DNA from: Tetraselmis striata
Lineage: Eukaryota > Chlorophyta > Chlorodendrophyceae > Chlorodendrales > Chlorodendraceae
Length of the DNA: 64,000 bases
Direction: 5' to 3'
Assembly: GCA_006384855.1 (NCBI GenBank)
Contig: VCJN01001809.1
Coordinates: 1-64,000 of the forward strand
In this document: in pieces, positions 1 to 64,000 of the stretch
Layout of the letters: each line of letters starts with the position of its first letter
Numbering within the stretch: the first letter of the stretch is position 1
Translations under genes and position numbers: made by a program
The notes under the pieces: generated by a model
Told to the model about the DNA's origin: nothing
Database searches by the model: none
The model's input: the letters and a program-made list of their open reading frames with translations, nothing else

Positions 1-938
1 GCAATTTATTTGTAATTCACACCAGCACCAGGCTCAAGCCGCGATGAGTACAGGTATTTGCATACTCGTAGATCGCCGGTACGTATAATTTTCTTGGTTA
101 TACAGGGAGCGTCCAGAGTAGCGACTAGAATGCACTACGGAAAGTATCAATGGGAAGTTTATCATTAATTGCTGCTCAGTAGTTAATAATTATTTATTAA
201 TTATTTATCATTAATTTCACCAGCAATTCCAATACTAAGCAATTAATGATCATTAATTAATAATTGTAGTATTTACAGAAGTACCTGGTTTAATTACTTT
301 CTACGGATGAGGATTACAGCAAATGATGCGACATCAACACCAGCACCATCAGGTGTAAGATGCATATAGTCGCTGGTCGCTAGTCGCTAGAGAGAATATG
401 ATAGCGACTAGAGAGTCGCTACCCTCTCGATACGAGTAGTCATCCTCAGCAGCAGCTATATTTTTTGCGCTACAGGATTGCCAGTAGCGACTAGTTACCA
501 CTCCTACCTCTATTGTACCGATGATGATAGCCGCTACATAACATGGCTATATATCTGTAGGAGCTACAGGGTACGAGAAAGCGGTACTTCTCGTACCAGA
601 AAGCAGTATACGGTACTTCTCATCGTACCATGTAGCAGCGCAGTAGGGGTACAATAAGGATTAGTAGTATGGTAGTACCGATCATTACCTACGATCCCGT
701 CCTACTAGTACGTATACTGTAGTATACTGGTACGATGACTAAGTGAGTCACCGCGTCACCGTCAACACTATTGTCGTCGGGCGGCATGGTGGAGCGCGTG
801 TCCTCCATCAACGTGCCTGCCGAAGCTGGTGCGTCCAAGTGCTAATATCCGCTGTGCGTTGTGTGTGTGTGTGTGTTGGGGGGGGGGGGGGGGGGGGGGA
901 CTCTTAGCGAGATTGCGCACTTGATGACGGCCTGAAAC
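1..938. other. Noncoding repeat-rich stretch (copy A)
   Basis: No supported gene. The stretch is AT-rich on the left (attaatta-type runs, 170-290). It then holds many short palindromic pieces built from tagtcgct/agcgacta (365-430) and an inverted repeat of the type ggtacttctcgtacc around 575-630. The same stretch recurs at 50,564-51,480 in copy B. Confidence 0.7.
861..899. repeat. (GT)n followed by poly-G
   Basis: A short GT microsatellite runs directly into about 22 G. In copy B the same site (about 51,411-51,462) is longer, so the run is length-variable. On the minus strand it lies just after a possible 5' splice site of the membrane-protein fragment. Confidence 0.9.
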
Positions 939-969
939 TTGAACTCGCAGACGTTGAGCGTCAGGAGAG

Positions 970-1413
970 TCACGCCAGAGGATGGGCCCACGGCACGAGC
1001 TGCGCGGCCGAGAGAACCTCATCAGGCGAATGAAGAGCCGCCGTGCACCAGGCGCACCACAGTACGCCCAGCACTGGGATCCATGAGTGCCGTTCTAGGA
1101 CGCGATCGCACTCAGATACACACCAACGATTCAGAAAAATCACCAGACCCGGACGCGGCGCCGTCTCTGGTCGCATGACGGCGGTGGCGTGCAGGGCGCC
1201 TTTTGCCGCCGGGACTCGCACCAGCGGGCTCAGCACTGGCGATTCAACACTGTATGTCTCCGACAAACCTCGCCAAATGTGATCACGTCTGATAAACTCT
1301 AACTGAGAGTGTATCGCCCTGCACCAGGCACATATGCGACACTGTGTTGAGACGCGGGGAGCAAGGACGAGCACGTTCCGCTGATGCGAGAGAGTTTTTC
1401 TTCTAGCCAGCAA
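970..1413 (-). pseudogene. Membrane-protein gene fragment, copy A
   Basis: The minus-strand frame matches the copy B fragment at 51,465-51,974 over most of its length, including a hydrophobic stretch (WIPVLGVLWCAWCTAAL). Near 975-985 copy A differs by small insertions (gccagaggatggg against gccgaggatgg), which shift the frame so that the second hydrophobic segment seen in copy B is lost. No ATG start is evident; it may be an internal exon. I do not recognise the family. Whether either copy is expressed cannot be told from sequence. Confidence 0.4.
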
Positions 1414-1713
1414 CTTCGTATGCTTGCTTGAGTCTTCAGTGTGTCGGGCTAGCAGAAAGTGTCGGCAGCAAAGGCTCTGGCGGTGGTGAACGGGCAGGTT
1501 GGCAGGACAACAGTTTTCGTCGATCTTGCTTACGACGGTACCTGTTCCTGTATTCGGGTGCGGAGCAGAGGCAGATGCAATGGTATTTTCGACAATAAAT
1601 CGCCCTACTTGTTGCTGTATTAGGTAGGTACCCGTACACGTTCCCGTACCGATACAGGTAATCCTTACTAAGGATTACAGGCGTGAAAGTAAAAGTAAAG
1701 TTATGTACAGTTA
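1414..1713. other. Intergenic stretch, nothing recognised
   Basis: No convincing coding signal. It contains direct and inverted copies of short words such as taatccttactaaggatta (about 1,660-1,680). The same stretch is present in copy B at about 51,975-52,278. Confidence 0.5.
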
Positions 1714-1869
1714 AGTTCGCCCCGGGACGTCGTCGGCCGAAGCCGTCCCAGTAGCACTTGATGACCTCTTGCGCCAACTGGATGCAGCCATAGGTCTGGC
1801 ATAGCCCGTACCTGTACGGGTAGACCATATTGCCTCATTCGAACCCCGAAGGGCTATTGCATCAACCGG
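1714..1869 (-). repeat. tRNA-derived SINE, 3' body (copy A, split)
   Basis: This is the body half of the SINE found whole at 52,279-52,508 and 21,694-21,930. In copy A it is cut by the tyrosine-recombinase element that follows, and the tRNA-like head resumes at 5,098. Confidence 0.75.
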
Positions 1870-1984
1870 GGTTTCAAAGTTGAGTCTGGTTTTGCCAAAA
1901 AAGGTCGCGCAGGGTGTTTTACACGGTCAAGAGCCGAAATTGGCAGGATGGTTTAGCGAAAGCGTGGAGGGAAAACGGAGTCAG

Positions 1985-2176
1985 GGGGGGCGCTGCGTGG
2001 AAAGCAGCGAAAACTGGAAGATGACAGGCTCAGCTGTTCTGGCTGCTTTTATGTCTACTCGTGCTGCACCTGAAAAGGGCGCAACAACAGATGCCTAGTT
2101 CCCGTACCACTGAGCAGCACTTGTAGCTAAAAAGCGGTTAGGTCAAAGAGGGAAACCCCATAAACTAGTTTAGATC
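1985..2176 (-). repeat. Split direct repeat of the recombinase element, inner copy
   Basis: About 190 bp nearly identical to 4,910-5,097, sharing aactggaagatg, the run of words around tcgtgctgcacctgaaaagg and the end word ccccataaactagtttagat. It is flanked on both sides by the 25-bp word starting tttcaaagttgagtctgg. Confidence 0.85.
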
Positions 2177-2258
2177 ATTTCAAAGTTGAGTCTGGTTTTG
2201 CCAGTCTTGAGAGAACGGAGAGAGCGGTGGATTGACGGAGAAGAGGTAGCGCCAAGTC

Positions 2259-3338
2259 ATGAAGGAGGCACTGGGAAGGCCACCGCTGCGGAGTCCCTAT
2301 GGACTTGGAAGTGGCGGAGGGGGGCGATGTGTCCAAAGAAGAACCATGCGCCACGTGAAGGAAGAACGTTGGGGTCGATGTAGTCCATAACGACGTCAGA
2401 GTTAGTGGCCCAACCGCCTTGGTAGCGAATGTGGGACAATGGCACTCCGATGGCATTCGCTGCATAGGCTGCGCCCTTGCGAAGACTGTGTGAAGTCCAG
2501 GAAGTGCCAGCAGGGGGGCAGCGTTGACTAGACTGATGGCTGCAGACAGCCAGTCTGACATTGTAGCCGTAGTCCAAGGTTTTGACTGCTCGGCTGCAGT
2601 GACAGCCCAAAAGTTTGATGCAGCCAAGCCAGCAGTAACCAGGGGGACAGATTGGACGTTGTCGATGAAGTGGTGCAAGAGACGTGCCACTCGAGGGTGC
2701 TCGGACACCGGAAGGAGAAGTACGCGCAGGTCGTCGGGTCCCCGTCGGCCAGCGCGACCCTTCTCGCGGTACACTTGCAAGATGATGTTGTAGGTGTCGA
2801 CATGCACATCTCGCACTCGACAGGAGACGCCAGTAAGGCCCATGGCAAAGAACATGAAGTTGACAACCGAGGCCAAGAGAGCTCGGAAGTCGAGGTGGTA
2901 CTCTGGGTAAGGAGCAGACACAATTAGCTCGGCCTTTTTGACGAAGCGATAGGCAACATCCGCAGGCAAAGGGACACGCAAAGGGGCAGCGTCCAGCCGG
3001 CGCTGACGCAGCATCAGTCCACGCCTTGCTGAAGTTAGGTGCAGACTGTCCTTGGCGATTGGGACGAGGTTGTGCAGCTCGAAGAACGTGTTGATTGCAG
3101 ACAAGTAGGGTTGCAGCGACTTACCTGCGATGTGCCCTCGCTCGCCGATCCATGCAACATACCGAACGACAATAGCGGTAGTCGCCTCCAGCGGACCGAT
3201 GTTTTCAGAGTCGTGGCAGAACTCCGCGAACTGAGACAGTCTGCCGGCGTAGCTCTTGAGTGTCTGGGCGCTGAGGGAGCTGGAGAGCAGGTCGAGCGTT
3301 CGCTGGCCCAGCTCGTCCGAGCCGAACGCGTCCTGCAA
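2259..3338 (-). pseudogene. Tyrosine recombinase part of the DIRS-order fossil
   Basis: The N-terminal core-binding-like part has words such as LKSYAGRLSQFAEFC and LQPYLSAINTFFELHN. The catalytic part shows the HSLRKGAA box (HxxR) and a GGWATNSDVVMDYID stretch before the expected tyrosine, as in phage-integrase-family recombinases of DIRS elements and Cryptons. A related but older copy lies at 45,590-46,430. It is broken and treated here as a fossil. Confidence 0.75.
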
Positions 3339-3917
3339 CCGGGATCACAGTGACGCAGCCCACGGAGCGACAGCTGCGGGCTCGTCAATTACGTACGTGC
3401 GTCGTTTTACCGACAGAGTTCCACCGGTACGACTACTGTTTGCAAAGTACTCGGCAGCAGCGGTCAGGTTCCCGGCGGTTGGCCGGTAGCTGCTGGACGG
3501 GTTTGCAATAGCTCCAGTTCGGGTTTGCGGGGCTAGGTTTAGGTAAGAGGGCCGCCCCGTGCGCCCTTCGCGCTCGTAGCGCATGTCCCGTGCATAACGT
3601 ACACGCGCGAAACTTGGTCGTTGCGAACCAGTTGTGACACGTAGTGTAACAACCGACGGACGCAGAGATGGGGTGGTAAGAAAAGCGGTTGGTTGAGCCG
3701 CCATGTGCAGGTGTGCGGATGGTTGAGCCGCACTCGGCCGTAGCTGTAAGAAGCGCCGCACCGAGGAAGGTCTTAATGAAGTCTGTAAGGTGGGGGGGTC
3801 GGGTCCTGACACAGGGCGCTCATCTCGCCGTTGCGCTGCAAGGGTGCGTCTTGCGGCGGTCACCGAAAGGTGGCCTCGCAAAGCTCCAGCAGCTCCGACG
3901 AAAGGCGTCCTACACCG

Positions 3918-4834
3918 TCACTCGTGCTCACTTTCGCGGCCACGTCCACGCCCGCCGCCACGTCCTCGCCCACGCCCGCGACCTGCAGCTGCAGCTGCTA
4001 CTCGGGCAGTAGCGGTTGCCTTTGCGCTGCTGGCAACGGTCGCCTCGAAGACACGACGCTCGTAGTCCTTCATGAGGTCCCCAAAAATCGCGGAACCCAT
4101 ATGCTCCGAAGCAGGCTGAAAATGCTGGGCTCGCAGCACGTCCAGAACACCTTGGTCACCGTGCACACGCTTGATCTCATTTAGCCTCCGCAGGAAAGCC
4201 AAACGAAAACGAAACGCCTTGTCGATGGCCTCGGCGTGATTCCGAGCTCTCGCGAGGTAGGGGGTGAAGTCCTGGTTAGCGGCAGGGACGTGCGTAAGGT
4301 AGCAGCTCGTCGAGAGCCACGAAAAGTGCGGCCATGTGGGCCCCGAAACACGACATCCACAAGTACTCCTCCTGGGCTGGCAGACGCCGGTCGTCCTGCT
4401 TGAGGTACTCGTTCGTTAGGTCGGTGCTCAGGGGGAAGAGTGTAGGCACTCGGCTGACCGGTCGAACGGCCTCGTAACCAGACTCTGCTCTCTGCAGTAG
4501 CTCTGGCACCGCGAGGTAGTCATCCTCGGCACTCACGGATTTTGCTGCGACACGGCCGCTCTGGGCTAGCTCTAGCAAGTCGGGGCGCTCTGCGGCTCCC
4601 CCGCTGCCTGTCGATCGGCTGTCCCGCGAAGCGCTGCCCGGAGCCGGAGCCATGTGCCCCTTCCCCATCAACAACGCGATCACGAGCCGTCAATTGCGCC
4701 ACAGCTGTAGCCAACTCTCGCAGAAGTGAAGACTGGGCCCTCATATCTACGTTCAGCGACTTCAACGTCGGCTCGGCGACGGGTTCTTCTCCATCTGGCA
4801 TGGTAACGCACGGACGTACGGACGAGAATATCAC
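3918..4834 (-). pseudogene. Gag-like part of the DIRS-order fossil
   Basis: Minus-strand frames upstream of the recombinase carry an acidic/charged segment (RRLNEIKRVHGDQGVLDVL) ending in an RG-rich tail (GRGRGRGRGGGRGRG), a plausible nucleic-acid-binding end. The same protein pieces occur at 44,700-45,590 in the second element. Assignment as the first ORF (gag-like) rests on position and the basic tail, not on a recognised domain. It is broken. Confidence 0.5.
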
Positions 4835-4909
4835 ACTCGGGTGGTGAGCCGGGTGTGGTCTTGAACAACCTGGGGTGACCTTGCTCGCAACTGGTTACGA
4901 GACAGTTTT

Positions 4910-5097
4910 TACATCGCTGCGTGGAACGCAGCGAAAACTGGAAGATGGCAGGCTGAGCTGTTCTGGCTGCTTTTATGTATACTCGTGCTGCACCTGAAAA
5001 GGGCGCAACAACTCCTAGCCCAGTACCACTGAGCAGCACTTGTAGTTAAAAAGCGGTTAGGTCAAGGAGGGAAACCCCATAAACTAGTTTAGATCAA
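4910..5097 (-). repeat. Split direct repeat of the recombinase element, outer copy
   Basis: Partner of 1,985-2,176. It forms the upstream end of the element as read on the minus strand and abuts the interrupted SINE at 5,098. Confidence 0.85.
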
Positions 5098-5197
5098 AAC
5101 GCCGGGACGAAATGCCGAAAATGCATCGGCCAGGATTCAATACCCGGACCTCTCGCGTACGAGACGACCGCTCAACAAGGGACAGGGGATGTACCTT
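5098..5197 (-). repeat. tRNA-derived SINE, tRNA-like head (copy A, split)
   Basis: Head half of the SINE interrupted at 1,869/5,098. Minus strand: the A-box-like gctc...gttgagcg is shortened compared with copy B, and a B-box-like stretch remains. Confidence 0.7.
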
Positions 5198-5211
5198 GTT
5201 CGTGAAAGTAA

Positions 5212-6475
5212 GCCTCTCCGATGTAATTTCCTTCTTTAGCTGCCCCCCCCCCCCCCCCCCCCCCCCCCCTCTGATTTTGCGGCAAGCGCACTTTGTTCGT
5301 CAGGGAAGTTCAGTACTATGTAAAATACTGTTTTGTGTCATTTACGCAGGTTTTCCTCTGTTAATACCTCCTGCGCATTGCTGAAAGTGTTGTAGGAGTG
5401 CAGTGAGTGCACTGAGAACAAGCCGTATATGGTGCCGAACATGTACACCACAATTACAGCTTGCTGAGGCTACGCCCTTAACCCTCCCGGCCTCACAGCC
5501 TATCGTCTTCTTATTGCTCGCTGCTCGCTGTCACTGCTCTCTCGCTGTCACTGTCACTCTGCCTTATGTCCAACAGCTCTTGCTCCCTCTGCATCCGGTT
5601 TGCCTCCCTCTTGTCGTCATGTCGTTGCTGCAACTCATGGTGCTTCTACTCAGTCAGCTCGATCTCCATCGCCTCCTCCTGGTCGATGTCGATCACCTCC
5701 TCCTTTTCCCCGGCCGGCTCTGGCTAATGTTGCTTGTCATCCTGCTTGCTCTTCCTTGCGTCTGCTGCCTTGCGCGCCTCCTTGCGTCCCAGCTGCTCGA
5801 AGAGCTTCTTGTTATCGGCCTTGCCGCCACGCACCAGCTCCTTCGCTCCTTGTTCCCGGCAGGTGGGGCACACTGGTAGAACGATGTGGAAAACAGGCAC
5901 CGGCTCCTCGTCCACAATGCCATCGTCGTGGTTGGCGTTGCCACAGTAAGCACACATATTCGGGTCGTGCCACTCGCTGGGCTCGTCAGCGTAGTAGTCC
6001 ACCTCCACTGGCTGGCTGCAATCGTTGTTGCTGTAGGAGAAGAAGTAGAGATGTGTGAGGGGATTGTCAGCTTCCGAGCACGGCAGCCTTGCCCAGGGGG
6101 CGTCGTCCCACTTGACTACTGAGACGCTGATCATGCGGACTTGTGGCAGCGGGGGGGCGCCGAGATGGCCCCGCCTCGTCCGCCATCGCTGCTGTCCTCC
6201 ATCACGGGGCAGGGAGGGTGCTTGGGGCTGTTGGGCGGTGGATAAAGTGGGAGTGACGGTTGCTGTTGCGGGCCGCATAGTTAATGATAGCGTGCCTGGC
6301 AGCGCGGAAGGGCGCGCGTGGTCGCGCGCTTACTCATCTGCGGTTGTTAGCTCACGTTTATGTAATGTTTCGGTTCCCCGAAGAAAGTTCCATGAGCAAA
6401 TAAGTCCCCCCCCTTCCCCCCCTCCGAATTTTCGGGAAATTGGCAGCTAAACCAGGAAATCAAGTCGGAAGAGCC
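5212..6475. mobile_element. Short TIR DNA transposon with zinc-motif ORF, copy A
   Basis: The element is bounded by about 33-bp imperfect inverted repeats: left at 5,212-5,244 (gcctctccgatgtaatttcc...), right at 6,442-6,475 (reading ggctcttccgacttgatttc on the minus strand). A poly-C run follows the left repeat directly. Two more copies lie at 52,535-53,786 (the duplicated one) and 43,468-44,264 (diverged, internally deleted). The third copy has different flanks, so the unit moves as a defined block. No transposase is recognised; it may be non-autonomous with a captured gene. A target-site duplication is not clear. Confidence 0.7.
5724..6278 (-). CDS. Zinc-motif protein inside TIR element, copy A
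   Basis: The open frame encodes up to 184 residues. The core reads MISVSVVKWDDAPW, then an acidic middle, then two CxxC pairs (MCAYCGNANHDDG and LPVCPTCREQGAKE) spaced about 26 residues apart, as in a small zinc-ribbon or treble-clef fold, and a lysine/arginine-rich helical tail ending KSKQDDKQH. I do not recognise a family. The N-terminal 45 residues differ in frame from copy B because of a one-base change in a G run, so translation probably starts near the MISV methionine or at an upstream exon. It lies wholly within the TIRs. Confidence 0.5.
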   Translation of the reverse strand: MRPATATVTPTLSTAQQPQAPSLPRDGGQQRWRTRRGHLGAPPLPQVRMISVSVVKWDDAPWARLPCSEADNPLTHLYFFSYSNNDCSQPVEVDYYADEPSEWHDPNMCAYCGNANHDDGIVDEEPVPVFHIVLPVCPTCREQGAKELVRGGKADNKKLFEQLGRKEARKAADARKSKQDDKQH

Positions 6476-6548
6476 AGTTCCGCTATTGTTTCGTCTTCAT
6501 CTGACCTCTTGCAGGCATAGCTATACCGTAGTAGCAGGTTCACATTCA

Positions 6549-8988
6549 AAGTGCAGTTCATATACGGCTGCCAAGCATATGTCAAATTGCCGGAAGGGGG
6601 GGCAGCCGCAAACTAGACTGCAAAGCATTCAAGCGCGTCATGGTAGGCTGCGCTGAGTTGTCATTGGGTTACGGAATTTATAACCCGAGAACGGGCAGAC
6701 TCACTGTCACCGTGCATGTCGAATTTAACAAAGCCCTATCTGGCTTCGAAAGGGACTCACCAACGCAGTCCGCCATCATGGTGGAGGATCCGCCACACGT
6801 GACACAGCGCCCACCGGGCTGAGTGATGACCTGCACGACCGCCTACATGACAGCATCTCATATAACACCATCATGATACTACCTGCCGCAGACCCAGTGG
6901 CAATCATTAGAAGCTCACGATGCCGCAAACCCCCGGATCGCCTCAGAGCATGCATGGCTCAGACCAGCATCTGCTGCGGCATGCAAGCAACAGACATGTT
7001 GCCAGACATGGTGGGCAAGCCACCGAATTTATCACCCGCTCCGTTAAATAATACGCAGGACAGCGGCATGCAAGGGCGGCCCCGTGCTCGCAATCCCGTG
7101 GCCATGATGGCCCAGGCTGCACAGAATTCCGCCCTACTGGACACACCTCCGGGAGCCAAGGGATGCATAATCCGTCACTCCGCTGATACACTAGTCGCAT
7201 TTCTGTCTGCTAAGGGCATTCAAATACCTAAAACCCTCAAGCAGACACTTGCCGACCCACAGCATGCAGAAGGATGGAACGGATCCATCCAAGTGGAATA
7301 TGACCAGCTTACCGCTAATTGCACATGGCATTTGATTCCATGGCCAGACGGGGCAAATGTTATCCCATGCATATGGGTATTCAATGTCAAAGCTGACGAA
7401 AATGGGGAACTGGAAAAATACAAAGCCAGACTGTGGCATGTTATCCCATGCATGTGGGTATTCAATGTCAAAGCTGACGAAAATGGGGAACTGGAAAAAT
7501 ACAAGGCCAGACTGGTGGCATGCGTCAACGGGAATATGGGGCATGATTTTTCGGAGGTGTCCCCACCGGTGATCAGAATATCCAGCCTTCGCGTGTTTTT
7601 CATCATCGTTGCTGCCAAACGCCCCTATCTCAGACAGTTGGACACGGTGGCAGCCTACCTCAATGCGGAAATATCCCTGCGGGGGAGAAGGTGCACATGC
7701 GTCAGCCAGATGGTTTGATTCAATGAAGACACATGCAGAGTATGTCAGCTAGTCAAATGCATATACGGTCTTCGCCAATCGGGCAAGCACTGGAATGACA
7801 TGATCGCCCGTTGGCTGAAGGATAATGGCCGGGTACAATCCAAGGCCGATCCATGCTGCTTCATATACATCGCAAGACGTGTATGTCATCATCGGGCGGC
7901 CCACATGTGGATGACATTATTCCCATGTCTGACAGCTTTGAGGCGTGGCTGGATGTGTTCCTTACCCACATCAAACAACGGTGTTCACGATCAAACAGCA
8001 ACCGCAGCTGTGGATTCTGGGCATGGGAGTGGATTACGACATAGACCTCAGCAAAATCACTCTGTCGCAGACAGCCTACATCGATCGGATAATAGACAGA
8101 TTCGGCATGACGGCATGCATCGAAACCGCAATTGCCATGGACAAAAACGAAACCAACCATCTGCCATCATTAGCCTCGCCCTCCCCAGCATTGGATGCAC
8201 CAGACAAAGTCTTCTACAAGCAGATGCTCGGATCGCTAGTATATGTAGCCACGTGCACGCGGCCAGACATCAGCACATCACTAATCATGATGGGCAGCGT
8301 GCATGGGGCACATGACGGATGCACATGACGGCCCTTAAACGGGTACTCTGCTACCTGAAAGGCACCATGGGCCCTGGGCTCACATCGGGCGCAGCCTCCG
8401 ATATGATTGCTTCCATTGATCGGACATGTTGATGCTGACTACGCAAATGATCCAGTCCAACGCGGATCCCGGTTTAGATTTATACACTCACTGCATATAC
8501 AAATCACTGCATGGTGATTTGGGGGCATGCAACTGGAAAACGACTTTGCAGCCATGCATTGCGGTATCCACCTGCGAGGCAGAATATGTGGCTCTCTGCA
8601 TGGCCCTCAAAGACGGCATTCACTTGCGGCTGTTGGTGGACGAACGGCTGGGGCGCTGCACAGAGGAAACCTTGCTGCTACTGGAGGACAATCAGCCAGC
8701 TATTAGCCTCGCCAACAACATCATCATTAGTTACAAAACGAAACACATTGTAAAGTACCACTTCCTCAAGGACCACGTGCAGGCGGACACCGTGCAACTG
8801 GCGTACGTGGCCACAGACGACAATGTGGCTGACATGCCGACGAAACCGCTGCCGGCCCCGGCACTGGCAAAACATGCAAGGACTGCCATGGGCAGGAACA
8901 TGAACTGAGAGGACGTCAGATGCCTAGATGTTTTTACATTGCAACAATATTACATTTCTTGTATTGCAGCAAAAGGGGGGGGGGGGGG
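6549..8988 (+). mobile_element. Ty1/copia retrotransposon fossil, copy A
   Basis: Plus-strand fragments run in copia pol order: the integrase-to-RT linker (GYGIYNPRTGRLTV), the reverse transcriptase start (KQTLADPQHAEGW, WVFNVKADENGELEKYKARL), and the RNase H end (CEAEYVALCMALKD, LLLEDNQPAISLANN, NVADMPTKPLP). A poly-G stretch after the last codon may be the polypurine tract. Gag, protease and most of integrase are absent, and I see no LTR pair. It is broken, with well over five breaks. Most of the damage is shared with copy B, so it is older than the duplication. Confidence 0.85.
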
Positions 8989-9109
8989 GTTGATGACAGA
9001 TTCGCAATGCAACTATAGTAGTACCACTGATTAGATCGCTTACATATACTAGCTATTCTAATATGCACTCTACGCGCACTTGGGCCTCAATAGCGCGCTG
9101 CGCGCGCCT

Positions 9110-9250
9110 GAGCTCGGATTTGGGGGCATGCAGTAGTGGAGCTCGGAGCTCGGAGCACGCAGTAGCGGAGCTCGGAGCTCGGAGCACGAAGTAGTGGAGC
9201 TCGGAGCTCGGAGCTCGGAGCACCCAGTAGTGCAGGTCGGAGGTCGAAGC
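9110..9250. repeat. GAGCTCG minisatellite, copy A
   Basis: Tandem ggagctc units, self-complementary at gagctc, form blocks separated by acgcagtag/acgaagtag spacers, for example gagctcggagctcggagcac. Copy B at 56,405-56,528 has fewer units. Confidence 0.9.
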
Positions 9251-9307
9251 TGGGGGCACACGAATCGCGGATCGCCTCAGTGCATGTAATCACTTCTTTC
9301 TTTCCAG

Positions 9308-9394
9308 CAACTCATCGCCTCGCCCTCTGCCTCTGCACCAACGCACACACGAGAGCCGACGTCGAATTCCGCGCTCTACACTCCTGGCCATGAG
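9308..9394 (+). CDS. Possible 87-nt internal exon, copy A
   Basis: A strong acceptor (ttctttctttccag) and a strong donor (GAG|gtgagc) bound 87 nt, which is 29 codons and open (QLIASPSASAPTHTREP...). The same length and both splice sites are kept at 56,597-56,683. No partner exon is recognised, so this is a candidate only. Confidence 0.3.
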
Positions 9395-10803
9395 GTGAGC
9401 AAGGGCTACCGGGCGGTTGAGACAGCGCAACCATGCGAACGGGCTGCAGGAGGCCAACGTGCCCGTCGTAAGGATCCGCATCAAGGTTGAGGGTAATAGA
9501 CATAAATATCAATGATAACAGTCGCAACTAAATTAAATCGCTAAATATCGATTATATTATCAATTAATTCCCGCATCATTACTAGTGATGCATCATTTTG
9601 CTGCGCGATCGAGCTCAATCATCCGATAATAATTCATCGATTCTCGATGCGGAGCCTTCACAATCCGAGGGCGCTGTCTCGTCGGCCTCGTCGCGCCACC
9701 AAGGCGGTCGGCTCGGCAGCGTTGACAAGGTCACGAGGGCAGCAGGCGGGCCGTCACGGGCAAGAGTCACGGCGCTAGTTGCTGGAAATTGATGGTGCGC
9801 GTGGTTGGAGAACTTGGAGGAAATGTAGGAACATGATGCATGTTTTTAAATGTGCAGACTTGGGTACGGGAATTTCAACAGCGTTAGGAGCGTTGCTGGG
9901 CTGAAGTCAGCTTTCGGGGGTGGGGAGGGGGTGGGGGGCATCGACATATACAGCTGGCGCAGGGTAGGGGCTACTCAGCTCCTGATGCAGCAGCCCCCCC
10001 GGAAGGCTCTTGCCAGTAGCCACTTTGACACTTCGCTGGTCAGGTGACACAAACCTTACAGCAGTAAAAGATATGCAATGAGGAGGGGGGGGTTCCTTCC
10101 GTCGACAGCGGCCTCCAATAGAAACCTGGTTTTGTGAATGCATGCCTCATTCCACCATTCTACTGACCTCCGTGTAACCGACCCGGCGCAACACTCTCCT
10201 GGAGCGCGGTGCATTTTGCCAGGGCGCCTCACTCCGGTGCCGCTGCAGCTGCATCCATCGGCACCAGAGCGAGCCGCCTTGCCCTCTCTTCAGGTGAACA
10301 GGGGGGGCTTGTAATAATAACTAGCTTACAACTGCCGGCTCGCATGATGTGCCGGGAAATGACGTCCATGAAAAGAGGTGATTCGACCGCCGAGAGGATG
10401 AGCCCCCTCGCTCACCGCCTCTCCTCCTTGCAGACTCTCTCCAGGCGCGCACCCACTACTAACAGCTGTTGTCACCGCTTGGGCGGCAGTCCCAACCAAT
10501 ACAATGCGCCAGTCACTCACTCCTCCGCTTCCCGTCCGCGGGATGACGCCTGCGACGCCGAGGCTGCCCCGGATTCTAGCCGGAGTTTCGACTCCTCCTG
10601 CAGGCGCGCGGGGCGTGCGGCACAGCAGCGCAAGCCGCATTGATTTCGTCAGTCGCATTCGACACATCAGGCGGCATCATCCCATCATGACCTTCGGGGC
10701 GCTCATGGCCCAGTATATATGGCTCTACAGTTGGGCGAAACCGACACGTAAACGCTCGTGCGCGCATGTTGGCATAGACACACACGGCAGTCGCCGCCAT
10801 GCC
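9395..10803. other. 3' flank of the receptor kinase gene, copy A
   Basis: No recognised gene. It probably includes the 3' UTR of the kinase gene, whose stop lies at 10,804. Long open minus frames (10,326-10,667) are of biased composition and are not kept intact relative to copy B. About 196 bp at 10,183-10,378 are absent from copy B. Confidence 0.5.
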
Positions 10804-11902
10804 TCACCACTCTTCGGTCAGCGACTTGACTATTCGATTTGGCATGAGGGCGGTGCCGATCGGCAGGTTGGTCATCGGCGACACCGCGCGGTGGCGCAGG
10901 TGCTCCTGGATCATCGCCCGCTCATACGTCCAGCCATCCTCCGCCAGCACGGGATCCTCCATCAGGTCCATGCTCAGCGGGCACGTCAGCCACTCCTCCA
11001 TGTTCAGCGCTGCCGGGCCGGAGGACGTCGCGGACATGGAGCTGCCCTGGTTAGCCGGCACGGCGTCCTTGAACTCCGACAGCTGCTCCACCACTGCCTC
11101 CAGGGTAGGCCTGAGGGCACAGCACGGTCAGCGCAGTCCACAGCTGCCAGCGCATGGCAGAACCAGCCCATGCGGCCTGAGGGGCCTCTCACGCGGGTGC
11201 TATGGGAGCAACAGCATCTGCAAAACTCACCTGCGGAGGTGCGAGGAATGCACGCATTGCAACGCGAGGCTCATAACGCGGGCGGCCTTCTCCATGTCCC
11301 AGCTCCCGGCTCCAGGCCGGCGGTCCAGTATGTCCATCTCGTCGCCATCGGCCCGTGCGTCCACCATCTCGCTCACCACGCCAGTGGCGTCCCTGCCATG
11401 CCAGACACCGACAGTTCAGCCACGTACATGTCACCTGCTTGCGCCCCACTACCCAGCAAGCCGCGACGTCCTGGCTGCCTGTGGCTTTCGTATGGATGCG
11501 GGGATGGATGGTCAAGGGAGGCTCACGTGCGGCCCAACAGCACCAGCAGGAGGGTCACGCCCACACTGTACACGTCGCTGGCGGCGCGGTACACTCCGGT
11601 GTTGAGGTACTGCAGGTCGATGAAGCCCAAGCTGCCCACCACACTGCTGTGCGTGGAGAGCCGCGAGCCGCCCAGCGGCGCCTCCTTGGCCAGCCCCACA
11701 TCGCCCAGCTTGGCCATGCCGCTCTGGGACAGCAGGATGTTGGAGGGCTTGAAGTCGCGGTGCATAATGGCGGGGGAGCTGTTGTGCAGGAAGAGCAGCC
11801 CCACGCACGCGTCGTACATCATGCGCAGCCGGACGTTCCACGCCACGTCGCCTTCCCTCAGCCGGTCCTCCAGGGTGCCGCCTGTGTGGTGATGGTGGCA
11901 GG

Positions 11903-11933
<31 letters not shown>

Positions 11934-14877
11934 CACGGTTAGCTCTGCTCGCACTGGCGCTTTGCACCGGCTCGGCTCCATGCAGCATCAGCCGCGAGGC
12001 TCCATGGGGCGGACTCCATGCCATGCGCACACTGTGTGATGCCCCAAGACTCCGAAACAGGAGGGTACGCTTGCCGCACTGTGTTCAGATCCCGGCTAGG
12101 GTGTCATGGAGGCGAAGGTGGGGGGAGGGAGGGGGGGGGGGAGGGGGGGGGCGCACCCTCCAGCAGCTCCATCACCATCGCGTGCCGCTCCTCACACGCT
12201 GCGTAGATAGCCACAATGTGGCGGTGCCGCAGCCGCGCCAGCAGCTCCACCTCCGTGCGGTACTCTGGCCGCCCCTGCAGCCCCTCCTCGTCCAGCATCT
12301 TGATGGCCACCGGCGAGCCTTCCAGTGTGCCGCGGAAGACGCTGCCAAAGCCGCCGCTGCCGAGAGCATGCGGGGCGGTCCCCAGGGCGGCCTCCAGCTG
12401 CGCCGCGCTGATGCGTCGCAGGCTGGGTGCCTGGCGATGAGAGCCTGGAGCAATGTTGGGGGGGAGGGGGGGTCTTAGCCGTGCCTGTCCACAGGACGGT
12501 CAGGTGCTCTTGCGCAGTCTAGATACTGTATGCCGGTTGTTCCTGTCCCGTCTGCCCACATGTTCCTCCCACTCCAGGGTATCCACTTGAAAGCATCTAC
12601 CTCATCAGGGATTGAGTCAGCTTCACCGTGGACATTCAAGACTGATGAAGATAGTACCCTACTTACCCGTAGCGATGTATTTGAGAAGTACAGCGAGTCA
12701 CCTGAATGTACTCAATTCAACGACATCCATCATGTCCCAGAGGCAGCGCAGCCCCACCACCACACCCGGCCCAGTGATGCGGCGTCCCCAGCCACCAGTG
12801 CTTGACTGGTCATCAATTAGACATCCTTATGGAGAAAGCAAGGTTTGGACCCCCACCCCGATTCTCACCGGTTATCCACAAACGTCCAGCCAGGTTTGAT
12901 TAGCGTTGATCAGGCTGCCCGGCCTCGTTGATACAATAAGTGAGCATGGCAAAGCACCCATGGCAGGGTTGGGATGAGCACCCTAGAGGAGCAAGAGCGA
13001 GGGGGCGCGCACCAGGCTGAAGAGGGCGCATTGCCTGCCCGGGGCGGTCATCAGCAGTGGCGTCAGCTACATCGGCGGGTATACTGGACACCACGGTGCT
13101 GCTATCGACAAGGGTGTCAATGCCCTCGTTGGGCTCGTCATGGAGTGCTGTGTAGCTTGTTGCCCGCAATCTCGCCGCAGCGTTGCCTACACTCCCACCA
13201 GGCCAGGGGGGCGCTGTTGGCTGCAGGGGGGTGGTCTGATCGGGGCTTGAGCTGGACCACGCCACACGGGCGCAAGTCGCGGGACCCGCATCCGTGTCGC
13301 CGGGAGGCGTCTGAGGGGTGGCGCTGGGCCCTCTGAGCCGGCGATGTCTCAAGATCAAGGCGGTTGCGATGGCGGCCAAAACTGCTGCACCTGCCACGGC
13401 GCCGCCGATGACAGCGTGGGGCACTGGTGGTGGCGGAGCCTGTTGCAGTGTAGGTAGTGGCGATGGTGGTGGTGGTGGCGGAGACTGTTGTGGTGTAGGT
13501 GGTGGCGGTGATGGTGGTGGTGGAGACTGTGGCGGTGTAGGTGGCGGCGGCGATGGTGGTGGTGGAGACTGTGGCGGTGCAGGTGGCGGCGATGGTGGCG
13601 GCGGAGACCGTTGTGGTGTAGGTGGCGGCGATGGTGGTGGTGGCGGAGACCGTTGTGGTGTAGGTGGCGGCAATGGTGGCGGCCTGCATGCCGATCACGT
13701 CATTGCGAGTCAGAATAGTAAAATGGCGCGCGCCATAGCTAACTGAGGGGCGCCGCCGCACTGTTATTCAATGCCAGAACCAAGGCACTGCAGGACCAAG
13801 GCACTGCAGGACCAAGGGTGGCGGGGGACAGATTTTGGGGCTTGCCTGGACTTCTGCGTGGGCAGGGTGCGGGCGCCTCCGTAGTAGCCCCCGGTGGAGA
13901 GGAAGTTGGAGGAGACGTCTCTGCATGCAGCAGGTCAGTTACACAACCACCGTTGCCATGCGGTTTGCGGGCATGGAATCACGCCATTGCAGGCCAAACG
14001 TGCAGAGCGAAAGGCTTACGGGTGGCACATACGTCTCCGCTGCAGATCCGTACAACCACAACACAGCCAAGCAACCCCCTGTGGAGTCAGCATGCTAGGG
14101 GGAACGAGGAAAGGGGGGGGGGGGGGGGGGGGGCGCTCACAGGGTGCTCAGCCCCGTCAGGGCGCTCAGCTGCAGAGGCACCGTGCCGGTCAGCTGATTG
14201 TTGGAGAGCCTCCTGCAGGGGCAGTAGTGTCACCATTGTTCCCCCCCCCCCCCCCCCCCCCGCACACCCCCTCTCCTGACCAACCCAACTGCTTGCTCCT
14301 CCACGCCCCCCCTGCAGCTCTGTACGACCACGAGCTCTGTGCAGCCAAGCAACCCCCTTCCCGGGTCAGCAAGCAAAGGGGGGGGGGGGGGGGGGGGCTC
14401 ACAGGTCGTCAAGCCCAGTCAGCGTGCTCAGCTGCGGAGGCACCGTGCCGGTCAGCTGATTTTCGTGGAGGTACCTGCAGGGGCAGTAGTGTCACCGTTA
14501 TTCCCCACCCCCGCTCAGCCCCTCTCCCACCCAACCCAACCGCTCGCTCCTCCACGTCCCCGCTGCAGCTCTGTGCGACCACACCGCAGCCAAGCAACCC
14601 CCTTTCCGGGTCAGCAAGCAAGGGACGGGGCGGGGGGGGGGGGGGGGGCTCACAGATAGTCAAGCCCAGTCAGCGTGCTCAGCTGCGGAGGCACCGTGCC
14701 GGTCAGCTGATTGTTGTAGAGGTACCTGCAGGGGCAGCGTCACCGTTATTCCCCACCCCCGCTCACCCCCTCTCCCACCCAACCCACCCGCTCGCTCCTC
14801 CACGTCCCCGCTGCAGCTCTGTACGACCACAACGCAGCCAAGCAACCCCCTTCCCGGGTCAGCAACCTAAGGGGGGA

Positions 14878-14908
<31 letters not shown>

Positions 14909-16514
14909 TCACAGCCGGTCCAGCCCCGTCAGCGGGCTCAGCTGCGGAGGCACCGTGCCGGTCAGCGTATTGTTGTGGAGGATCCTGCAGGGGCAGTAGT
15001 GTCACCGTTATTCCCCACCCCCGCTCACCCCCTCTCCCACCCAACCCACCCGCTCGCTCCTTCACGTCCCCGCTGCAGCTCTGTACGACCACAACGCAGC
15101 CAAGCAACCCCCTTTCCGGGTCAGCAAGCAAGGGACGGGGCGGGGGGGGGGGGGGGGGCTCACAGATAGTCAAGCCCAGTCAGCGTGCTCAGCTGCGGAG
15201 GCACCGTGCCGGTCAGCTGATTGTTGTAGAGGTACCTGCAGGGGCAGCGTCACCGTTATTCCCCACCCCCGCTCACCCCCTCTCCCACCCAACCCAACCG
15301 CTCGCTCCTCCACGTCCCCGCTGCAGCTCTGTGCGACCACACCGCAGCCAAGCAACCCCCTTTCCGGGTCAGCAAGCAAGGGACGGGGCCGAAGGGGGGG
15401 GGGGGGGGGGGGGGGGGGGCTCACAAGCTGCTTAGCCCAGTCAGCGTGCTCAGCTGCGGAGGCACCGTGCCGGTCAGCTGATTGTTGTGGAGGTACCTGC
15501 AGGGGCAGTGTCACCGTTATTCCCCACCCCCGCTCACCCCCTCTCCCACCCAACCCACCCGCTCGCTCCTTCACGTCCCCGCTGCAGCTCTGTGCGACCA
15601 CACCGCAGCCAAGCAACCCCCTTTCCGGGTCAGCAAGCAAGGGACGGGGCCGGGGGGGGGGGGGGGGGGGGGGGGGCTCACAGATAGTCAAGCCCAGTCA
15701 GCGTGCTCAGCTGCAGAGGCACCGTGCCGGTCAGCTGATTGTTGTAGAGCCACCTGCAGGGGCAGTGTCACCGTTATTCCCCAACCCCGCTCACCCCCTC
15801 TCCCACCCAACCCACCCGCTCGCTCCTCCACGTCCCCGCTGCAGCTCTGTACGAGCACAATGCAGCCAAGCTACTCCCTTCCCGGGTCAGCAAGCTAAGG
15901 GAGGAAGGAGTGGGGGTGGGGGCGGGGGGGTGCTCACAGGCCGATCAGCCCAGTCAGGGCGCTCAGCTGCGGAGGTAGCGTGCCAGTCAGCTGATTGTCG
16001 TGGAGGCTCCTGCAGGGGCAGTGTCACCGTTATTCCCCACCCCCGCCCACCCCCTCTCCCACCCAACCCACCCGCTCGCTCCTCCATGTCCCCGCTGCAG
16101 GTTTGTACGACCACAACGCAGCCAAGCAACCCCCTTCCCGGGTCAGCAATCAAGGGGGGGGGGGGGGGGGGAGGGGGGAGCTCACAGCCTGTCCAGCCCA
16201 CAGCTCGCGCTTACCACAACACCAACTAGTATGCCGTTGAGGTCTTGGCATTGTCGCTGTCTCTCAGATATGCAGTGTGTCAACCCGCCACGCCACCACC
16301 ACCACCATTGATAAACCGTCCCAACCAAGCCCATTCTCGCCCAAATCATACGGGAGTTCAGAGACTTACACGGAGCTTACTCGGCCCGCCTCGTCGCAGG
16401 ACACGCCCGCCCAATCCTCACAATGATTGGCGTTGTAGATCCAGGAGGAAATGCTGCTCCCAGTGGGCGGATCGCTCTGCTGCTCGCGCACCGCCCACAA
16501 TGCATCCTTCTCTG
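10804..16514 (-). CDS. LRR receptor kinase with C-terminal U-box, copy A
   Basis: A likely plasma-membrane receptor that joins a kinase to an E3 ubiquitin-ligase U-box. Exons from 5' to 3' on the minus strand: LRRNT 16,370-16,514 (EKDALWAV, NHCEDWAGVSC); eight 72-nt LRR exons between 16,009 and 14,141; LRR cap 13,852-13,920; Pro-rich stalk, membrane helix (GGAVAGAAVLAAIATALI) and juxtamembrane 13,013-13,683; kinase N-lobe 12,157-12,444 (LGSGGFGSVFRG, VAIKML); catalytic exon 11,527-11,881 (HRDFKPSNILL, GDVGLAK); 11,231-11,392; and last exon 10,804-11,110 with RPTLEAVVEQL followed by the U-box (CPLSMDLMEDPVLAEDGWTY). Intron phases join correctly throughout. DVG replaces DFG and the APE motif is degenerate (GFIDLQY), as in plant U-box kinases. 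The signal-peptide exon upstream is not resolved, and a possible degenerate first LRR lies near 16,186-16,260. About 850 residues. Confidence 0.85.
13440..13683 (-). repeat. Pro-rich stalk coding minisatellite, copy A
   Basis: Imperfect units of about 36-45 nt encode (S)PPPPTPQ(Q/R)SPPPP, a hydroxyproline-rich-type stalk between the LRR cap and the membrane helix. Copy B has 78 more residues here (905-nt against 671-nt exon). Both lengths keep the frame. Confidence 0.85.
14101..16200 (-). repeat. Tandem LRR exon-intron cassettes, copy A
   Basis: Eight cassettes of about 190-270 bp, each with one 72-nt exon: 14,141-14,212, 14,403-14,474, 14,654-14,725, 14,913-14,984, 15,164-15,235, 15,425-15,496, 15,682-15,753 and 15,938-16,009. 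All encode one 24-residue plant-type LRR (YLHNNQLTGTVPPQLSTL...) with phase-2 introns. Each intron starts gtgag directly followed by a poly-C run of variable length and ends cccctgcag. Introns are nearly as alike as exons, showing recent amplification of the whole cassette. Confidence 0.95.
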
Positions 16515-17137
16515 CTGGGACACAGCACAGCGCGCTGCGGCATTAGACCTAGTACCAGCCCCACCGAAAGAGCGGTCCAGGGAAAGACAAGTCCGCTTGC
16601 GGAGGCAGCGACATGATGCGGATGCGGCGAAACCCCCCCCCCCCTCCCCCCCCCCCCCCTTCCGCCCCCCTCAGTTTGTATACGGCTGGGACCACAAAGG
16701 ATAAGCAGCCCCGCAGCCCAGTGGAGCATCGGCGTGGTGTTTGCGCTCAAAGCAGCTGGCGCAGCGTATAAAACACGAGTATCCCCCCTTGCCGGGTATG
16801 GCAAATGCGAAAACTCAATACAAAAAGGAACTGAATCGACTTTCTGGCATCTCGTGAGGCAGCTCAGGAGGAGCAGGGTGTTGCTCAATCAGCCCCGATC
16901 CGGAGTCTTACCTCATAGCCATATCATGAAGTTGACTTACCCCCCCCCCCCCCCCCCCCCCTCCCCCCCGCCTTCTCCTCTCTAAATAATGGGTTGGGGG
17001 GAATTGTTTGAGCGCTATTCAGGCAGTAAACAATCACTGCTGTATGAAGTAACTTGACAGTTGAATCAGCGATGTGTCGATTTTTCAACAAAAAAATAAA
17101 AGAACGGGTTCTATATCATTGGCCTAGAGTTCCATGA
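16515..17137. other. Upstream region of receptor kinase gene, copy A
   Basis: It should hold the signal-peptide exon, promoter and 5' UTR of the minus-strand kinase gene. I see poly-C runs (16,631-16,665 and 16,941-16,975) and a hydrophobic minus-strand stretch (PWTALSVGLVLGL) near 16,540-16,600 that could be part of a signal peptide, but no exon structure I can defend. The match to copy B stops at the window end, equivalent to 16,451. Confidence 0.35.
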
Positions 17138-17205
17138 ATTGCATTGCCAGCGCTTTGAAGTACCAGCAGCGAGCGTTTGCATTGCCAGCGCTTTGAAGTA
17201 CCAGA
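17138..17205. repeat. Short tandem direct repeat
   Basis: Two copies of gcattgccagcgctttgaag plus taccag lie about 40 bp apart, followed by accaataccaataccag words to 17,262. No function is seen. Confidence 0.8.
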
Positions 17206-18082
17206 GTTCTTTTTTCCATTACCAGCAGTGAGTAGCAAGTACCAATACCAATACCAGTACCTCCCAACCTTGAGATCGTAATCTAACGGCTGTGTAATTA
17301 AGGACCGTGGGTGGGTGGGTGGGTGGATTATAGTACTTAGTAGTACATTACCCGTACTGCAATAAAGCTCACCGCCGAAATAAAATCGACGCTTCGCTGG
17401 ATAAATACACATTCCATTAAAGGAACGGTCATAAACCCAGAAACTCGATTTTAATATAATGTGATCGCACCAGCTACTGTGAACGCTGTGGTCAAAGAAT
17501 TGCGCAAAGCAATACGGTGTGTCACATGCAGTGTATCCTGTTGGGGGATGCCCAATGGCTGAAGAGCACGGAGTGGCGTTTAATGTTTGCCAGCTGACGA
17601 CAGCTGCGAGTAGGCGAGTGGAGAGGGCACACCGCATCCATGTAATCTGCTTGGATTGGTAAATTGTCTGCTAGTATTGGTAGCTACTGGTGGCTAGCAA
17701 ATAAACTGTCATCATAATCAAGTTCCATCACCAACTCTCCACTTTAGTCAAACTGTATCACGGAAAGTGACGCGCGCCAGTAAAATCAGCTGCCAGCCCT
17801 ATATCTGCCAGGTGACGGAAACAACTGACTGTACTTGTGAGCTCACCACCACCCTGGGTAGACCTTGCTTTATGTAAATGCATGTATGTGATAGAGCCTG
17901 ACCGCCTGGCAGTGGGCCAGGGTGCGTGCGGTGGGGAGGCCCAGCGGGGGCCGCCGGGGGGCGGGGACTCCATGGAGAAACACTCGATGAATACTCGTCC
18001 GATTCTGAGTCGGATTTCAGCTAAAGACAATACACCACCCAAGAACAAGGCGTTAGAAGGCGGTGTCGAAGGTTGTGCGGCG
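17206..18082. other. Intergenic stretch, nothing recognised
   Basis: Open frames on both strands are short and of low coding quality. A gtgggtgggtgggtgg run lies at about 17,309-17,325. Confidence 0.5.
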
Positions 18083-18852
18083 AGTTGCTCGAATGCAGTC
18101 CCTACGCGGCCGACCTAGTGAAAAGCGCCCCATCGAGGCTTGGTCTGATATTGATGGAGATGGACATGATGAGGACGGAGGACGAGACCGAGCCGATGGG
18201 TCCCCCGCGTTCGTGTTCTACTAGATAAGATTATGGGAAGTTGCGGTAAGCGATTGACGCGGCATGGAAATCACCACAAACCCAGCGGCCACATTGCGGT
18301 GCCCCACAGTTTAAGTGGGACAGCCAGCTAGGCAACAATGTAAAAGAACCCGTGCCGAACGACGCTTTCTTCTGGGCCTTGTGTGGAAGTGCGGGCTCTG
18401 GCACGACTTTGCTGATGGTCCACCTCCTGGGAAAACCGGATTGCTATCGGAATGTGTTTCTCCACGAAAGTATTCTCACAATATTGTAGGTAACCATAGT
18501 AAGCCCACATGATTCCGCGTAAATCATTGCCTTTTGTATCCGGTCGTGCTTCCAACTGGCGGCTTAGTCAACCCCCCCTCCCCACCCCCCGGTCCATTCA
18601 TTTTCCGCCCGCCAGCCAACGCCCGTCGAGGTCTCTCGTAAGAATCGGTGCCGCCAGATCGTCTCACCGGTGTCTTACACAACTCACGCATTCCGACGTG
18701 GCTACGAGGACGGCGACACGTTTTCAGTTGATTACCTGTCCGACAGCAACAAGGGGTTCGGCTACGCAAACTCCCTTCAGGCGTTCAACGGCGGGCCCGG
18801 CGGACGCGGAACGGTGTCCTCAAAGGGAATCAAGCGTACGTACGGGGCGTAA
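18083..18852 (+). mobile_element. Fossil fragment of a Polinton-like virus or related dsDNA element
   Basis: A plus-strand piece near 18,310-18,480 carries a P-loop in the setting typical of A32/FtsK-type genome-packaging ATPases (FFWALCGSAGSGTTLLMVHL, followed by KPDCYRNVF). Such ATPases mark Polintons, Polinton-like viruses and virophages. A further open piece at about 18,670-18,852 (SYTTHAFRRGYEDGDTFSVD) is of unknown identity and may be from the same element. It is broken, with several breaks. Ends and terminal repeats are not seen. Confidence 0.4.
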
Positions 18853-19170
18853 CACCGGGTATGGGGTATCTTAGCTTCGACGTGGGGTATCGATTGCCCA
18901 TTCCACGAGTCAGCCTGGGTGGCAGACCAGCATATCAGCCTGTACTTCTATCGTTCTGTGTGTGTCATAGAAACAGTAGTTCTTGCAGCATTTCATGGCA
19001 AGGTTGACACATATTTGTTTTCAATTTGCTCAACTGAGCAGCTAAATACTTCAATCCGCCGGTGGATACCGTCAGAAGGGACATATACATGATATATGAA
19101 CAAAGTAAGATGAATTTCAATGCGGAATACGTGCCGCTATGATGGGTATGTGTGAAAACGTGACAAGAGA

Positions 19171-19172
19171 AG

Positions 19173-19231
<59 letters not shown>
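19171..19231. repeat. (GT)n microsatellite
   Basis: About 25 GT units. Opposite-strand open frames of His-Thr repeats across it are artefacts. Confidence 0.97.
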
Positions 19232-19233
<2 letters not shown>

Positions 19234-19239
19234 CATTTT

Positions 19240-19900
19240 CTGGCACACTAAGGCACGCCGTTCAATCCACATAGCCAATGTAGCTTTGGACTTCGGACTT
19301 TTTCCAACGATATTGTGTGTGACATCAGTTTGATCTATGTATGTCAGCGAGTCAGGGATGGCATGTGTTGGCTGTGATTTTCCTCGTATGGCGACAATCA
19401 CGCTGTAAAGTATGGGTGCCGTGCTAACATAAACTATCCATCCGACGAAGTAAGTGATGGCTAGGATTCACCCTCCTGATAAGATTGCGTGTTTGAGTAG
19501 TGGCACAGAGTTGGGCGGTAGTGATGCATTGTCGGGAATTAGAACCGGGCTGTGGTACGAACCTGGGGGCCGGCGGAAACTACGCTCGGAGTCGGACCGC
19601 ATCGGCCCATATATGTTCGACAACCCCTCACGGCAACGGCAATATATCGTCGCCAATACCGTTCGTTTTCTACACGGGTTTGTTGCAACAACTCGATATG
19701 GTCGTTGGCTAGCCGGTCTGTTGCGGGGTTCCGGGATCGGCCGACCGTGCTGCACGCAGGACTGTTCCCGCTATCTGGGGGTGGAGTGACGTACTTCAAA
19801 CCCATAGCTAGGTTCCAACGGTGGGGGGCCTACGTCCCTAGGTGGGTGATAGTACGTGAGCTACAACACCACTAAGGTCAGCTGCGACCCTGGTCGAGGC
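19240..19900. other. Stretch without a recognised gene
   Basis: A plus-strand open frame ends near 19,875 with GVTYFKPIARFQRWGAYVP, which reads like protein but matches no family I know. It could be another piece of a decayed element. Nothing else is recognised. Confidence 0.3.
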
Positions 19901-19920
19901 TGTGCTGCCGGGGAGCTTAC

Positions 19921-20175
19921 CCGTCAGGCACGCGACTGGCACGAAGTGCCACAAGGACGGCAGCAGTAGGGCCAGCAGCAGGACGAGCCCGGAGTTGATT
20001 CGCGGCGCGGCCTCGAACGCTCGTCGACGGCGGCCGCGGGGCGGGTCCGCCGACGCCCGCCCACCGCTGCAGTCACCGGCCGCGGATGAGTCGCCTCCCC
20101 GTGGACCGTGCCAGCAAAGGCGGGCCGCCTCCGCCGCCGCTAGATTCGTCGAGGAGCGGCGACGCGGCCGCCGGT
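19921..20175 (-). CDS. Possible first exon with signal anchor
   Basis: The minus-strand frame is Arg/Ala/Gly-rich, then has one hydrophobic segment (GLVLLLALLLPSLWHFVP) and ends at a good donor (CTGACGG|gtaagc). This would suit the cytosolic tail and anchor of a type II membrane protein such as a Golgi enzyme. No downstream exon is recognised, and the composition could also reflect a GC-rich regulatory island. Confidence 0.25.
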
Positions 20176-20405
20176 AAGTAGCTCCTGCCTTGTTCACATG
20201 TACATGCGCGGTAGCATCACTGCTGCGCCCGTGTTTGGCGGCAGGGAGGCGGCAGCGGGGCCCTGCACACAGACCTCGCTGGGCGCAAAGGGCGACGACA
20301 TCACGCGCAGCGCTGCCCATGCTGGGCGGCAAGGTTGCAATGAGACGGGCAGGCGAAGGTATATGATGAGGCTCGGGAGCAGGGTGTGTGCGAGTGTGTG
20401 TTGGC

Positions 20406-20408
<3 letters not shown>

Positions 20409-20444
<36 letters not shown>

Positions 20445-20445
20445 C
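20409..20445. repeat. Long poly-G run
   Basis: About 36 consecutive G, among the longest in the window. No coding context. Confidence 0.97.
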
Positions 20446-21693
20446 GATGGCGCGGCGGGCGGACGTGAATTCGTGTTCGTGATCGTCCCGCCAGCAGTTT
20501 TAAACCACAATACCGCATTTAAAAGGGGACCCCAACGGCAGGGGTTTCAGGGTGTTTCTTGGAGAGCGCATTCTACACGACTTAGATTCCGCTTATCTAC
20601 ATCATCTATATCTTGGAAGATACGGGACTTTTCCCGGAATCAGAATAATCCGGGGGGCGAACGGGGGCCGAAGAAGGGGCGAAGCGGGGCGAAGCGAGAA
20701 GGCGGAGAGAGGATTAAATCGGTTGTACTGTGCGTACTAGAGACTTGTGCGGTATTGGTACAGTACCGCGGTAGTAGTCCAATACCCGTAGTATTAGTAC
20801 TCCAGTACCTTGTAGTATTAGTAGTCGTAGGTAGTATTAATAGTCGTAGTGATATTACTAATATACGCGACGATGAGTACGGGTACTGTACGCAATATTC
20901 AGTAGTGCCCTTGCGTTGCCCATCACGCGTAGGATGGTACTACAGTATTACCGCGCGTCTTCAATGTACTGATGCCCTCGCAGTACTCGTACGTCTACTG
21001 ACGCGGTCTACATGCGCATGTCATGACACTAGTAGTTCCGCCGTCACCTGTCGCGCACACGGCGGGGGCTGTTGCAGCGGATCTCGGCTTGCGTGCATGG
21101 TACCCTGGGCGGCATTCTCTCTGCCGGTGTGCAGATGGCCAAGTCTGATGCGTGTGCTCGTGCCCACTCTGTGTCTTCTCATGTTACTGCTTCCACCCCG
21201 CAGTCGTTGTAGAGGACCTTTCTGATTGCCTTTTTTTGTGATTTCCGATATCGCCTTCTGCTACTAGCTCATGTAAAGATAACACTAGTAGTTTCATTAG
21301 GTTGGAAGCCGTGAATGCATTGTGAATATATATATCTCGATTACATTAGCGACTATGTTACATATATACATTACAGTGTCCTATTGCTGTGAGGAAAGGT
21401 GCGCGTGGTGGAGAAAGTGAGTGCTATTCCACTGAGTGATGGTTGAGTATGATCTGCTTAAAGGTCGACAGGCGCCATGCCGCCTGATACATCTGGCGGC
21501 GCGATGTGGCCGACAGAGCGCGGGCGCAGCCCGTCACCTGACCGGCTCGCGCTACGCGCCTAATGTGCTATGATGATTAGGGCTAGTGAGGGTGTAGGAT
21601 ATATCCTCACAATTGCTGCCATATGAACACTACTACCCTCAGTAACACCGGCTACTGATGCGCGTAATCCTCGGGTGAGTGCTAAAAAGTAAA
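20446..21693. other. GTA-rich noncoding stretch
   Basis: From about 20,740 to 20,960 the sequence is a scrambled mass of gtagtatta/gtaccgta words, like those at 560-730 and 51,130-51,290. From 21,240 to 21,690 it is AT-rich and empty. The word ctagctcatgtaa (21,266) recurs at 50,148 and 50,508. No gene is supported. Confidence 0.5.
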
Positions 21694-21930
21694 GTTCGCC
21701 CCTGGACATCGCTCGGCCGAAGCCGCCCCAGCACTTGACCTCTTGCGCCGACTGCAGTCGTAGGTCGGGCATAGCCCGTAGACCATTGCCTCTTTCGAAC
21801 CCCGAAGGGCTAATACATCAACCGGGGAAACCCGGGACACACCGGGACGATATTGCCGAAAAAACATCGGTAAGGAATCGAACCCGGTACCTCTCGCGTA
21901 CGAGACGGCCGCTCAACCGAGCGGACAAGG
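21694..21930 (-). repeat. tRNA-derived SINE, third copy
   Basis: Minus strand: the A-box-like cgctcggttgagcggcc and the B-box ggttcgattcc lie about 35 nt apart in a tRNA-like head, followed by a body that contains a second B-box-like ggggttcgaa. It is related to 52,279-52,508 over its whole length but sits in different flanking DNA, so it is a dispersed element. It would be transcribed by RNA polymerase III. Confidence 0.75.
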
Positions 21931-22743
21931 GACGCACCGACAAGGGGTGAGAGCTACCGTGTCGATGTACAGACTTAAATAACATGAACCAGGCGATAAT
22001 AGCGATAATAGGATACGCTTCGCTGGATTAGCGACGACTGCTCTCCTCCCGCCCATGCAGCCAGCGGCCACTTTGCCCCTGTGTTCCATGTGACCTAGGC
22101 ATCAACTCATACAGCGCACACACCCCTCCAGAACAAAGCCGCTCTAGGTATGATGTTCTCTAGGTGCTATGCACGGGGCTACCCTATCATTATCGGGATT
22201 GAGCGACGTACCCTATGCAATCCGGCGCGTCGTGATGCCCCACAAGCTACCTATGTATGTGTGCACACAATGTAAATTAACTCTCTCCGCTCTCTCTGCT
22301 CTCCCTCTCTCTCTCTCCCTATTTTGACAAGGCCACTTTTCTGTAATAATAGTGTATATGCTTTAGTAGATAGACCTTATGGCACTTCTGGCACTCGTAG
22401 TAGTAGCTTCTAGCTAGCATTATCACTGGTCGGTACTGCTCCACGGGCTGATGCGTGCGAGGCTGCTACAAGTATGAGTATTTGGCGGTCTACAGTCAAC
22501 ACTCAATGCTTGTAAAACGCCAGATCATAGGAGGATACATGATGTGTTTGGCAACGACATCCACGCTCTGGTTGTATTGCTACTCATTTAGTGCCGCACA
22601 CACTCTCTACTTTCCCTCACGGCATGGTACAGGTACGTACCGACGCTCACCAGTAGCATCGAACGACGAAATCACCAATACCGTTCAAGAAAACTCCCCC
22701 CGTCACAACACCAACACATGGCTTAAGTACATAGTGTCCGAAA
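21931..22743. other. Intergenic stretch with a CT-rich run
   Basis: A polypyrimidine run (ctctctccgctctctctg type, 22,279-22,320) lies here. No gene is recognised. Confidence 0.5.
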
Positions 22744-24409
22744 TTCCTACCCCGCCACACGCCGGCCTCCGCCGCCTGCCGCCACATGCTCCTGCCATGC
22801 GCAGCCCGCCGAGTGCCTCCCCCCCAGTCCTCTTGCGACGGCCAGGAGGACAGATCCCCCGGTCGGACCTCAGACGAGGACATGGGGACGGAAGGCGAGG
22901 ACTCGCTGGGGAACCCGGGGCGGCCACAAGCGGACGAGGCAATGGCAGATCTGCCCCCATCGGTCGGCGGCTCAGCCGCCCCGCCGCCACACACACCCCA
23001 CCAGCACGTCTCATAGGACGCACCGGCCGACCCGGCCACCGCTGACTCACACGCCCCACCCCCGGGTGATGCAATAAAGGCTGAGGAGGGAGAGATCCCG
23101 GCCGGTCAGGCCGCAAACGCCCCCCCGGGCAGTGCGAGCCCGACCGCGCCGGATGATCAGACCATCCGCACCCCACGCAGATCCTTACGGATTCAAAAGC
23201 CGCATGCACAAGGGCCCCCGCCCAATGACGCCCCAGCCGCCCCTGCCCCTCGCGGCATCGTCAGAACCAAAACCAAAACCCATCGCTCCCTCAAGCGCAG
23301 TCTCAGCAATGGCCGCCATGCCGCTGCGACCGCAGCTACCTCTTATCCAGTGCCGCCCGCCCGGCCGCCCGCCCGTACGGACGACGATGCCGCTCACCCC
23401 ACCTCCCTCGTCCGCAAAACGACTACGTACGCCGACACACTGAGGCACCATAAGCCACGTCCCATAGCCCCCGCTAGATCCCCGGGACGCCCGACCGGCA
23501 CCACTTGCCCCAGCCTATCGGCCACCCCGGCAGGTACAGAGGCGCCACAGACTACAAGTCGCGGGCCACCACTTACTGCGGCCGACGCGCTACCCAAGCG
23601 AAGCGCGCGCCCTCGCGCCCAACCCCCGAAATACCGCACGGGGCGGTCGCTAAGGTGGCCGCTACCCTACAGAAAGCCCTAGAAGTCAAAACCCAAGTCC
23701 CAGCGGCGCCCGCGGCTCCACCACCAACAAACCAGGGCTCGGCCGGACCTTCCACAACCACATGGGCGCCCCCGCACCCCCCCCCCCCCCCCGCCCAACC
23801 CCTGCGCTGACATGGCGGGCCCAATGCGTCAACATACCCCAGACTGGCGCCGGCGGCCCAGCCCTGCCGGCGCTCTACAAACTTCGTCTTTACGACCTAA
23901 AACACCTAACCCGTACGGGCGAGTACAACCTCTCCCCCCCCCTCCCCCCCCCCTCCCCCCCCCCCCCATCGGACACAGCCACCCTGGTGCACAACGACAT
24001 AGCCAACCCCCAACACGAAAGCACCACTTATGTCGAACGCCACAACGCGTCGGCGCCCATTCTCCACAACACCAACAAACACTAGTCCCACATCACAGCA
24101 ACCCCCGCGGACATGTACGTCTGCTTCAAACGCCTTAAGGCGGCAAGACATACATGGCTTTAGTAACTCCTCCGCCGCTCCCCCGCCCCCCCCCCCCCCC
24201 ACACACACACATCTGCCTCTCCCCCACCGACGCACACTCCACTGGCTACCGTCCGACCCCCCAAACACAAATACCCCCTCAACGACCTCTGCGCCCGCGA
24301 ACAGACCGCCTACCCCCACACGCAACTACCACCGGCGGTAAATCCGTGCTCCCTGCTCGCCGACACCGAAACAAGCAGCACTCCCCCGAACGACACCTCC
24401 CCCATCTAA
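22744..24409 (+). pseudogene. Degenerate Pro/Ala-rich coding region of unknown family
   Basis: GC-rich DNA in which protein-like pieces appear in more than one plus frame: DEDMGTEGEDSLG, RTPRRSLRIQKPHAQG, WRAQCVNIPQTGAGGPALPA, DMYVCFKRLKAARHTWL and HKYPLNDLCAREQTAYPHTQ. Poly-C runs (23,777-23,795, 23,932-23,968) break it further. The basic RRSLRIQKP word resembles linker regions of retroelement polyproteins, but that is weak. It looks like a decayed gene or element; I do not recognise it. Confidence 0.35.
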
Positions 24410-24494
24410 CAACGGCCGCGATGGCGCCCGCTTCGGCATGGGGCCCCTGCACGATACCTAGAGCGGGCAGGACGCTCCGGCTGCCTTAGTCCAG

Positions 24495-25301
24495 CTAGGT
24501 CTCCTCTGCGGGACACCCATACCTTAGTCGGAGTGGACGGTAACAAGGCACCGCCCTAGCCCGACCCCTACTTGAGCAGCGGGTCGATGTTGCAACTAGC
24601 GGACCAACAACCAATAACAATGCTCCGGAGTTCGACACTGTAGAGCCGGAACTGTACTCAGAATGATCGAGGTAGGTAGGATAGTATTGCACTGCCTTGT
24701 TGAGGGTGGTAGCCACGCCAGGACTCTCGTGGTCGGAGATAGGTGTCGCTCCGCCACCGACGATTGCCTGCCAGTTGACGGATCCTGTGTCGGTAGAGTT
24801 GCTGAAATACAATTCATACTGGACATAAGGGTAGTCGACGGCTGAGCCGCCTAGATTAATCTGTGTGACAGCGGAGACGTCGAATAGGTGAACGGGCTGG
24901 GCTACAACGCCTCCAGCCACTAGCTCTGCCGAACGTAGCTCATTATTACCGTTCCCGCGACGCCAAGCACCGTAATTCCTAAGAGTAAACACAGAGCGAC
25001 GTAGTGTGTTGCGAAGCAGCTTGTTCGCACGACGACGTGAGGAGATCCGCTTTCCGTATCGAGCTCTAATGCGCTGATAGTCGTTTCCGGTTTGCGGGCA
25101 GTATTGGTACTTGGCATTTTGTTTTGTCTTAGTGTTAGATGAAGATGCCTTGAACTTCTTATAAACACCTGCCGCCTGCTTGCCTAGGGCTGCGCCTGTA
25201 CGAACAGCGTTGGCCATACGACCGACCTGTCTCCAGGAGTTCGTGTTGTAACCAGGGAGCTTGCGCTTCTCAGACTGTTGGAGGCGGCGACGGTAGGGCA
25301 T
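24495..25301 (-). pseudogene. Capsid-like part of the CRESS fossil
   Basis: The first 100 or so residues are rich in Arg/Lys (MPYRRRLQQSEKRKLPGY, RYGKRISSRRRANKLL), as in the DNA-binding N-terminal arms of CRESS capsids. The rest is beta-rich and neutral (ELVAGGVVAQPVHLFDVSAV), compatible with a jelly-roll. Assignment rests on composition and the neighbouring Rep part. Confidence 0.6.
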
Positions 25302-25323
25302 TGTATAATTTACATGGACATAT

Positions 25324-25839
25324 TTATGCCAGGAGGTCTACGACGTTGCTCTTACGCTTGCGGAGATTAATCACGGTAAACTTGCGCTGGAACTGGCCCC
25401 ATGGCTCTTCCTCATTCTCCACGATGCGAGAGAAGACGTGTTCCGGAGGCTTGATGGAGGCTACGCGAATCTCCTTGGCCAAAAAGGGAACCGATTCACG
25501 GTTCCGCCACTTGACAGTCTTGGGCCACTTATCGACGAGGTCCAGGAGTTCAGAGAACTTAATCTGGCCACGAAACTCGTTGAAAATAACAACGGGGTGA
25601 CCCTTGTAGCCGTCCCACCATTCCTCGTTGAGGTTCTTCACATAGTGTGTGTCGGGATCGTATCCTTCGAAAACCTTGTGGCTCTTGCCACTTGCGGTGG
25701 GACCGGTGTACCAAATGCCCTTTGTTACTCCGGAGCTCTTATTGTTCGGATGGGCATCATCATACAAGCATCGATAGTTCGATACGACACACGCCGGGCG
25801 CGCTGATGCGGGGATATTAAGTTGGTCGTGCGGGTGCAT
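25324..25839 (-). pseudogene. Rep helicase part of the CRESS fossil
   Basis: It shows Walker A in GIWYTGPTASGKSHKVF, Walker B in VVIFNEFRGQIKFSELL, and a motif C region in IRVASIKPPEHVF, followed by an arginine-finger-like RKF. This order and the NEFRG form are typical of CRESS Rep helicases. Only this part of Rep is recognisable. Confidence 0.8.
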
Positions 25840-26792
25840 GGCTCAAGAAGGGTGGAGACACGGGGAAAGTAAACTTGGGAACCTGGATGATGATATACCC
25901 CGTAGCAGATACCATATTCATTTACTATTGATTATCGATATACAATGTAGCGACTATAATACTGGCGGTATGTAAGCGTTATTTCCAGGTAAATTGCAAC
26001 TACATCGAGACATGATATGATAATTGCAGCGCCCCGCCGCGCCTGTAAGAGTACAATTATTCTGCATGTAGACGAACAACGGGGTGTAGACGGGGTGTAG
26101 ACGAACAACGGGATATGCCGATATTTAATCGTTCATTTAATTCTATATAATCGTACCTTGTTGTTGGTACCATCTGTACTTCGGTGACTATTCGTACGAT
26201 ACTCGTACGCGTTGTGGGGTACAGGCAGAATTATTTTATTGGCCGTGTTCGCATCCTTGAATTATATTATACACGCCCACCCACCCACCCACCGCCTGGG
26301 CGGGCCCGACGACCGTCCTCGGCCCTCGGAATCGCGGGCCCTTCCTCCGCCTCCACCCCCGGCTGGGGATGGGGCGGGGCTCGTGCACGGGTGGCGCCTT
26401 GGTAGCCTTGGCCCCGCCCGTGCTGCCACTGCCGCGGAGGAGCAGTGTGAGCTGGACACCGGCGTCTTACGTCGTTGCTGGTCCGGTCAAGTCCCGTTCG
26501 CTAATCTTTGAGCACCCTCTCCCCACTAGGCTCCCAGCATGTCTCGTAATTATACTGCAATACCCTGTATTTATCTTGTAATCTTACCAGTAGTATGACA
26601 CTTGTCTGTAGTCATTCCGTGACGTACTCGTAATAAACTGCATCAGGCGCATATCACACGTCCTCGCGACGTTGCATCCAACGCGGACTATTTTTACATC
26701 TGCCCCTTGAAGCCCGACAATCTCGATACGCTCTGGCCTAATCCGCGATAGCGCGCGCGCGGCAGTGCCAGTGGGCGGGCGGAATAAATTGC
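25840..26792. other. Intergenic stretch
   Basis: AT-rich to 26,270, with a short tandem of gacggggtgtagac words (26,072-26,110), then a GC-rich island with a cccacccacccaccc run (26,276-26,290). No gene is recognised. Confidence 0.5.
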
Positions 26793-27845
26793 TTACATCC
26801 GGTTTTGACTGGGACCGCCTCGGCGGCCGGCGTGCTGCTCGCGGGTGGCGGCAGCGGCTACGGCGGCCCGGCGGCCGGCCCGCGACCCGAGCGCCCCACC
26901 GCCCGCCCTGGCCCCGGCACCACGCCGGCCCTTGGCCAGCCCTCCAGCCGCCGGCTTGGCGGGATGCTTGGCCTTCTTGGACGGGGGCTCCGGGCTACTG
27001 CCCTCGTCGACGTTGTCGCCGGGGACGGCTTGCGTGGCGGCGCTAGCGTGGGCGGCCTTCTTGACCGCGTTGTTGTTGTTCTTGATGATGCCGCCCGCCC
27101 TCTTCTTCTGCCGCGCCGGCACGCCCGCGAATAAGCCGGGGAGTTTTGGAGACGCAGCGGTGCCCGCCAACGGCAACGACACGACCTTGGTGCGCTGAAC
27201 ACTCCATACAATCGGCTTACCGCCAAACGTATGGACTGGACGGGGGTCCGACACAGCGACTGCGAAAATTAGTATGCGCGTTGATTGCTTGTCGCGGCGG
27301 TGGTTATGTAATCGAACAAATGCGAAAACAAACGCGACTCACCTGCGGCTTCCGATGACGAGTGCGGCGTCACCTCGCAGACCTCCTCCTTGCCCTTGAA
27401 CGTCACGTTAGAAGGGGGGCACTTGCCGGCTTGGTAGTACCTCCGGAGCTCGCTTTGCTGCCATGCCTCTGCAAGGTCGAGGGCCTTCGCGAGTCGGTCC
27501 TCGCTCGGCAATGGTCCCTTCTATTCACCTACTAGGCCGTCATTGCCCTTATCTTGGAAGTTGTACCGAGCGAGGTAGTTCCTCACGTTCCCATGCCTCA
27601 TGTGCATCATAAGGTGCACCGTCAGCACAACCCACAAGTTTGGATGGTCGCAGTGGGGTTGGGAGGAAGGGGAGGGGGTGTACTCTCGAATCGCGGCGAT
27701 GACGGTCTCCTTGGCGTAGATGTGCTTTGCGGTTGTGTAGCCGGCACGGTAGTTGAAGGTAGCGTAGCAGATTCGCTCGATGTACGGGGGCGCGACGATA
27801 TGGGAAACCTCGGCATCTTCTTCAGAGGGGTAGCAAGGGATCCCC
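26793..27845 (-). CDS. Unknown basic nuclear-type protein, spliced
   Basis: Minus strand. An upstream exon begins at 27,845 after cactcacag and encodes YIERICYATFNYRAGYTTA and HCDHPNLWVVLTVHLMMH. A middle part (27,343-27,511, SEDRLAKALDLAEAWQQSEL) ends at donor GCAG|gtgagt. The last exon, from 27,235 after cccgtccag, joins in phase (G|TC) and encodes VHTFGGKPIVWSVQ, then a Lys/Arg/Ala-rich tail with an NLS-like PPSKKAKHPAK, ending at 26,793. One in-frame TAG (about 27,521) separates the first and middle parts, so there is either a missed intron or a broken gene. No family is recognised. Confidence 0.4.
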
Positions 27846-28064
27846 CTGTGAGTGTCGCGCGGTCAGCAATCGTCAAAGACATCCGACCGCACCGCCTTGT
27901 CCTGAGCTGCAGGAGCAACAACAAAAACGCGGCACGGGGCGGTTAACGCTTCTGAAATTAAGTCTTCTACGCAATCATGTCAGCCACCCGCCGATTGTCA
28001 GGGTGGACTCCAGCCCCCGGCTCGTGAAAGTATGGGATGGAAAGTCGACGGAGAACAATAATTT
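27846..28064. other. Intergenic gap before the DNA transposon
   Basis: No feature is supported. The left TIR of the 7.9-kb transposon begins at 28,065. Confidence 0.5.
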
Positions 28065-28080
28065 AACCTATTTTGCACCG
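28065..28080 (+). repeat. Left terminal inverted repeat
   Basis: AACCTATTTTGCACCG, a 16-bp perfect match to the right end. The match extends weakly outward (ttt against ttc). Confidence 0.8.
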
Positions 28081-28346
28081 TGTATTTCATTTGCACCGTA
28101 GGGTTTGATTATTTATACCCTAGTTCCCGGGTCTACTATCAGTACTTAAGACTCACGGGTAGCGTGGTGTAGCTTGGGTTTGTAGAACTAGGGTGCATGG
28201 CGGCATTCATCCGCGTGCACGCTAGCCGCGACGCATATCCGATGCTGGTTTTGGAGCATTTTGTACAAGATGGGACAAAGTGGAGGCAAGTCAATACTAT
28301 TATTATGATTAAATCCATCGCCTAGCCACAAGACGTTGCTAATAGT

Positions 28347-30650
28347 TTACTCGTTGAGCATACCCAACTCAAGCAAGTCCTTCTTCGTGGCTGCGTCAAA
28401 TTCGACGACTCCGCCTGGTTTGCGTTGCGCTGGGGTGGTTGACATGACGTGGACGCAGTTGTTTCGTGGCTCGCCTGGCTGATTTGCCACCCAGTTTGCG
28501 CGTATGTCTTCACGACTTGGACACTTTTACCGTACCACTTCTTTCTGATCATGGTGCCGTCCTCGTTGAACACCTCGCCACTTCCCGACGCGTCGTGGGT
28601 GGCCTTCGCGTACGATAGAGGGACGGCTTCAACAAGCTTCTACGGAAGCGCCAGGCACTTCTCCCAGCTTGTGTCAACCGGCTTTTTCCCTCCTTTTGTC
28701 TGCGCGTACAACCATAGGGGCATGAGAGGTTTGCCCTTTGCATCGGCATGGAAAGGCTCGTATACGGCCACGGTCAACGTGTCTTCGGTAGTCTCGCGCG
28801 ACTTCACAAGCCCGATGACGAATCTCGACGCCCAATCACCAAGAGTTTCATGACACTTGTCCTCCTCATGCACCTAATAATATGGCCAAGACCACGAGCT
28901 ATCAATCAGGAGCTGTCAGTCCCGAGCGAGACCCCATACCATTTTTGTCCCAGCTGGGACAAAATAACTAGCAAGGCAGATGCACAAAATTGTTTTGTCC
29001 CGTAAAGGACAAAAATGACAAACAATGGGACTCACATCGGAGACGTCGATGACAACGAGGTTCAAGCCCTTTGCATCGCTAGGCAATCTGTTGTCATGAA
29101 GCCTCTCCGTGGCGCCAGCGTGAACTCCCCGGAAGGCATTGTCATCTTGAAGCACTTGAGCTCGAACCTCGGCTTCAACGCGAGCGGCTTCGGCATTGTC
29201 GAGGTCGGCGTTGGTAGCCATCGAGTGACGTGCCTAAGCGGGCGCGGTCTGCCCATGCTCGCGCAAGAAGTTGTCAACTTCCTCTTTCCGCTGCGGCCAG
29301 AACCAGGAGAAAGCTGCCGAAGGAGCAGTTTGCTTCTCATCCAAGTAGTCAAGCAGGTTCTTCCAGCTATCGCGCTCGACTGGGGAGAAGTGCCACTGAA
29401 CCGTCAGGTCCGTGATGTACGACCTGACCTTCTTGAAGTCATCCAAGTACCTCTGGACCTTTAGCGCGTCGGGCTTCTTTTGTCGCACGAAGCGTACAAA
29501 AGGGGCCGGCCCGCACGAATCTCGGGCGTCCCAGTTGGCGCGCTCTTCAAGATCTCCACGGGCTCGAAATGCGGTGTGTTGGACCACAAAGCGGTGCGCA
29601 ACGAGCCGCCGGACCGGCGGCGTCATCACGCTTGAACTCGAATTTGTGCGGCTTGCTGATGTCATGGATGTGGTCTTGAAAATGGAGCCTTAGCCACCCA
29701 GAGACGTCGAGGGAGAATGTGAGCTGTGCAATCTCCGGAGTGGGCGAGAATGCCTTCGCCACCAAGTCAAGAATGGCCTCGACTATGTAGGCGGAGCTGC
29801 GAGATAGCGCAAGACTGATGCGGCTGAAAATGTGGTCAACCCGTTCATGAGTGTGCCCGACAGGCAGGAAGACCAAATGAATGACGTCGCACCTGGCAAT
29901 CGACACAAGCCATTTGCAGAGGGCCGCCGCGTTCCTATTCTTGTTCTCCCTGACGGTGTTGTCCATCTGGATTGTGATGTACGGAATATTTTTGCCTCGG
30001 AGTTGAATCATGCATCGCAGATCAAATTTCATCAGTCCATGGCCACTGGACAACTAGGGCGAATCAGTCGGGAGGACAACGAGCTAACCTTCACGATCGT
30101 GATCCATATCAGAGTGCAAGTCGTGGACGAATCATGGGGAATGGTGTTGGTGTAGGAGTAGATGTCGTCCGGGCGGTAGCCGTCGTACTCCACATGTGAG
30201 GTGGTACTTGAGGAGCATGTCGGGCTTCACAATCTTGGGGATGCGAACCTAGTGAGGCAGCATGGTGCTCGCGGAGTCCATGCTATCAATTTCGAAGAAG
30301 AAGAAGTTTCCATGGCCAAGGCGCGAGAAAGAAGTTTCCATGAAGACGGCGTTGTTTAGATTCCTTCGTTCTTGGCGCACTCTCTCGAGGTGGACCTTTT
30401 GCTCGGCTCTGACCTGACGCCTCACGAGCTGTTGATGTTGACGGTGCACTTGACGTTCCTCTTGCGTCATGTCCTTTGTGAAAATCTCGCGAGCTTGGTT
30501 TCTGAGCGCTTTGCCCGCCGCGCAAATGGGACAATGGCTGAATCGCTCCACCTTTGGCGTGGTGACATCCGGGAAGTCTTTATTCCAAGTCCGGCGGAAA
30601 GTGGCGAATGACGCGAGCTTCGCTTCACTCTCGGCAGCCAAATCTATAAA
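28347..30650 (-). CDS. DUF7869-type transposase-like protein
   Basis: Minus strand, several exons or frames. The N-terminal part (30,249-30,641) has a CPICAAGK zinc motif, a basic coiled region and EIDSMDSASTMLPH. The core (29,550-30,053) has IQMDNTVRENKNRNAAALC and FLPVGHTHERVDHIFSRIS, the signature DN...ENKN and GHTHxxxD blocks of the DUF7869 RNase H-like domain common in algal and oomycete transposon proteins. The rest carries DLTVQWHFSPVERDSWKNLL and WGVMNEDG-free tail pieces, ending KKDLLELGMLNE before the stop at 28,347-28,349. Frame shifts between blocks may be introns or decay. Likely role: DNA cleavage and joining for the element. Confidence 0.6.
28943..28964. repeat. 22-bp perfect palindrome
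   Basis: TTTTGTCCCAGC followed by its exact complement half TGGGACAAAA. It is built from the same gggacaaaa word that recurs in the array at 31,060-31,376, with another ttttgtcccg...ggacaaaa pair at 28,993-29,015. It lies within the 3' half of the minus-strand gene. Confidence 0.9.
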
Positions 30651-31059
30651 GCGGCAGGTAGTTTCAAAGGGTTTTTTTTAGCGATATTCTCTGTCGAAAT
30701 CGTGAAAGGGCTATCGATAGCGGGAAAGAATCGCACGCTAAAACCAATAAATACCATGTCGGCTTAATAGAGTGGAGAGAACGATTCCATGCGGGCAAAT
30801 TGACACGGTCAAATAATTCTAGCAGAAGCGGGATGGTTGTCATGCGCAACCTCCCCGCAACCGACGTGCTGGTCCATGTCGCACGTCGGGGTTGGGAGGC
30901 GGAAGCCCATAGCCGGGAGAGTGTCTCGTTACATAGAAGTGAGCAGGCCCGGAGCGCAGAACGCCTATATGGCTGGCGCCATGCGGTGCCCGCGGCGCGT
31001 GCGTAGCGCGGTGCTCGTACCACTCAGATATGTAGTAAATTACTAATACGCATACCCTA

Positions 31060-31376
31060 GCTACATTGTTTGGTGTACGACAGTGACAGCAACAATGGTG
31101 TCAACAATGGTTGTTCGCTCAAAGGTTTCTGTCGAAAAGTTTTGTCATCAACGGGACGACGAAAAAGTGTAGTCATCATGAGCGAGACAAAATCGGTCTT
31201 ACATAAGCGGGAAAAAGTCCCTTTGTAAGCAGCGGGACAAAACCGTTTTGTCATCATTGGGACGAAATCGATATCATGAGCGGGACAAAAATTTCTGTCA
31301 TGAGAGGGATGAAATAGTTCTAAAATCATTGGGACGAAATCGGTTAGGATAGTCATCGGCGGGACGAAATCGTTCT
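31060..31376. promoter_or_regulatory. GGGACRAAAT motif array between divergent genes
   Basis: About nine degenerate units of 25-35 bp, each with a core like gcgggacaaaatcg or ttgggacgaaatcg followed by ttctgtcatca spacers. It lies between the start of the minus-strand DUF7869 gene and the start of the plus-strand methyltransferase gene. This suits a shared promoter, transposase-binding subterminal array or both. Function is inferred from position only. Confidence 0.55.
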
Positions 31377-31460
31377 GTGGATTGACAGTTGGATAATTTG
31401 CACAAAGTCTTCGCAGATGCTTCGAGAGTTGGCAGGCGAATCAGGCTACAGAGCGACGGG

Positions 31461-34193
31461 CTTTTTTTGAATCACAATCTCACACCAAAGTCGTGAAGGA
31501 GATCAAGAAGTTTGAACAACTCCAACTTAAAATGGACAAGATCGGCATCAAAGACAAGAAGAGCAGCGAGTTCGCAAATTTGCTCGACCTCTGCTCGCGC
31601 CCCCTTCGGTAAGTTGCCGTCATTGCAGAATTTAACTTTCCTACTTCTTTTAGTAATTCCGACTCGGTTGTTTTGCGGAGTGCCTTCTGAGCAGCCACTT
31701 GAGCAGCTTTCTGAAGCCTACCGGCACGTTTAGCTTGGGGTACGAGGATGGAAGGAAGCGAGAGGTAAACTCCAAGAGCTGGCCGCACACTACGAACGAG
31801 AACTTAATCGACTATGGAGTCTCAACCACTGTCGACCACTTTCCCCGAAGGAGCGCGGAGCAGTTTACGAAACCATTCGGAAGGCCATCAGTGCAATTCT
31901 CGACGACAAGAAGTACGGCTTCGGCAGAGACCGAGCTCACTTCGGAGTCGCCGTCATGAATGTAAGTTGCAACCTACCCCATTCACTCCCCATCCAATAA
32001 TATCATTCCTATTTGATTAAAGCCGTTTTGCGACACATGATGCTGGCTTTGGCCCCAAGCCACCCTGGCTTGATGAGCCGTCTCTTACGAAGCAGAGCGA
32101 CGGCGCCGATCTTCCAGTGGGACAAATGTACTTGGTGGTTGGTTTGCTCATCCAAGGCGAGTACTACGCGACCCCAAACCTCGGTGAGTTGGTACAGGAT
32201 ATCAAGGATGCCGGCGACGGTGACTTCACGACTGTTACGCACACCAACGCGGAGTGGCTGGCGAAGATCGAGACCTGGAGGTTTCGTGATCTCCTGCGTC
32301 GGGCGAGCATGAAGCTCATGAATACCATCGACACGGCCAAGGGCAGGAAGCCAATCGAACTGCTGACGCCAGACGAACCGGCCAGGGAGTGGGAGGAATA
32401 CCTCTCGGACCACATCATCGATCGCGATGTGTCAGCCAATTTGTCGGATGAGCAAGCGGCCGCTCGCCTTGACGCACTCACCAGGTTCCGAGCCAAGGTT
32501 GATGACCTCGGCCCAAGCGGCTTCCCAAAAAAGTTCCATGATTTGTTCAAAGGTTCTCATCGCTCTGGTCCTTTGATGGTCTTGATGACCCCTCGTCCTA
32601 AGAGATGGGGAGTCATGAACTCTGTCGACTGCCTCAACCCAACACCGGTTCGAGAGCACATCGCGGCCACCAACACCAGCATCAAAAGTAACGCGTTCCA
32701 TATCAAGAACCAGATGCCGGACTTGGTGATATCCTTCTTCACAGAGTTTGCTCTTCTGGCATGTGCTCCTCTGCTTCTCGCGAGTTCCGCTCCAGGTTTT
32801 TTGAGGAGCGGTGGATATCGATGAAGGTAAAATACCGATCCCGCAAATGATTTCTGAAATTTTTTCACGGTGTTAGCAACTCAACCGAATCGGTTTTTGA
32901 AACTTCAGGCCAAGAAATCTCCAGTGATGCCCAGGGGCGAAGGGGTCAACTCTAAAGATGATGAAGTCTTTTTGAGATTGGAGCTTTGCAAGACTTGCAT
33001 CGTGGAGGGCGACTTCAAGGCTCCCGCGACAAAAAATCGTTGCGGAAGCCATGTCGGAAGTTGGTGCCACCAAGGCCACGGTGTTCATCGCCGACGCGCT
33101 TTTCGGAGCTGGCTCGCACACTTGGGACTCGAAGGATGATGCGTGGGGCACGGACGACTTCAACGACGTGTTTGCTTTCGCCGGGCAAGATACCCTCCCC
33201 CCCCCCCCCAACCATGGTGCGTATATGATTGTGTTTTCATTTATCTCATTTCCAATTTTCCACGCGCAAGCAACTGAATATCCTGACCGGATCTTCTAAC
33301 GTCCACACTGCTCTCGATGGGTGCCATTTCTTCATTCACCTCTCGGACCAACAGCTTGGATCCGCAATCACAGCGGTTCAAAAACAAGCCGAGGAACTTG
33401 CCTATCACGTCATGACTTAGGCCAAAGATTGCGGGATGAGAATTGGCAGTTCTCTGCGTCACGATGCGGAGTACTATCTCTACGTCAGGAAGCCCCCGCC
33501 AAGCATCGTAGCTGGCAACATTTGCGCCTTTGATCCCCGACGGTGAGATTTGATTCGTGGAACGTAGCCGGCCTGTTTTAAGCATCACTCTGAGCCGGTT
33601 TTTGCCTTGCCAGGTTCTCCACGTCCATCATGCTCGGCCATTTCAAAGACTATGCCAAGTTGAAGGATGAGAATAGACAGACTGTGAACAAGTACCAAAA
33701 GCCCATTGCGCTCTTTTCCAAGCACCTCAAGATGGCGGCAACAGACGGGAAAACAATCGTCGACGTCACAGCCGGGACTGGGACAACCGCGGTGCGTGAG
33801 GGGTGCAACCCGGGTGAATGACATAACAATGCGGTAAAGCATAAAATTAACGCCTCGTGCGATTTGCCACGCCTACATGTCGCTGCGGCCTTTTGTGTGT
33901 TGTGGGACTGCTTTAGTCCGGACGACCACTCGTTCCCACACAAGAACTTGAAGACCGTCCTCATTGACAACAAGAAGACGCAAATCGCTGGGATGAAATC
34001 CAGGATGAAGTCATGGATCAAAGAGAAGAGATGGGACGAGACTCGGAGACTGCGTCTAGATGACTTCGAGAAGTGGCCATGTTTACCCCTTCCAATGACC
34101 GTGGAAGAGCAGCGGGAGGAGTTTTATAGCGGCGGAGAAGAGGAGACACAAGGCGGCAAGGCGCCGATGGGATTACTTGGTCGAAGATTCTGA
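31461..34193 (+). CDS. Amino-methyltransferase-like protein of the transposon
   Basis: Plus-strand exons: about 31,479-31,610 (VVKEIKKFEQLQLKMDKIG, donor gtaagt), about 31,730-31,959 (GKLQELAAHYERELNRLW, donor gtaagt), 32,022-32,824 (RFATHDAGFGPKPPW, MYLVVGLLIQGEYYATPNL), then methyltransferase pieces. These are FIADALFGAGSHTWDSKDDA near 33,090, RHDAEYYLYVRKPPP near 33,460, KYQKPIALFSKHL and TIVDVTAGTGTTA at 33,690-33,791, and VLIDNKKTQI near 33,960. A DPPF-like motif IV before a GxGTT motif I is the order of beta-class N4/N6 amino-methyltransferases. Motif IV reads DALF here, so activity is doubtful, and at least one stop interrupts the pieces. Confidence 0.55.
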
Positions 34194-34316
34194 CGATGAT
34201 GATGATGATGAGTAGTATACTTTTCCACAAAAAATAGCCTTCCCGAGCCGCTCGCATTTATGTCCCAGCTTGGACGGAGTTTCAGCCCCCGACGGCACAA
34301 ACTACTTGTTACCATT

Positions 34317-35789
34317 ATTGTTATGTACTCTACACTGCTGTACTTTGTACTGCGGGAGCCGACGAAGGAGCGAAGAGCTGGCGACCGAGGCGGACGAGAA
34401 CGAGTACAAGCCAAGCGAAGTACGAGTATGAGCATTGCGAGTGCGAGTACAAGTGAAGGCGAAGTACAGGGACGAGGACGACTAGGCGACAATCCGCGCG
34501 ACTACAAGGCGACTAGTAGTGCATGACAGTATTACGAGTACCCACATGGGGTGCGAGTAACCTGTATGTACCTGCGTACCAGCAGCGGCGATTGTCGTAC
34601 GCTATGGTGTCACCTGTTAGAGGATGATGATACCAAGCGTTAGATGGAGCGCTGCCTTAGGAGTGTCTTAGCAGTAGGTACTAGAACCTACTGGAACCAT
34701 CTAGAACGCTATAGCATTTGCTATAGCAATAGTAGATAAATATTACATCACTGTGCTGCGGACAGACGAAGGTGCTAGGAACCTGTCTGTAGTTAGTGAT
34801 GTGTTACTAAAATAGTGACGGGCCGCGGGTTAGGACCGCACACGTCGATTTTAGTATTAGTCTAGTAGTTAGACGCAGCACAGGTGGCGGAAATTAGATC
34901 GGTACATAGCGCACGGAATGACGGAAACCAACGATTATAAATAGGCTGGCAAAACCACCGCCGGGCCAGTCACCAGGTTACCGGCATTCCGGTACTGTAA
35001 GAATCCCTTTTCCCAAATCTCTGCTCATTATTCCTGGCCGTGTGGAATCACGATCCAATGGGCCCTAAGACTAAGCTCCGGCTTTAGGACTATCTATGGC
35101 CAGACGGCTATTCGGCCTAAGTCCTAAGGGGGCTGTGACACTTGGTTTCGGAGCGGTGACCGCCGGAGCACATGGTTCCGGATTCCACAAGAGAAGCGGC
35201 ATAGCGACGAGAGCGAGAGGCGAGATAGGGACAGAAGAAGACTTCAGATGTCAAGGATCCTATGGCGGGGACGCCCACCGAGGATGCGCATCGGCTTTGA
35301 TAGATGGAGTCAAGTTCGACGTGGCGAGAACGACGTAGCGACGCTGAGGAGGAGGCGACAACGAGCGAGCGAAATTATGAACTGGCGAAGGGACGAAGAT
35401 TGCGAGTACCAAAGAGCAGCCGAACGTTCGATCCGAGATGTGTAACGATGACGCTGCAAGCTGCGAAGCCATGATGGCGGAGCAACGTGCGACTCGCGAC
35501 CCCAGCTACAGTTCCGACGACGCGAGTTGGCGATGGCGCGACATCAACCAGAACCGACATGTATCAGCCGTTATCGGCACAGTAGCGACTACTGGTAACG
35601 AGCTGGTATAGCGAACGAGAAGAACCGCAGATTTTTTTTTCTGCGATGAAGAATGAACATGCCACACGAAATCGAACTCAGAAGAAGAAGAAGACAGAAC
35701 AGCTGTGGTTACCGGTACAACCATGAGGTGCTGGTACGATTAATTTCGTACGCAAGTACAAAGTACAGCAGTGTAGAGTACATAACAAT
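34317..35789. mobile_element. Nested inverted-repeat unit inside the transposon
   Basis: A 35-bp perfect inverted repeat (34,317-34,351 and 35,755-35,789, beginning attgttatgtactctacact) encloses 1,473 bp. The interior has no recognised protein, only AG-rich open frames. The tgtccc(a/t)gcttggacgga word just outside the left arm (34,261) recurs outside the right arm (35,815). It could be a small non-autonomous element or a rearranged part of the host transposon. Confidence 0.5.
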
Positions 35790-35943
35790 TATAGCGCTTC
35801 CTACACTCTTGATTTGTCCCTGCTTGGACGGACTTGTTTTCCCGACTTAGCACAAATGAACCAACCGGCCTTTCTGTTAGCTATCAATCCAACTGCTGAC
35901 CCCAAACCCTAATTTAGACCTACCCTCAATGCACCGCGTGACT

Positions 35944-35959
35944 CGGTGCAAAATAGGTT
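35944..35959 (-). repeat. Right terminal inverted repeat
   Basis: CGGTGCAAAATAGGTT, the reverse complement of 28,065-28,080. Inward there is a second ggtgca/tgcacc word and accctaa. Confidence 0.8.
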
Positions 35960-36060
35960 GAACTACTATTGGAGGCGTTCGTAACGCCAGTGCCCATTTC
36001 AGATCCTGCGGGGGGGGGGGGGGGGGAGGGGGGCGCCTCGGCTGCTGGGTTCAAGTAGAT
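35960..36060. repeat. Poly-G run and spacer
   Basis: A poly-G run with one A at about 36,011-36,033 lies between the right end of the transposon and the ORF cluster. Confidence 0.8.
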
Positions 36061-36620
36061 CTAGGCACGGGTCGCGTCGGGTACGCACGAGATAAAATAC
36101 AGCGTGACGACACCCTCATCGGACACTTGAAAACCTGCCTCAAGCATGTGCTTCTTCCCGGCTTCGTCGTACTGCTTTCGAGCAGCGCAGTTGTTCAGTA
36201 TGTCCGCGAAAGCATACGAACGCGTCCTCGCCATGGGGTTGCTTTGAGGGGACGCGGATATGGTTATTGGTCGCCTCGCCGCCGCAGAACACTGCACGCC
36301 GCACGTCCTCAACGATGCGGCCCGTGCTGCACAAAGCACCGAGTGGTCTGGTCATGCCTCCATGCCTCACAGCTTTGCCGTAGGGGGTGCCCGGAATTAG
36401 CCTGGCGTGGGTGGCCATGATGGAGGGTGCTGGGAGACGAGCAACTACGGTACTGCCTGGCGGATGTGCGAGTGTGCGCCAGGCTGGCGCATCTGTTGCT
36501 TTCAAAAAACTAAGTCCGGCGCCGCGCTGGGGCGACTTCTCATCGCGCTCCGTTGTTATATCTAGCGGCACTCCGGCTTGTTGCGTAGCCATAGCGTAAT
36601 GTCTTGTAGTATGGCGACCG
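36061..36620 (-). CDS. Unknown small ORFs, left arm of divergent cluster
   Basis: Minus strand. One open frame begins at the ATG near 36,592 (MATQQAGVPLDITTERDEK) and runs about 150 residues. A second, overlapping frame encodes MARTRSYAFADILNNCAARK through LYFISCVPDATRA and stops at 36,061. I recognise neither. The tight overlap and the divergent partner at 36,970 give a compact, virus-like or small-element layout. Confidence 0.35.
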
Positions 36621-36969
36621 TATTTAGCGTGAACATGAGGACACATTCGACGCACATTTTCTATAGAATCTTAATTCGGCCGTAGGTAATCCTTAACGGG
36701 GAATGGGTCGCAAATATAATCTAGCGTGCTCCGCTTTTAATTCGACACTACGCGTCTGCACAAAGCCCAAACAACGAGACAAGGGGTTGACTACGGCAGG
36801 GCTGCCAACGGCTTAGTGCCGCATAGGCCGGTCGGCACACAATGCAACAAAGTTGTCGGCTTCTCCCAGCTACCGAACCCAAACTTAGCTGTACTCCACC
36901 CGCCAGCATCCACCCGCCACCGGCACCCATCGTTACCCACCATATCCACGGTTCCTCGTTTCGCCCAGT

Positions 36970-37640
36970 ATGGCCAAGCGTCACCGGGCGCACGAAGCGT
37001 ACGACGGCGTCCCTACGGAGTTCAGCCGTTCCCTCACCCAGCATTTGATCGTGAGGGGGTGCATCCATCTCGAGCCGGGGTGGGTTCCAACCCGCAGGAC
37101 CGACACCAACATGTATGCCTCCCTCGATAAGGAACAAACATGGCCGGGCATCCTCGCCGTTGGAGCAGAGGGTCTCCGGGGCTAGAAATTCTTCCTCATA
37201 GACACGCCGGAGGATACCCGATATGATAGAGGCATGTTAAGCGAAGTCGACCGGACATGGTTAGCTGCGGCGCGGGCTCAGCTGTACCGCGCCCTGGAGG
37301 TGTGGATCGAGAAGGGCCAACAAGGGAACCCAAAGCTGCGGGAAGCCTTCGTCGACCGGTTCAAGCTGTTCACGGCAATGGCGCTTGCGGCTACGGCCAT
37401 GCTATTCCGCTCCATGCACTTGACCCATCCCCGTGACACGTTGATCAATATGCGAAGACTGATAGAGGCTGCCAAGAATTAAGAAGCCGACATGGCGGGT
37501 GGCATCGTCCCCGATTACCCGCACCCAGCAAGTGCACTTGAAGCACTCACGGTAGGCTTTCTGCCGTACCCCAACATCCCGTGGGTCGTGGACGAGGGCA
37601 CCGGGCCAGCGGCCGCCGTAATGACCCCCATCATGTGATG
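36970..37640 (+). CDS. Unknown small ORFs, right arm of divergent cluster
   Basis: Plus strand. One frame from the ATG at 36,970 (MAKRHRAHEAYDGVPTEFSR) continues in register to DTLINMRRLIEAAKN at 37,482, with an apparent interruption near the middle. Eight bases after that stop a new ATG opens a 49-codon frame (MAGGIVPDYPHPASALEALT). A hydrophobic stretch (FTAMALAATAMLF) occurs in the second half. No family is recognised. The close packing resembles small DNA viruses or mobile elements. Confidence 0.35.
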
Positions 37641-38241
37641 GGCAGATATAGATACCGGCAGCCATGATGTTGTTCTATACATGTCGACTCACAAAATTTT
37701 GCAGTGAGACCAGCTCATGAGATGCTCCGCCCCCTCGGGAGAGTAGACTGCGGACAGATGAGGCATAGTTGGGCCACCAATTAAAGTGCTTAAAGTTACA
37801 GATGAGGCATAGTTGCCCGTAGCCAGTAAAGTAGCAAGTAGCAGTACGCAAAAGTGTTGTATTTTTATCATTGTGTAATAGTCTGACAAGCCTTATCCCT
37901 ATGACTATACCAATTGTGTCACCTCCCTTAGCAGTCCCTCGTACCCAACAGACTGCGAGCATGGGCTGTAAAACCCGCCGTCGATCCAAATGGCCAAGGG
38001 GGCTAGGTTTTGGGCGGTGGGCGCTGGGTGCGCAGGCGATCGGCGCCGGCGGGGCGCTGCGCGGAATTACTGGGCAGCATAACTTTGATCGATTACATTT
38101 ACTAGCTATACGGAAATTCAGCTAGTAGTGCAGGGTCATTGTGTTATATGTGCACCACACATACTGCCCCACATCATCATGTGAGGACATGCCAAACCGG
38201 GATAAGTGGTCTGTCACTATGTCCGGATCAGCATAGAAGCA
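37641..38241. other. Intergenic stretch
   Basis: It contains two copies of a short word (gatgaggcatagttg, 37,757 and 37,801). Nothing else is recognised. Confidence 0.5.
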
Positions 38242-38490
38242 TCACGGTTTCTCCTCGATGTGCTTCGGCGCGACAGGGAAGGCACCATGCCCCTTGCTGC
38301 GATTGATCGGCCGAAAGGGCGCATTGCTCTGCCACACACCAGTGCCTAGGAGGGACCCTATCACCATGCGCTCAGCTGTGTGTAGTCGGCACACAGCGAG
38401 GGTGAGGTCCGGCACCGAAGGGCTGATGTGGGTCACCTCCAAGAAGTACAACACTTTCCCAACATACACGTGGTTGTCATGCTGCTCCAC
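38242..38490 (-). pseudogene. Transposon protein fragment (minus)
   Basis: The open frame HDNHVYVGKVLYFLEVTH through LAVCRLHTAERMV resembles the C-terminal region of large algal transposon proteins, as I remember them. It faces away from the plus-strand transposase remnants that follow, which suggests rearrangement. Confidence 0.35.
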
Positions 38491-38729
38491 CTCGGCACGC
38501 CCGTCTCGCAGTATGGGATGCTTTCCGTATTACTACGCTAGATGATGCTGATCATACATGGGCGGCTTCGGGTGCGGGCTAGTACTACTTCGGAGTCTGT
38601 CGTTCAGACGGCCCTTACTACGACAGCTATACATACGGCGTGCACATGGTGGTGATGGACGCAGCGCGGGGAAATGAGACTGCCGACGATGACTATAGGA
38701 ACCCGGCATTGCCTACTGCGGGGATGCCC

Positions 38730-38822
38730 ACTTGCAGCTGTCCATCGCAGACATTATGTATCTGACATGTATCATATATTATGTATCTGACATGTATCAG
38801 ATATTATGTACCAGATATTATG
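38730..38822. repeat. Short tandem repeat
   Basis: Three or so copies of tatctgacatgtatcagata with variants (tattatgtacc). Confidence 0.85.
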
Positions 38823-38839
38823 TATATGCGCGGCGCAGG

Positions 38840-40165
38840 GCGCATTGTGCAGACGATAGCCGGCACTCCACACATGTCTCCATTTGTGCGTTGGCTGCTG
38901 TATATAAGCTATGTTGACTTCTGGCCGCTGCCGATAGCACGTGCACTATTGCGGGGGGTAGTCAATGACTTTTGGGAGTATGTCGGCACCCTGAAAGTTA
39001 GTGATTTTTTACATCGGTTTTGCTTCCCGCCTTCGTATTTTCCTGCCGCAAGGGGCATTGCTGATATGTGTGCGCCCTCACAAGATATGCGGCCCAAGAT
39101 GATGAAGATGGACAGGCGGATGGCGGATGGATGACTAGTGACTTTGGCAGGCCAGTCCGGCCGATGTTGCCGTCAGCCGGCACTAGCGGTGTGGTGTGTG
39201 CGAACTGGACATGCGAGGACTTCATGCACTTCTTGCACTTCGCGGAGACTGTGGCAGTGATGGTCCTTGGGTGAGGGCCCCTCGCTGCTTTTGCTAGGAG
39301 TAACACAGCCCAACTCCGTTGTAATAGGGGTTGTCTGCTGAGTACGTGACATGTGCGGCAATTCCTGCAGGGATGTGTTTGACAGCGCAGAGCATCATAA
39401 CCTGGCAGTCATGTGGCATGTGTTGCAAGGAGCAATCATCCACTACCTGAGGGACTGCGAGGAGTGTGACGCTCCTGCTGACAATGAGGAGCGCCAGTGT
39501 GTCAACGAGTACATCAAAAAGCAGCGGAAGGAAAGCTTCAATTGCTTGCTGACCTATGCGCAGATGTGCATCATGCATTTGCATGATGAGATGATGAAAC
39601 GGAACCTGCACAATCTGGTCTGCCGAGTCGGAGCCCATGAGGCGGCCAAGGGCGGCACTTGGGCATGCGAATTAGAGCTCTTCATGGAGCGTACCGCGCG
39701 CGCGCCCCTCTTGCCCTCATACGCACTGTGTCTGGGCTGCTGTCATATGAATACATTCCCTATATATGTCATATGCATATGCGGGACATGAAGTGCGTGG
39801 CCAGAGGTAGTTGCACCACTGACACGGAGCGGGCATACATGCGGCAGCTCGTACTGGAGGCACGCGTCAAGTTCCTGCGTGCATGCAAAGACTCATACTT
39901 CCCTAGCATGCCTTTGTGGCGGCCATGCTTTGTGAGACAGTGGGAGGCCGCTGTCGCAGACGATGCGGTGGATATGTTTGAGGGCGCGGGACCGGGCTGC
40001 ATGGGCGCCGCCGTGCAGCAAGGCACCTCAGCCGCCCCCGCCACCTTGACGGCCCGCGTAGTGGCGCTGGATACGTACTGTCAAGGAGCTGGCAAGCTGG
40101 AGCATGAGCCGGCCTGGAAGCGCGAATATGAAACAAGGGGGCTCAACCCCCATGAAATCAAGTGA
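38840..40165 (+). pseudogene. Transposase-like remnants (DUF4218-like order)
   Basis: Plus-strand pieces: VDFWPLPIARALLRGVVNDF (38,910), a stretch ending SQDMRPKMMKMDRRMADG, WTCEDFMHFLHFAETVAVM (39,210), then a long frame from 39,351 (VMWHVLQGAIIHYLRDCEEC, HNLVCRVGAHEAAKGG) that shifts frame once near 39,700 in a cg-rich run and continues to LDTYCQGAGKLEHEPAWK before the stop at 40,165. The blocks resemble the late part of CACTA/Tnp2-type transposases with a DUF4218-like domain, but I hold this loosely. It is decayed. Confidence 0.4.
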
Positions 40166-40786
40166 CCCCCCCCCCCCCCCCACCCCCGGGGGCCATGCCG
40201 CCCTATGTCCCCCATATATAGTTGGAATCGTTACGCATGTCATAGGTCAGAATCTTAATTCAGCATGTTCCGGGTAAATATATACTCAACTTCCTACTAC
40301 CATGTGAGCCGCCTATTTACTGCATACCCTGCTGCGCGTTGCTACCCTGCGGCGCGCAGGCGCCCCGCTTCTCCGGCCGCGGCGCGATAGCGCCCCGCTG
40401 CCGCCCCGGCCTCGTCGCCATGGCGCCCCGCTGCCCCGGCCGCGGCGCCCTAGCGCCCCACCGCCCCGGCCGCGCTAGCAAAGGAAATGCGGTTTGTGAA
40501 ATCGAGCTCGGTCCTTAATCGACGGACAAGAGTCGAATTCACTCTTATCTGCGGTCGAAGATGCTTTATTTTGATTGTTGATTCTGATTAACGAGTTATT
40601 TGTTGGCTGCACTACTACCCCTCTGGTACAACCTGTATCACCAATGCAAGATAAGGGAGGGGACATCATTCATGGCTACCTGTGTACCGTACACCAAAAT
40701 ACAAGGACGTCATCGCAACTATTGGATGACTGCTCTCCGAGTTGACGGGAGCGGGCGCTATCGATATTTAACACGTCGCACGCGCG
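40166..40786. other. GC-rich minisatellite and spacer
   Basis: Poly-C at 40,165-40,185. From about 40,330 to 40,480 there are imperfect tandem units of the type gcgccccgctgccccggcc. Nothing coding is recognised. Confidence 0.6.
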
Positions 40787-41098
40787 CTACTGCCGAGCCG
40801 CCGCCTCATACGTCGCCTGCCGGCGACTGCCATTCAAGAGCTTCAACTCCTCCTTTAGCACGGAGATCTCGAACTCCTGGCTTTGAGCCAGGATCTGAGA
40901 CTCCTTGAGGTGCTCATAGGGAATCGCGGCCCGCTCAACCTCGGCTTGTTGGCTGTTCTCCAGCGACGACTTGCGGGCGGCGATACATGTCGGCGCCGAG
41001 TTCCGATCAGTGGCCGCACGCGAGACCGTCGCACGGGTAAACTTGTTCCCGCGCCGGTGTTGGCGATGCGCAGCCGCCTGCGCATTGTCGGCGCTCAT
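40787..41098 (-). CDS. Small coiled-coil protein, unknown
   Basis: An intact 103-codon frame with ATG start (MSADNAQAAAHRQHRRGNKF). The N-terminal half is basic; the C-terminal half is a predicted coiled coil (SQEFEISVLKEELKLLNG). It lies 1.3 kb downstream of, and on the same strand as, the 222-codon frame at 42,432-43,100. They could be two genes of one element. No family is recognised. Confidence 0.35.
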   Translation of the reverse strand: MSADNAQAAAHRQHRRGNKFTRATVSRAATDRNSAPTCIAARKSSLENSQQAEVERAAIPYEHLKESQILAQSQEFEISVLKEELKLLNGSRRQATYEAAARQ

Positions 41099-41559
41099 GG
41101 TGGCCGAGCAAGCGGGTCGGTGCTGGCGACGCGAGCTGATATGTGAGGAACGATTCGTGCTCTACTGCTGTATGGCGCCGCGTAGCTAATGTAAAATATC
41201 GCGCGAAGCCCATTTCAAATATTCATAATTTACTGCTGGCGCTCAACCCACCACATGCTGCAGATTTGGCGTACTGATGCATGCGATGGCTCAGCAGACA
41301 CATATTAGGGTGCTTGCGAGTATGAAACTATTATTCCAATGGTACTTTTGATTTTTTGGGTATGGTAGGGACGTACCGCGATAGGTCCTTAAATGTTCGA
41401 AAAACCGGCCCAGCCCTGATCGCTGTGTCCACACCCTCATTGGCAAAACCACACTCGATTGCATGTTTATTGAAATCGTATCCTCACCTGGGCGGCACCC
41501 GCCATGTCAGATGTCCAGTATCATGTTACTGCTTAGGATTACTACCGGCGGTAATTTTG
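41099..41559. other. Intergenic stretch
   Basis: Nothing recognised. Confidence 0.5.
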
Positions 41560-41616
41560 ACACACACACACACACACACGTATATATATATATATATATA
41601 CATGTGTGTGTGTGTA

Positions 41617-41667
<51 letters not shown>
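41560..41667. repeat. Compound (CA)n(TA)n(TG)n microsatellite
   Basis: An acac run, then tata, then two tgtg runs. The (CA) and (TG) arms can pair around the TA core to form a hairpin. Confidence 0.97.
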
Positions 41668-41668
<1 letters not shown>

Positions 41669-42431
41669 ACAGCGGCTTCGCCGCTTTGAGAAAAGGAGGC
41701 TGTGCCCTTATCCCTTTATACGGTTCACCTGTACCAACTTAGACGAGTCGTTGTACCACAATGTATTTATTTCTGTCCAAAATATACCCGTACCTATCCC
41801 ACAGCCCAGTGCGATTGTCACTATTGTTCTTACGAAATATACTAGAAGTAATAATTGGGCCATTCACAATTCATGTCATGTTTTAGGACTGCCCCCCCCC
41901 CCCCCCCTCCGATTTGCCCCCCATGCGGATGTTTTGTAGCTGACCAATGTCATGTGAAAAGCAGTACCAGTATCAGCACTACCAAGGGGAAATTCGTACA
42001 ACTATCTCTATATTGTGCAACATCAGGATCCTGTGCATGCGGTTGTGCATGTACACCAATGGGAGCAACATTACAAGGTTAAGAACACAACATTACAATT
42101 GTATTTCACGAGATATCACATCTAGCTGCTGGCACGAGGTGGTTGTTGGCTGGGCGCTGAACGGCTCGGCGGTGCTTGACGGCTGGGTGCTGAATGGCTA
42201 GCTGCTATTGCACCGCGCTTTCCCTGATGCTCCAGCTCATACGACTTCTCTTTGTCATTTTGCTTACATCTCCTGACTGTGGTACGAGCAAGCGAGAGCA
42301 TGCGCAATGAGTCAAGGAAAGGCGCATGAATACAAACATGAGGAACGAGAGGCGCACAAGCAATAAACCGTAGGCATGCATGCATGCATGCATGCATGCA
42401 AGGCAGCACGTTCGGGGCCATTTATACTGCA
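41668..42431. other. Intergenic stretch with poly-C and (CATG)n
   Basis: Poly-C at about 41,891-41,910. A self-complementary catg tandem (about seven units) lies at 42,374-42,401. No gene is supported. Confidence 0.6.
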
Positions 42432-43100
42432 TCATTGACGCATAGCTACGTCGGGTAATTGCCTGCGTTTTTTGGTCAGACAACCTTTCCCACATCTCGT
42501 GAGAAAGAGCGAAAAGCGGCCCCGCCATCTGCTTGAGGACGGGTTCCCCTCTGCATGTGACACGGCTCTTGTCCGCCCAGCCTTCCGCCCACTCAACCAA
42601 TCTAGAAACATGTTGTGCTTGTGCTTCGCATTCGTGGTGACAAATGCCATAGCTAGTGGGTAGTACAGATTTTGGACGGCTCGAACGCTCGCCATAATAG
42701 TAAAAGGGCTATCTTTCGCGCGGGCGTGGCGGACCTCCCGCATGGTTACGTCGAATAGCATGAAGTGCCGAGACGGTGTGTCCTCCATCACACCCCACAT
42801 TTTGCGCTGCAGCAGGCGGTACGCTTCGAGGCTAATATACCCATGGGCCGCCGCCTCTTCCGCCTGGACCATGTCCGATAGTCCTCGTGCTCCACTACCA
42901 CCAGCATCGTCACGGAGTCCACGAGCGAGCTCAAACATGAGTTGGGGGTCTATCTCTTTCGCCACGTGCTCCATCAATATGTAGCACATGCGGCCCCGCA
43001 GCCAATCCTCAGATAGTGAATACAGCTGGGGCCTACCGCCTTGCGGCCTACCGGTCCATGTCACGCCAACCTTCACAAATATTTCACCATCGTCCGCCAT
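42432..43100 (-). CDS. Unknown 222-residue protein
   Basis: An uninterrupted frame from ATG (MADDGEIFVKVGVTWTGRPQ) to a stop at 42,432. It is charged and mixed helical (DWLRGRMCYILMEHVAKEID, RHFMLFDVTMREVRHARAKD), with no signal peptide, no membrane helix and no motif I recognise. An intact frame this long in a repeat-rich region suggests a recent or still used gene, possibly of a mobile element. The last 40 residues (from about DWLSGRK) are compositionally different and could be past an unrecognised splice site. Confidence 0.45.
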   Translation of the reverse strand: MADDGEIFVKVGVTWTGRPQGGRPQLYSLSEDWLRGRMCYILMEHVAKEIDPQLMFELARGLRDDAGGSGARGLSDMVQAEEAAAHGYISLEAYRLLQRKMWGVMEDTPSRHFMLFDVTMREVRHARAKDSPFTIMASVRAVQNLYYPLAMAFVTTNAKHKHNMFLDWLSGRKAGRTRAVSHAEGNPSSSRWRGRFSLFLTRCGKGCLTKKRRQLPDVAMRQ

Positions 43101-43467
43101 CGTGCTGGCGCTTGCAAGCTGGCCGAGCAGCAGTCACCTGGCTAGCGGCGCTGGGTCGGTGGTTGGCAGTTGATAATAGCAGTGCAGCATCATGCATGCG
43201 CCCGCCACCTTACGGTATGTAGCCACCTCCCCTGCCGCATTGCGGCTGCGACGGTGCGTAATGTGACGGGTATGGTAAGGAAGTACTGCTTAAGTACCAG
43301 CTACATAATTTTGTGCCCGCTACAATAATTTCAGCCCCCCCCCCCCCCCCCTATGATTTGAGCTAAATTTGGGTCCTAGAACGGGACACAAATTCGGAAT
43401 GGCCTTATCCGTTACTTGTACTCGTATACCATATAAGTGGACAACTGACATCGTACGATTTGGATGT
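43101..43467. other. Spacer with poly-C
   Basis: Upstream flank of the 222-codon frame. Poly-C at about 43,335-43,350. Nothing else is recognised. Confidence 0.5.
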
Positions 43468-44264
43468 GGCTCTTCCGATTTAATTTCCTAGTTCAGCTCC
43501 CCCCGCCCCTCTGATTTTCCGGCTTACGCGCTTTTTTGTCAGGGAAGTCCAATATTGTGTAAAGCACTGTCATTGGACCTTTAAGCAGCATGTTTCCCTG
43601 TGTTAAACGGGAGTGCTATTATAGGAGTGCAGTGCAATGAGCACACGTCATATAGAGTGCCTAACATGTAAACCACAATTACAGATTGCTGTGTCTACGC
43701 CCTTGACCCTCCCGGCCTCACGGCCTACGTCTACTTGCTGCTCGCAACTCGCTGTCACGACTATGATGCTTGCTATCAGTGCTCTCTCGCTGTCATTGTC
43801 ACTCGATGTCGCGGTCACTCGATGTCACTCTGTCCCTTGTCCAACTTACAACTCCTACTCCATATCCATCCGGTCGGGGGTCAAGGCAAGCTCGGCAGCC
43901 TTGCCGAGGGGGGCGTCATCCCACTTGACTGAGACGATGATCATGCGGACTTGTGGCAACGGGGGGCGCCGATATGGCCGCGCCTCGTTTTTCTTGTTGT
44001 TCTCCATCGCGGGGCCGGGCGGATGCCTCGGGCTGTTGGGCGGTGGATACTGTGGAAGTGACGGCGGCTGCTATCGCGGGTCGCACCGTGTATGATAGCG
44101 TGCGCGGCGACGGGCAGCCAAGGGCGCGCATGGTCGCGCGTGTACTCATTTGCGGTTGTGAGCTCGCGCTTACGTACCCCTCGAAAAATAAAGATAAAGA
44201 AGTCGCCCTACTCCAATTTTTCGGGAAATCGGCAGCTAAACCAAGAAATTAATTCGGAAGAGCC
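43468..44264. mobile_element. Short TIR DNA transposon, third copy
   Basis: Left end ggctcttccgatttaatttc (43,468) and right end, the complement of ggctcttccgaattaatttc (to 44,264), match the ends of 5,212-6,475. Inner sequence matches in parts (aagtccaatattgtgtaaa; cttgtggcaacggggggcgcc), but the zinc-motif half of the ORF is deleted. It is clearly older and more diverged than the two copies in the duplication. Confidence 0.7.
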
Positions 44265-44439
44265 TAATACTACGGGGGACTTACTTTGGTTGGTGATACC
44301 AAATAACATGACGAAAATGAGACTACGTAGCCCGAAGAACAGGCACTTGTGTTTTCGATTTCGTACATGATTCGTTACAATATCTGATACTTTTTTTGTC
44401 GGAATTCTGTTTTAAACTTGTTTATGGGGTTCCCTCCCT
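44265..44439. other. Spacer
   Basis: Nothing recognised. Confidence 0.4.
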
Positions 44440-46492
44440 TTCCCTAACCACTTTTCGGCTACCGTGTTGCTCAGCGGTACGGGATACTAGGCACCTGTCG
44501 TTGCGCCCTTTTTGAGTGCAGCACGAGTAGACATAAAAGCAGCCATCACAACCGAGCATGCATGGCATCTTCCATTTTTGCTGCGTAACACGCAGCGAAT
44601 AACTGTCTCGTAACCTGTTGCGAGCAAGGTCACCCCGGTTGTTCAAGACCAAACCGGCACACCAACCGTGTGTGAAATTCTCATCCGTACGTCCGTGCGT
44701 TACCACGTCAAATGGAGAAGAATCCGTCGTTGGGCAGACGCTCGTATCGCTACAAGCAGACGTGAAGGCCCATTCTACATTGCTGCGCGAGCTTGTAACA
44801 ACGTTGGCTCAGTTGACGGCTCGTGACCGTGTTGTTGGTGGAGACGGAGCACATGGCTCCGGTTCCGGGCAGCGCATCGCGGGACAGGCGACAAGCAGCG
44901 GGGGAGCCGCAATGCGCCCCGACTTGCTAGAGCTAGCCCATAGCGGCCGTGTCGGAGCAAAAATCCGCGAGTGACGAGGACGACTACCTCGCGGTGCCAG
45001 AGTCTCGTTACGATGCCGTTCGACCGGTCAGCCAAATGCCTGGACTCTTCCATTGATCACCGACCTAACGAACGGGTACCTCAAGCAAATGACCCTATCC
45101 TCATTCCTCAGCCACAGACATGTACGAATATCTTTGCGTCTGCCGGCCCAGGAGGAGTATCTTTGGATGCCGTGTTTCGGCGCCTAGCACATGGCCGCAC
45201 TTTTCGTAGCTCTCGACGAGCTTCTACCCTACGTCCCAGCTGCAAATCAAGAACTTCACCCCCTACCTCGCGCGTGCTCGGAATCACGCCGAAGCCATCG
45301 TTTGGCCTTCTTGCGGAGGCTTAACGAGGTCAAGCGTGTGCACGGTGATCAAGGCGTTCTGGACGTGCTGAGAGTCCAACACATTCATACTGTTTCTGAG
45401 CATCTGGAGTCTGCGATTTTGGGGACCTAATGAAGGACTACGAACGTCGCGTCCTCGAGGCGATATTTGCCAGCAACTCAAATTTACCGCGACTGCTCGG
45501 GTGGCGGTAGCGGCTGCATGACGCGGGCGTTTACGTGGGCGTGGCGGTGGGCGCGGGCGTGGCCGCGAAGGTGAGCACGATTGACGGTGTGGGGCGCCTT
45601 TCGTCGGAGCTGCTGGCGCTTTTGCGAGGCACATTCATTTGGGGCTAAGTCGTTGCAGCCCTACCTATCCGCAATCAACACGTTCTGTGAGCTACACAAC
45701 CTCGACCCGATCGCCAAGGACAGCTTGCACCTTACTGCGCCTCCCCGTGGCATGATGCTACTGTAGCGCCGCCCGGAGGCTGCCCCTTTGCGAGTCCCGT
45801 TGCTTGCTGATGTCGCTTACAACTTCGTGGAGCAAGCATAGTTAAATGTGTCTGCTCCCATCCCGGAGGACTAGTACAACTTCCGAGCCCTCGTGGCTTC
45901 GGTTGTCAACTTCATGTTCTTTGCCATGGGACTTATTACTGGCGTATCTTGCCGAGTGCAGGACGTGCATGTCGACGATGACAACATTACCCTGCATGTG
46001 TACCGCGAGAAAGGCCGCGATGGTCGCCGGGGTCCCGACGACCTGCGCGTATTGCTCCTTCCAGTGTCGGAGCACCCCCGCATTGCGTGTCTTGTGATGC
46101 ACCACTTTATTGTCCACGTACAGTCTGCCCCCCTGGTTTCTGTTGCCTTGGCCGAAACAAACTTCTGGCGGTCACCCCGAGCGAGCAGTCCAAGTCTTGG
46201 ACCGCCGCTACAATGTCGGATTGGCTCTCTACGGCCGTTCGTCTTGTCGGTGCTATCCCTCCTGCCGGCACTTCTTGGAGCTCACACAGCCTTCGCAAGG
46301 GAGCGGCATCTGCCGCTAACGCCATGCATCGGAACTCTACTGTCCCACATTCGCTACCAAGGCGGCGGGGGCACTAACTCCGACGTCGTTCTAGACTACA
46401 TTTATTGACCCCATCGTCCTTCCTTCGCCTGGCCCGTGGTTCTTCTTCGGTCACATCGCGCCCCTCCGCCACTTCCAAGTCCAACTTTGAAA
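44440..46492 (+). mobile_element. Tyrosine-recombinase (DIRS-order) retroelement fossil, second copy
   Basis: Plus-strand relative of 1,870-5,097. A terminal-repeat-like start at 44,440-44,610 shares words with 4,910-5,097. Gag-like pieces follow at 44,700-45,590 and recombinase pieces at 45,590-46,430 (HSLRKGAASAANAM, DVHVDDDNITLHVYREKG). The end word ccaactttgaaa at about 46,480 corresponds to the 25-bp end word of the other element. It is shorter, much more diverged and heavily broken (more than five breaks), hence older. Confidence 0.7.
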
Positions 46493-47044
46493 CACGCAGA
46501 CTACCGACCCGGTGCATGTCACGTTTATTGGCCGCTCCAGATTCCAGTACTGGTAGACCCCACTTCATTCCAGATTCCAGAACACAGGAACTGTCGGTGT
46601 CGAATTTCGGCCACTCAACAAGTCATCAAAAGAGATAAGGGAATATTATTATCATGTATTCCTGGTATCAGTCAGGACTCAGGAGCAGCAACAACTAGTA
46701 CTTGTACGGGTATGTATTGTCCGATGCTACGACCGCTGATGATATGCTTTGGCGAGGGCTGTGCTGACCTACCCAACCTCGCCATCATCAAGAATGACAG
46801 TGGGTGGCGCTCTGGCGACAGAAGGGGGGCACTAATCAGAACGTGTTGCCTTGCCGCTGAGTGGTCGTATACGGAATCCTGACATCAAAGGCCACCGAAG
46901 CCGAGGCTGTTCACCCGCGCATCTGGTGCTGCCACTCGAACCGCCGCGAGTTCAGTGTGAGCGCAGAAACAGTACAGTACTTTGTTCCTCTTTTTCGCGC
47001 GTCACGACGTTACGACCTATATTGCGCCGAAACGACACGCTTTC
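46493..47044. other. Upstream region of the NAD(P)-binding gene
   Basis: No recognised gene; the promoter of the following gene is expected here. Confidence 0.4.
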
Positions 47045-48258
47045 ATGTCGACCGCTGGAGTACGGCGCGTGGCGGTGCTGTTTGCGGAATGCGGGAGCGG
47101 TTTTGGAGATGTGGGCAAGTTCTGCGTGGTGCAGGGCCGAGAGATGCCCGGTGTGGAGGTTGTGCCAGTGGCGCTGAGCGCCCCATCTGAACGCACGGCT
47201 GACGGGGGTGTCACCGTGGATGTCACCTACGAGACAGGGAAGCACGCGATCTACCAGGGCTTCGCCACCCTGCCGCGTCTCCCTCGAGTCGACATTACGT
47301 CCAAGGGCGCCCAGGCTGAAATCCAGGCCGAGATAACTGGATGCGATGCCGTGGTAGCGTGCTTGGGGAATAGGCAGCCTGGCAAGGAGGAGCGATGGTA
47401 CCCGCCCGCTTCCTCACAATAAAGGCACCCGCGCAGAGGGTCCAGCGATGGCGGTAGTAGTCAATTTGCCACTCCATTGTGATGCGCAGAGGCGTGCTCT
47501 GACGAATATTCTGCGATTCACACAATCTACCGTGCTCGTGTAGTTGCCGCACTGTGGGAGCGATGGTTGGTGGGCATATGGGGGTAATTGGTGCGCAGTG
47601 CGTCGTCGTCTGCGCCGTTCAGGTGTTCACTTCTATGCGCACCACGTAGTGCTGTGCTGTGTCAGGTGTGAGTAAGATAAGATGATTGCTTAAGGCCGCA
47701 TCTGCGTCCTGTAGTCGCCTAGCGTATCCTTCACCTAGAGCACCGGGACCATTTGCGGCGAATGTCATTTCTTAGGCACTGTGGGCGCTGGCAACGGCAC
47801 TGTGCATAGGGTACGCACTGAATGCACGCCTGCCGTGGCTTGTCAGGTGTGGTCTTGGCGCGCGGAAAGTCGTTGCCGCAATGCACGCCGCCGGGGTGCG
47901 GCGGCTGGTGAACCTCTCGTCGATGGGCATCGGGGACGACTATCTGCCGACATCGGGGATGAAGATTTTCTGGGCGGCATTCCTGCGGCTCGCGATCCCT
48001 AGCGCTCGCAAGGATCTATACGAAATGGAGGAGGCCGTGACGACCAGTGGGCTCGACTTTCTGCAGGTTCGCGCCATGGGCGTGACGCCAGAGGAGCCAC
48101 CGCGCGGCGCGTGGGCCGTGCTGGAGCGCCGCGGACAGGGCGGCCTGCAGATGATGACGTCGAAAGAGGATGTCGCAGCATATTTGCTTCAGGAAGCGGT
48201 GCTGCCAACGCGCTCCAGCGTCAGTGTGACGATGGGCTACTCCAAACGTAAAACTTAG
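47045..48258 (+). CDS. Atypical short-chain dehydrogenase / NmrA-like NAD(P)-binding protein
   Basis: Two recognisable exons. Exon 1 starts at the ATG at 47,045 (MSTAGVRRVAVLFAECGSGF), a Rossmann-like beta1-loop with a poor GxxGxxG, then EITGCDAVVACLGNRQPG, ending near 47,400 (cgatg|gtaccc is one donor). Exon 2 starts near 47,848 after cttgtcag and encodes ARKVVAAMHAAGVRRLVNLS, SSMGIGDDYLPTSGM, LDFLQVRAMGVTPEEPPRGA and a C-terminus ending at 48,258. The D-V-xx-CLG and AGVRRLVNLSS blocks are typical of atypical SDRs that bind NAD(P). The two exon phases do not meet perfectly, so a small exon between them is likely. Substrate unknown. Confidence 0.65.
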
Positions 48259-49021
48259 TGTGAGCAGTCACTCCGCGTTACAGGGGTACATAGATGACAG
48301 AATCTAATGGATCATAGCCTCATACTTGCCAGTATATCTGTACACACACTTCCACATGGATGCACTTCGGCATGCAAGAGAAGACACCCCAACAGCTGAG
48401 ATAACAACTCAACTGTGAACTGTTGATTGTGGGACATGATTTGGTAGATGAATGCACGTACTGTATGATACTCCATGCCTCAGAGTTGTCGACAGATTAT
48501 GTTGCTGCAAGTTTCGAAACTCGTGCTAGAAGTAGCTCATTTTAGTCAGTCACTCAGTCATTACAGACGTCCTATCATGGCCGTACTCTGTGTTGTCCTA
48601 GTACCAGCCCATTTGCGGAATCTTATGCACTAATAACCTCCTGGTCCTGTAGTTGGTGTACTCTACTAGGCCATTGGCAATTTGGAAACCCCACTAACCC
48701 AGTCCGGGTTGTCCATACCCGTTACATGATAAGCATGCTCTGTGGTTGAAACAGACAGCAAGGGGTCACAGTAGTACGCACTGCTTTGTTGTTTTGGATG
48801 CTTCGAAGGTTGGGCACACCATACAGTGCTGACCAGTCATCGCAGGTTGTGGAGCGCATTTTTGTATTCAGTAAATGTTTTGCATGAAGCAGCGCTGCGG
48901 GCCCCCGAGACACCAGCACTGTTGCTGGCGCGTAGAAATGACAATCGTTGAAGAGTTCAGCATGGATTATAGATCTTACAAAATTGGTGGAACACGTAGT
49001 AACACATCCAGCTTGTGGAGA
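48259..49021. other. Convergent 3' intergenic region
   Basis: 3' ends of two facing genes. Nothing further is recognised. Confidence 0.5.
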
Positions 49022-49744
49022 TTACTCAGGTCCATGGGGCCGGGCAGCGCGCAGAAAGGTGCACAGCTGCCGTGCTTCCAGTAGGTAGACTGCACCAAAG
49101 GCAACCAAACGTGACAGCGCTGCTGCCAGTACACACAGGTGTAGCACGCGGACCTGCTCATCAAACGAGTCGTCCGTAAGGCCACCAGCCTTGAGGTAAA
49201 GGATATAGTTGTACGCAATCGTGCCAATGACGCTGACGGCAGCTGAGGGCAGTGCAGCTGCTACCACAGGAAGGAAAAGCACAGCGTCGTAGCTCTGCAT
49301 GAGCAGCACCATTGCCGGAGCGGCGAACCGCTGCAAAGTGCTAGCTTGAGGATCTTTGAAGCTGGCCATGGCTAGAGCCAGCAACCAGAGGTAGGCTTGT
49401 GCCGCCAGGTCAACAGCGCTCAGCCTGGAGCGGCTGATAAGGTACTGGTGTGCCGCTGCGCAGTGCATGACTGCCCAGGCGCACAGTGGCAAGCACGCCA
49501 GGACGTATCCGCTGTGCTGATGCCGGAGTGACCGCACCACTGGCATAGCCATGAGCAACACGCGTAAGCATGCCCTGGGTGCACAGCTGCCCTGGCCACT
49601 CACTGAGCGGTGGTAGTTTGCTTCAGCCTCTGGATCAAGGCACGTCAGGTTCCAGGCAACTTGGCCTGGCCAGCTCCTGGTACGATGCAACCGGGGAGTG
49701 GGCCGCATCAGAATCACTGCATTTCGATACAACATATTCACCAT
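49022..49744 (-). CDS. Multi-pass membrane protein, unknown
   Basis: An intact 240-codon frame from ATG (MVNMLYRNAVILMRPTPRL) to TAA at 49,022. Five or so hydrophobic segments: YVLACLPLCAWAVMHCAAAH, AQAYLWLLALAMASF, APAMVLLMQSYDAVLFLPVV, AAVSVIGTIAYNYILYL and LHLCVLAAALSRLVAFGAVY. No signature motif is seen. It may be the membrane part of a longer gene whose other exons lie upstream. It is convergent with the NAD(P)-binding gene. Confidence 0.5.
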   Translation of the reverse strand: MVNMLYRNAVILMRPTPRLHRTRSWPGQVAWNLTCLDPEAEANYHRSVSGQGSCAPRACLRVLLMAMPVVRSLRHQHSGYVLACLPLCAWAVMHCAAAHQYLISRSRLSAVDLAAQAYLWLLALAMASFKDPQASTLQRFAAPAMVLLMQSYDAVLFLPVVAAALPSAAVSVIGTIAYNYILYLKAGGLTDDSFDEQVRVLHLCVLAAALSRLVAFGAVYLLEARQLCTFLRAARPHGPE

Positions 49745-50563
49745 TGTCTACTGTGTCTGCAGAGTGATTTACTGATTTGAGGAAAGACAACACATGGAAA
49801 GGTTGGAATGTCACGTAGCTGTTTGTGAGATTCAGTGATCAGTAATCATCAGCTAATATTGATGTGCATGTCGAACCCTAGAAACCAGGAACCCTTTCAG
49901 GACGAGGCGCGCCGGGGGGGGGGGGGGGGGGGGGTGTTGCTCGGCGGGCAAACCGATACTACTTACTGCACGTTGATAACGACTACCCTTACGTTACTCG
50001 TACCAGCACTACCAACACCTGCTGTACCGTACCCGGGTAGCAGTAAATACCCTGTATGTTTTATGTAGTCGCTACTACAGTAAAATCCTCGAGCAGTACA
50101 TAATATAGTAAATATTGTATTAAGAAAACTCGTACCGCCTTCTGCTCCTAGCTCATGTAAATATTAAGAAAACTCGTACCACATCGGCGGACTATAGTCG
50201 CTACTGTAGTAGGGTGCTGGGGGCGGTCGGTACCGGGCGGTCGCTACCCATGGTAGTACGGCCGTATTACATCTCTGCTATTAAGTAGGATCCGTGCTAT
50301 CCGTGCTGTGATGCTATTATATCTGTGAAAGGACCCTGGCCAAGAACTCGGACTCTATACAGCAGGCCGGCGGCGGGGGCACGAGCCCGTCTGCTAGTAC
50401 CCGTACCAGGGGCGGGCCACAGCTGCTTGCGTTGACCGTTAATCCTTAATAGATGAAACATAGCGACATACTATAACCTAGCGACTCCATATATATACTC
50501 TGTTGCTAGCTCATGTAAGTAATTGTATCCCATCTCGAACTTCTCTAGAGATGGATTTGTTAC
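49745..50563. other. Noncoding stretch with poly-G
   Basis: Poly-G at about 49,914-49,934. From 50,100 there are repeated words (ctcctagctcatgtaaatat, aagaaaactcgtacc in tandem) and GTA-rich sequence like that at 20,740-20,960. No gene is supported. Confidence 0.5.
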
Positions 50564-51412
50564 CAGCAATTTATTTGTAATTCACACCAGCACCAGGCTC
50601 AAGCCGCGATGAGTACAGGTATTTGCATATTCGTGGCACTACTCGTAGGTCGCCGGTACGTATAATTTTCTTGGTTACAGGGAGCGTCCAGAGTAGCGAC
50701 TAGAATGCACTACGGAAAGTATTAATGGGAAGGTTATCATTAATTGCTGCTCAGTAGTTAATAATTATTTAATTATTTATCATTATTAATTTCACCAGTA
50801 ATTGCAATAATAAGCAATTAATGATCAGTAATTAATAATTGTAGTATTTACAGAAGTACCTGGTTTAATTACTTTCCACGGATGAGGATTACAGCAAATG
50901 ATGCGACATCAACAGCAGCACCATCAGGTGTATGAGATGCATATAGTCGCTAGTCGCTAGTCGCTAGAGAGAATATGATAGCGACTCGAGAGTCGCTACC
51001 TGGTACCCTCGCTACGATCAGTCATCCTCAGCAGCTATATTTTTTGCGCTACAGGATTGCCAGTAGTTACCACTCCTACCTCTATTTTACCGATGATGAT
51101 AGCCGCTACATAACATGGCTATATATCTGTAGGAGCTACAGGGTACGAGAAAGCGGTACTTCTCGTACCAGAAGGCAGTATACGGTACTTCTCATCGTAC
51201 CATGTAGCAGCGCAGTAGGGGTACAATAAGGATTAGTAGTATGGTAGTACCGATCATTACCTACGATCCCGTCCTAATATACTGGTACGATGACTAAGTG
51301 AGTCACCGCGTCACCGTCAACATTATTGTCGTCGGGCGGCATGGTGGAGCGCGTGTCCTCCATCAACGTGCCTGCCGAAGCTGGTGCGTCCAAGTGCTAA
51401 TATCCACTGTGC

Positions 51413-51464
<52 letters not shown>
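50564..51464. other. Noncoding repeat-rich stretch (copy B)
   Basis: Counterpart of 1-938, with the same AT-rich run, tagtcgct palindromic words and the (GT)n-poly-G tract at 51,411-51,462, which is longer than in copy A. Confidence 0.7.
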
Positions 51465-51466
<2 letters not shown>

Positions 51467-51974
51467 TTAGCGAGATTGCGCACTTGATGACGGCCTGAAA
51501 CTTGAACTCGCAGACGTTGAGCGTCAGGAGAGTCACGCCGAGGATGGCCCACGGCACGAGCTGCGCGGCCGAGAGAACCTCATCAGGCGAATGAAGAGCC
51601 GCCGTGCACCAGGCGCACCACAGTACGCCCAGCACTGGGATCCATGGGTGCCGTTCCAGGACGCGATCGCACTCAGATATACACCAACGATTCAGAAAAA
51701 TCACCAGACCCGGACGCGGCGCCGTCTCTGGTCGCATGACGGCGGTGGCGTGCAGGGCGCCTTTTGCCGCCGGGACTCGCACCAGCGGGCTCAGCACTGG
51801 CGATTCAACACTGTATGTCTCCGACAAACCTCGCCAAATGTGATCACGTCTGATAAACTCTAACTGAGAGTGTATCGCCCTGCACCAGGCACATATGCGA
51901 CGCTGTGCTGAGACGCGGGGAGCAAGGACGAGCACGTTCCGCTGATGCGAGAGAGTTTTTCTTCTAGCCAGCAA
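51465..51974 (-). CDS. Membrane-protein gene fragment, copy B
   Basis: An open minus frame with two hydrophobic segments (WIPVLGVLWCAWCTAAL and LVPWAILGVTLLTL) joined by a short polar loop, preceded by RPGLVIFLNRWCISECDRVL. It ends at AAGA|gtcccc, a possible donor followed at once by poly-C as in the LRR introns. There is no ATG at the upstream end, so this is probably an internal exon. The next exons are not recognised. Copy A is frame-shifted. Confidence 0.35.
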
Positions 51975-52278
51975 CTTCGTATGCTTGCTTGAGTCTTCGG
52001 TGTGTCGGGCTAGCAGAAAGTGTCGGCAGCAAAGGCTCTGGCGGTGGTGAACGGGCAGGTTGGCAGGACAACAGTTTTCGTCGATCTTGCTTACGACGGT
52101 ACCTGTTCCTGTATTCGGGTGCGGAGCAGAGGCAGATGCAATGGTATTATCGACAATAAATCGCCGCCCTACTTCTTGCTGTATTAGGTAGGTACCCGTA
52201 CACGTTCCCGTACCGATACATGTAATCCTTACTAAGGATTACAGGCGTGAAAGTAAAAGTAAAGTACTGTACAGTTAA
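51975..52278. other. Intergenic stretch (copy B)
   Basis: Counterpart of 1,414-1,713. Nothing recognised. Confidence 0.5.
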
Positions 52279-52508
52279 GTTCGCCCCGGGACGTCGTTGG
52301 CGGAAGCCGTCCCAGCACTTGACCTCTTGCGCCAACTGCAGCCATAGGTCTGGCATAGCCCGTACGGGTAGACCATTGCCTCATTCGAACCCCGAAGGGC
52401 TATTGCATCAACCGGGGAAACGCCGGGACGAAATGCCGAAAATGCATCGGCCAGGATTCGATACCCGGACCTCTCGCGTACGAGACGACCGCTCAACCGA
52501 GCGGACAA
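52279..52508 (-). repeat. tRNA-derived SINE, intact copy B
   Basis: Minus strand: the head has A-box-like cgctcggttgagcggtc and B-box-like gggtatcgaatcc, followed by a body with atgcattttcggcatttcg and a second B-box-like ggggttcgaatg. About 230 bp. It shows the uninterrupted sequence across the insertion site used by the recombinase element in copy A. Confidence 0.8.
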
Positions 52509-52534
52509 GGGATGTACCTTGTTCGTGAAAGTAC

Positions 52535-53786
52535 GCTTTTCCGATGTAATTTCCTTCTTTAGCTGCCCCCCCCCCCCCCCCCTGATTTTGCGGCAAGCGC
52601 ACTTTGTTCGTCAGGGAAGTTCAGTGTTGTGTAAAATACTGTTTTGTGTCATTTACGCAGGTTTTCCTCTGTTAATACCTCCTGCGCATTGCTGAAAGTG
52701 TTGTAGGAGTGCAGTGAGTGCACTGAGAACAAGCCGTATATGGTGCCGAACATGTACACCACAATTACAGCTTGCTGAGGCTACGCCCTTAACCCTCCCG
52801 GCCTCACAGCCTATTGTCTTCTTATTGCTCGCTGCTCGCTATCACTGCTCTCTCGCTGTCACTGTCACTCTGCCTAATGTCCAACAGCTCTTGCTCCCTG
52901 TGCATCCGGTTTGCCTCCCTCTTGTCGCCATGTCGTTGCTGCAACTCATGGTGCTTCTACTCAGTCAGCTCGATCTCCATCGCCTCCTCCTGGTCGATGT
53001 CGATCACCTCCTCCTTTTCCCCGGCCGGCTCTGGCTAATGTTGCTTGTCATCCTGCTTGCTCTTCCTTGCGTCTGCTGCCTTGCGCGCCTCCTTGCGTCC
53101 CAGCTGCTCGAAGAGCTTCTTGTTATCGGCCTTGCCGCCACGCACCAGCTCCTTCGCTCCTTGTTCCCGGCAGGTGGGGCACACTGGTAGAACGATGTGG
53201 AAAACATGCACCGGCTCCTCGTCCACAATGCCATCGTCGTGGTTGGCGTTGCCACAGTAAGCACACATATTCGGGTCGTGCCACTCGCTGGGCTCGTCAG
53301 CGTAGTAGTCCACCTCCACTGGCTGGCTGCAATCGTTGTTGCTGTAGGAGAAGAAGTAGAGATGTGTGAGGGGATTGTCAGCTTCCGAGCTCGGCAGCCT
53401 TACCGAGGGGGCGTCGTCCCACTTGACTACTGAGACGCTGATCATGCGGACTTGTGGCAGCGGGGGGCGCCGAGATGGCCCCGCCTCGTCCGCCATCGCT
53501 GCTGTCCTCCATCGCGGGGCAGGGAGGGTGCTTGGGGCTGTTGGGCGGTGGATAAAGTGGGAGTGACGGTTGCTGTTGCGGGCCGCATAGTTAATGATAG
53601 CGTGCCAAGCAGCGCGGAAGGGCGCGCGTGGTCGCGCGCTTACTCATCTGCGGTTGTTAGCTCGCGTTTTATGTACTGTTTCGGTTCCCCGAAGAAAGTT
53701 CCATGAGCAAATAAGTCCCCCCCCTTCCCCCCCTCCGAATTTTCGGGAAATTGGCAGCTAAACCAGGAAATCAAGTCGGAAGAGCC
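52535..53786. mobile_element. Short TIR DNA transposon with zinc-motif ORF, copy B
   Basis: Counterpart of 5,212-6,475 with the same ends (left at 52,535-52,567, right at 53,753-53,786) and a shorter poly-C run. Confidence 0.7.
53035..53496 (-). CDS. Zinc-motif protein inside TIR element, copy B
   Basis: 153 codons, same core as copy A (MISVSVVKWDDAPS; MCAYCGNANHDDG; LPVCPTCREQG; lysine-rich tail). The N-terminus here reads MADEAGPSRRPPLPQVRMIS because a G run is one base shorter than in copy A. The core is kept with few changes. Confidence 0.5.
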   Translation of the reverse strand: MADEAGPSRRPPLPQVRMISVSVVKWDDAPSVRLPSSEADNPLTHLYFFSYSNNDCSQPVEVDYYADEPSEWHDPNMCAYCGNANHDDGIVDEEPVHVFHIVLPVCPTCREQGAKELVRGGKADNKKLFEQLGRKEARKAADARKSKQDDKQH

Positions 53787-53858
53787 AGTTCCGCTATTGT
53801 TTCGTCTTCATCTGACCTCTTGCAGGCATAGCTATACCGTAGTAGCAGGTTCACATTC

Positions 53859-56286
53859 AAAGTGCAGTTCATATACGGCTGCCAAGCATATGTCAAATTG
53901 CCGGAAGGGGGGGCAGCCGCAAACTAGACTGCAAAGCAATCAAGCGAATGCGTCATGGTAGGCTGCGCTGAGTTGTCATAGGGTTACGGAATTTATAACC
54001 CGAGAACGGGCAGACTCACTGTCACCATGCATGTCGAATTTAACAAAGCCCTATCTGGCTTCGAAAGGGACTCACCAACGCAGTCCGCCATCATGGTGGA
54101 GGATCCGCCACACGTGACACAGCGCCCACCGGGCTGAGTGATGACCTGCACGACCGCCTACATGACAGCATCTCATATAACACCATCATGATACTACCTG
54201 CCGCAGACCCAGTGGCAATCATTAGAAGCTCACGATGCCGCAAACCCCCGGATCGCCTCATAGCATGCATGGCTCAGACCAGCATCTGCTGTGGCATGCA
54301 AGCAGCAGACATGTTGCCAGACATGGTGGGCAAGCCACCGAATTTATCACCCGCTCCGTTAAATAATACGCAGGACAGCGGCATGCAAGGGCGGCCCCGT
54401 GCTCGCAATCCCGTGGCCATGATGGCCCAGGCTGCACAGAATTCCGCCCTACTGGACACACCTCCGGGAGCCAAGGGATGCATAATCCGTCACTCCGCTG
54501 ATACACTAGTCGCATTTCTGTCTGCTAAGGGCATTCAAATACCTAAAACCCTCAAGCAGACACTTGCCGACCCACAGCATGCAGAAGGATGGAACGGATC
54601 CATCCAAGTGGAATATGACCAGCTTACCGCTAACTGCACATGGCATTTGATTCCATGGCCAGACGGGGCAAATGTTATCCCATGCATATGGGTATTCAAT
54701 GTCAAAGCTGACGAAAATGGGGAACTGGAAAAATACAAGGCCAGACTGTGGCATGTTATCCCATGCATGTGGGTATTCAATGTCAAAGCTGACGAAAATG
54801 GGGAACTGGAAAAAACAAGGCCAGACTGTGGCATGCGGCAACGGGAATGTGGGGCATGATTTTTCGGAGGTGTCCCCACCGGTGATCAGAATATCCAGCC
54901 TTCGCGTGTTTTTCGTCATCGTGGCTGCCAAACGCCTCTATCAGACAGTTGGACACGGTGGCAGCCTACCTCAATGCGGAAATATCCCTGCAGGGGAGAA
55001 GGGGTACATGCGTCAGCCAGATGGTTTGATTCAACGAAGACACATGCAGAGTATGTCAGCTACACTAATAATGCATATACGGTCTTCGCCAATCGGGCAA
55101 GCACTGGAATGACATGATCGCCCGCTGGCTGAAGGATAATGGCTGGGTACAATCCAAGGCCGATGTTGCTTCATATGCATCGCGAAGAACGTGTATGGCA
55201 TCATCGGGCGGCCTACATGTGGATGACATGCCCCTGGCTGGCATCTCTGAGGCGTGGCTGGATGTGTTTGTTACCCACATCAAACAACGGTGTTCACGAT
55301 CAAACAGCAACCGCAGCTGTGGATTCTAGGCATGGGAGTGGATTACGACATAGACCTCAGCAAAATCGCTCTGTTGCAGACAGGCTACATCGATCGGATA
55401 GTAGACAGATTCGGCATGACGGCATGCAACGAAACCGCAATTGCCATGGACAAAAACTACACCAACCATCTGCCATCATTAGCCCCGCCCTCCCCAGCAT
55501 TGGATGCACCAGACAGTCTTCTACAAGCAGATGCTCGGATCGCTAATAGACTTAGCCACGTGCACACGGCCAGACATCAGCATGGCACTCGGCATACTTG
55601 GCAGCGTGCATGGGGCACATGACGGATGCACATGACGGCCCTTAAACGGATACTCCGGTACCTGAAAGGCACCATGGGCCGTGGGCTCACATCGGGCGCA
55701 GCCTCCGATATGATTGCCTCCATTGATCGGACATGTTGATGCTGACTACGCAAATGATCCAGTCCAACGCAGATCCCGGTTCGGCTTTGTATACTCACTG
55801 ATGGGTGATTTTGAGGCATGCAACTGGAAAACGACTCTGCAGCCATGCATTGCGGTATCCACCTGCAAGGCAGAATATATGGCTCTCTGCATGGCCCTCA
55901 AAGACGGCATTCACTTGCGGCTGTTGGTGGAACAACTGCTGGGGCGCTGCACAGAGGAACCCTTGCTGCTACTGGAGGACAATCAGTCAGCTATTAGCCT
56001 CGCAAACAACATCATCATTAGTGACAGAACGAAACACATTGTAAAGTACCACTTCCTCAAGGACCACGTGCAGGCGGACACCGTGCAAATGGCGTACGTG
56101 GCCACAGACGACAATGTGGCTGACATGCCGACGAAACCGCTGCCGGCCCCGGCACTGGCAAAACATGCAAGGACTGCCATGGGCAGGAACATGAATTGAG
56201 AGGACGTCAGATGCCTAGATGTTTTTACATTGCAACAATATTACATTTCTCGTATTGCAGCAAGGGGGGGGGGGGGGGGGGGGGGT
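53859..56286 (+). mobile_element. Ty1/copia retrotransposon fossil, copy B
   Basis: Counterpart of 6,549-8,988, with the same parts: linker, reverse transcriptase pieces, and RNase H end CKAEYMALCMALKD, NVADMPTKPLP. It is broken, with well over five breaks, mostly shared with copy A. No LTR pair is seen. Confidence 0.85.
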
Positions 56287-56404
56287 TGATGGCAGATTCG
56301 CAATGCAACTATAGTAGTACCACTGATTAGATTGCTTACATAGACTAGCTATTCTAATATATGCGCTCTACGCGCGCTTGAGCCTCAATAGCGCGCTGCG
56401 CGCG

Positions 56405-56528
56405 CCTGAGCTCGGAATTGGGGGCACGCAGTAGTGGAGCTCGGAGCTCGGAGCACGCAGTAGCGGAGCTCGGAGCACGAAGTAGTGAAGCTCGGAGCTC
56501 GGAGCTCGGAGCACCCAGTAGTGCAGGT
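56405..56528. repeat. GAGCTCG minisatellite, copy B
   Basis: Shorter version of the array at 9,110-9,250. Confidence 0.9.
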
Positions 56529-56596
56529 CGGAGGTCGAAGCTGGGGGCACACGAATCGCGGATCGCCTCTGCATGTAATCACTTCTTTCTTTCCAG

Positions 56597-56683
56597 CAAC
56601 TCATCGCCTCGCCCTCTGCCTCTGCACCAACGCACACACGAGAGTCGACGTCGAATTCCGCGCTCTACACTCCTGGCCACGAG
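56597..56683 (+). CDS. Possible 87-nt internal exon, copy B
   Basis: Same splice sites and length as 9,308-9,394, with a substitution near the end (ccatgag to ccacgag) that is missense and keeps the frame. Confidence 0.3.
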
Positions 56684-57874
56684 GTGAGCAAGCGCTACCG
56701 GGCGGTTGAGACAACGCAACCATGCGAACGGGCTGCGGGAGGTGCGAGTGCCCGCCGTAAGGGTCCGCATCAAGGTTGACGGTAGTAGACGTAAATATCA
56801 ATGAGAATCGTAACTAAATTAAACCGCTAATTATCGACAATACTATCAATTAATTCCCACATTATTGCTAGCGATGCATCATTTTTTTGCTGCGATTGAG
56901 CTCAATCATAGGATAATAATTCATCGACTCTCGATGCGGAGCCTTCACAATCCGAGGGCGCTGTCTCGTCGGCCTCGTCGCGCCACCAAGGCGTTCGGCT
57001 CGGCCGCGTTGACAAGGTCACGAGGGCAGCAGGCGGGCCGTCACGGGCAAGAGTCACGGCGCTAGTTGCTGGAAATTGATGGTGCGCGTGGTTGGAGAAA
57101 CTGGAGGGCATGTAGGAACATGATGCATGTTTTTAAATGTGCAGACTTGGGTACGGGCGTTCCAACAGCGTTAGGAGCGTTGCTGGGCTGAAGTCAGCTT
57201 TCGGGGGGGGGCATCGACGTATACAGCTGGCGCAGGGTAGGGGCTACTCAGCTCCTGATGCAGCAGCCCCCCCGGAAGGCTCTTGCCAGTAGCCACTTCG
57301 ACGCTTTGCTGGTCAGGTGACACAAACCCGACAGCAGTAAAAGATATGCAATGAGGAGGGGGGGGTCCTTCCGTCGAAGGCGGCCTCCAATTGAAACCTG
57401 GTTTGTGTATGCATGCCTCATTCCACCATTCTACTGACCTCCGTGTAACCGACCTGATTCGACCGCCGAGAGGATGAGCCCCCTCGCTCACCGCCTCTCC
57501 TCCTTGCAGACTCTCTCCAGGCGCGCACCCACTACTAACAGCTGTTGTCACCGCTTGGGCGGCAGTCCCAACCAGTACAATGCGCCAGTCACTCACTCCT
57601 CCGCTTCCCGTCCGCGAGATGACGCCTACGGCGCGGAGGCTGCCCCGGGTACTAGCCGGAGTTTCGGCTCCTCCTGCAGGCGCGCGGGGCGTGCGGCACA
57701 GCAGCGCAAGCCGCATTGATTTCGTCAGTGGCATTCGACACATCAGGCGGCATCATCCCATCATGAGCTTTGGGGCGCTCATGGCCCAGTATATATGGCT
57801 CTACAGTTGGGCGAAACCGACACGTAAACGCTCGTGCGCGCATGCCGGCATAGGCACACACGGCAGTCGCCGCC
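56684..57874. other. 3' flank of the receptor kinase gene, copy B
   Basis: Counterpart of 9,395-10,803 without the 196-bp block. Long open minus frames exist but are compositionally biased. No gene is recognised. Confidence 0.5.
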
Positions 57875-60800
57875 TCACCACTCTTCGGTCAGCGACTTGG
57901 CCATTCGATTTGGCATGAGGGTGGTGCCGATCGGCAGGTTGGTCATTGGCGACACCGCGCGGTGGCGCAGGTGCTCCTGGATCATCGCCCGCTCGTACGT
58001 CCAGCCATCCTCCGCCAGCACGGGATCCTCCATCAGGTCCATGCTCAGCGGGCACGTCAGCCACTCCTCCATGTTCAGCGCTGCCGGGCCGGAGGACGTC
58101 GCGGACATGGAGCTGCCCTGGTTAGCCGGCACGGCGTCCTTGAACTCCGACAGCTGCTCCACCACTGCCTCCAGGGTAGGCCTGAGGGCGCAGCACGGTC
58201 AGCGCAGTCCACAGCCGCCAGCGCATGGCACAAGCAGCCCATGCGGCCTGAGGGGCCTCTCGAGCGGGTGCTATGGGAGCAACAGCATCTGCACAACTCA
58301 CCTGCGGTGGTGCTGGGAATGCACGCATTGCAACGCGAGGCCCATAATGCGGGTGGCCTTCTCCATGTTCCAGCTCCCGGCTCCAGGCCGGCGGTCCAGC
58401 ATGTCCATTTCGTCGCCATCGGCCCGTGCGTCCACCATCTCGCTCACCACGCCAGTGGCGTCCCTGCCATGCCAGACACCGACAGTTCAGCCACATACAT
58501 GTCATCTGCTTGCGCCCCACTACCCAGCAAGCCACGACATCTTGGCTGCCTGCGGCTATTGTATGGATGCGGGGATGGATGCGGGGATGGATGGTCAAGG
58601 GCGGCTCACGTGCGGCCCAACAGCACCAGCAGGAGGGTCACGCCCACACTGTACACGTCGCTGGCGGCGCGGTACACTCCGGTGTTGAGGTACTGCAGGT
58701 CGATGAAGCCCAAGCTGCCCACCACACTGCTGTGCGTGGAGAGCCGCGAGCCGCCCAGCGGCGCCTCCTTGGCCAGCCCCACATCGCCCAGCTTGGCCAT
58801 GCCGCTCTGGGACAGCAGGATGTTGGAGGGCTTGAAGTCGCGGTGCATAATGGCGGGGGAGCTGTTGTGCAGGAAGAGCAGCCCCACGCATGCGTCGTAC
58901 ATCATGCGCAGCCGGACGTTCCACGCCACGTCGCCTTCCCTCAGCCGGTCCTCCAGGGTGCCGCCTGCGTGGTGATGGTGGCAGGAAAGGGGGGGGGGGG
59001 GGGGGGGGGGTGCACGTTTGGCCCAGCTCGCACTGGCGATTTCCACAGGCTCGGCTCCATGCAGCATCAGCCGTGAGGCTCCATGGGGCGGACTCCATGC
59101 CATGCTCCCACTGCGAGGTGCCCCAAGACTCCGAAACAGGACGGTACGCTTGCTGCACTGTGTTCAGATCCCGGCTAGGGTGTCATGGAGGCGAAGGTGG
59201 GGGGAAAGGGGGGGGGGGGGGGGGGCGGGGGGGGGGGCGCACCCTCCAGCAGCTCCATCACCATCGCGTGCCGCTCCTCACACGCTGCGTAGATCGCCAC
59301 GATGTGGCGGTGCCGCAGCCGCGCCAGCAGCTCCACCTCCGTGCGGTACTCTGGCCGCCCCTGCAGCCCCTCCTCGTTCAGCATCTTGATGGCCACCGGC
59401 GAGCCGTCCAGTGTGCCGCGGAAGACGCTGCCAAAGCCGCCGCTGCCGAGAGCATGCGGGGCGGTCCCCAGGGCGGCCTCCAGCTGCGCCGAGCTGATGC
59501 GTCGCAGGCTGGCGGCCTGGCGATGAGAGCCTGGAGAGATGTTTGGGGGGGGGGGGGGGGGGTGTCTTAGCCGTGCTCGTCCACAGGACGGTCAGGTGCT
59601 CTAGGCGCACTCTAGGCACTGTATGCCGGTTGTTCCTTTTCCGCCTGCCCTCATGTTCCTCCCACTCCAGGGCATCTACTTGAAAGCATCTACCTCACGC
59701 CCCAATTTGTGGCTTATCAGGGACTGAGTCACCTTCACCGTGGACATTCAAGATTGACGAAGATAGTACATTAATAAGCCACCAGAGAGATGTATTTTAG
59801 AAGTATGGCGAGTCACCTAAATGTACTCCATTCAACGACATCCATCATGTCCCGGAGGCAGCGCAGCCCCACCATCATACCCGGCCCAGTGATGCAGCGT
59901 CCCCAGCCACCAGTGCTTGACTGGTCATCAATTAGACATCCTTATGGAGAAAGCAAGGTTTGGGCCGCCACCCCGATTCCCACCGGTTATCCACAAACAT
60001 CCAACCAGATTTGATTAGCGTTGATGGGGCTGCCCGGCCTCGTTGATATGAGAAGTGAGCATGGCAAGGCCCCCATGGCAGGGTTGGGATGAGCACCCTA
60101 GAGGAGCAAGAGCGAGGGGGCGCGCACCAGGCTGAAGAGGGCGCATTGCCTGCCCGGGGCGGTCATCAGCAGTGGCGTCAGCTACATCGGCGGGTATACT
60201 GGACACCACGGTGCTGCTATTGTCAAGGGTGTCAATGCCCTCGTTGGGCTCGCCATGGAGTGCTGTGTAGCTTGTTGCCTGTAATCTCGCCGCAGCATTG
60301 CCTACACTCCCACCAGGCCAGGGGGGCGCTGTTGGCTGCAGGGGGGTGGTCTGACCGGGGCTTGAGCTGGACCACGCCACACGGGCGCAAGTCGTGGGAC
60401 CCGCATCCGTGTCGTCGGGAGGCGTCTGAGGGGTGGCGCTGGGCCCTCTGAGCCGGCGATGATGTCTCAAGATCAGGGCGGTTGCGATGGCGGCCAAAAC
60501 TGCTGCGCCTGCCACGGCGCCTCCGATGACAGCGTGGGGCACTGGTGGTGGCGGAGACTGTTGCAGTGTAGGTGGCGGCGATGATGGTGGCGGTGGTGGA
60601 GACTGTTGTGGCGTAGGTGGCGGCGATGATGGTGGCGGCGGCGACTGTTGTGGTGTAGGCGGCGGCGATGATGGTGGTGGCGGCGGAGACTGTTTTGGTG
60701 TAGGTGGCGGCGATGATGGTGGCGGCGGCAGAGACTGTTGTGGTGTAGGTGGCGGCGGTGATGGTGGTGGTGGAGACCGTGGTGGTGTAGGTGGCGGCGG

Positions 60801-63800
60801 TGATGGTGGAGACTGTTGTGGTGTAGGTGGCGGCGGCGATGGTGGTGGTGGAGACTGTTGTGGCCGGGGTGGCGGCGATGGAGGTGGTGGTGGAGACTGT
60901 TTTGGTGTAGGTGGCGGCGGTGATGGTGGTGGCGGAGACCGTTGTGGTGTAGGTGGCGGCGATGATGGTGGTGGTGGAGACTGTGGCGGTGTAGGTGGCG
61001 GTGATGGTGGTGGTGGCGGCAATGGTGGCGGCCTGCGTGCCGACCACTTCATTGTGAGGCAGAATAGAGAAATGGAGCGCACCATAGCTCACTGAGGGCC
61101 GCCGCCTCACTGTCAATCACTGCCTAACCAAGGCACTGCAGGACCCGCGATAGCGGGGGACGGATTTGGGGGCTTGCCTTGACTTCTGCGTGGGGAGGGT
61201 GCGGGCGCCTCCGTAGTAGCCCCCGGTGGAGAGGAAGTTGTTGGACACGTCTCTGCATGCAGCAGGTCAGTTACACGACCATCGTCGCCATGTGGTTTGT
61301 GGGCAGGGAATGACGCCATTGCAGGCCAAACGTGCAGAGCTAAAGGCCAACCGGTCGCGCATGCGTCTCCGCTGCAGCTCTGTACGACCACAACCAGCCA
61401 AGCAAACCCCCTCTCGGGTCAGCAAGCAAGGGGGGAAGGAGGACGAGGGGGGGGGGGGGGGGGGGGGGCTCACAGCTCGGTCAGCCCCGTCAGCGAGCTC
61501 AGCTGCGGAGGCACCGTGCCTGTCAGCTGATTGTCGCTAAGGCTCCTGCAGGGGCAGTGCCACCGTTATTCCCTACCCCCCCCCTCACCCCCTCTCCCTC
61601 CCAACCCAACCGCTCGCTCCTCCACGTCCCCGCTGCAGGTCTCTATGACACAATGCAGCGAAGCAACTCTGCAGGTCTGTACGACCACGAGCTCTGTGCA
61701 GCCAAGCAACCCCCTTCCCGGGTCAGTAAGCAAAGGGGGAAGGAGGGGGGGGGGGGGGGGGGGCTCACAGATAGTCAAGCCCAGTCAGGGCGCTCAGCTG
61801 CGGAGGCACCGTGCCGGTCAGCTGACTGTTGGAGAGGTCCCTGCAGGGGCAGTGTCGCCGTTATTCCCCACCCCCGCTCACCTCCTCTCCCACCCGACCC
61901 AACCGCTCGCTCCTCCACGCCCCCGCTGCAGGTCTGTGCGACCACAACGCAGCCGAGCAACCCCCTTCCCGGGTCAGCAACCTAAGGGGGGAAGGGGGGG
62001 GGGGGGGGGGGGCTCACAGGTAGTTCAGCCCAGTCAGGGCGCTCAGCTGCGGAGGCACCGTGCCGGTCAGCTGACTGTTGAAGAGGTACCTGCAGGGGCA
62101 GTGTCGCCGTTATTCCCCACCCCCGCTCACCTCCTCTCCCACCCGACCCAACCGCTCGCTCCTCCACGCCCCCGCTGCAGGTCTGTACGACGACAACGCA
62201 GCCAAGCCACTCCCTTCCCGGGTCAGCAAGCAAGGTGGAGAGGGGGGGGGGGGGGGGGGCTCACAGGTAGTTCAGCCTCGTCAGGGCGCTCAGCTGCAGA
62301 GGCACTGTGCCGGTCAGCTGATTGTTGTCGAGGAGCCTGCAGGGGCAGTGTCGCCGTTATTCCCCACCCCCCCCGCTCACCCCCTCTCCCACCCAACCCA
62401 ACCGCTCGCTGCTCCACGTCCCCGCTGCAGCTCTGTGCGACCACAACGCAGCCAACCAACTCCCTTCCCGGGTCAGCAAGCAAGGGGGGAAGGAGGGAGG
62501 GGGGGGGGGGGGGGGGGGGCTCACAGGTAGCCAAGCCCAGTCAGCGTGCTCAGCTGCGGAGGTACCGTGCAGGTCAGCTGATTGTCGTGGAGGCCCCTGC
62601 AGGGGCAGTGTCACCGTTATTCCCCACCCCCGCTCACCCCCTGCCCTACCCAACCCAACCGCTCGCTCCTCCACGTCCCCGCTGCAGCTCTGTACGACCA
62701 AAACGCAGCCAAGCTACTCCCTTCCCGGGTCAGCAAGCAAGCGGGGGAAGGAGGGGGGGGGGGGGGGGGGGGGGCTCACAGGCCCCACAGCCAAGTCAGC
62801 GTGCTCAGCTGCGGAGGCACCGTGCCGGTCAGCTGATTGTCGTCGAGCCTCCTGCAGGGGCAGTGTCACCGTTATTCCCCACCCCCCCGCTCACCCCCTC
62901 TCCCACCCAACCCAACCGCTCGCTGCTCCACGTCCCCGCTGCAGCTCTGTGCGACCACACCGCAGCCACGCAACCCCCTTCCCGGGTCAGCAAGCAAGGT
63001 GGAGAGGGGGGAAGGGGGGGGGGGGGGGGGCTCACAGGTCGCTCAGCTCCGTCAGCGTGCTCAGCTGCGGAGGCACCGTGCCATTCAGCTGATTATTGTT
63101 GAGCCACCTGCAGGGGCAGTGTCACCGTTATTCCCCAGCCCTGGTCACCTCCTCTCCCACCCAACCCAACCGCTCGCTCCTCCACGTCCCAGCTGCAGCT
63201 CGGTACGACCACACCGCAGCCAAGCAACCCCCTTCCCGGGTCAGCAAGCTAGAGAAGGGGGGAAGGAGGAGGGGGGGGGGGGGGGGGGCTCACAGGTAGC
63301 CAAGCCCAGTCAGCGTGCTCAGCTGCGGAGGTACCGTGCCGGTCAGCTGATTGTCGTGGAGCCTCCTGCAGGGGCAGTGTCACCGTTAATCCCCACCCCG
63401 CTCACCCCCTCTCCTACCCAACCCAACCGCTCGCTCCTCCACGTCCCAGCTGCAGCTCTGTGCGACCACAACGCAGCCAAGCTACTCCCTTCCCGGGTCA
63501 GCAAGCAAGGCAGGGGGGGGGGGCGGGGGGGCGGGGGGGCTCACAGGTAGTTCAGCCCAGTCAGCGTGCTCAGCTGCGGAGGCACCGTGCCGGTCAGCTG
63601 ATTGCTGTAGAGGCTCCTGCAGGGGCAGTGTCACCGTTATTCCCCGCTCACCCCCTCTCCTACCCAACCCACCCGCTCGCTCCTCCACGTCCCCGCTGCA
63701 GCTCTGTACGGCCACAACGCAGCCAAGCTACCCCCTTCCCGGGTCAGCAAGCAAGGGGGAAGGGGGGAATGGGTCTTGCCATTGTCGCCGTCTCTCAGAT

Positions 63801-64000
63801 ACGCAGTGTGTCAACCCACCACGCCACCCACCACCACCACCAACACCACCATCGATTAAGCGTCCTAACCAAGCCCATTCTCGCCCAAATCATACGGGAG
63901 TTCAGAGACTTACACGGAGCTTACTCGGCCCGCCTCGTCGCAGGACACGCCCGCCCAATCCTCACAATGATTGGCGTTGTAGATCCAGGAGGAAATGCTG
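57875..64000 (-). CDS. LRR receptor kinase with C-terminal U-box, copy B (5' end beyond window)
   Basis: Same gene as copy A. Exons: LRRNT 63,914 to beyond 64,000 (WIYNANHCEDWAGVSCDEAG); nine LRR exons of 72 nt between 63,616 and 61,474; LRR cap 61,184-61,252; stalk plus membrane helix 60,128-61,032 (905 nt); kinase 59,243-59,530, 58,610-58,964 and 58,302-58,463; last exon with U-box 57,875-58,181. The four kinase/U-box exons have exactly the lengths of copy A (288, 355, 162 and 307 nt). All motifs are kept: VAIKML, HRDFKPSNILL, GDVGLAK, and U-box DPVLAEDGWTYERAMIQ. Differences between copies fall in LRR number, stalk length and introns. No stop interrupts the model, so both copies may be functional. 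Predicted to act at the plasma membrane, sensing a ligand and linking to ubiquitination. Confidence 0.85.
60541..61032 (-). repeat. Pro-rich stalk coding minisatellite, copy B
   Basis: About 14 imperfect units encode PPTPQQSPPPPSS and variants. It is 78 residues longer than in copy A and in frame. Confidence 0.85.
61434..63770 (-). repeat. Tandem LRR exon-intron cassettes, copy B
   Basis: Nine 72-nt exons: 61,474-61,545, 61,769-61,840, 62,018-62,089, 62,265-62,336, 62,525-62,596, 62,780-62,851, 63,036-63,107, 63,294-63,365 and 63,545-63,616. All have phase-2 boundaries, gtgag then poly-C at the donor, and ctgcag at the acceptor. The remnant at 63,735-63,770 has lost its exon. Confidence 0.95.

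Follow-up and report, generated by a model that had tools for sequence, protein, structure and literature searches.

A putative LRR receptor kinase with a built-in U-box in the green alga Tetraselmis striata

Two genes of Tetraselmis striata, both located on the minus strand of a 64,000-nucleotide stretch of DNA (the window, C1460:1-64000), probably encode single-pass LRR receptors, each with a cytoplasmic kinase of the RLCK-IXb type and a U-box that would ubiquitinate in cis. This reading is preferred because of the exon structure, the completeness of the U-box, the reading frame of the transmembrane (TM) helix, the kinship of the kinase and the variation on the concave face of the LRRs. Copy 1 occupies positions 16,511-10,577 and copy 2 positions 64,055-57,652; the start of copy 2 is outside the window, its LRRNT-like exon (64,055-63,914) extending past position 64,000.

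The scanned genome comprises 224 Mb in 2903 contigs. Copies 1 and 2 sit in a duplication with matching points about 47 kb apart, and 350 of 363 residues (96%) of their kinase-U-box parts are identical. The region upstream of copy 2 is rearranged. The public protein P0001 (EukProt, jgi/Tetstr1 TSEL_020715) matches copy 1 at 100% over the kinase-U-box part, and the copy-1 LRR exons are identical to it. A third copy on C2717 corresponds to the public model P0002 (EukProt, jgi/Tetstr1 TSEL_042717; 97% match over the kinase-U-box part). There are 8 LRRs in copy 1, 9 in copy 2 and 16 in copy 3. Two diverged members, 4 and 5, were found on C2627. Member 4 has the cap, LRRs, stalk, TM and first kinase exon (80% identity over 40 residues), after which the contig ends, while in member 5 the same elements up to the TM are soon followed by a stop.

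Splice models of 15 exons per copy, the LRRNT-like exon being counted in the set of copy 1 and left out of that of copy 2, are consistent in phase over all modelled exons in both copies. The LRRNT-like exon measures 142 nt, the LRR exons 72 nt (phase 2), the LRR end 75 nt, and the exon with the stalk, TM and juxtamembrane part 671 nt in copy 1 and 905 nt in copy 2; three kinase exons (288, 355 and 162 nt) and then the U-box exon follow. A GC-AG intron is required after the last LRR half-repeat exon in both copies. The domain order claimed for both copies in the earlier note stands, being joined by these phase-consistent models and by Pfam matches to LRRs, kinase and U-box. The features are as follows.

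16370..16511, minus strand: copy 1, exon of the LRRNT-like cap (EKDALWAV..CEDWAGVSC); supported by phase, by acceptor GCAG and donor GTAAGT, and by a homologous exon in both members 4 and 5
14141..16009, minus strand: copy 1, eight 72-nt LRR exons, phase 2; Pfam LRR_1/LRR_4/LRR_8; identical to P0001
16009-15938, 15753-15682, 15496-15425, 15235-15164, minus strand: copy 1, LRR exons 1-4
14984-14913, 14725-14654, 14474-14403, 14212-14141, minus strand: copy 1, LRR exons 5-8
13846..13920, minus strand: copy 1, last LRR half-repeat exon, then GC-AG intron; splice model
13013..13683, minus strand: copy 1, exon with Pro-rich stalk, TM and juxtamembrane part; splice model, copy comparison
13350..13412, minus strand: copy 1, TM helix VIGGAVAGAAVLAAIATALIL; Kyte-Doolittle 2.21; conserved in members 4 and 5
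12157..12444, minus strand: copy 1, kinase exon 1 (G-loop, VAIK); splice model, Pfam
11527..11881, minus strand: copy 1, kinase exon 2 (HRDFKPSN, GDVGLA); splice model, Pfam
11231..11392, minus strand: copy 1, kinase exon 3; splice model
10806..11110, minus strand: copy 1, end of the kinase and the greater part of the U-box; Pfam; donor TG/GTGAGG, the slash marking the exon end
10577..10598, minus strand: copy 1, last coding exon (RSRNSG, stop) with the U-box end; C-terminus of P0001
63914..64000, minus strand: copy 2, part of the LRRNT-like exon inside the window; full exon 64,055-63,914 of the contig
61474..63616, minus strand: copy 2, nine 72-nt LRR exons; splice model, Pfam
63616-63545, 63365-63294, 63107-63036, 62851-62780, 62596-62525, minus strand: copy 2, LRR exons 1-5
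62336-62265, 62089-62018, 61840-61769, 61545-61474, minus strand: copy 2, LRR exons 6-9
61178..61252, minus strand: copy 2, last LRR half-repeat exon, then GC-AG intron; splice model
60128..61032, minus strand: copy 2, exon with Pro-rich stalk, TM and juxtamembrane part; splice model, copy comparison
60468..60530, minus strand: copy 2, TM helix; hydropathy
59243..59530, minus strand: copy 2, kinase exon 1; Pfam; in P0124
58610..58964, minus strand: copy 2, kinase exon 2; Pfam; in P0124
58302..58463, minus strand: copy 2, kinase exon 3; in P0124
57877..58181, minus strand: copy 2, end of the kinase and the greater part of the U-box; Pfam; P0124 comparison
57652..57673, minus strand: copy 2, last coding exon (RSRNSG, stop); P0124 ends TEEWRSRNSG

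Both the kinase and the U-box were recovered by profile search above the Pfam curated cut-offs in the two copies (Pkinase, E 1.9e-35 and 4.2e-36; U-box, E 1.3e-10 and 3.3e-10), as were LRR_1, LRR_4 and LRR_8. The LRRNT_2 profile had no Pfam match in either copy, and the cap is called from the motif WxGVxC, which we take to mark an LRRNT-like cap. No USP-like domain (PF00582) was detected at E <= 0.001, NCBIfam gave solely matches far below its cut-off, and one scan of viral contigs revealed no relative.

The 307-nt exon formerly regarded as the last one proved not to be so: the in-frame TGA after EE-W sits inside the GTGAGG donor of the U-box exon, and the U-box finishes on a further 22-nt exon encoding RSRNSG and the stop, with the same ending in P0001, P0002 and P0124. 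The U-box aligns to the solved plant U-box 7xed (U-box protein 12; E 3e-12) up to residue 75 of 77, a second solved plant U-box in the alignment being 1t1h, and is matched nearly to its end. In the AlphaFold model of the kinase-U-box protein P0124 (mean pLDDT 81.3, pTM 0.73), blocks 311-380 have pLDDT values of 74-92, and segment 296-310 before the U-box falls below 50. The U-box is complete at the sequence level and is predicted to be active as an E3 ligase. The kinase Lys, the catalytic Asp and the Asp of DxG are all present; the APE site reads LQY, which may lower kinase activity.

In both window genes, the C-terminal U-box directly follows a kinase with DVG at the DFG site. Of 38 chosen kinase domains, P0147 was dropped for length, and the tree of the remaining 37 was rooted at the midpoint, with subfamily labels assigned from protein names and domains. 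On one side of its 95/88 branch, where the receptor kinase domain is placed, are 13 U-box rows, an ankyrin kinase of Prymnesium and 4 PUB-like rows for which no U-box is listed. The other side holds 15 kinases chosen as lacking a U-box (14 from land plants and one from Chara) together with 4 long-branch U-box rows (two PUB50 and two ENA). The receptor kinase fell within no LRR-RLK subfamily among the few rows representing them (LRR-I, SYMRK-type, At3g14840/At1g07650-type and one fern). Among 352 fetched proteins the DFG site could be read in 287; DVG or DMG replaced DFG in 25 of the 27 with a U-box motif and in 31 of the 260 lacking one, and these 31 include 13 that are PUB-named, USP-bearing or equipped with a U-box overlooked by the pattern. 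Because of the tree grouping and the DVG/DMG signature, the protein is evidently derived from a U-box kinase of RLCK-IXb type by gain of an ectodomain, and not from an LRR receptor kinase by addition of a U-box. The one-piece layout proposed in the earlier note is thereby retained, and the origin it implied is not, since the kinase groups with the U-box kinases. We take the class names RLCK-IXb and PUB to denote USP-kinase-U-box proteins.

Family searches, in which the best 120 matches of each were considered, gave a variety of front ends joined to the same kinase-U-box pair. Land-plant proteins (P0126, P0242) bear USP; these plant U-box kinases (RLCK-IXb/PUB) share with the algal genes the kinase followed by a C-terminal U-box, the side of the 95/88 branch and DVG, whereas the algal genes have an LRR ectodomain and TM instead of USP. 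P0129 from Chlamydomonas incerta and P0130 from Myrmecia bisecta have the same kinase-U-box order and DVG but an ankyrin front end and no TM by hydropathy. In T. striata itself, WD40 front ends occur in P0003-P0009 (C2725 and C1568 loci; kinase-U-box 69-71% identical), an FH2 front end in P0010 (C614, C2811; 55% identical) and an RNI-type LRR front end in P0011 (C2063), the last type being also found elsewhere in P0238. As further front ends, P0239 carries an EH domain, P0237 five hydrophobic segments and P0122 a signal-like start with one TM; the gene models of P0237-P0239 and P0121-P0123 are possibly wrong at the N-terminus. The ENA proteins P0121-P0123, P0237 and P0238 were considered as products of this genome and probably are not; its 11 U-box-pattern places on these contigs are of the FH2 type (C614, C2811) and of the WD40 type (C2725, C1568), as checked at one locus of each. 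Hydropathy gave no convincing TM among the tested WD40, FH2 and RNI-LRR relatives (for WD40 and FH2, which have their own front ends, P0003, P0005 and P0010). On these comparisons, the core is the U-box kinase, to which the LRR-TM part is joined as one of several front ends.

In the receptor as modelled, an extracellular ligand would bind the variable LRR face and pair the receptors. Paired kinases would then phosphorylate each other and probably also the flexible linker before the U-box, and the U-box would recruit an E2 and ubiquitinate the receptor, its partners or membrane-held proteins. We infer that the receptor could ubiquitinate targets of its own. It is possible, if somewhat doubtful, that the U-box serves purely for self-control, activated receptors ubiquitinating themselves and being removed while the kinase alone signals; such a role is compatible with the receptor model and resembles the ubiquitination or attenuation of BRI1 (PMC8875423) and ERECTA (PMC9873567) by separate PUB ligases, as given in the available parts of these papers. 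Against it, kinase and U-box also stay together behind several front ends in which no TM shows, and there receptor turnover cannot be their shared purpose.

In our models a single TM helix separates the ectodomain from the kinase; in the deposited models, by contrast, the stalk has a different reading frame (AATIAATYTTTV...) and the TM is skipped. In the three pairs of copies 1-3, third positions account for 13/24, 14/28 and 11/21 stalk differences in the frame of PPP and TM versus 5/24, 7/28 and 4/21 in the deposited frame, and synonymous stalk codon changes number 13, 10 and 9 in the former and 2, 4 and 2 out of 21, 22 and 16 in the latter. Synonymous and changing TM codons, in small counts, are 3/0, 3/1 and 2/1, and in the juxtamembrane part (silent/changing 2/7, 3/7 and 5/9) silent changes are not in excess. 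Each of the 15 pairwise indels in the stalk/TM exon has a length divisible by 3, whereas lengths of 1, 2, 4, 5, 7, 13, 16, 19, 28 and 35 nt occur as well among those of the introns; the exon indels mostly lie within Pro repeats built on 3 nt, and those of 3 and 9 nt downstream of the TM lie outside them. In members 4 and 5 the TM can still be aligned and is still hydrophobic, with changes at 28/90 and 16/90 nt, and a single ORF of member 5 spans the LRR end, stalk and TM. The substitution pattern, the indels in multiples of 3, the retention of the TM in members 4 and 5 and the member-5 ORF favour the TM frame over the deposited one.

Alignment of the regions upstream of copies 1-3 revealed no signal-peptide exon. 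A search of 1.4-3 kb upstream of the five loci for an ATG, the right phase, a hydrophobic start and a common donor found no shared first exon of this kind and one weak candidate in member 5 only. A 12-residue first-exon candidate of copies 1 and 3 (MLHWAAGLLILC) was rejected, having a weak donor (GTCCCA) and no counterpart in copy 2.

The lack of a detected signal peptide at the five loci, together with TSEL_020715 and TSEL_042717 lacking the TM and the tested WD40, FH2 and RNI-LRR relatives having no convincing one, would suit a soluble LRR-kinase-U-box protein, with the TM spliced out or read in another frame, which senses inside the cell as the RNI-LRR and WD40 versions would. We regard this as unlikely: the apparent acceptor TGTAG of the deposited copy-1 model reads TGTGG in copy 3, the deposited frame is poor in synonymous changes, the TM is conserved in both diverged members, and the cap and LRRs are of what we take to be the plant extracellular type.

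Constraint was estimated by comparing kinase and U-box exons with their introns, pairwise among copies 1-3 and with differences summed. Exons differ at 22/1111 versus 98/1093 for introns between copies 1 and 2, at 22/1111 versus 88/1063 between copies 1 and 3, and at 16/1111 versus 73/1067 between copies 2 and 3. Silent and changing codons in the three pairs are 3/4, 4/6 and 1/3 for kinase exon 1, 1/7, 1/1 and 0/6 for kinase exon 3, and 2/3, 2/5 and 0/2 for the U-box exon. As changing codons mostly equal or exceed silent ones, the usual ratio gives no strong constraint on these young copies, and it is in total divergence only that constraint on their kinase and U-box is visible. These ratios, the position of copies 1 and 2 within a duplication and the absence of a kinase within 5.9 kb past the TM of member 5 would suit recent functionless duplicates; that the genes are such pseudogenes is nevertheless very unlikely, considering the conservation of exons relative to introns, the open frames and the spliced copy-2 protein in the JGI data.

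That protein, P0124, is a 382-residue product of JGI contigs (4 contigs, the longest of 3,626 bases) and agrees letter for letter with the last 376 residues of the spliced copy-2 model plus RSRNSG. P0011, also from JGI, falls into seven separate exact blocks on C2063 with gaps between them. The contigs behind both are most likely transcripts, because their proteins are free of introns and P0011 is built of exact blocks. P0124 starts at an internal Met downstream of the TM, and the join of LRR/TM to kinase is thus outside it; this start and member 5, which may be an LRR-TM protein alone, would fit a wrong joining of adjacent genes, one for an LRR-TM protein and the other for a kinase-U-box protein, a most improbable reading given the same order in copies 1, 2 and 3, the LRRs, TM and first kinase exon of member 4 and the public models TSEL_020715 and TSEL_042717, which also unite LRRs, kinase and U-box.

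Each LRR is encoded by a 72-nt exon within an exon-intron unit of about 250 bp repeated in tandem, and gain or loss of a unit therefore preserves the frame. In 32 of the 33 LRR exons of copies 1-3 (one copy-3 exon was missed by the pattern), the most variable positions are 23, 24, 2, 4 and 5, which presumably form the concave face of xxLxLxx. These five positions show 1946 nonsynonymous and 86 synonymous pair differences, compared with 876 and 798 at the other 19, and include about 69% of the amino-acid-changing differences; a third of the 876 falls on position 18, which is not concave. As the repeats are related, the pair counts are not independent and serve as descriptive figures. Such variation would be the pattern expected of a recognition receptor. 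A mutational hot spot at exon ends is disfavoured by the intron letters beside 17 LRR exons, which hardly vary, a partial check in which the search pattern itself required CCTGCAG and GTGAGC.

In land plants, the receptor and the ubiquitin ligase are usually separate proteins. Plant LRR receptor-like kinases share with the algal genes an LRRNT-like cap, plant-type LRRs, a TM and a kinase and are predicted to work alike, whereas their kinases stand apart in the tree and the U-box is a feature of the algal genes. A coupling of receptor kinase and U-box ligase is common to BRI1-PUB12/13, PID2-OsPUB15 and ERECTA with two PUBs (PMC9873567), but these systems consist of two proteins (PMC8875423 and PMC4330927, in the parts available), while the algal genes encode one chain.

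The excerpts available from published surveys report two Chlamydomonas kinases in RLCK-IXb among 15 plants and propose this clade as perhaps ancestral to RLK subfamilies (PMC10152718); none of five green algal genomes is reported to contain LRR-RLKs (PMC5296948), which another survey counts in green algae (PMC10834447), and 54 of 58 algal RKs and RLCKs are given as lacking a TM (PMC10916322). The kinase-U-box core is already known. The LRR-TM-kinase-U-box architecture, believed undescribed in the earlier note, was indeed found in none of the titles and abstract beginnings of the best-ranked literature matches, a body outside which most subscription journals lie, and the search for Tetraselmis with U-box found nothing related.

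If the protein is produced in the modelled form, perception, phosphorylation and ubiquitination are combined in a single chain, which offers a compact case for studying the coupling between receptor kinases and U-box ligases. If this is true, the LRR-TM-kinase layout arose also on another green-plant kinase lineage, the one proposed as the RLK ancestor in the available part of that survey (PMC10152718). The deposited gene models hide the TM, so that such a receptor would escape any survey of algal receptors that relies on them. In our opinion, it may tentatively be suggested that chlorophytes possess a modular recognition system, evolved independently of the land-plant LRR receptor kinases, in which a kinase and U-box cassette is carried by interchangeable sensors and signals straight into ubiquitin, the LRR branch diversifying its ligand face by tandem exon-intron units, possibly for the recognition of microbes or mating partners.

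Both copies of the receptor gene lie inside a large segmental duplication, which comprises positions 1-16,600 and 50,600-64,000 of the window. Its two-copy repeat families are spaced 47 to 50 kb apart and are 86-100% alike among the matches listed. Most introns separating the LRR exons of these genes have an odd composition, with a long run of C immediately 3' of the GTGAGC donor:

61,440-63,560 and 14,100-16,150, LRR introns with the C run, read as G on the plus strand

The window also contains an open reading frame of another kind:

24,495-25,337, minus strand, ORF of 280 aa, basic in its N-terminal half

A Pfam search with this ORF at E <= 0.01 gave no match; a resemblance to the capsid protein of a small DNA virus is our guess.

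In the database kinase-U-box protein P0128, a long repeat-like region is situated C-terminal to the U-box and not ahead of the kinase. WD40-kinase-U-box genes of T. striata form tandem arrays on contigs C2725 (G000, 82,120-151,422) and C1568, many of them at a spacing of about 10 kb. Exons of a ubiquitin hydrolase (UCH) were found close to these genes at both checked loci (C2725 and C1568), and some protein models (P0006, P0003) place UCH N- or C-terminally, perhaps as a result of the fusion of adjoining genes by the predictor.

A diverged relative of the receptor copies, member 5, was found on another contig:

C2627, 55,000-64,900 (locus L028), cap, LRRs, stalk and transmembrane helix

A stop codon stands right behind the transmembrane helix, and no kinase was found within 5.9 kb. 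Member 5 is possibly a kinase-less LRR transmembrane protein or else a decayed gene.
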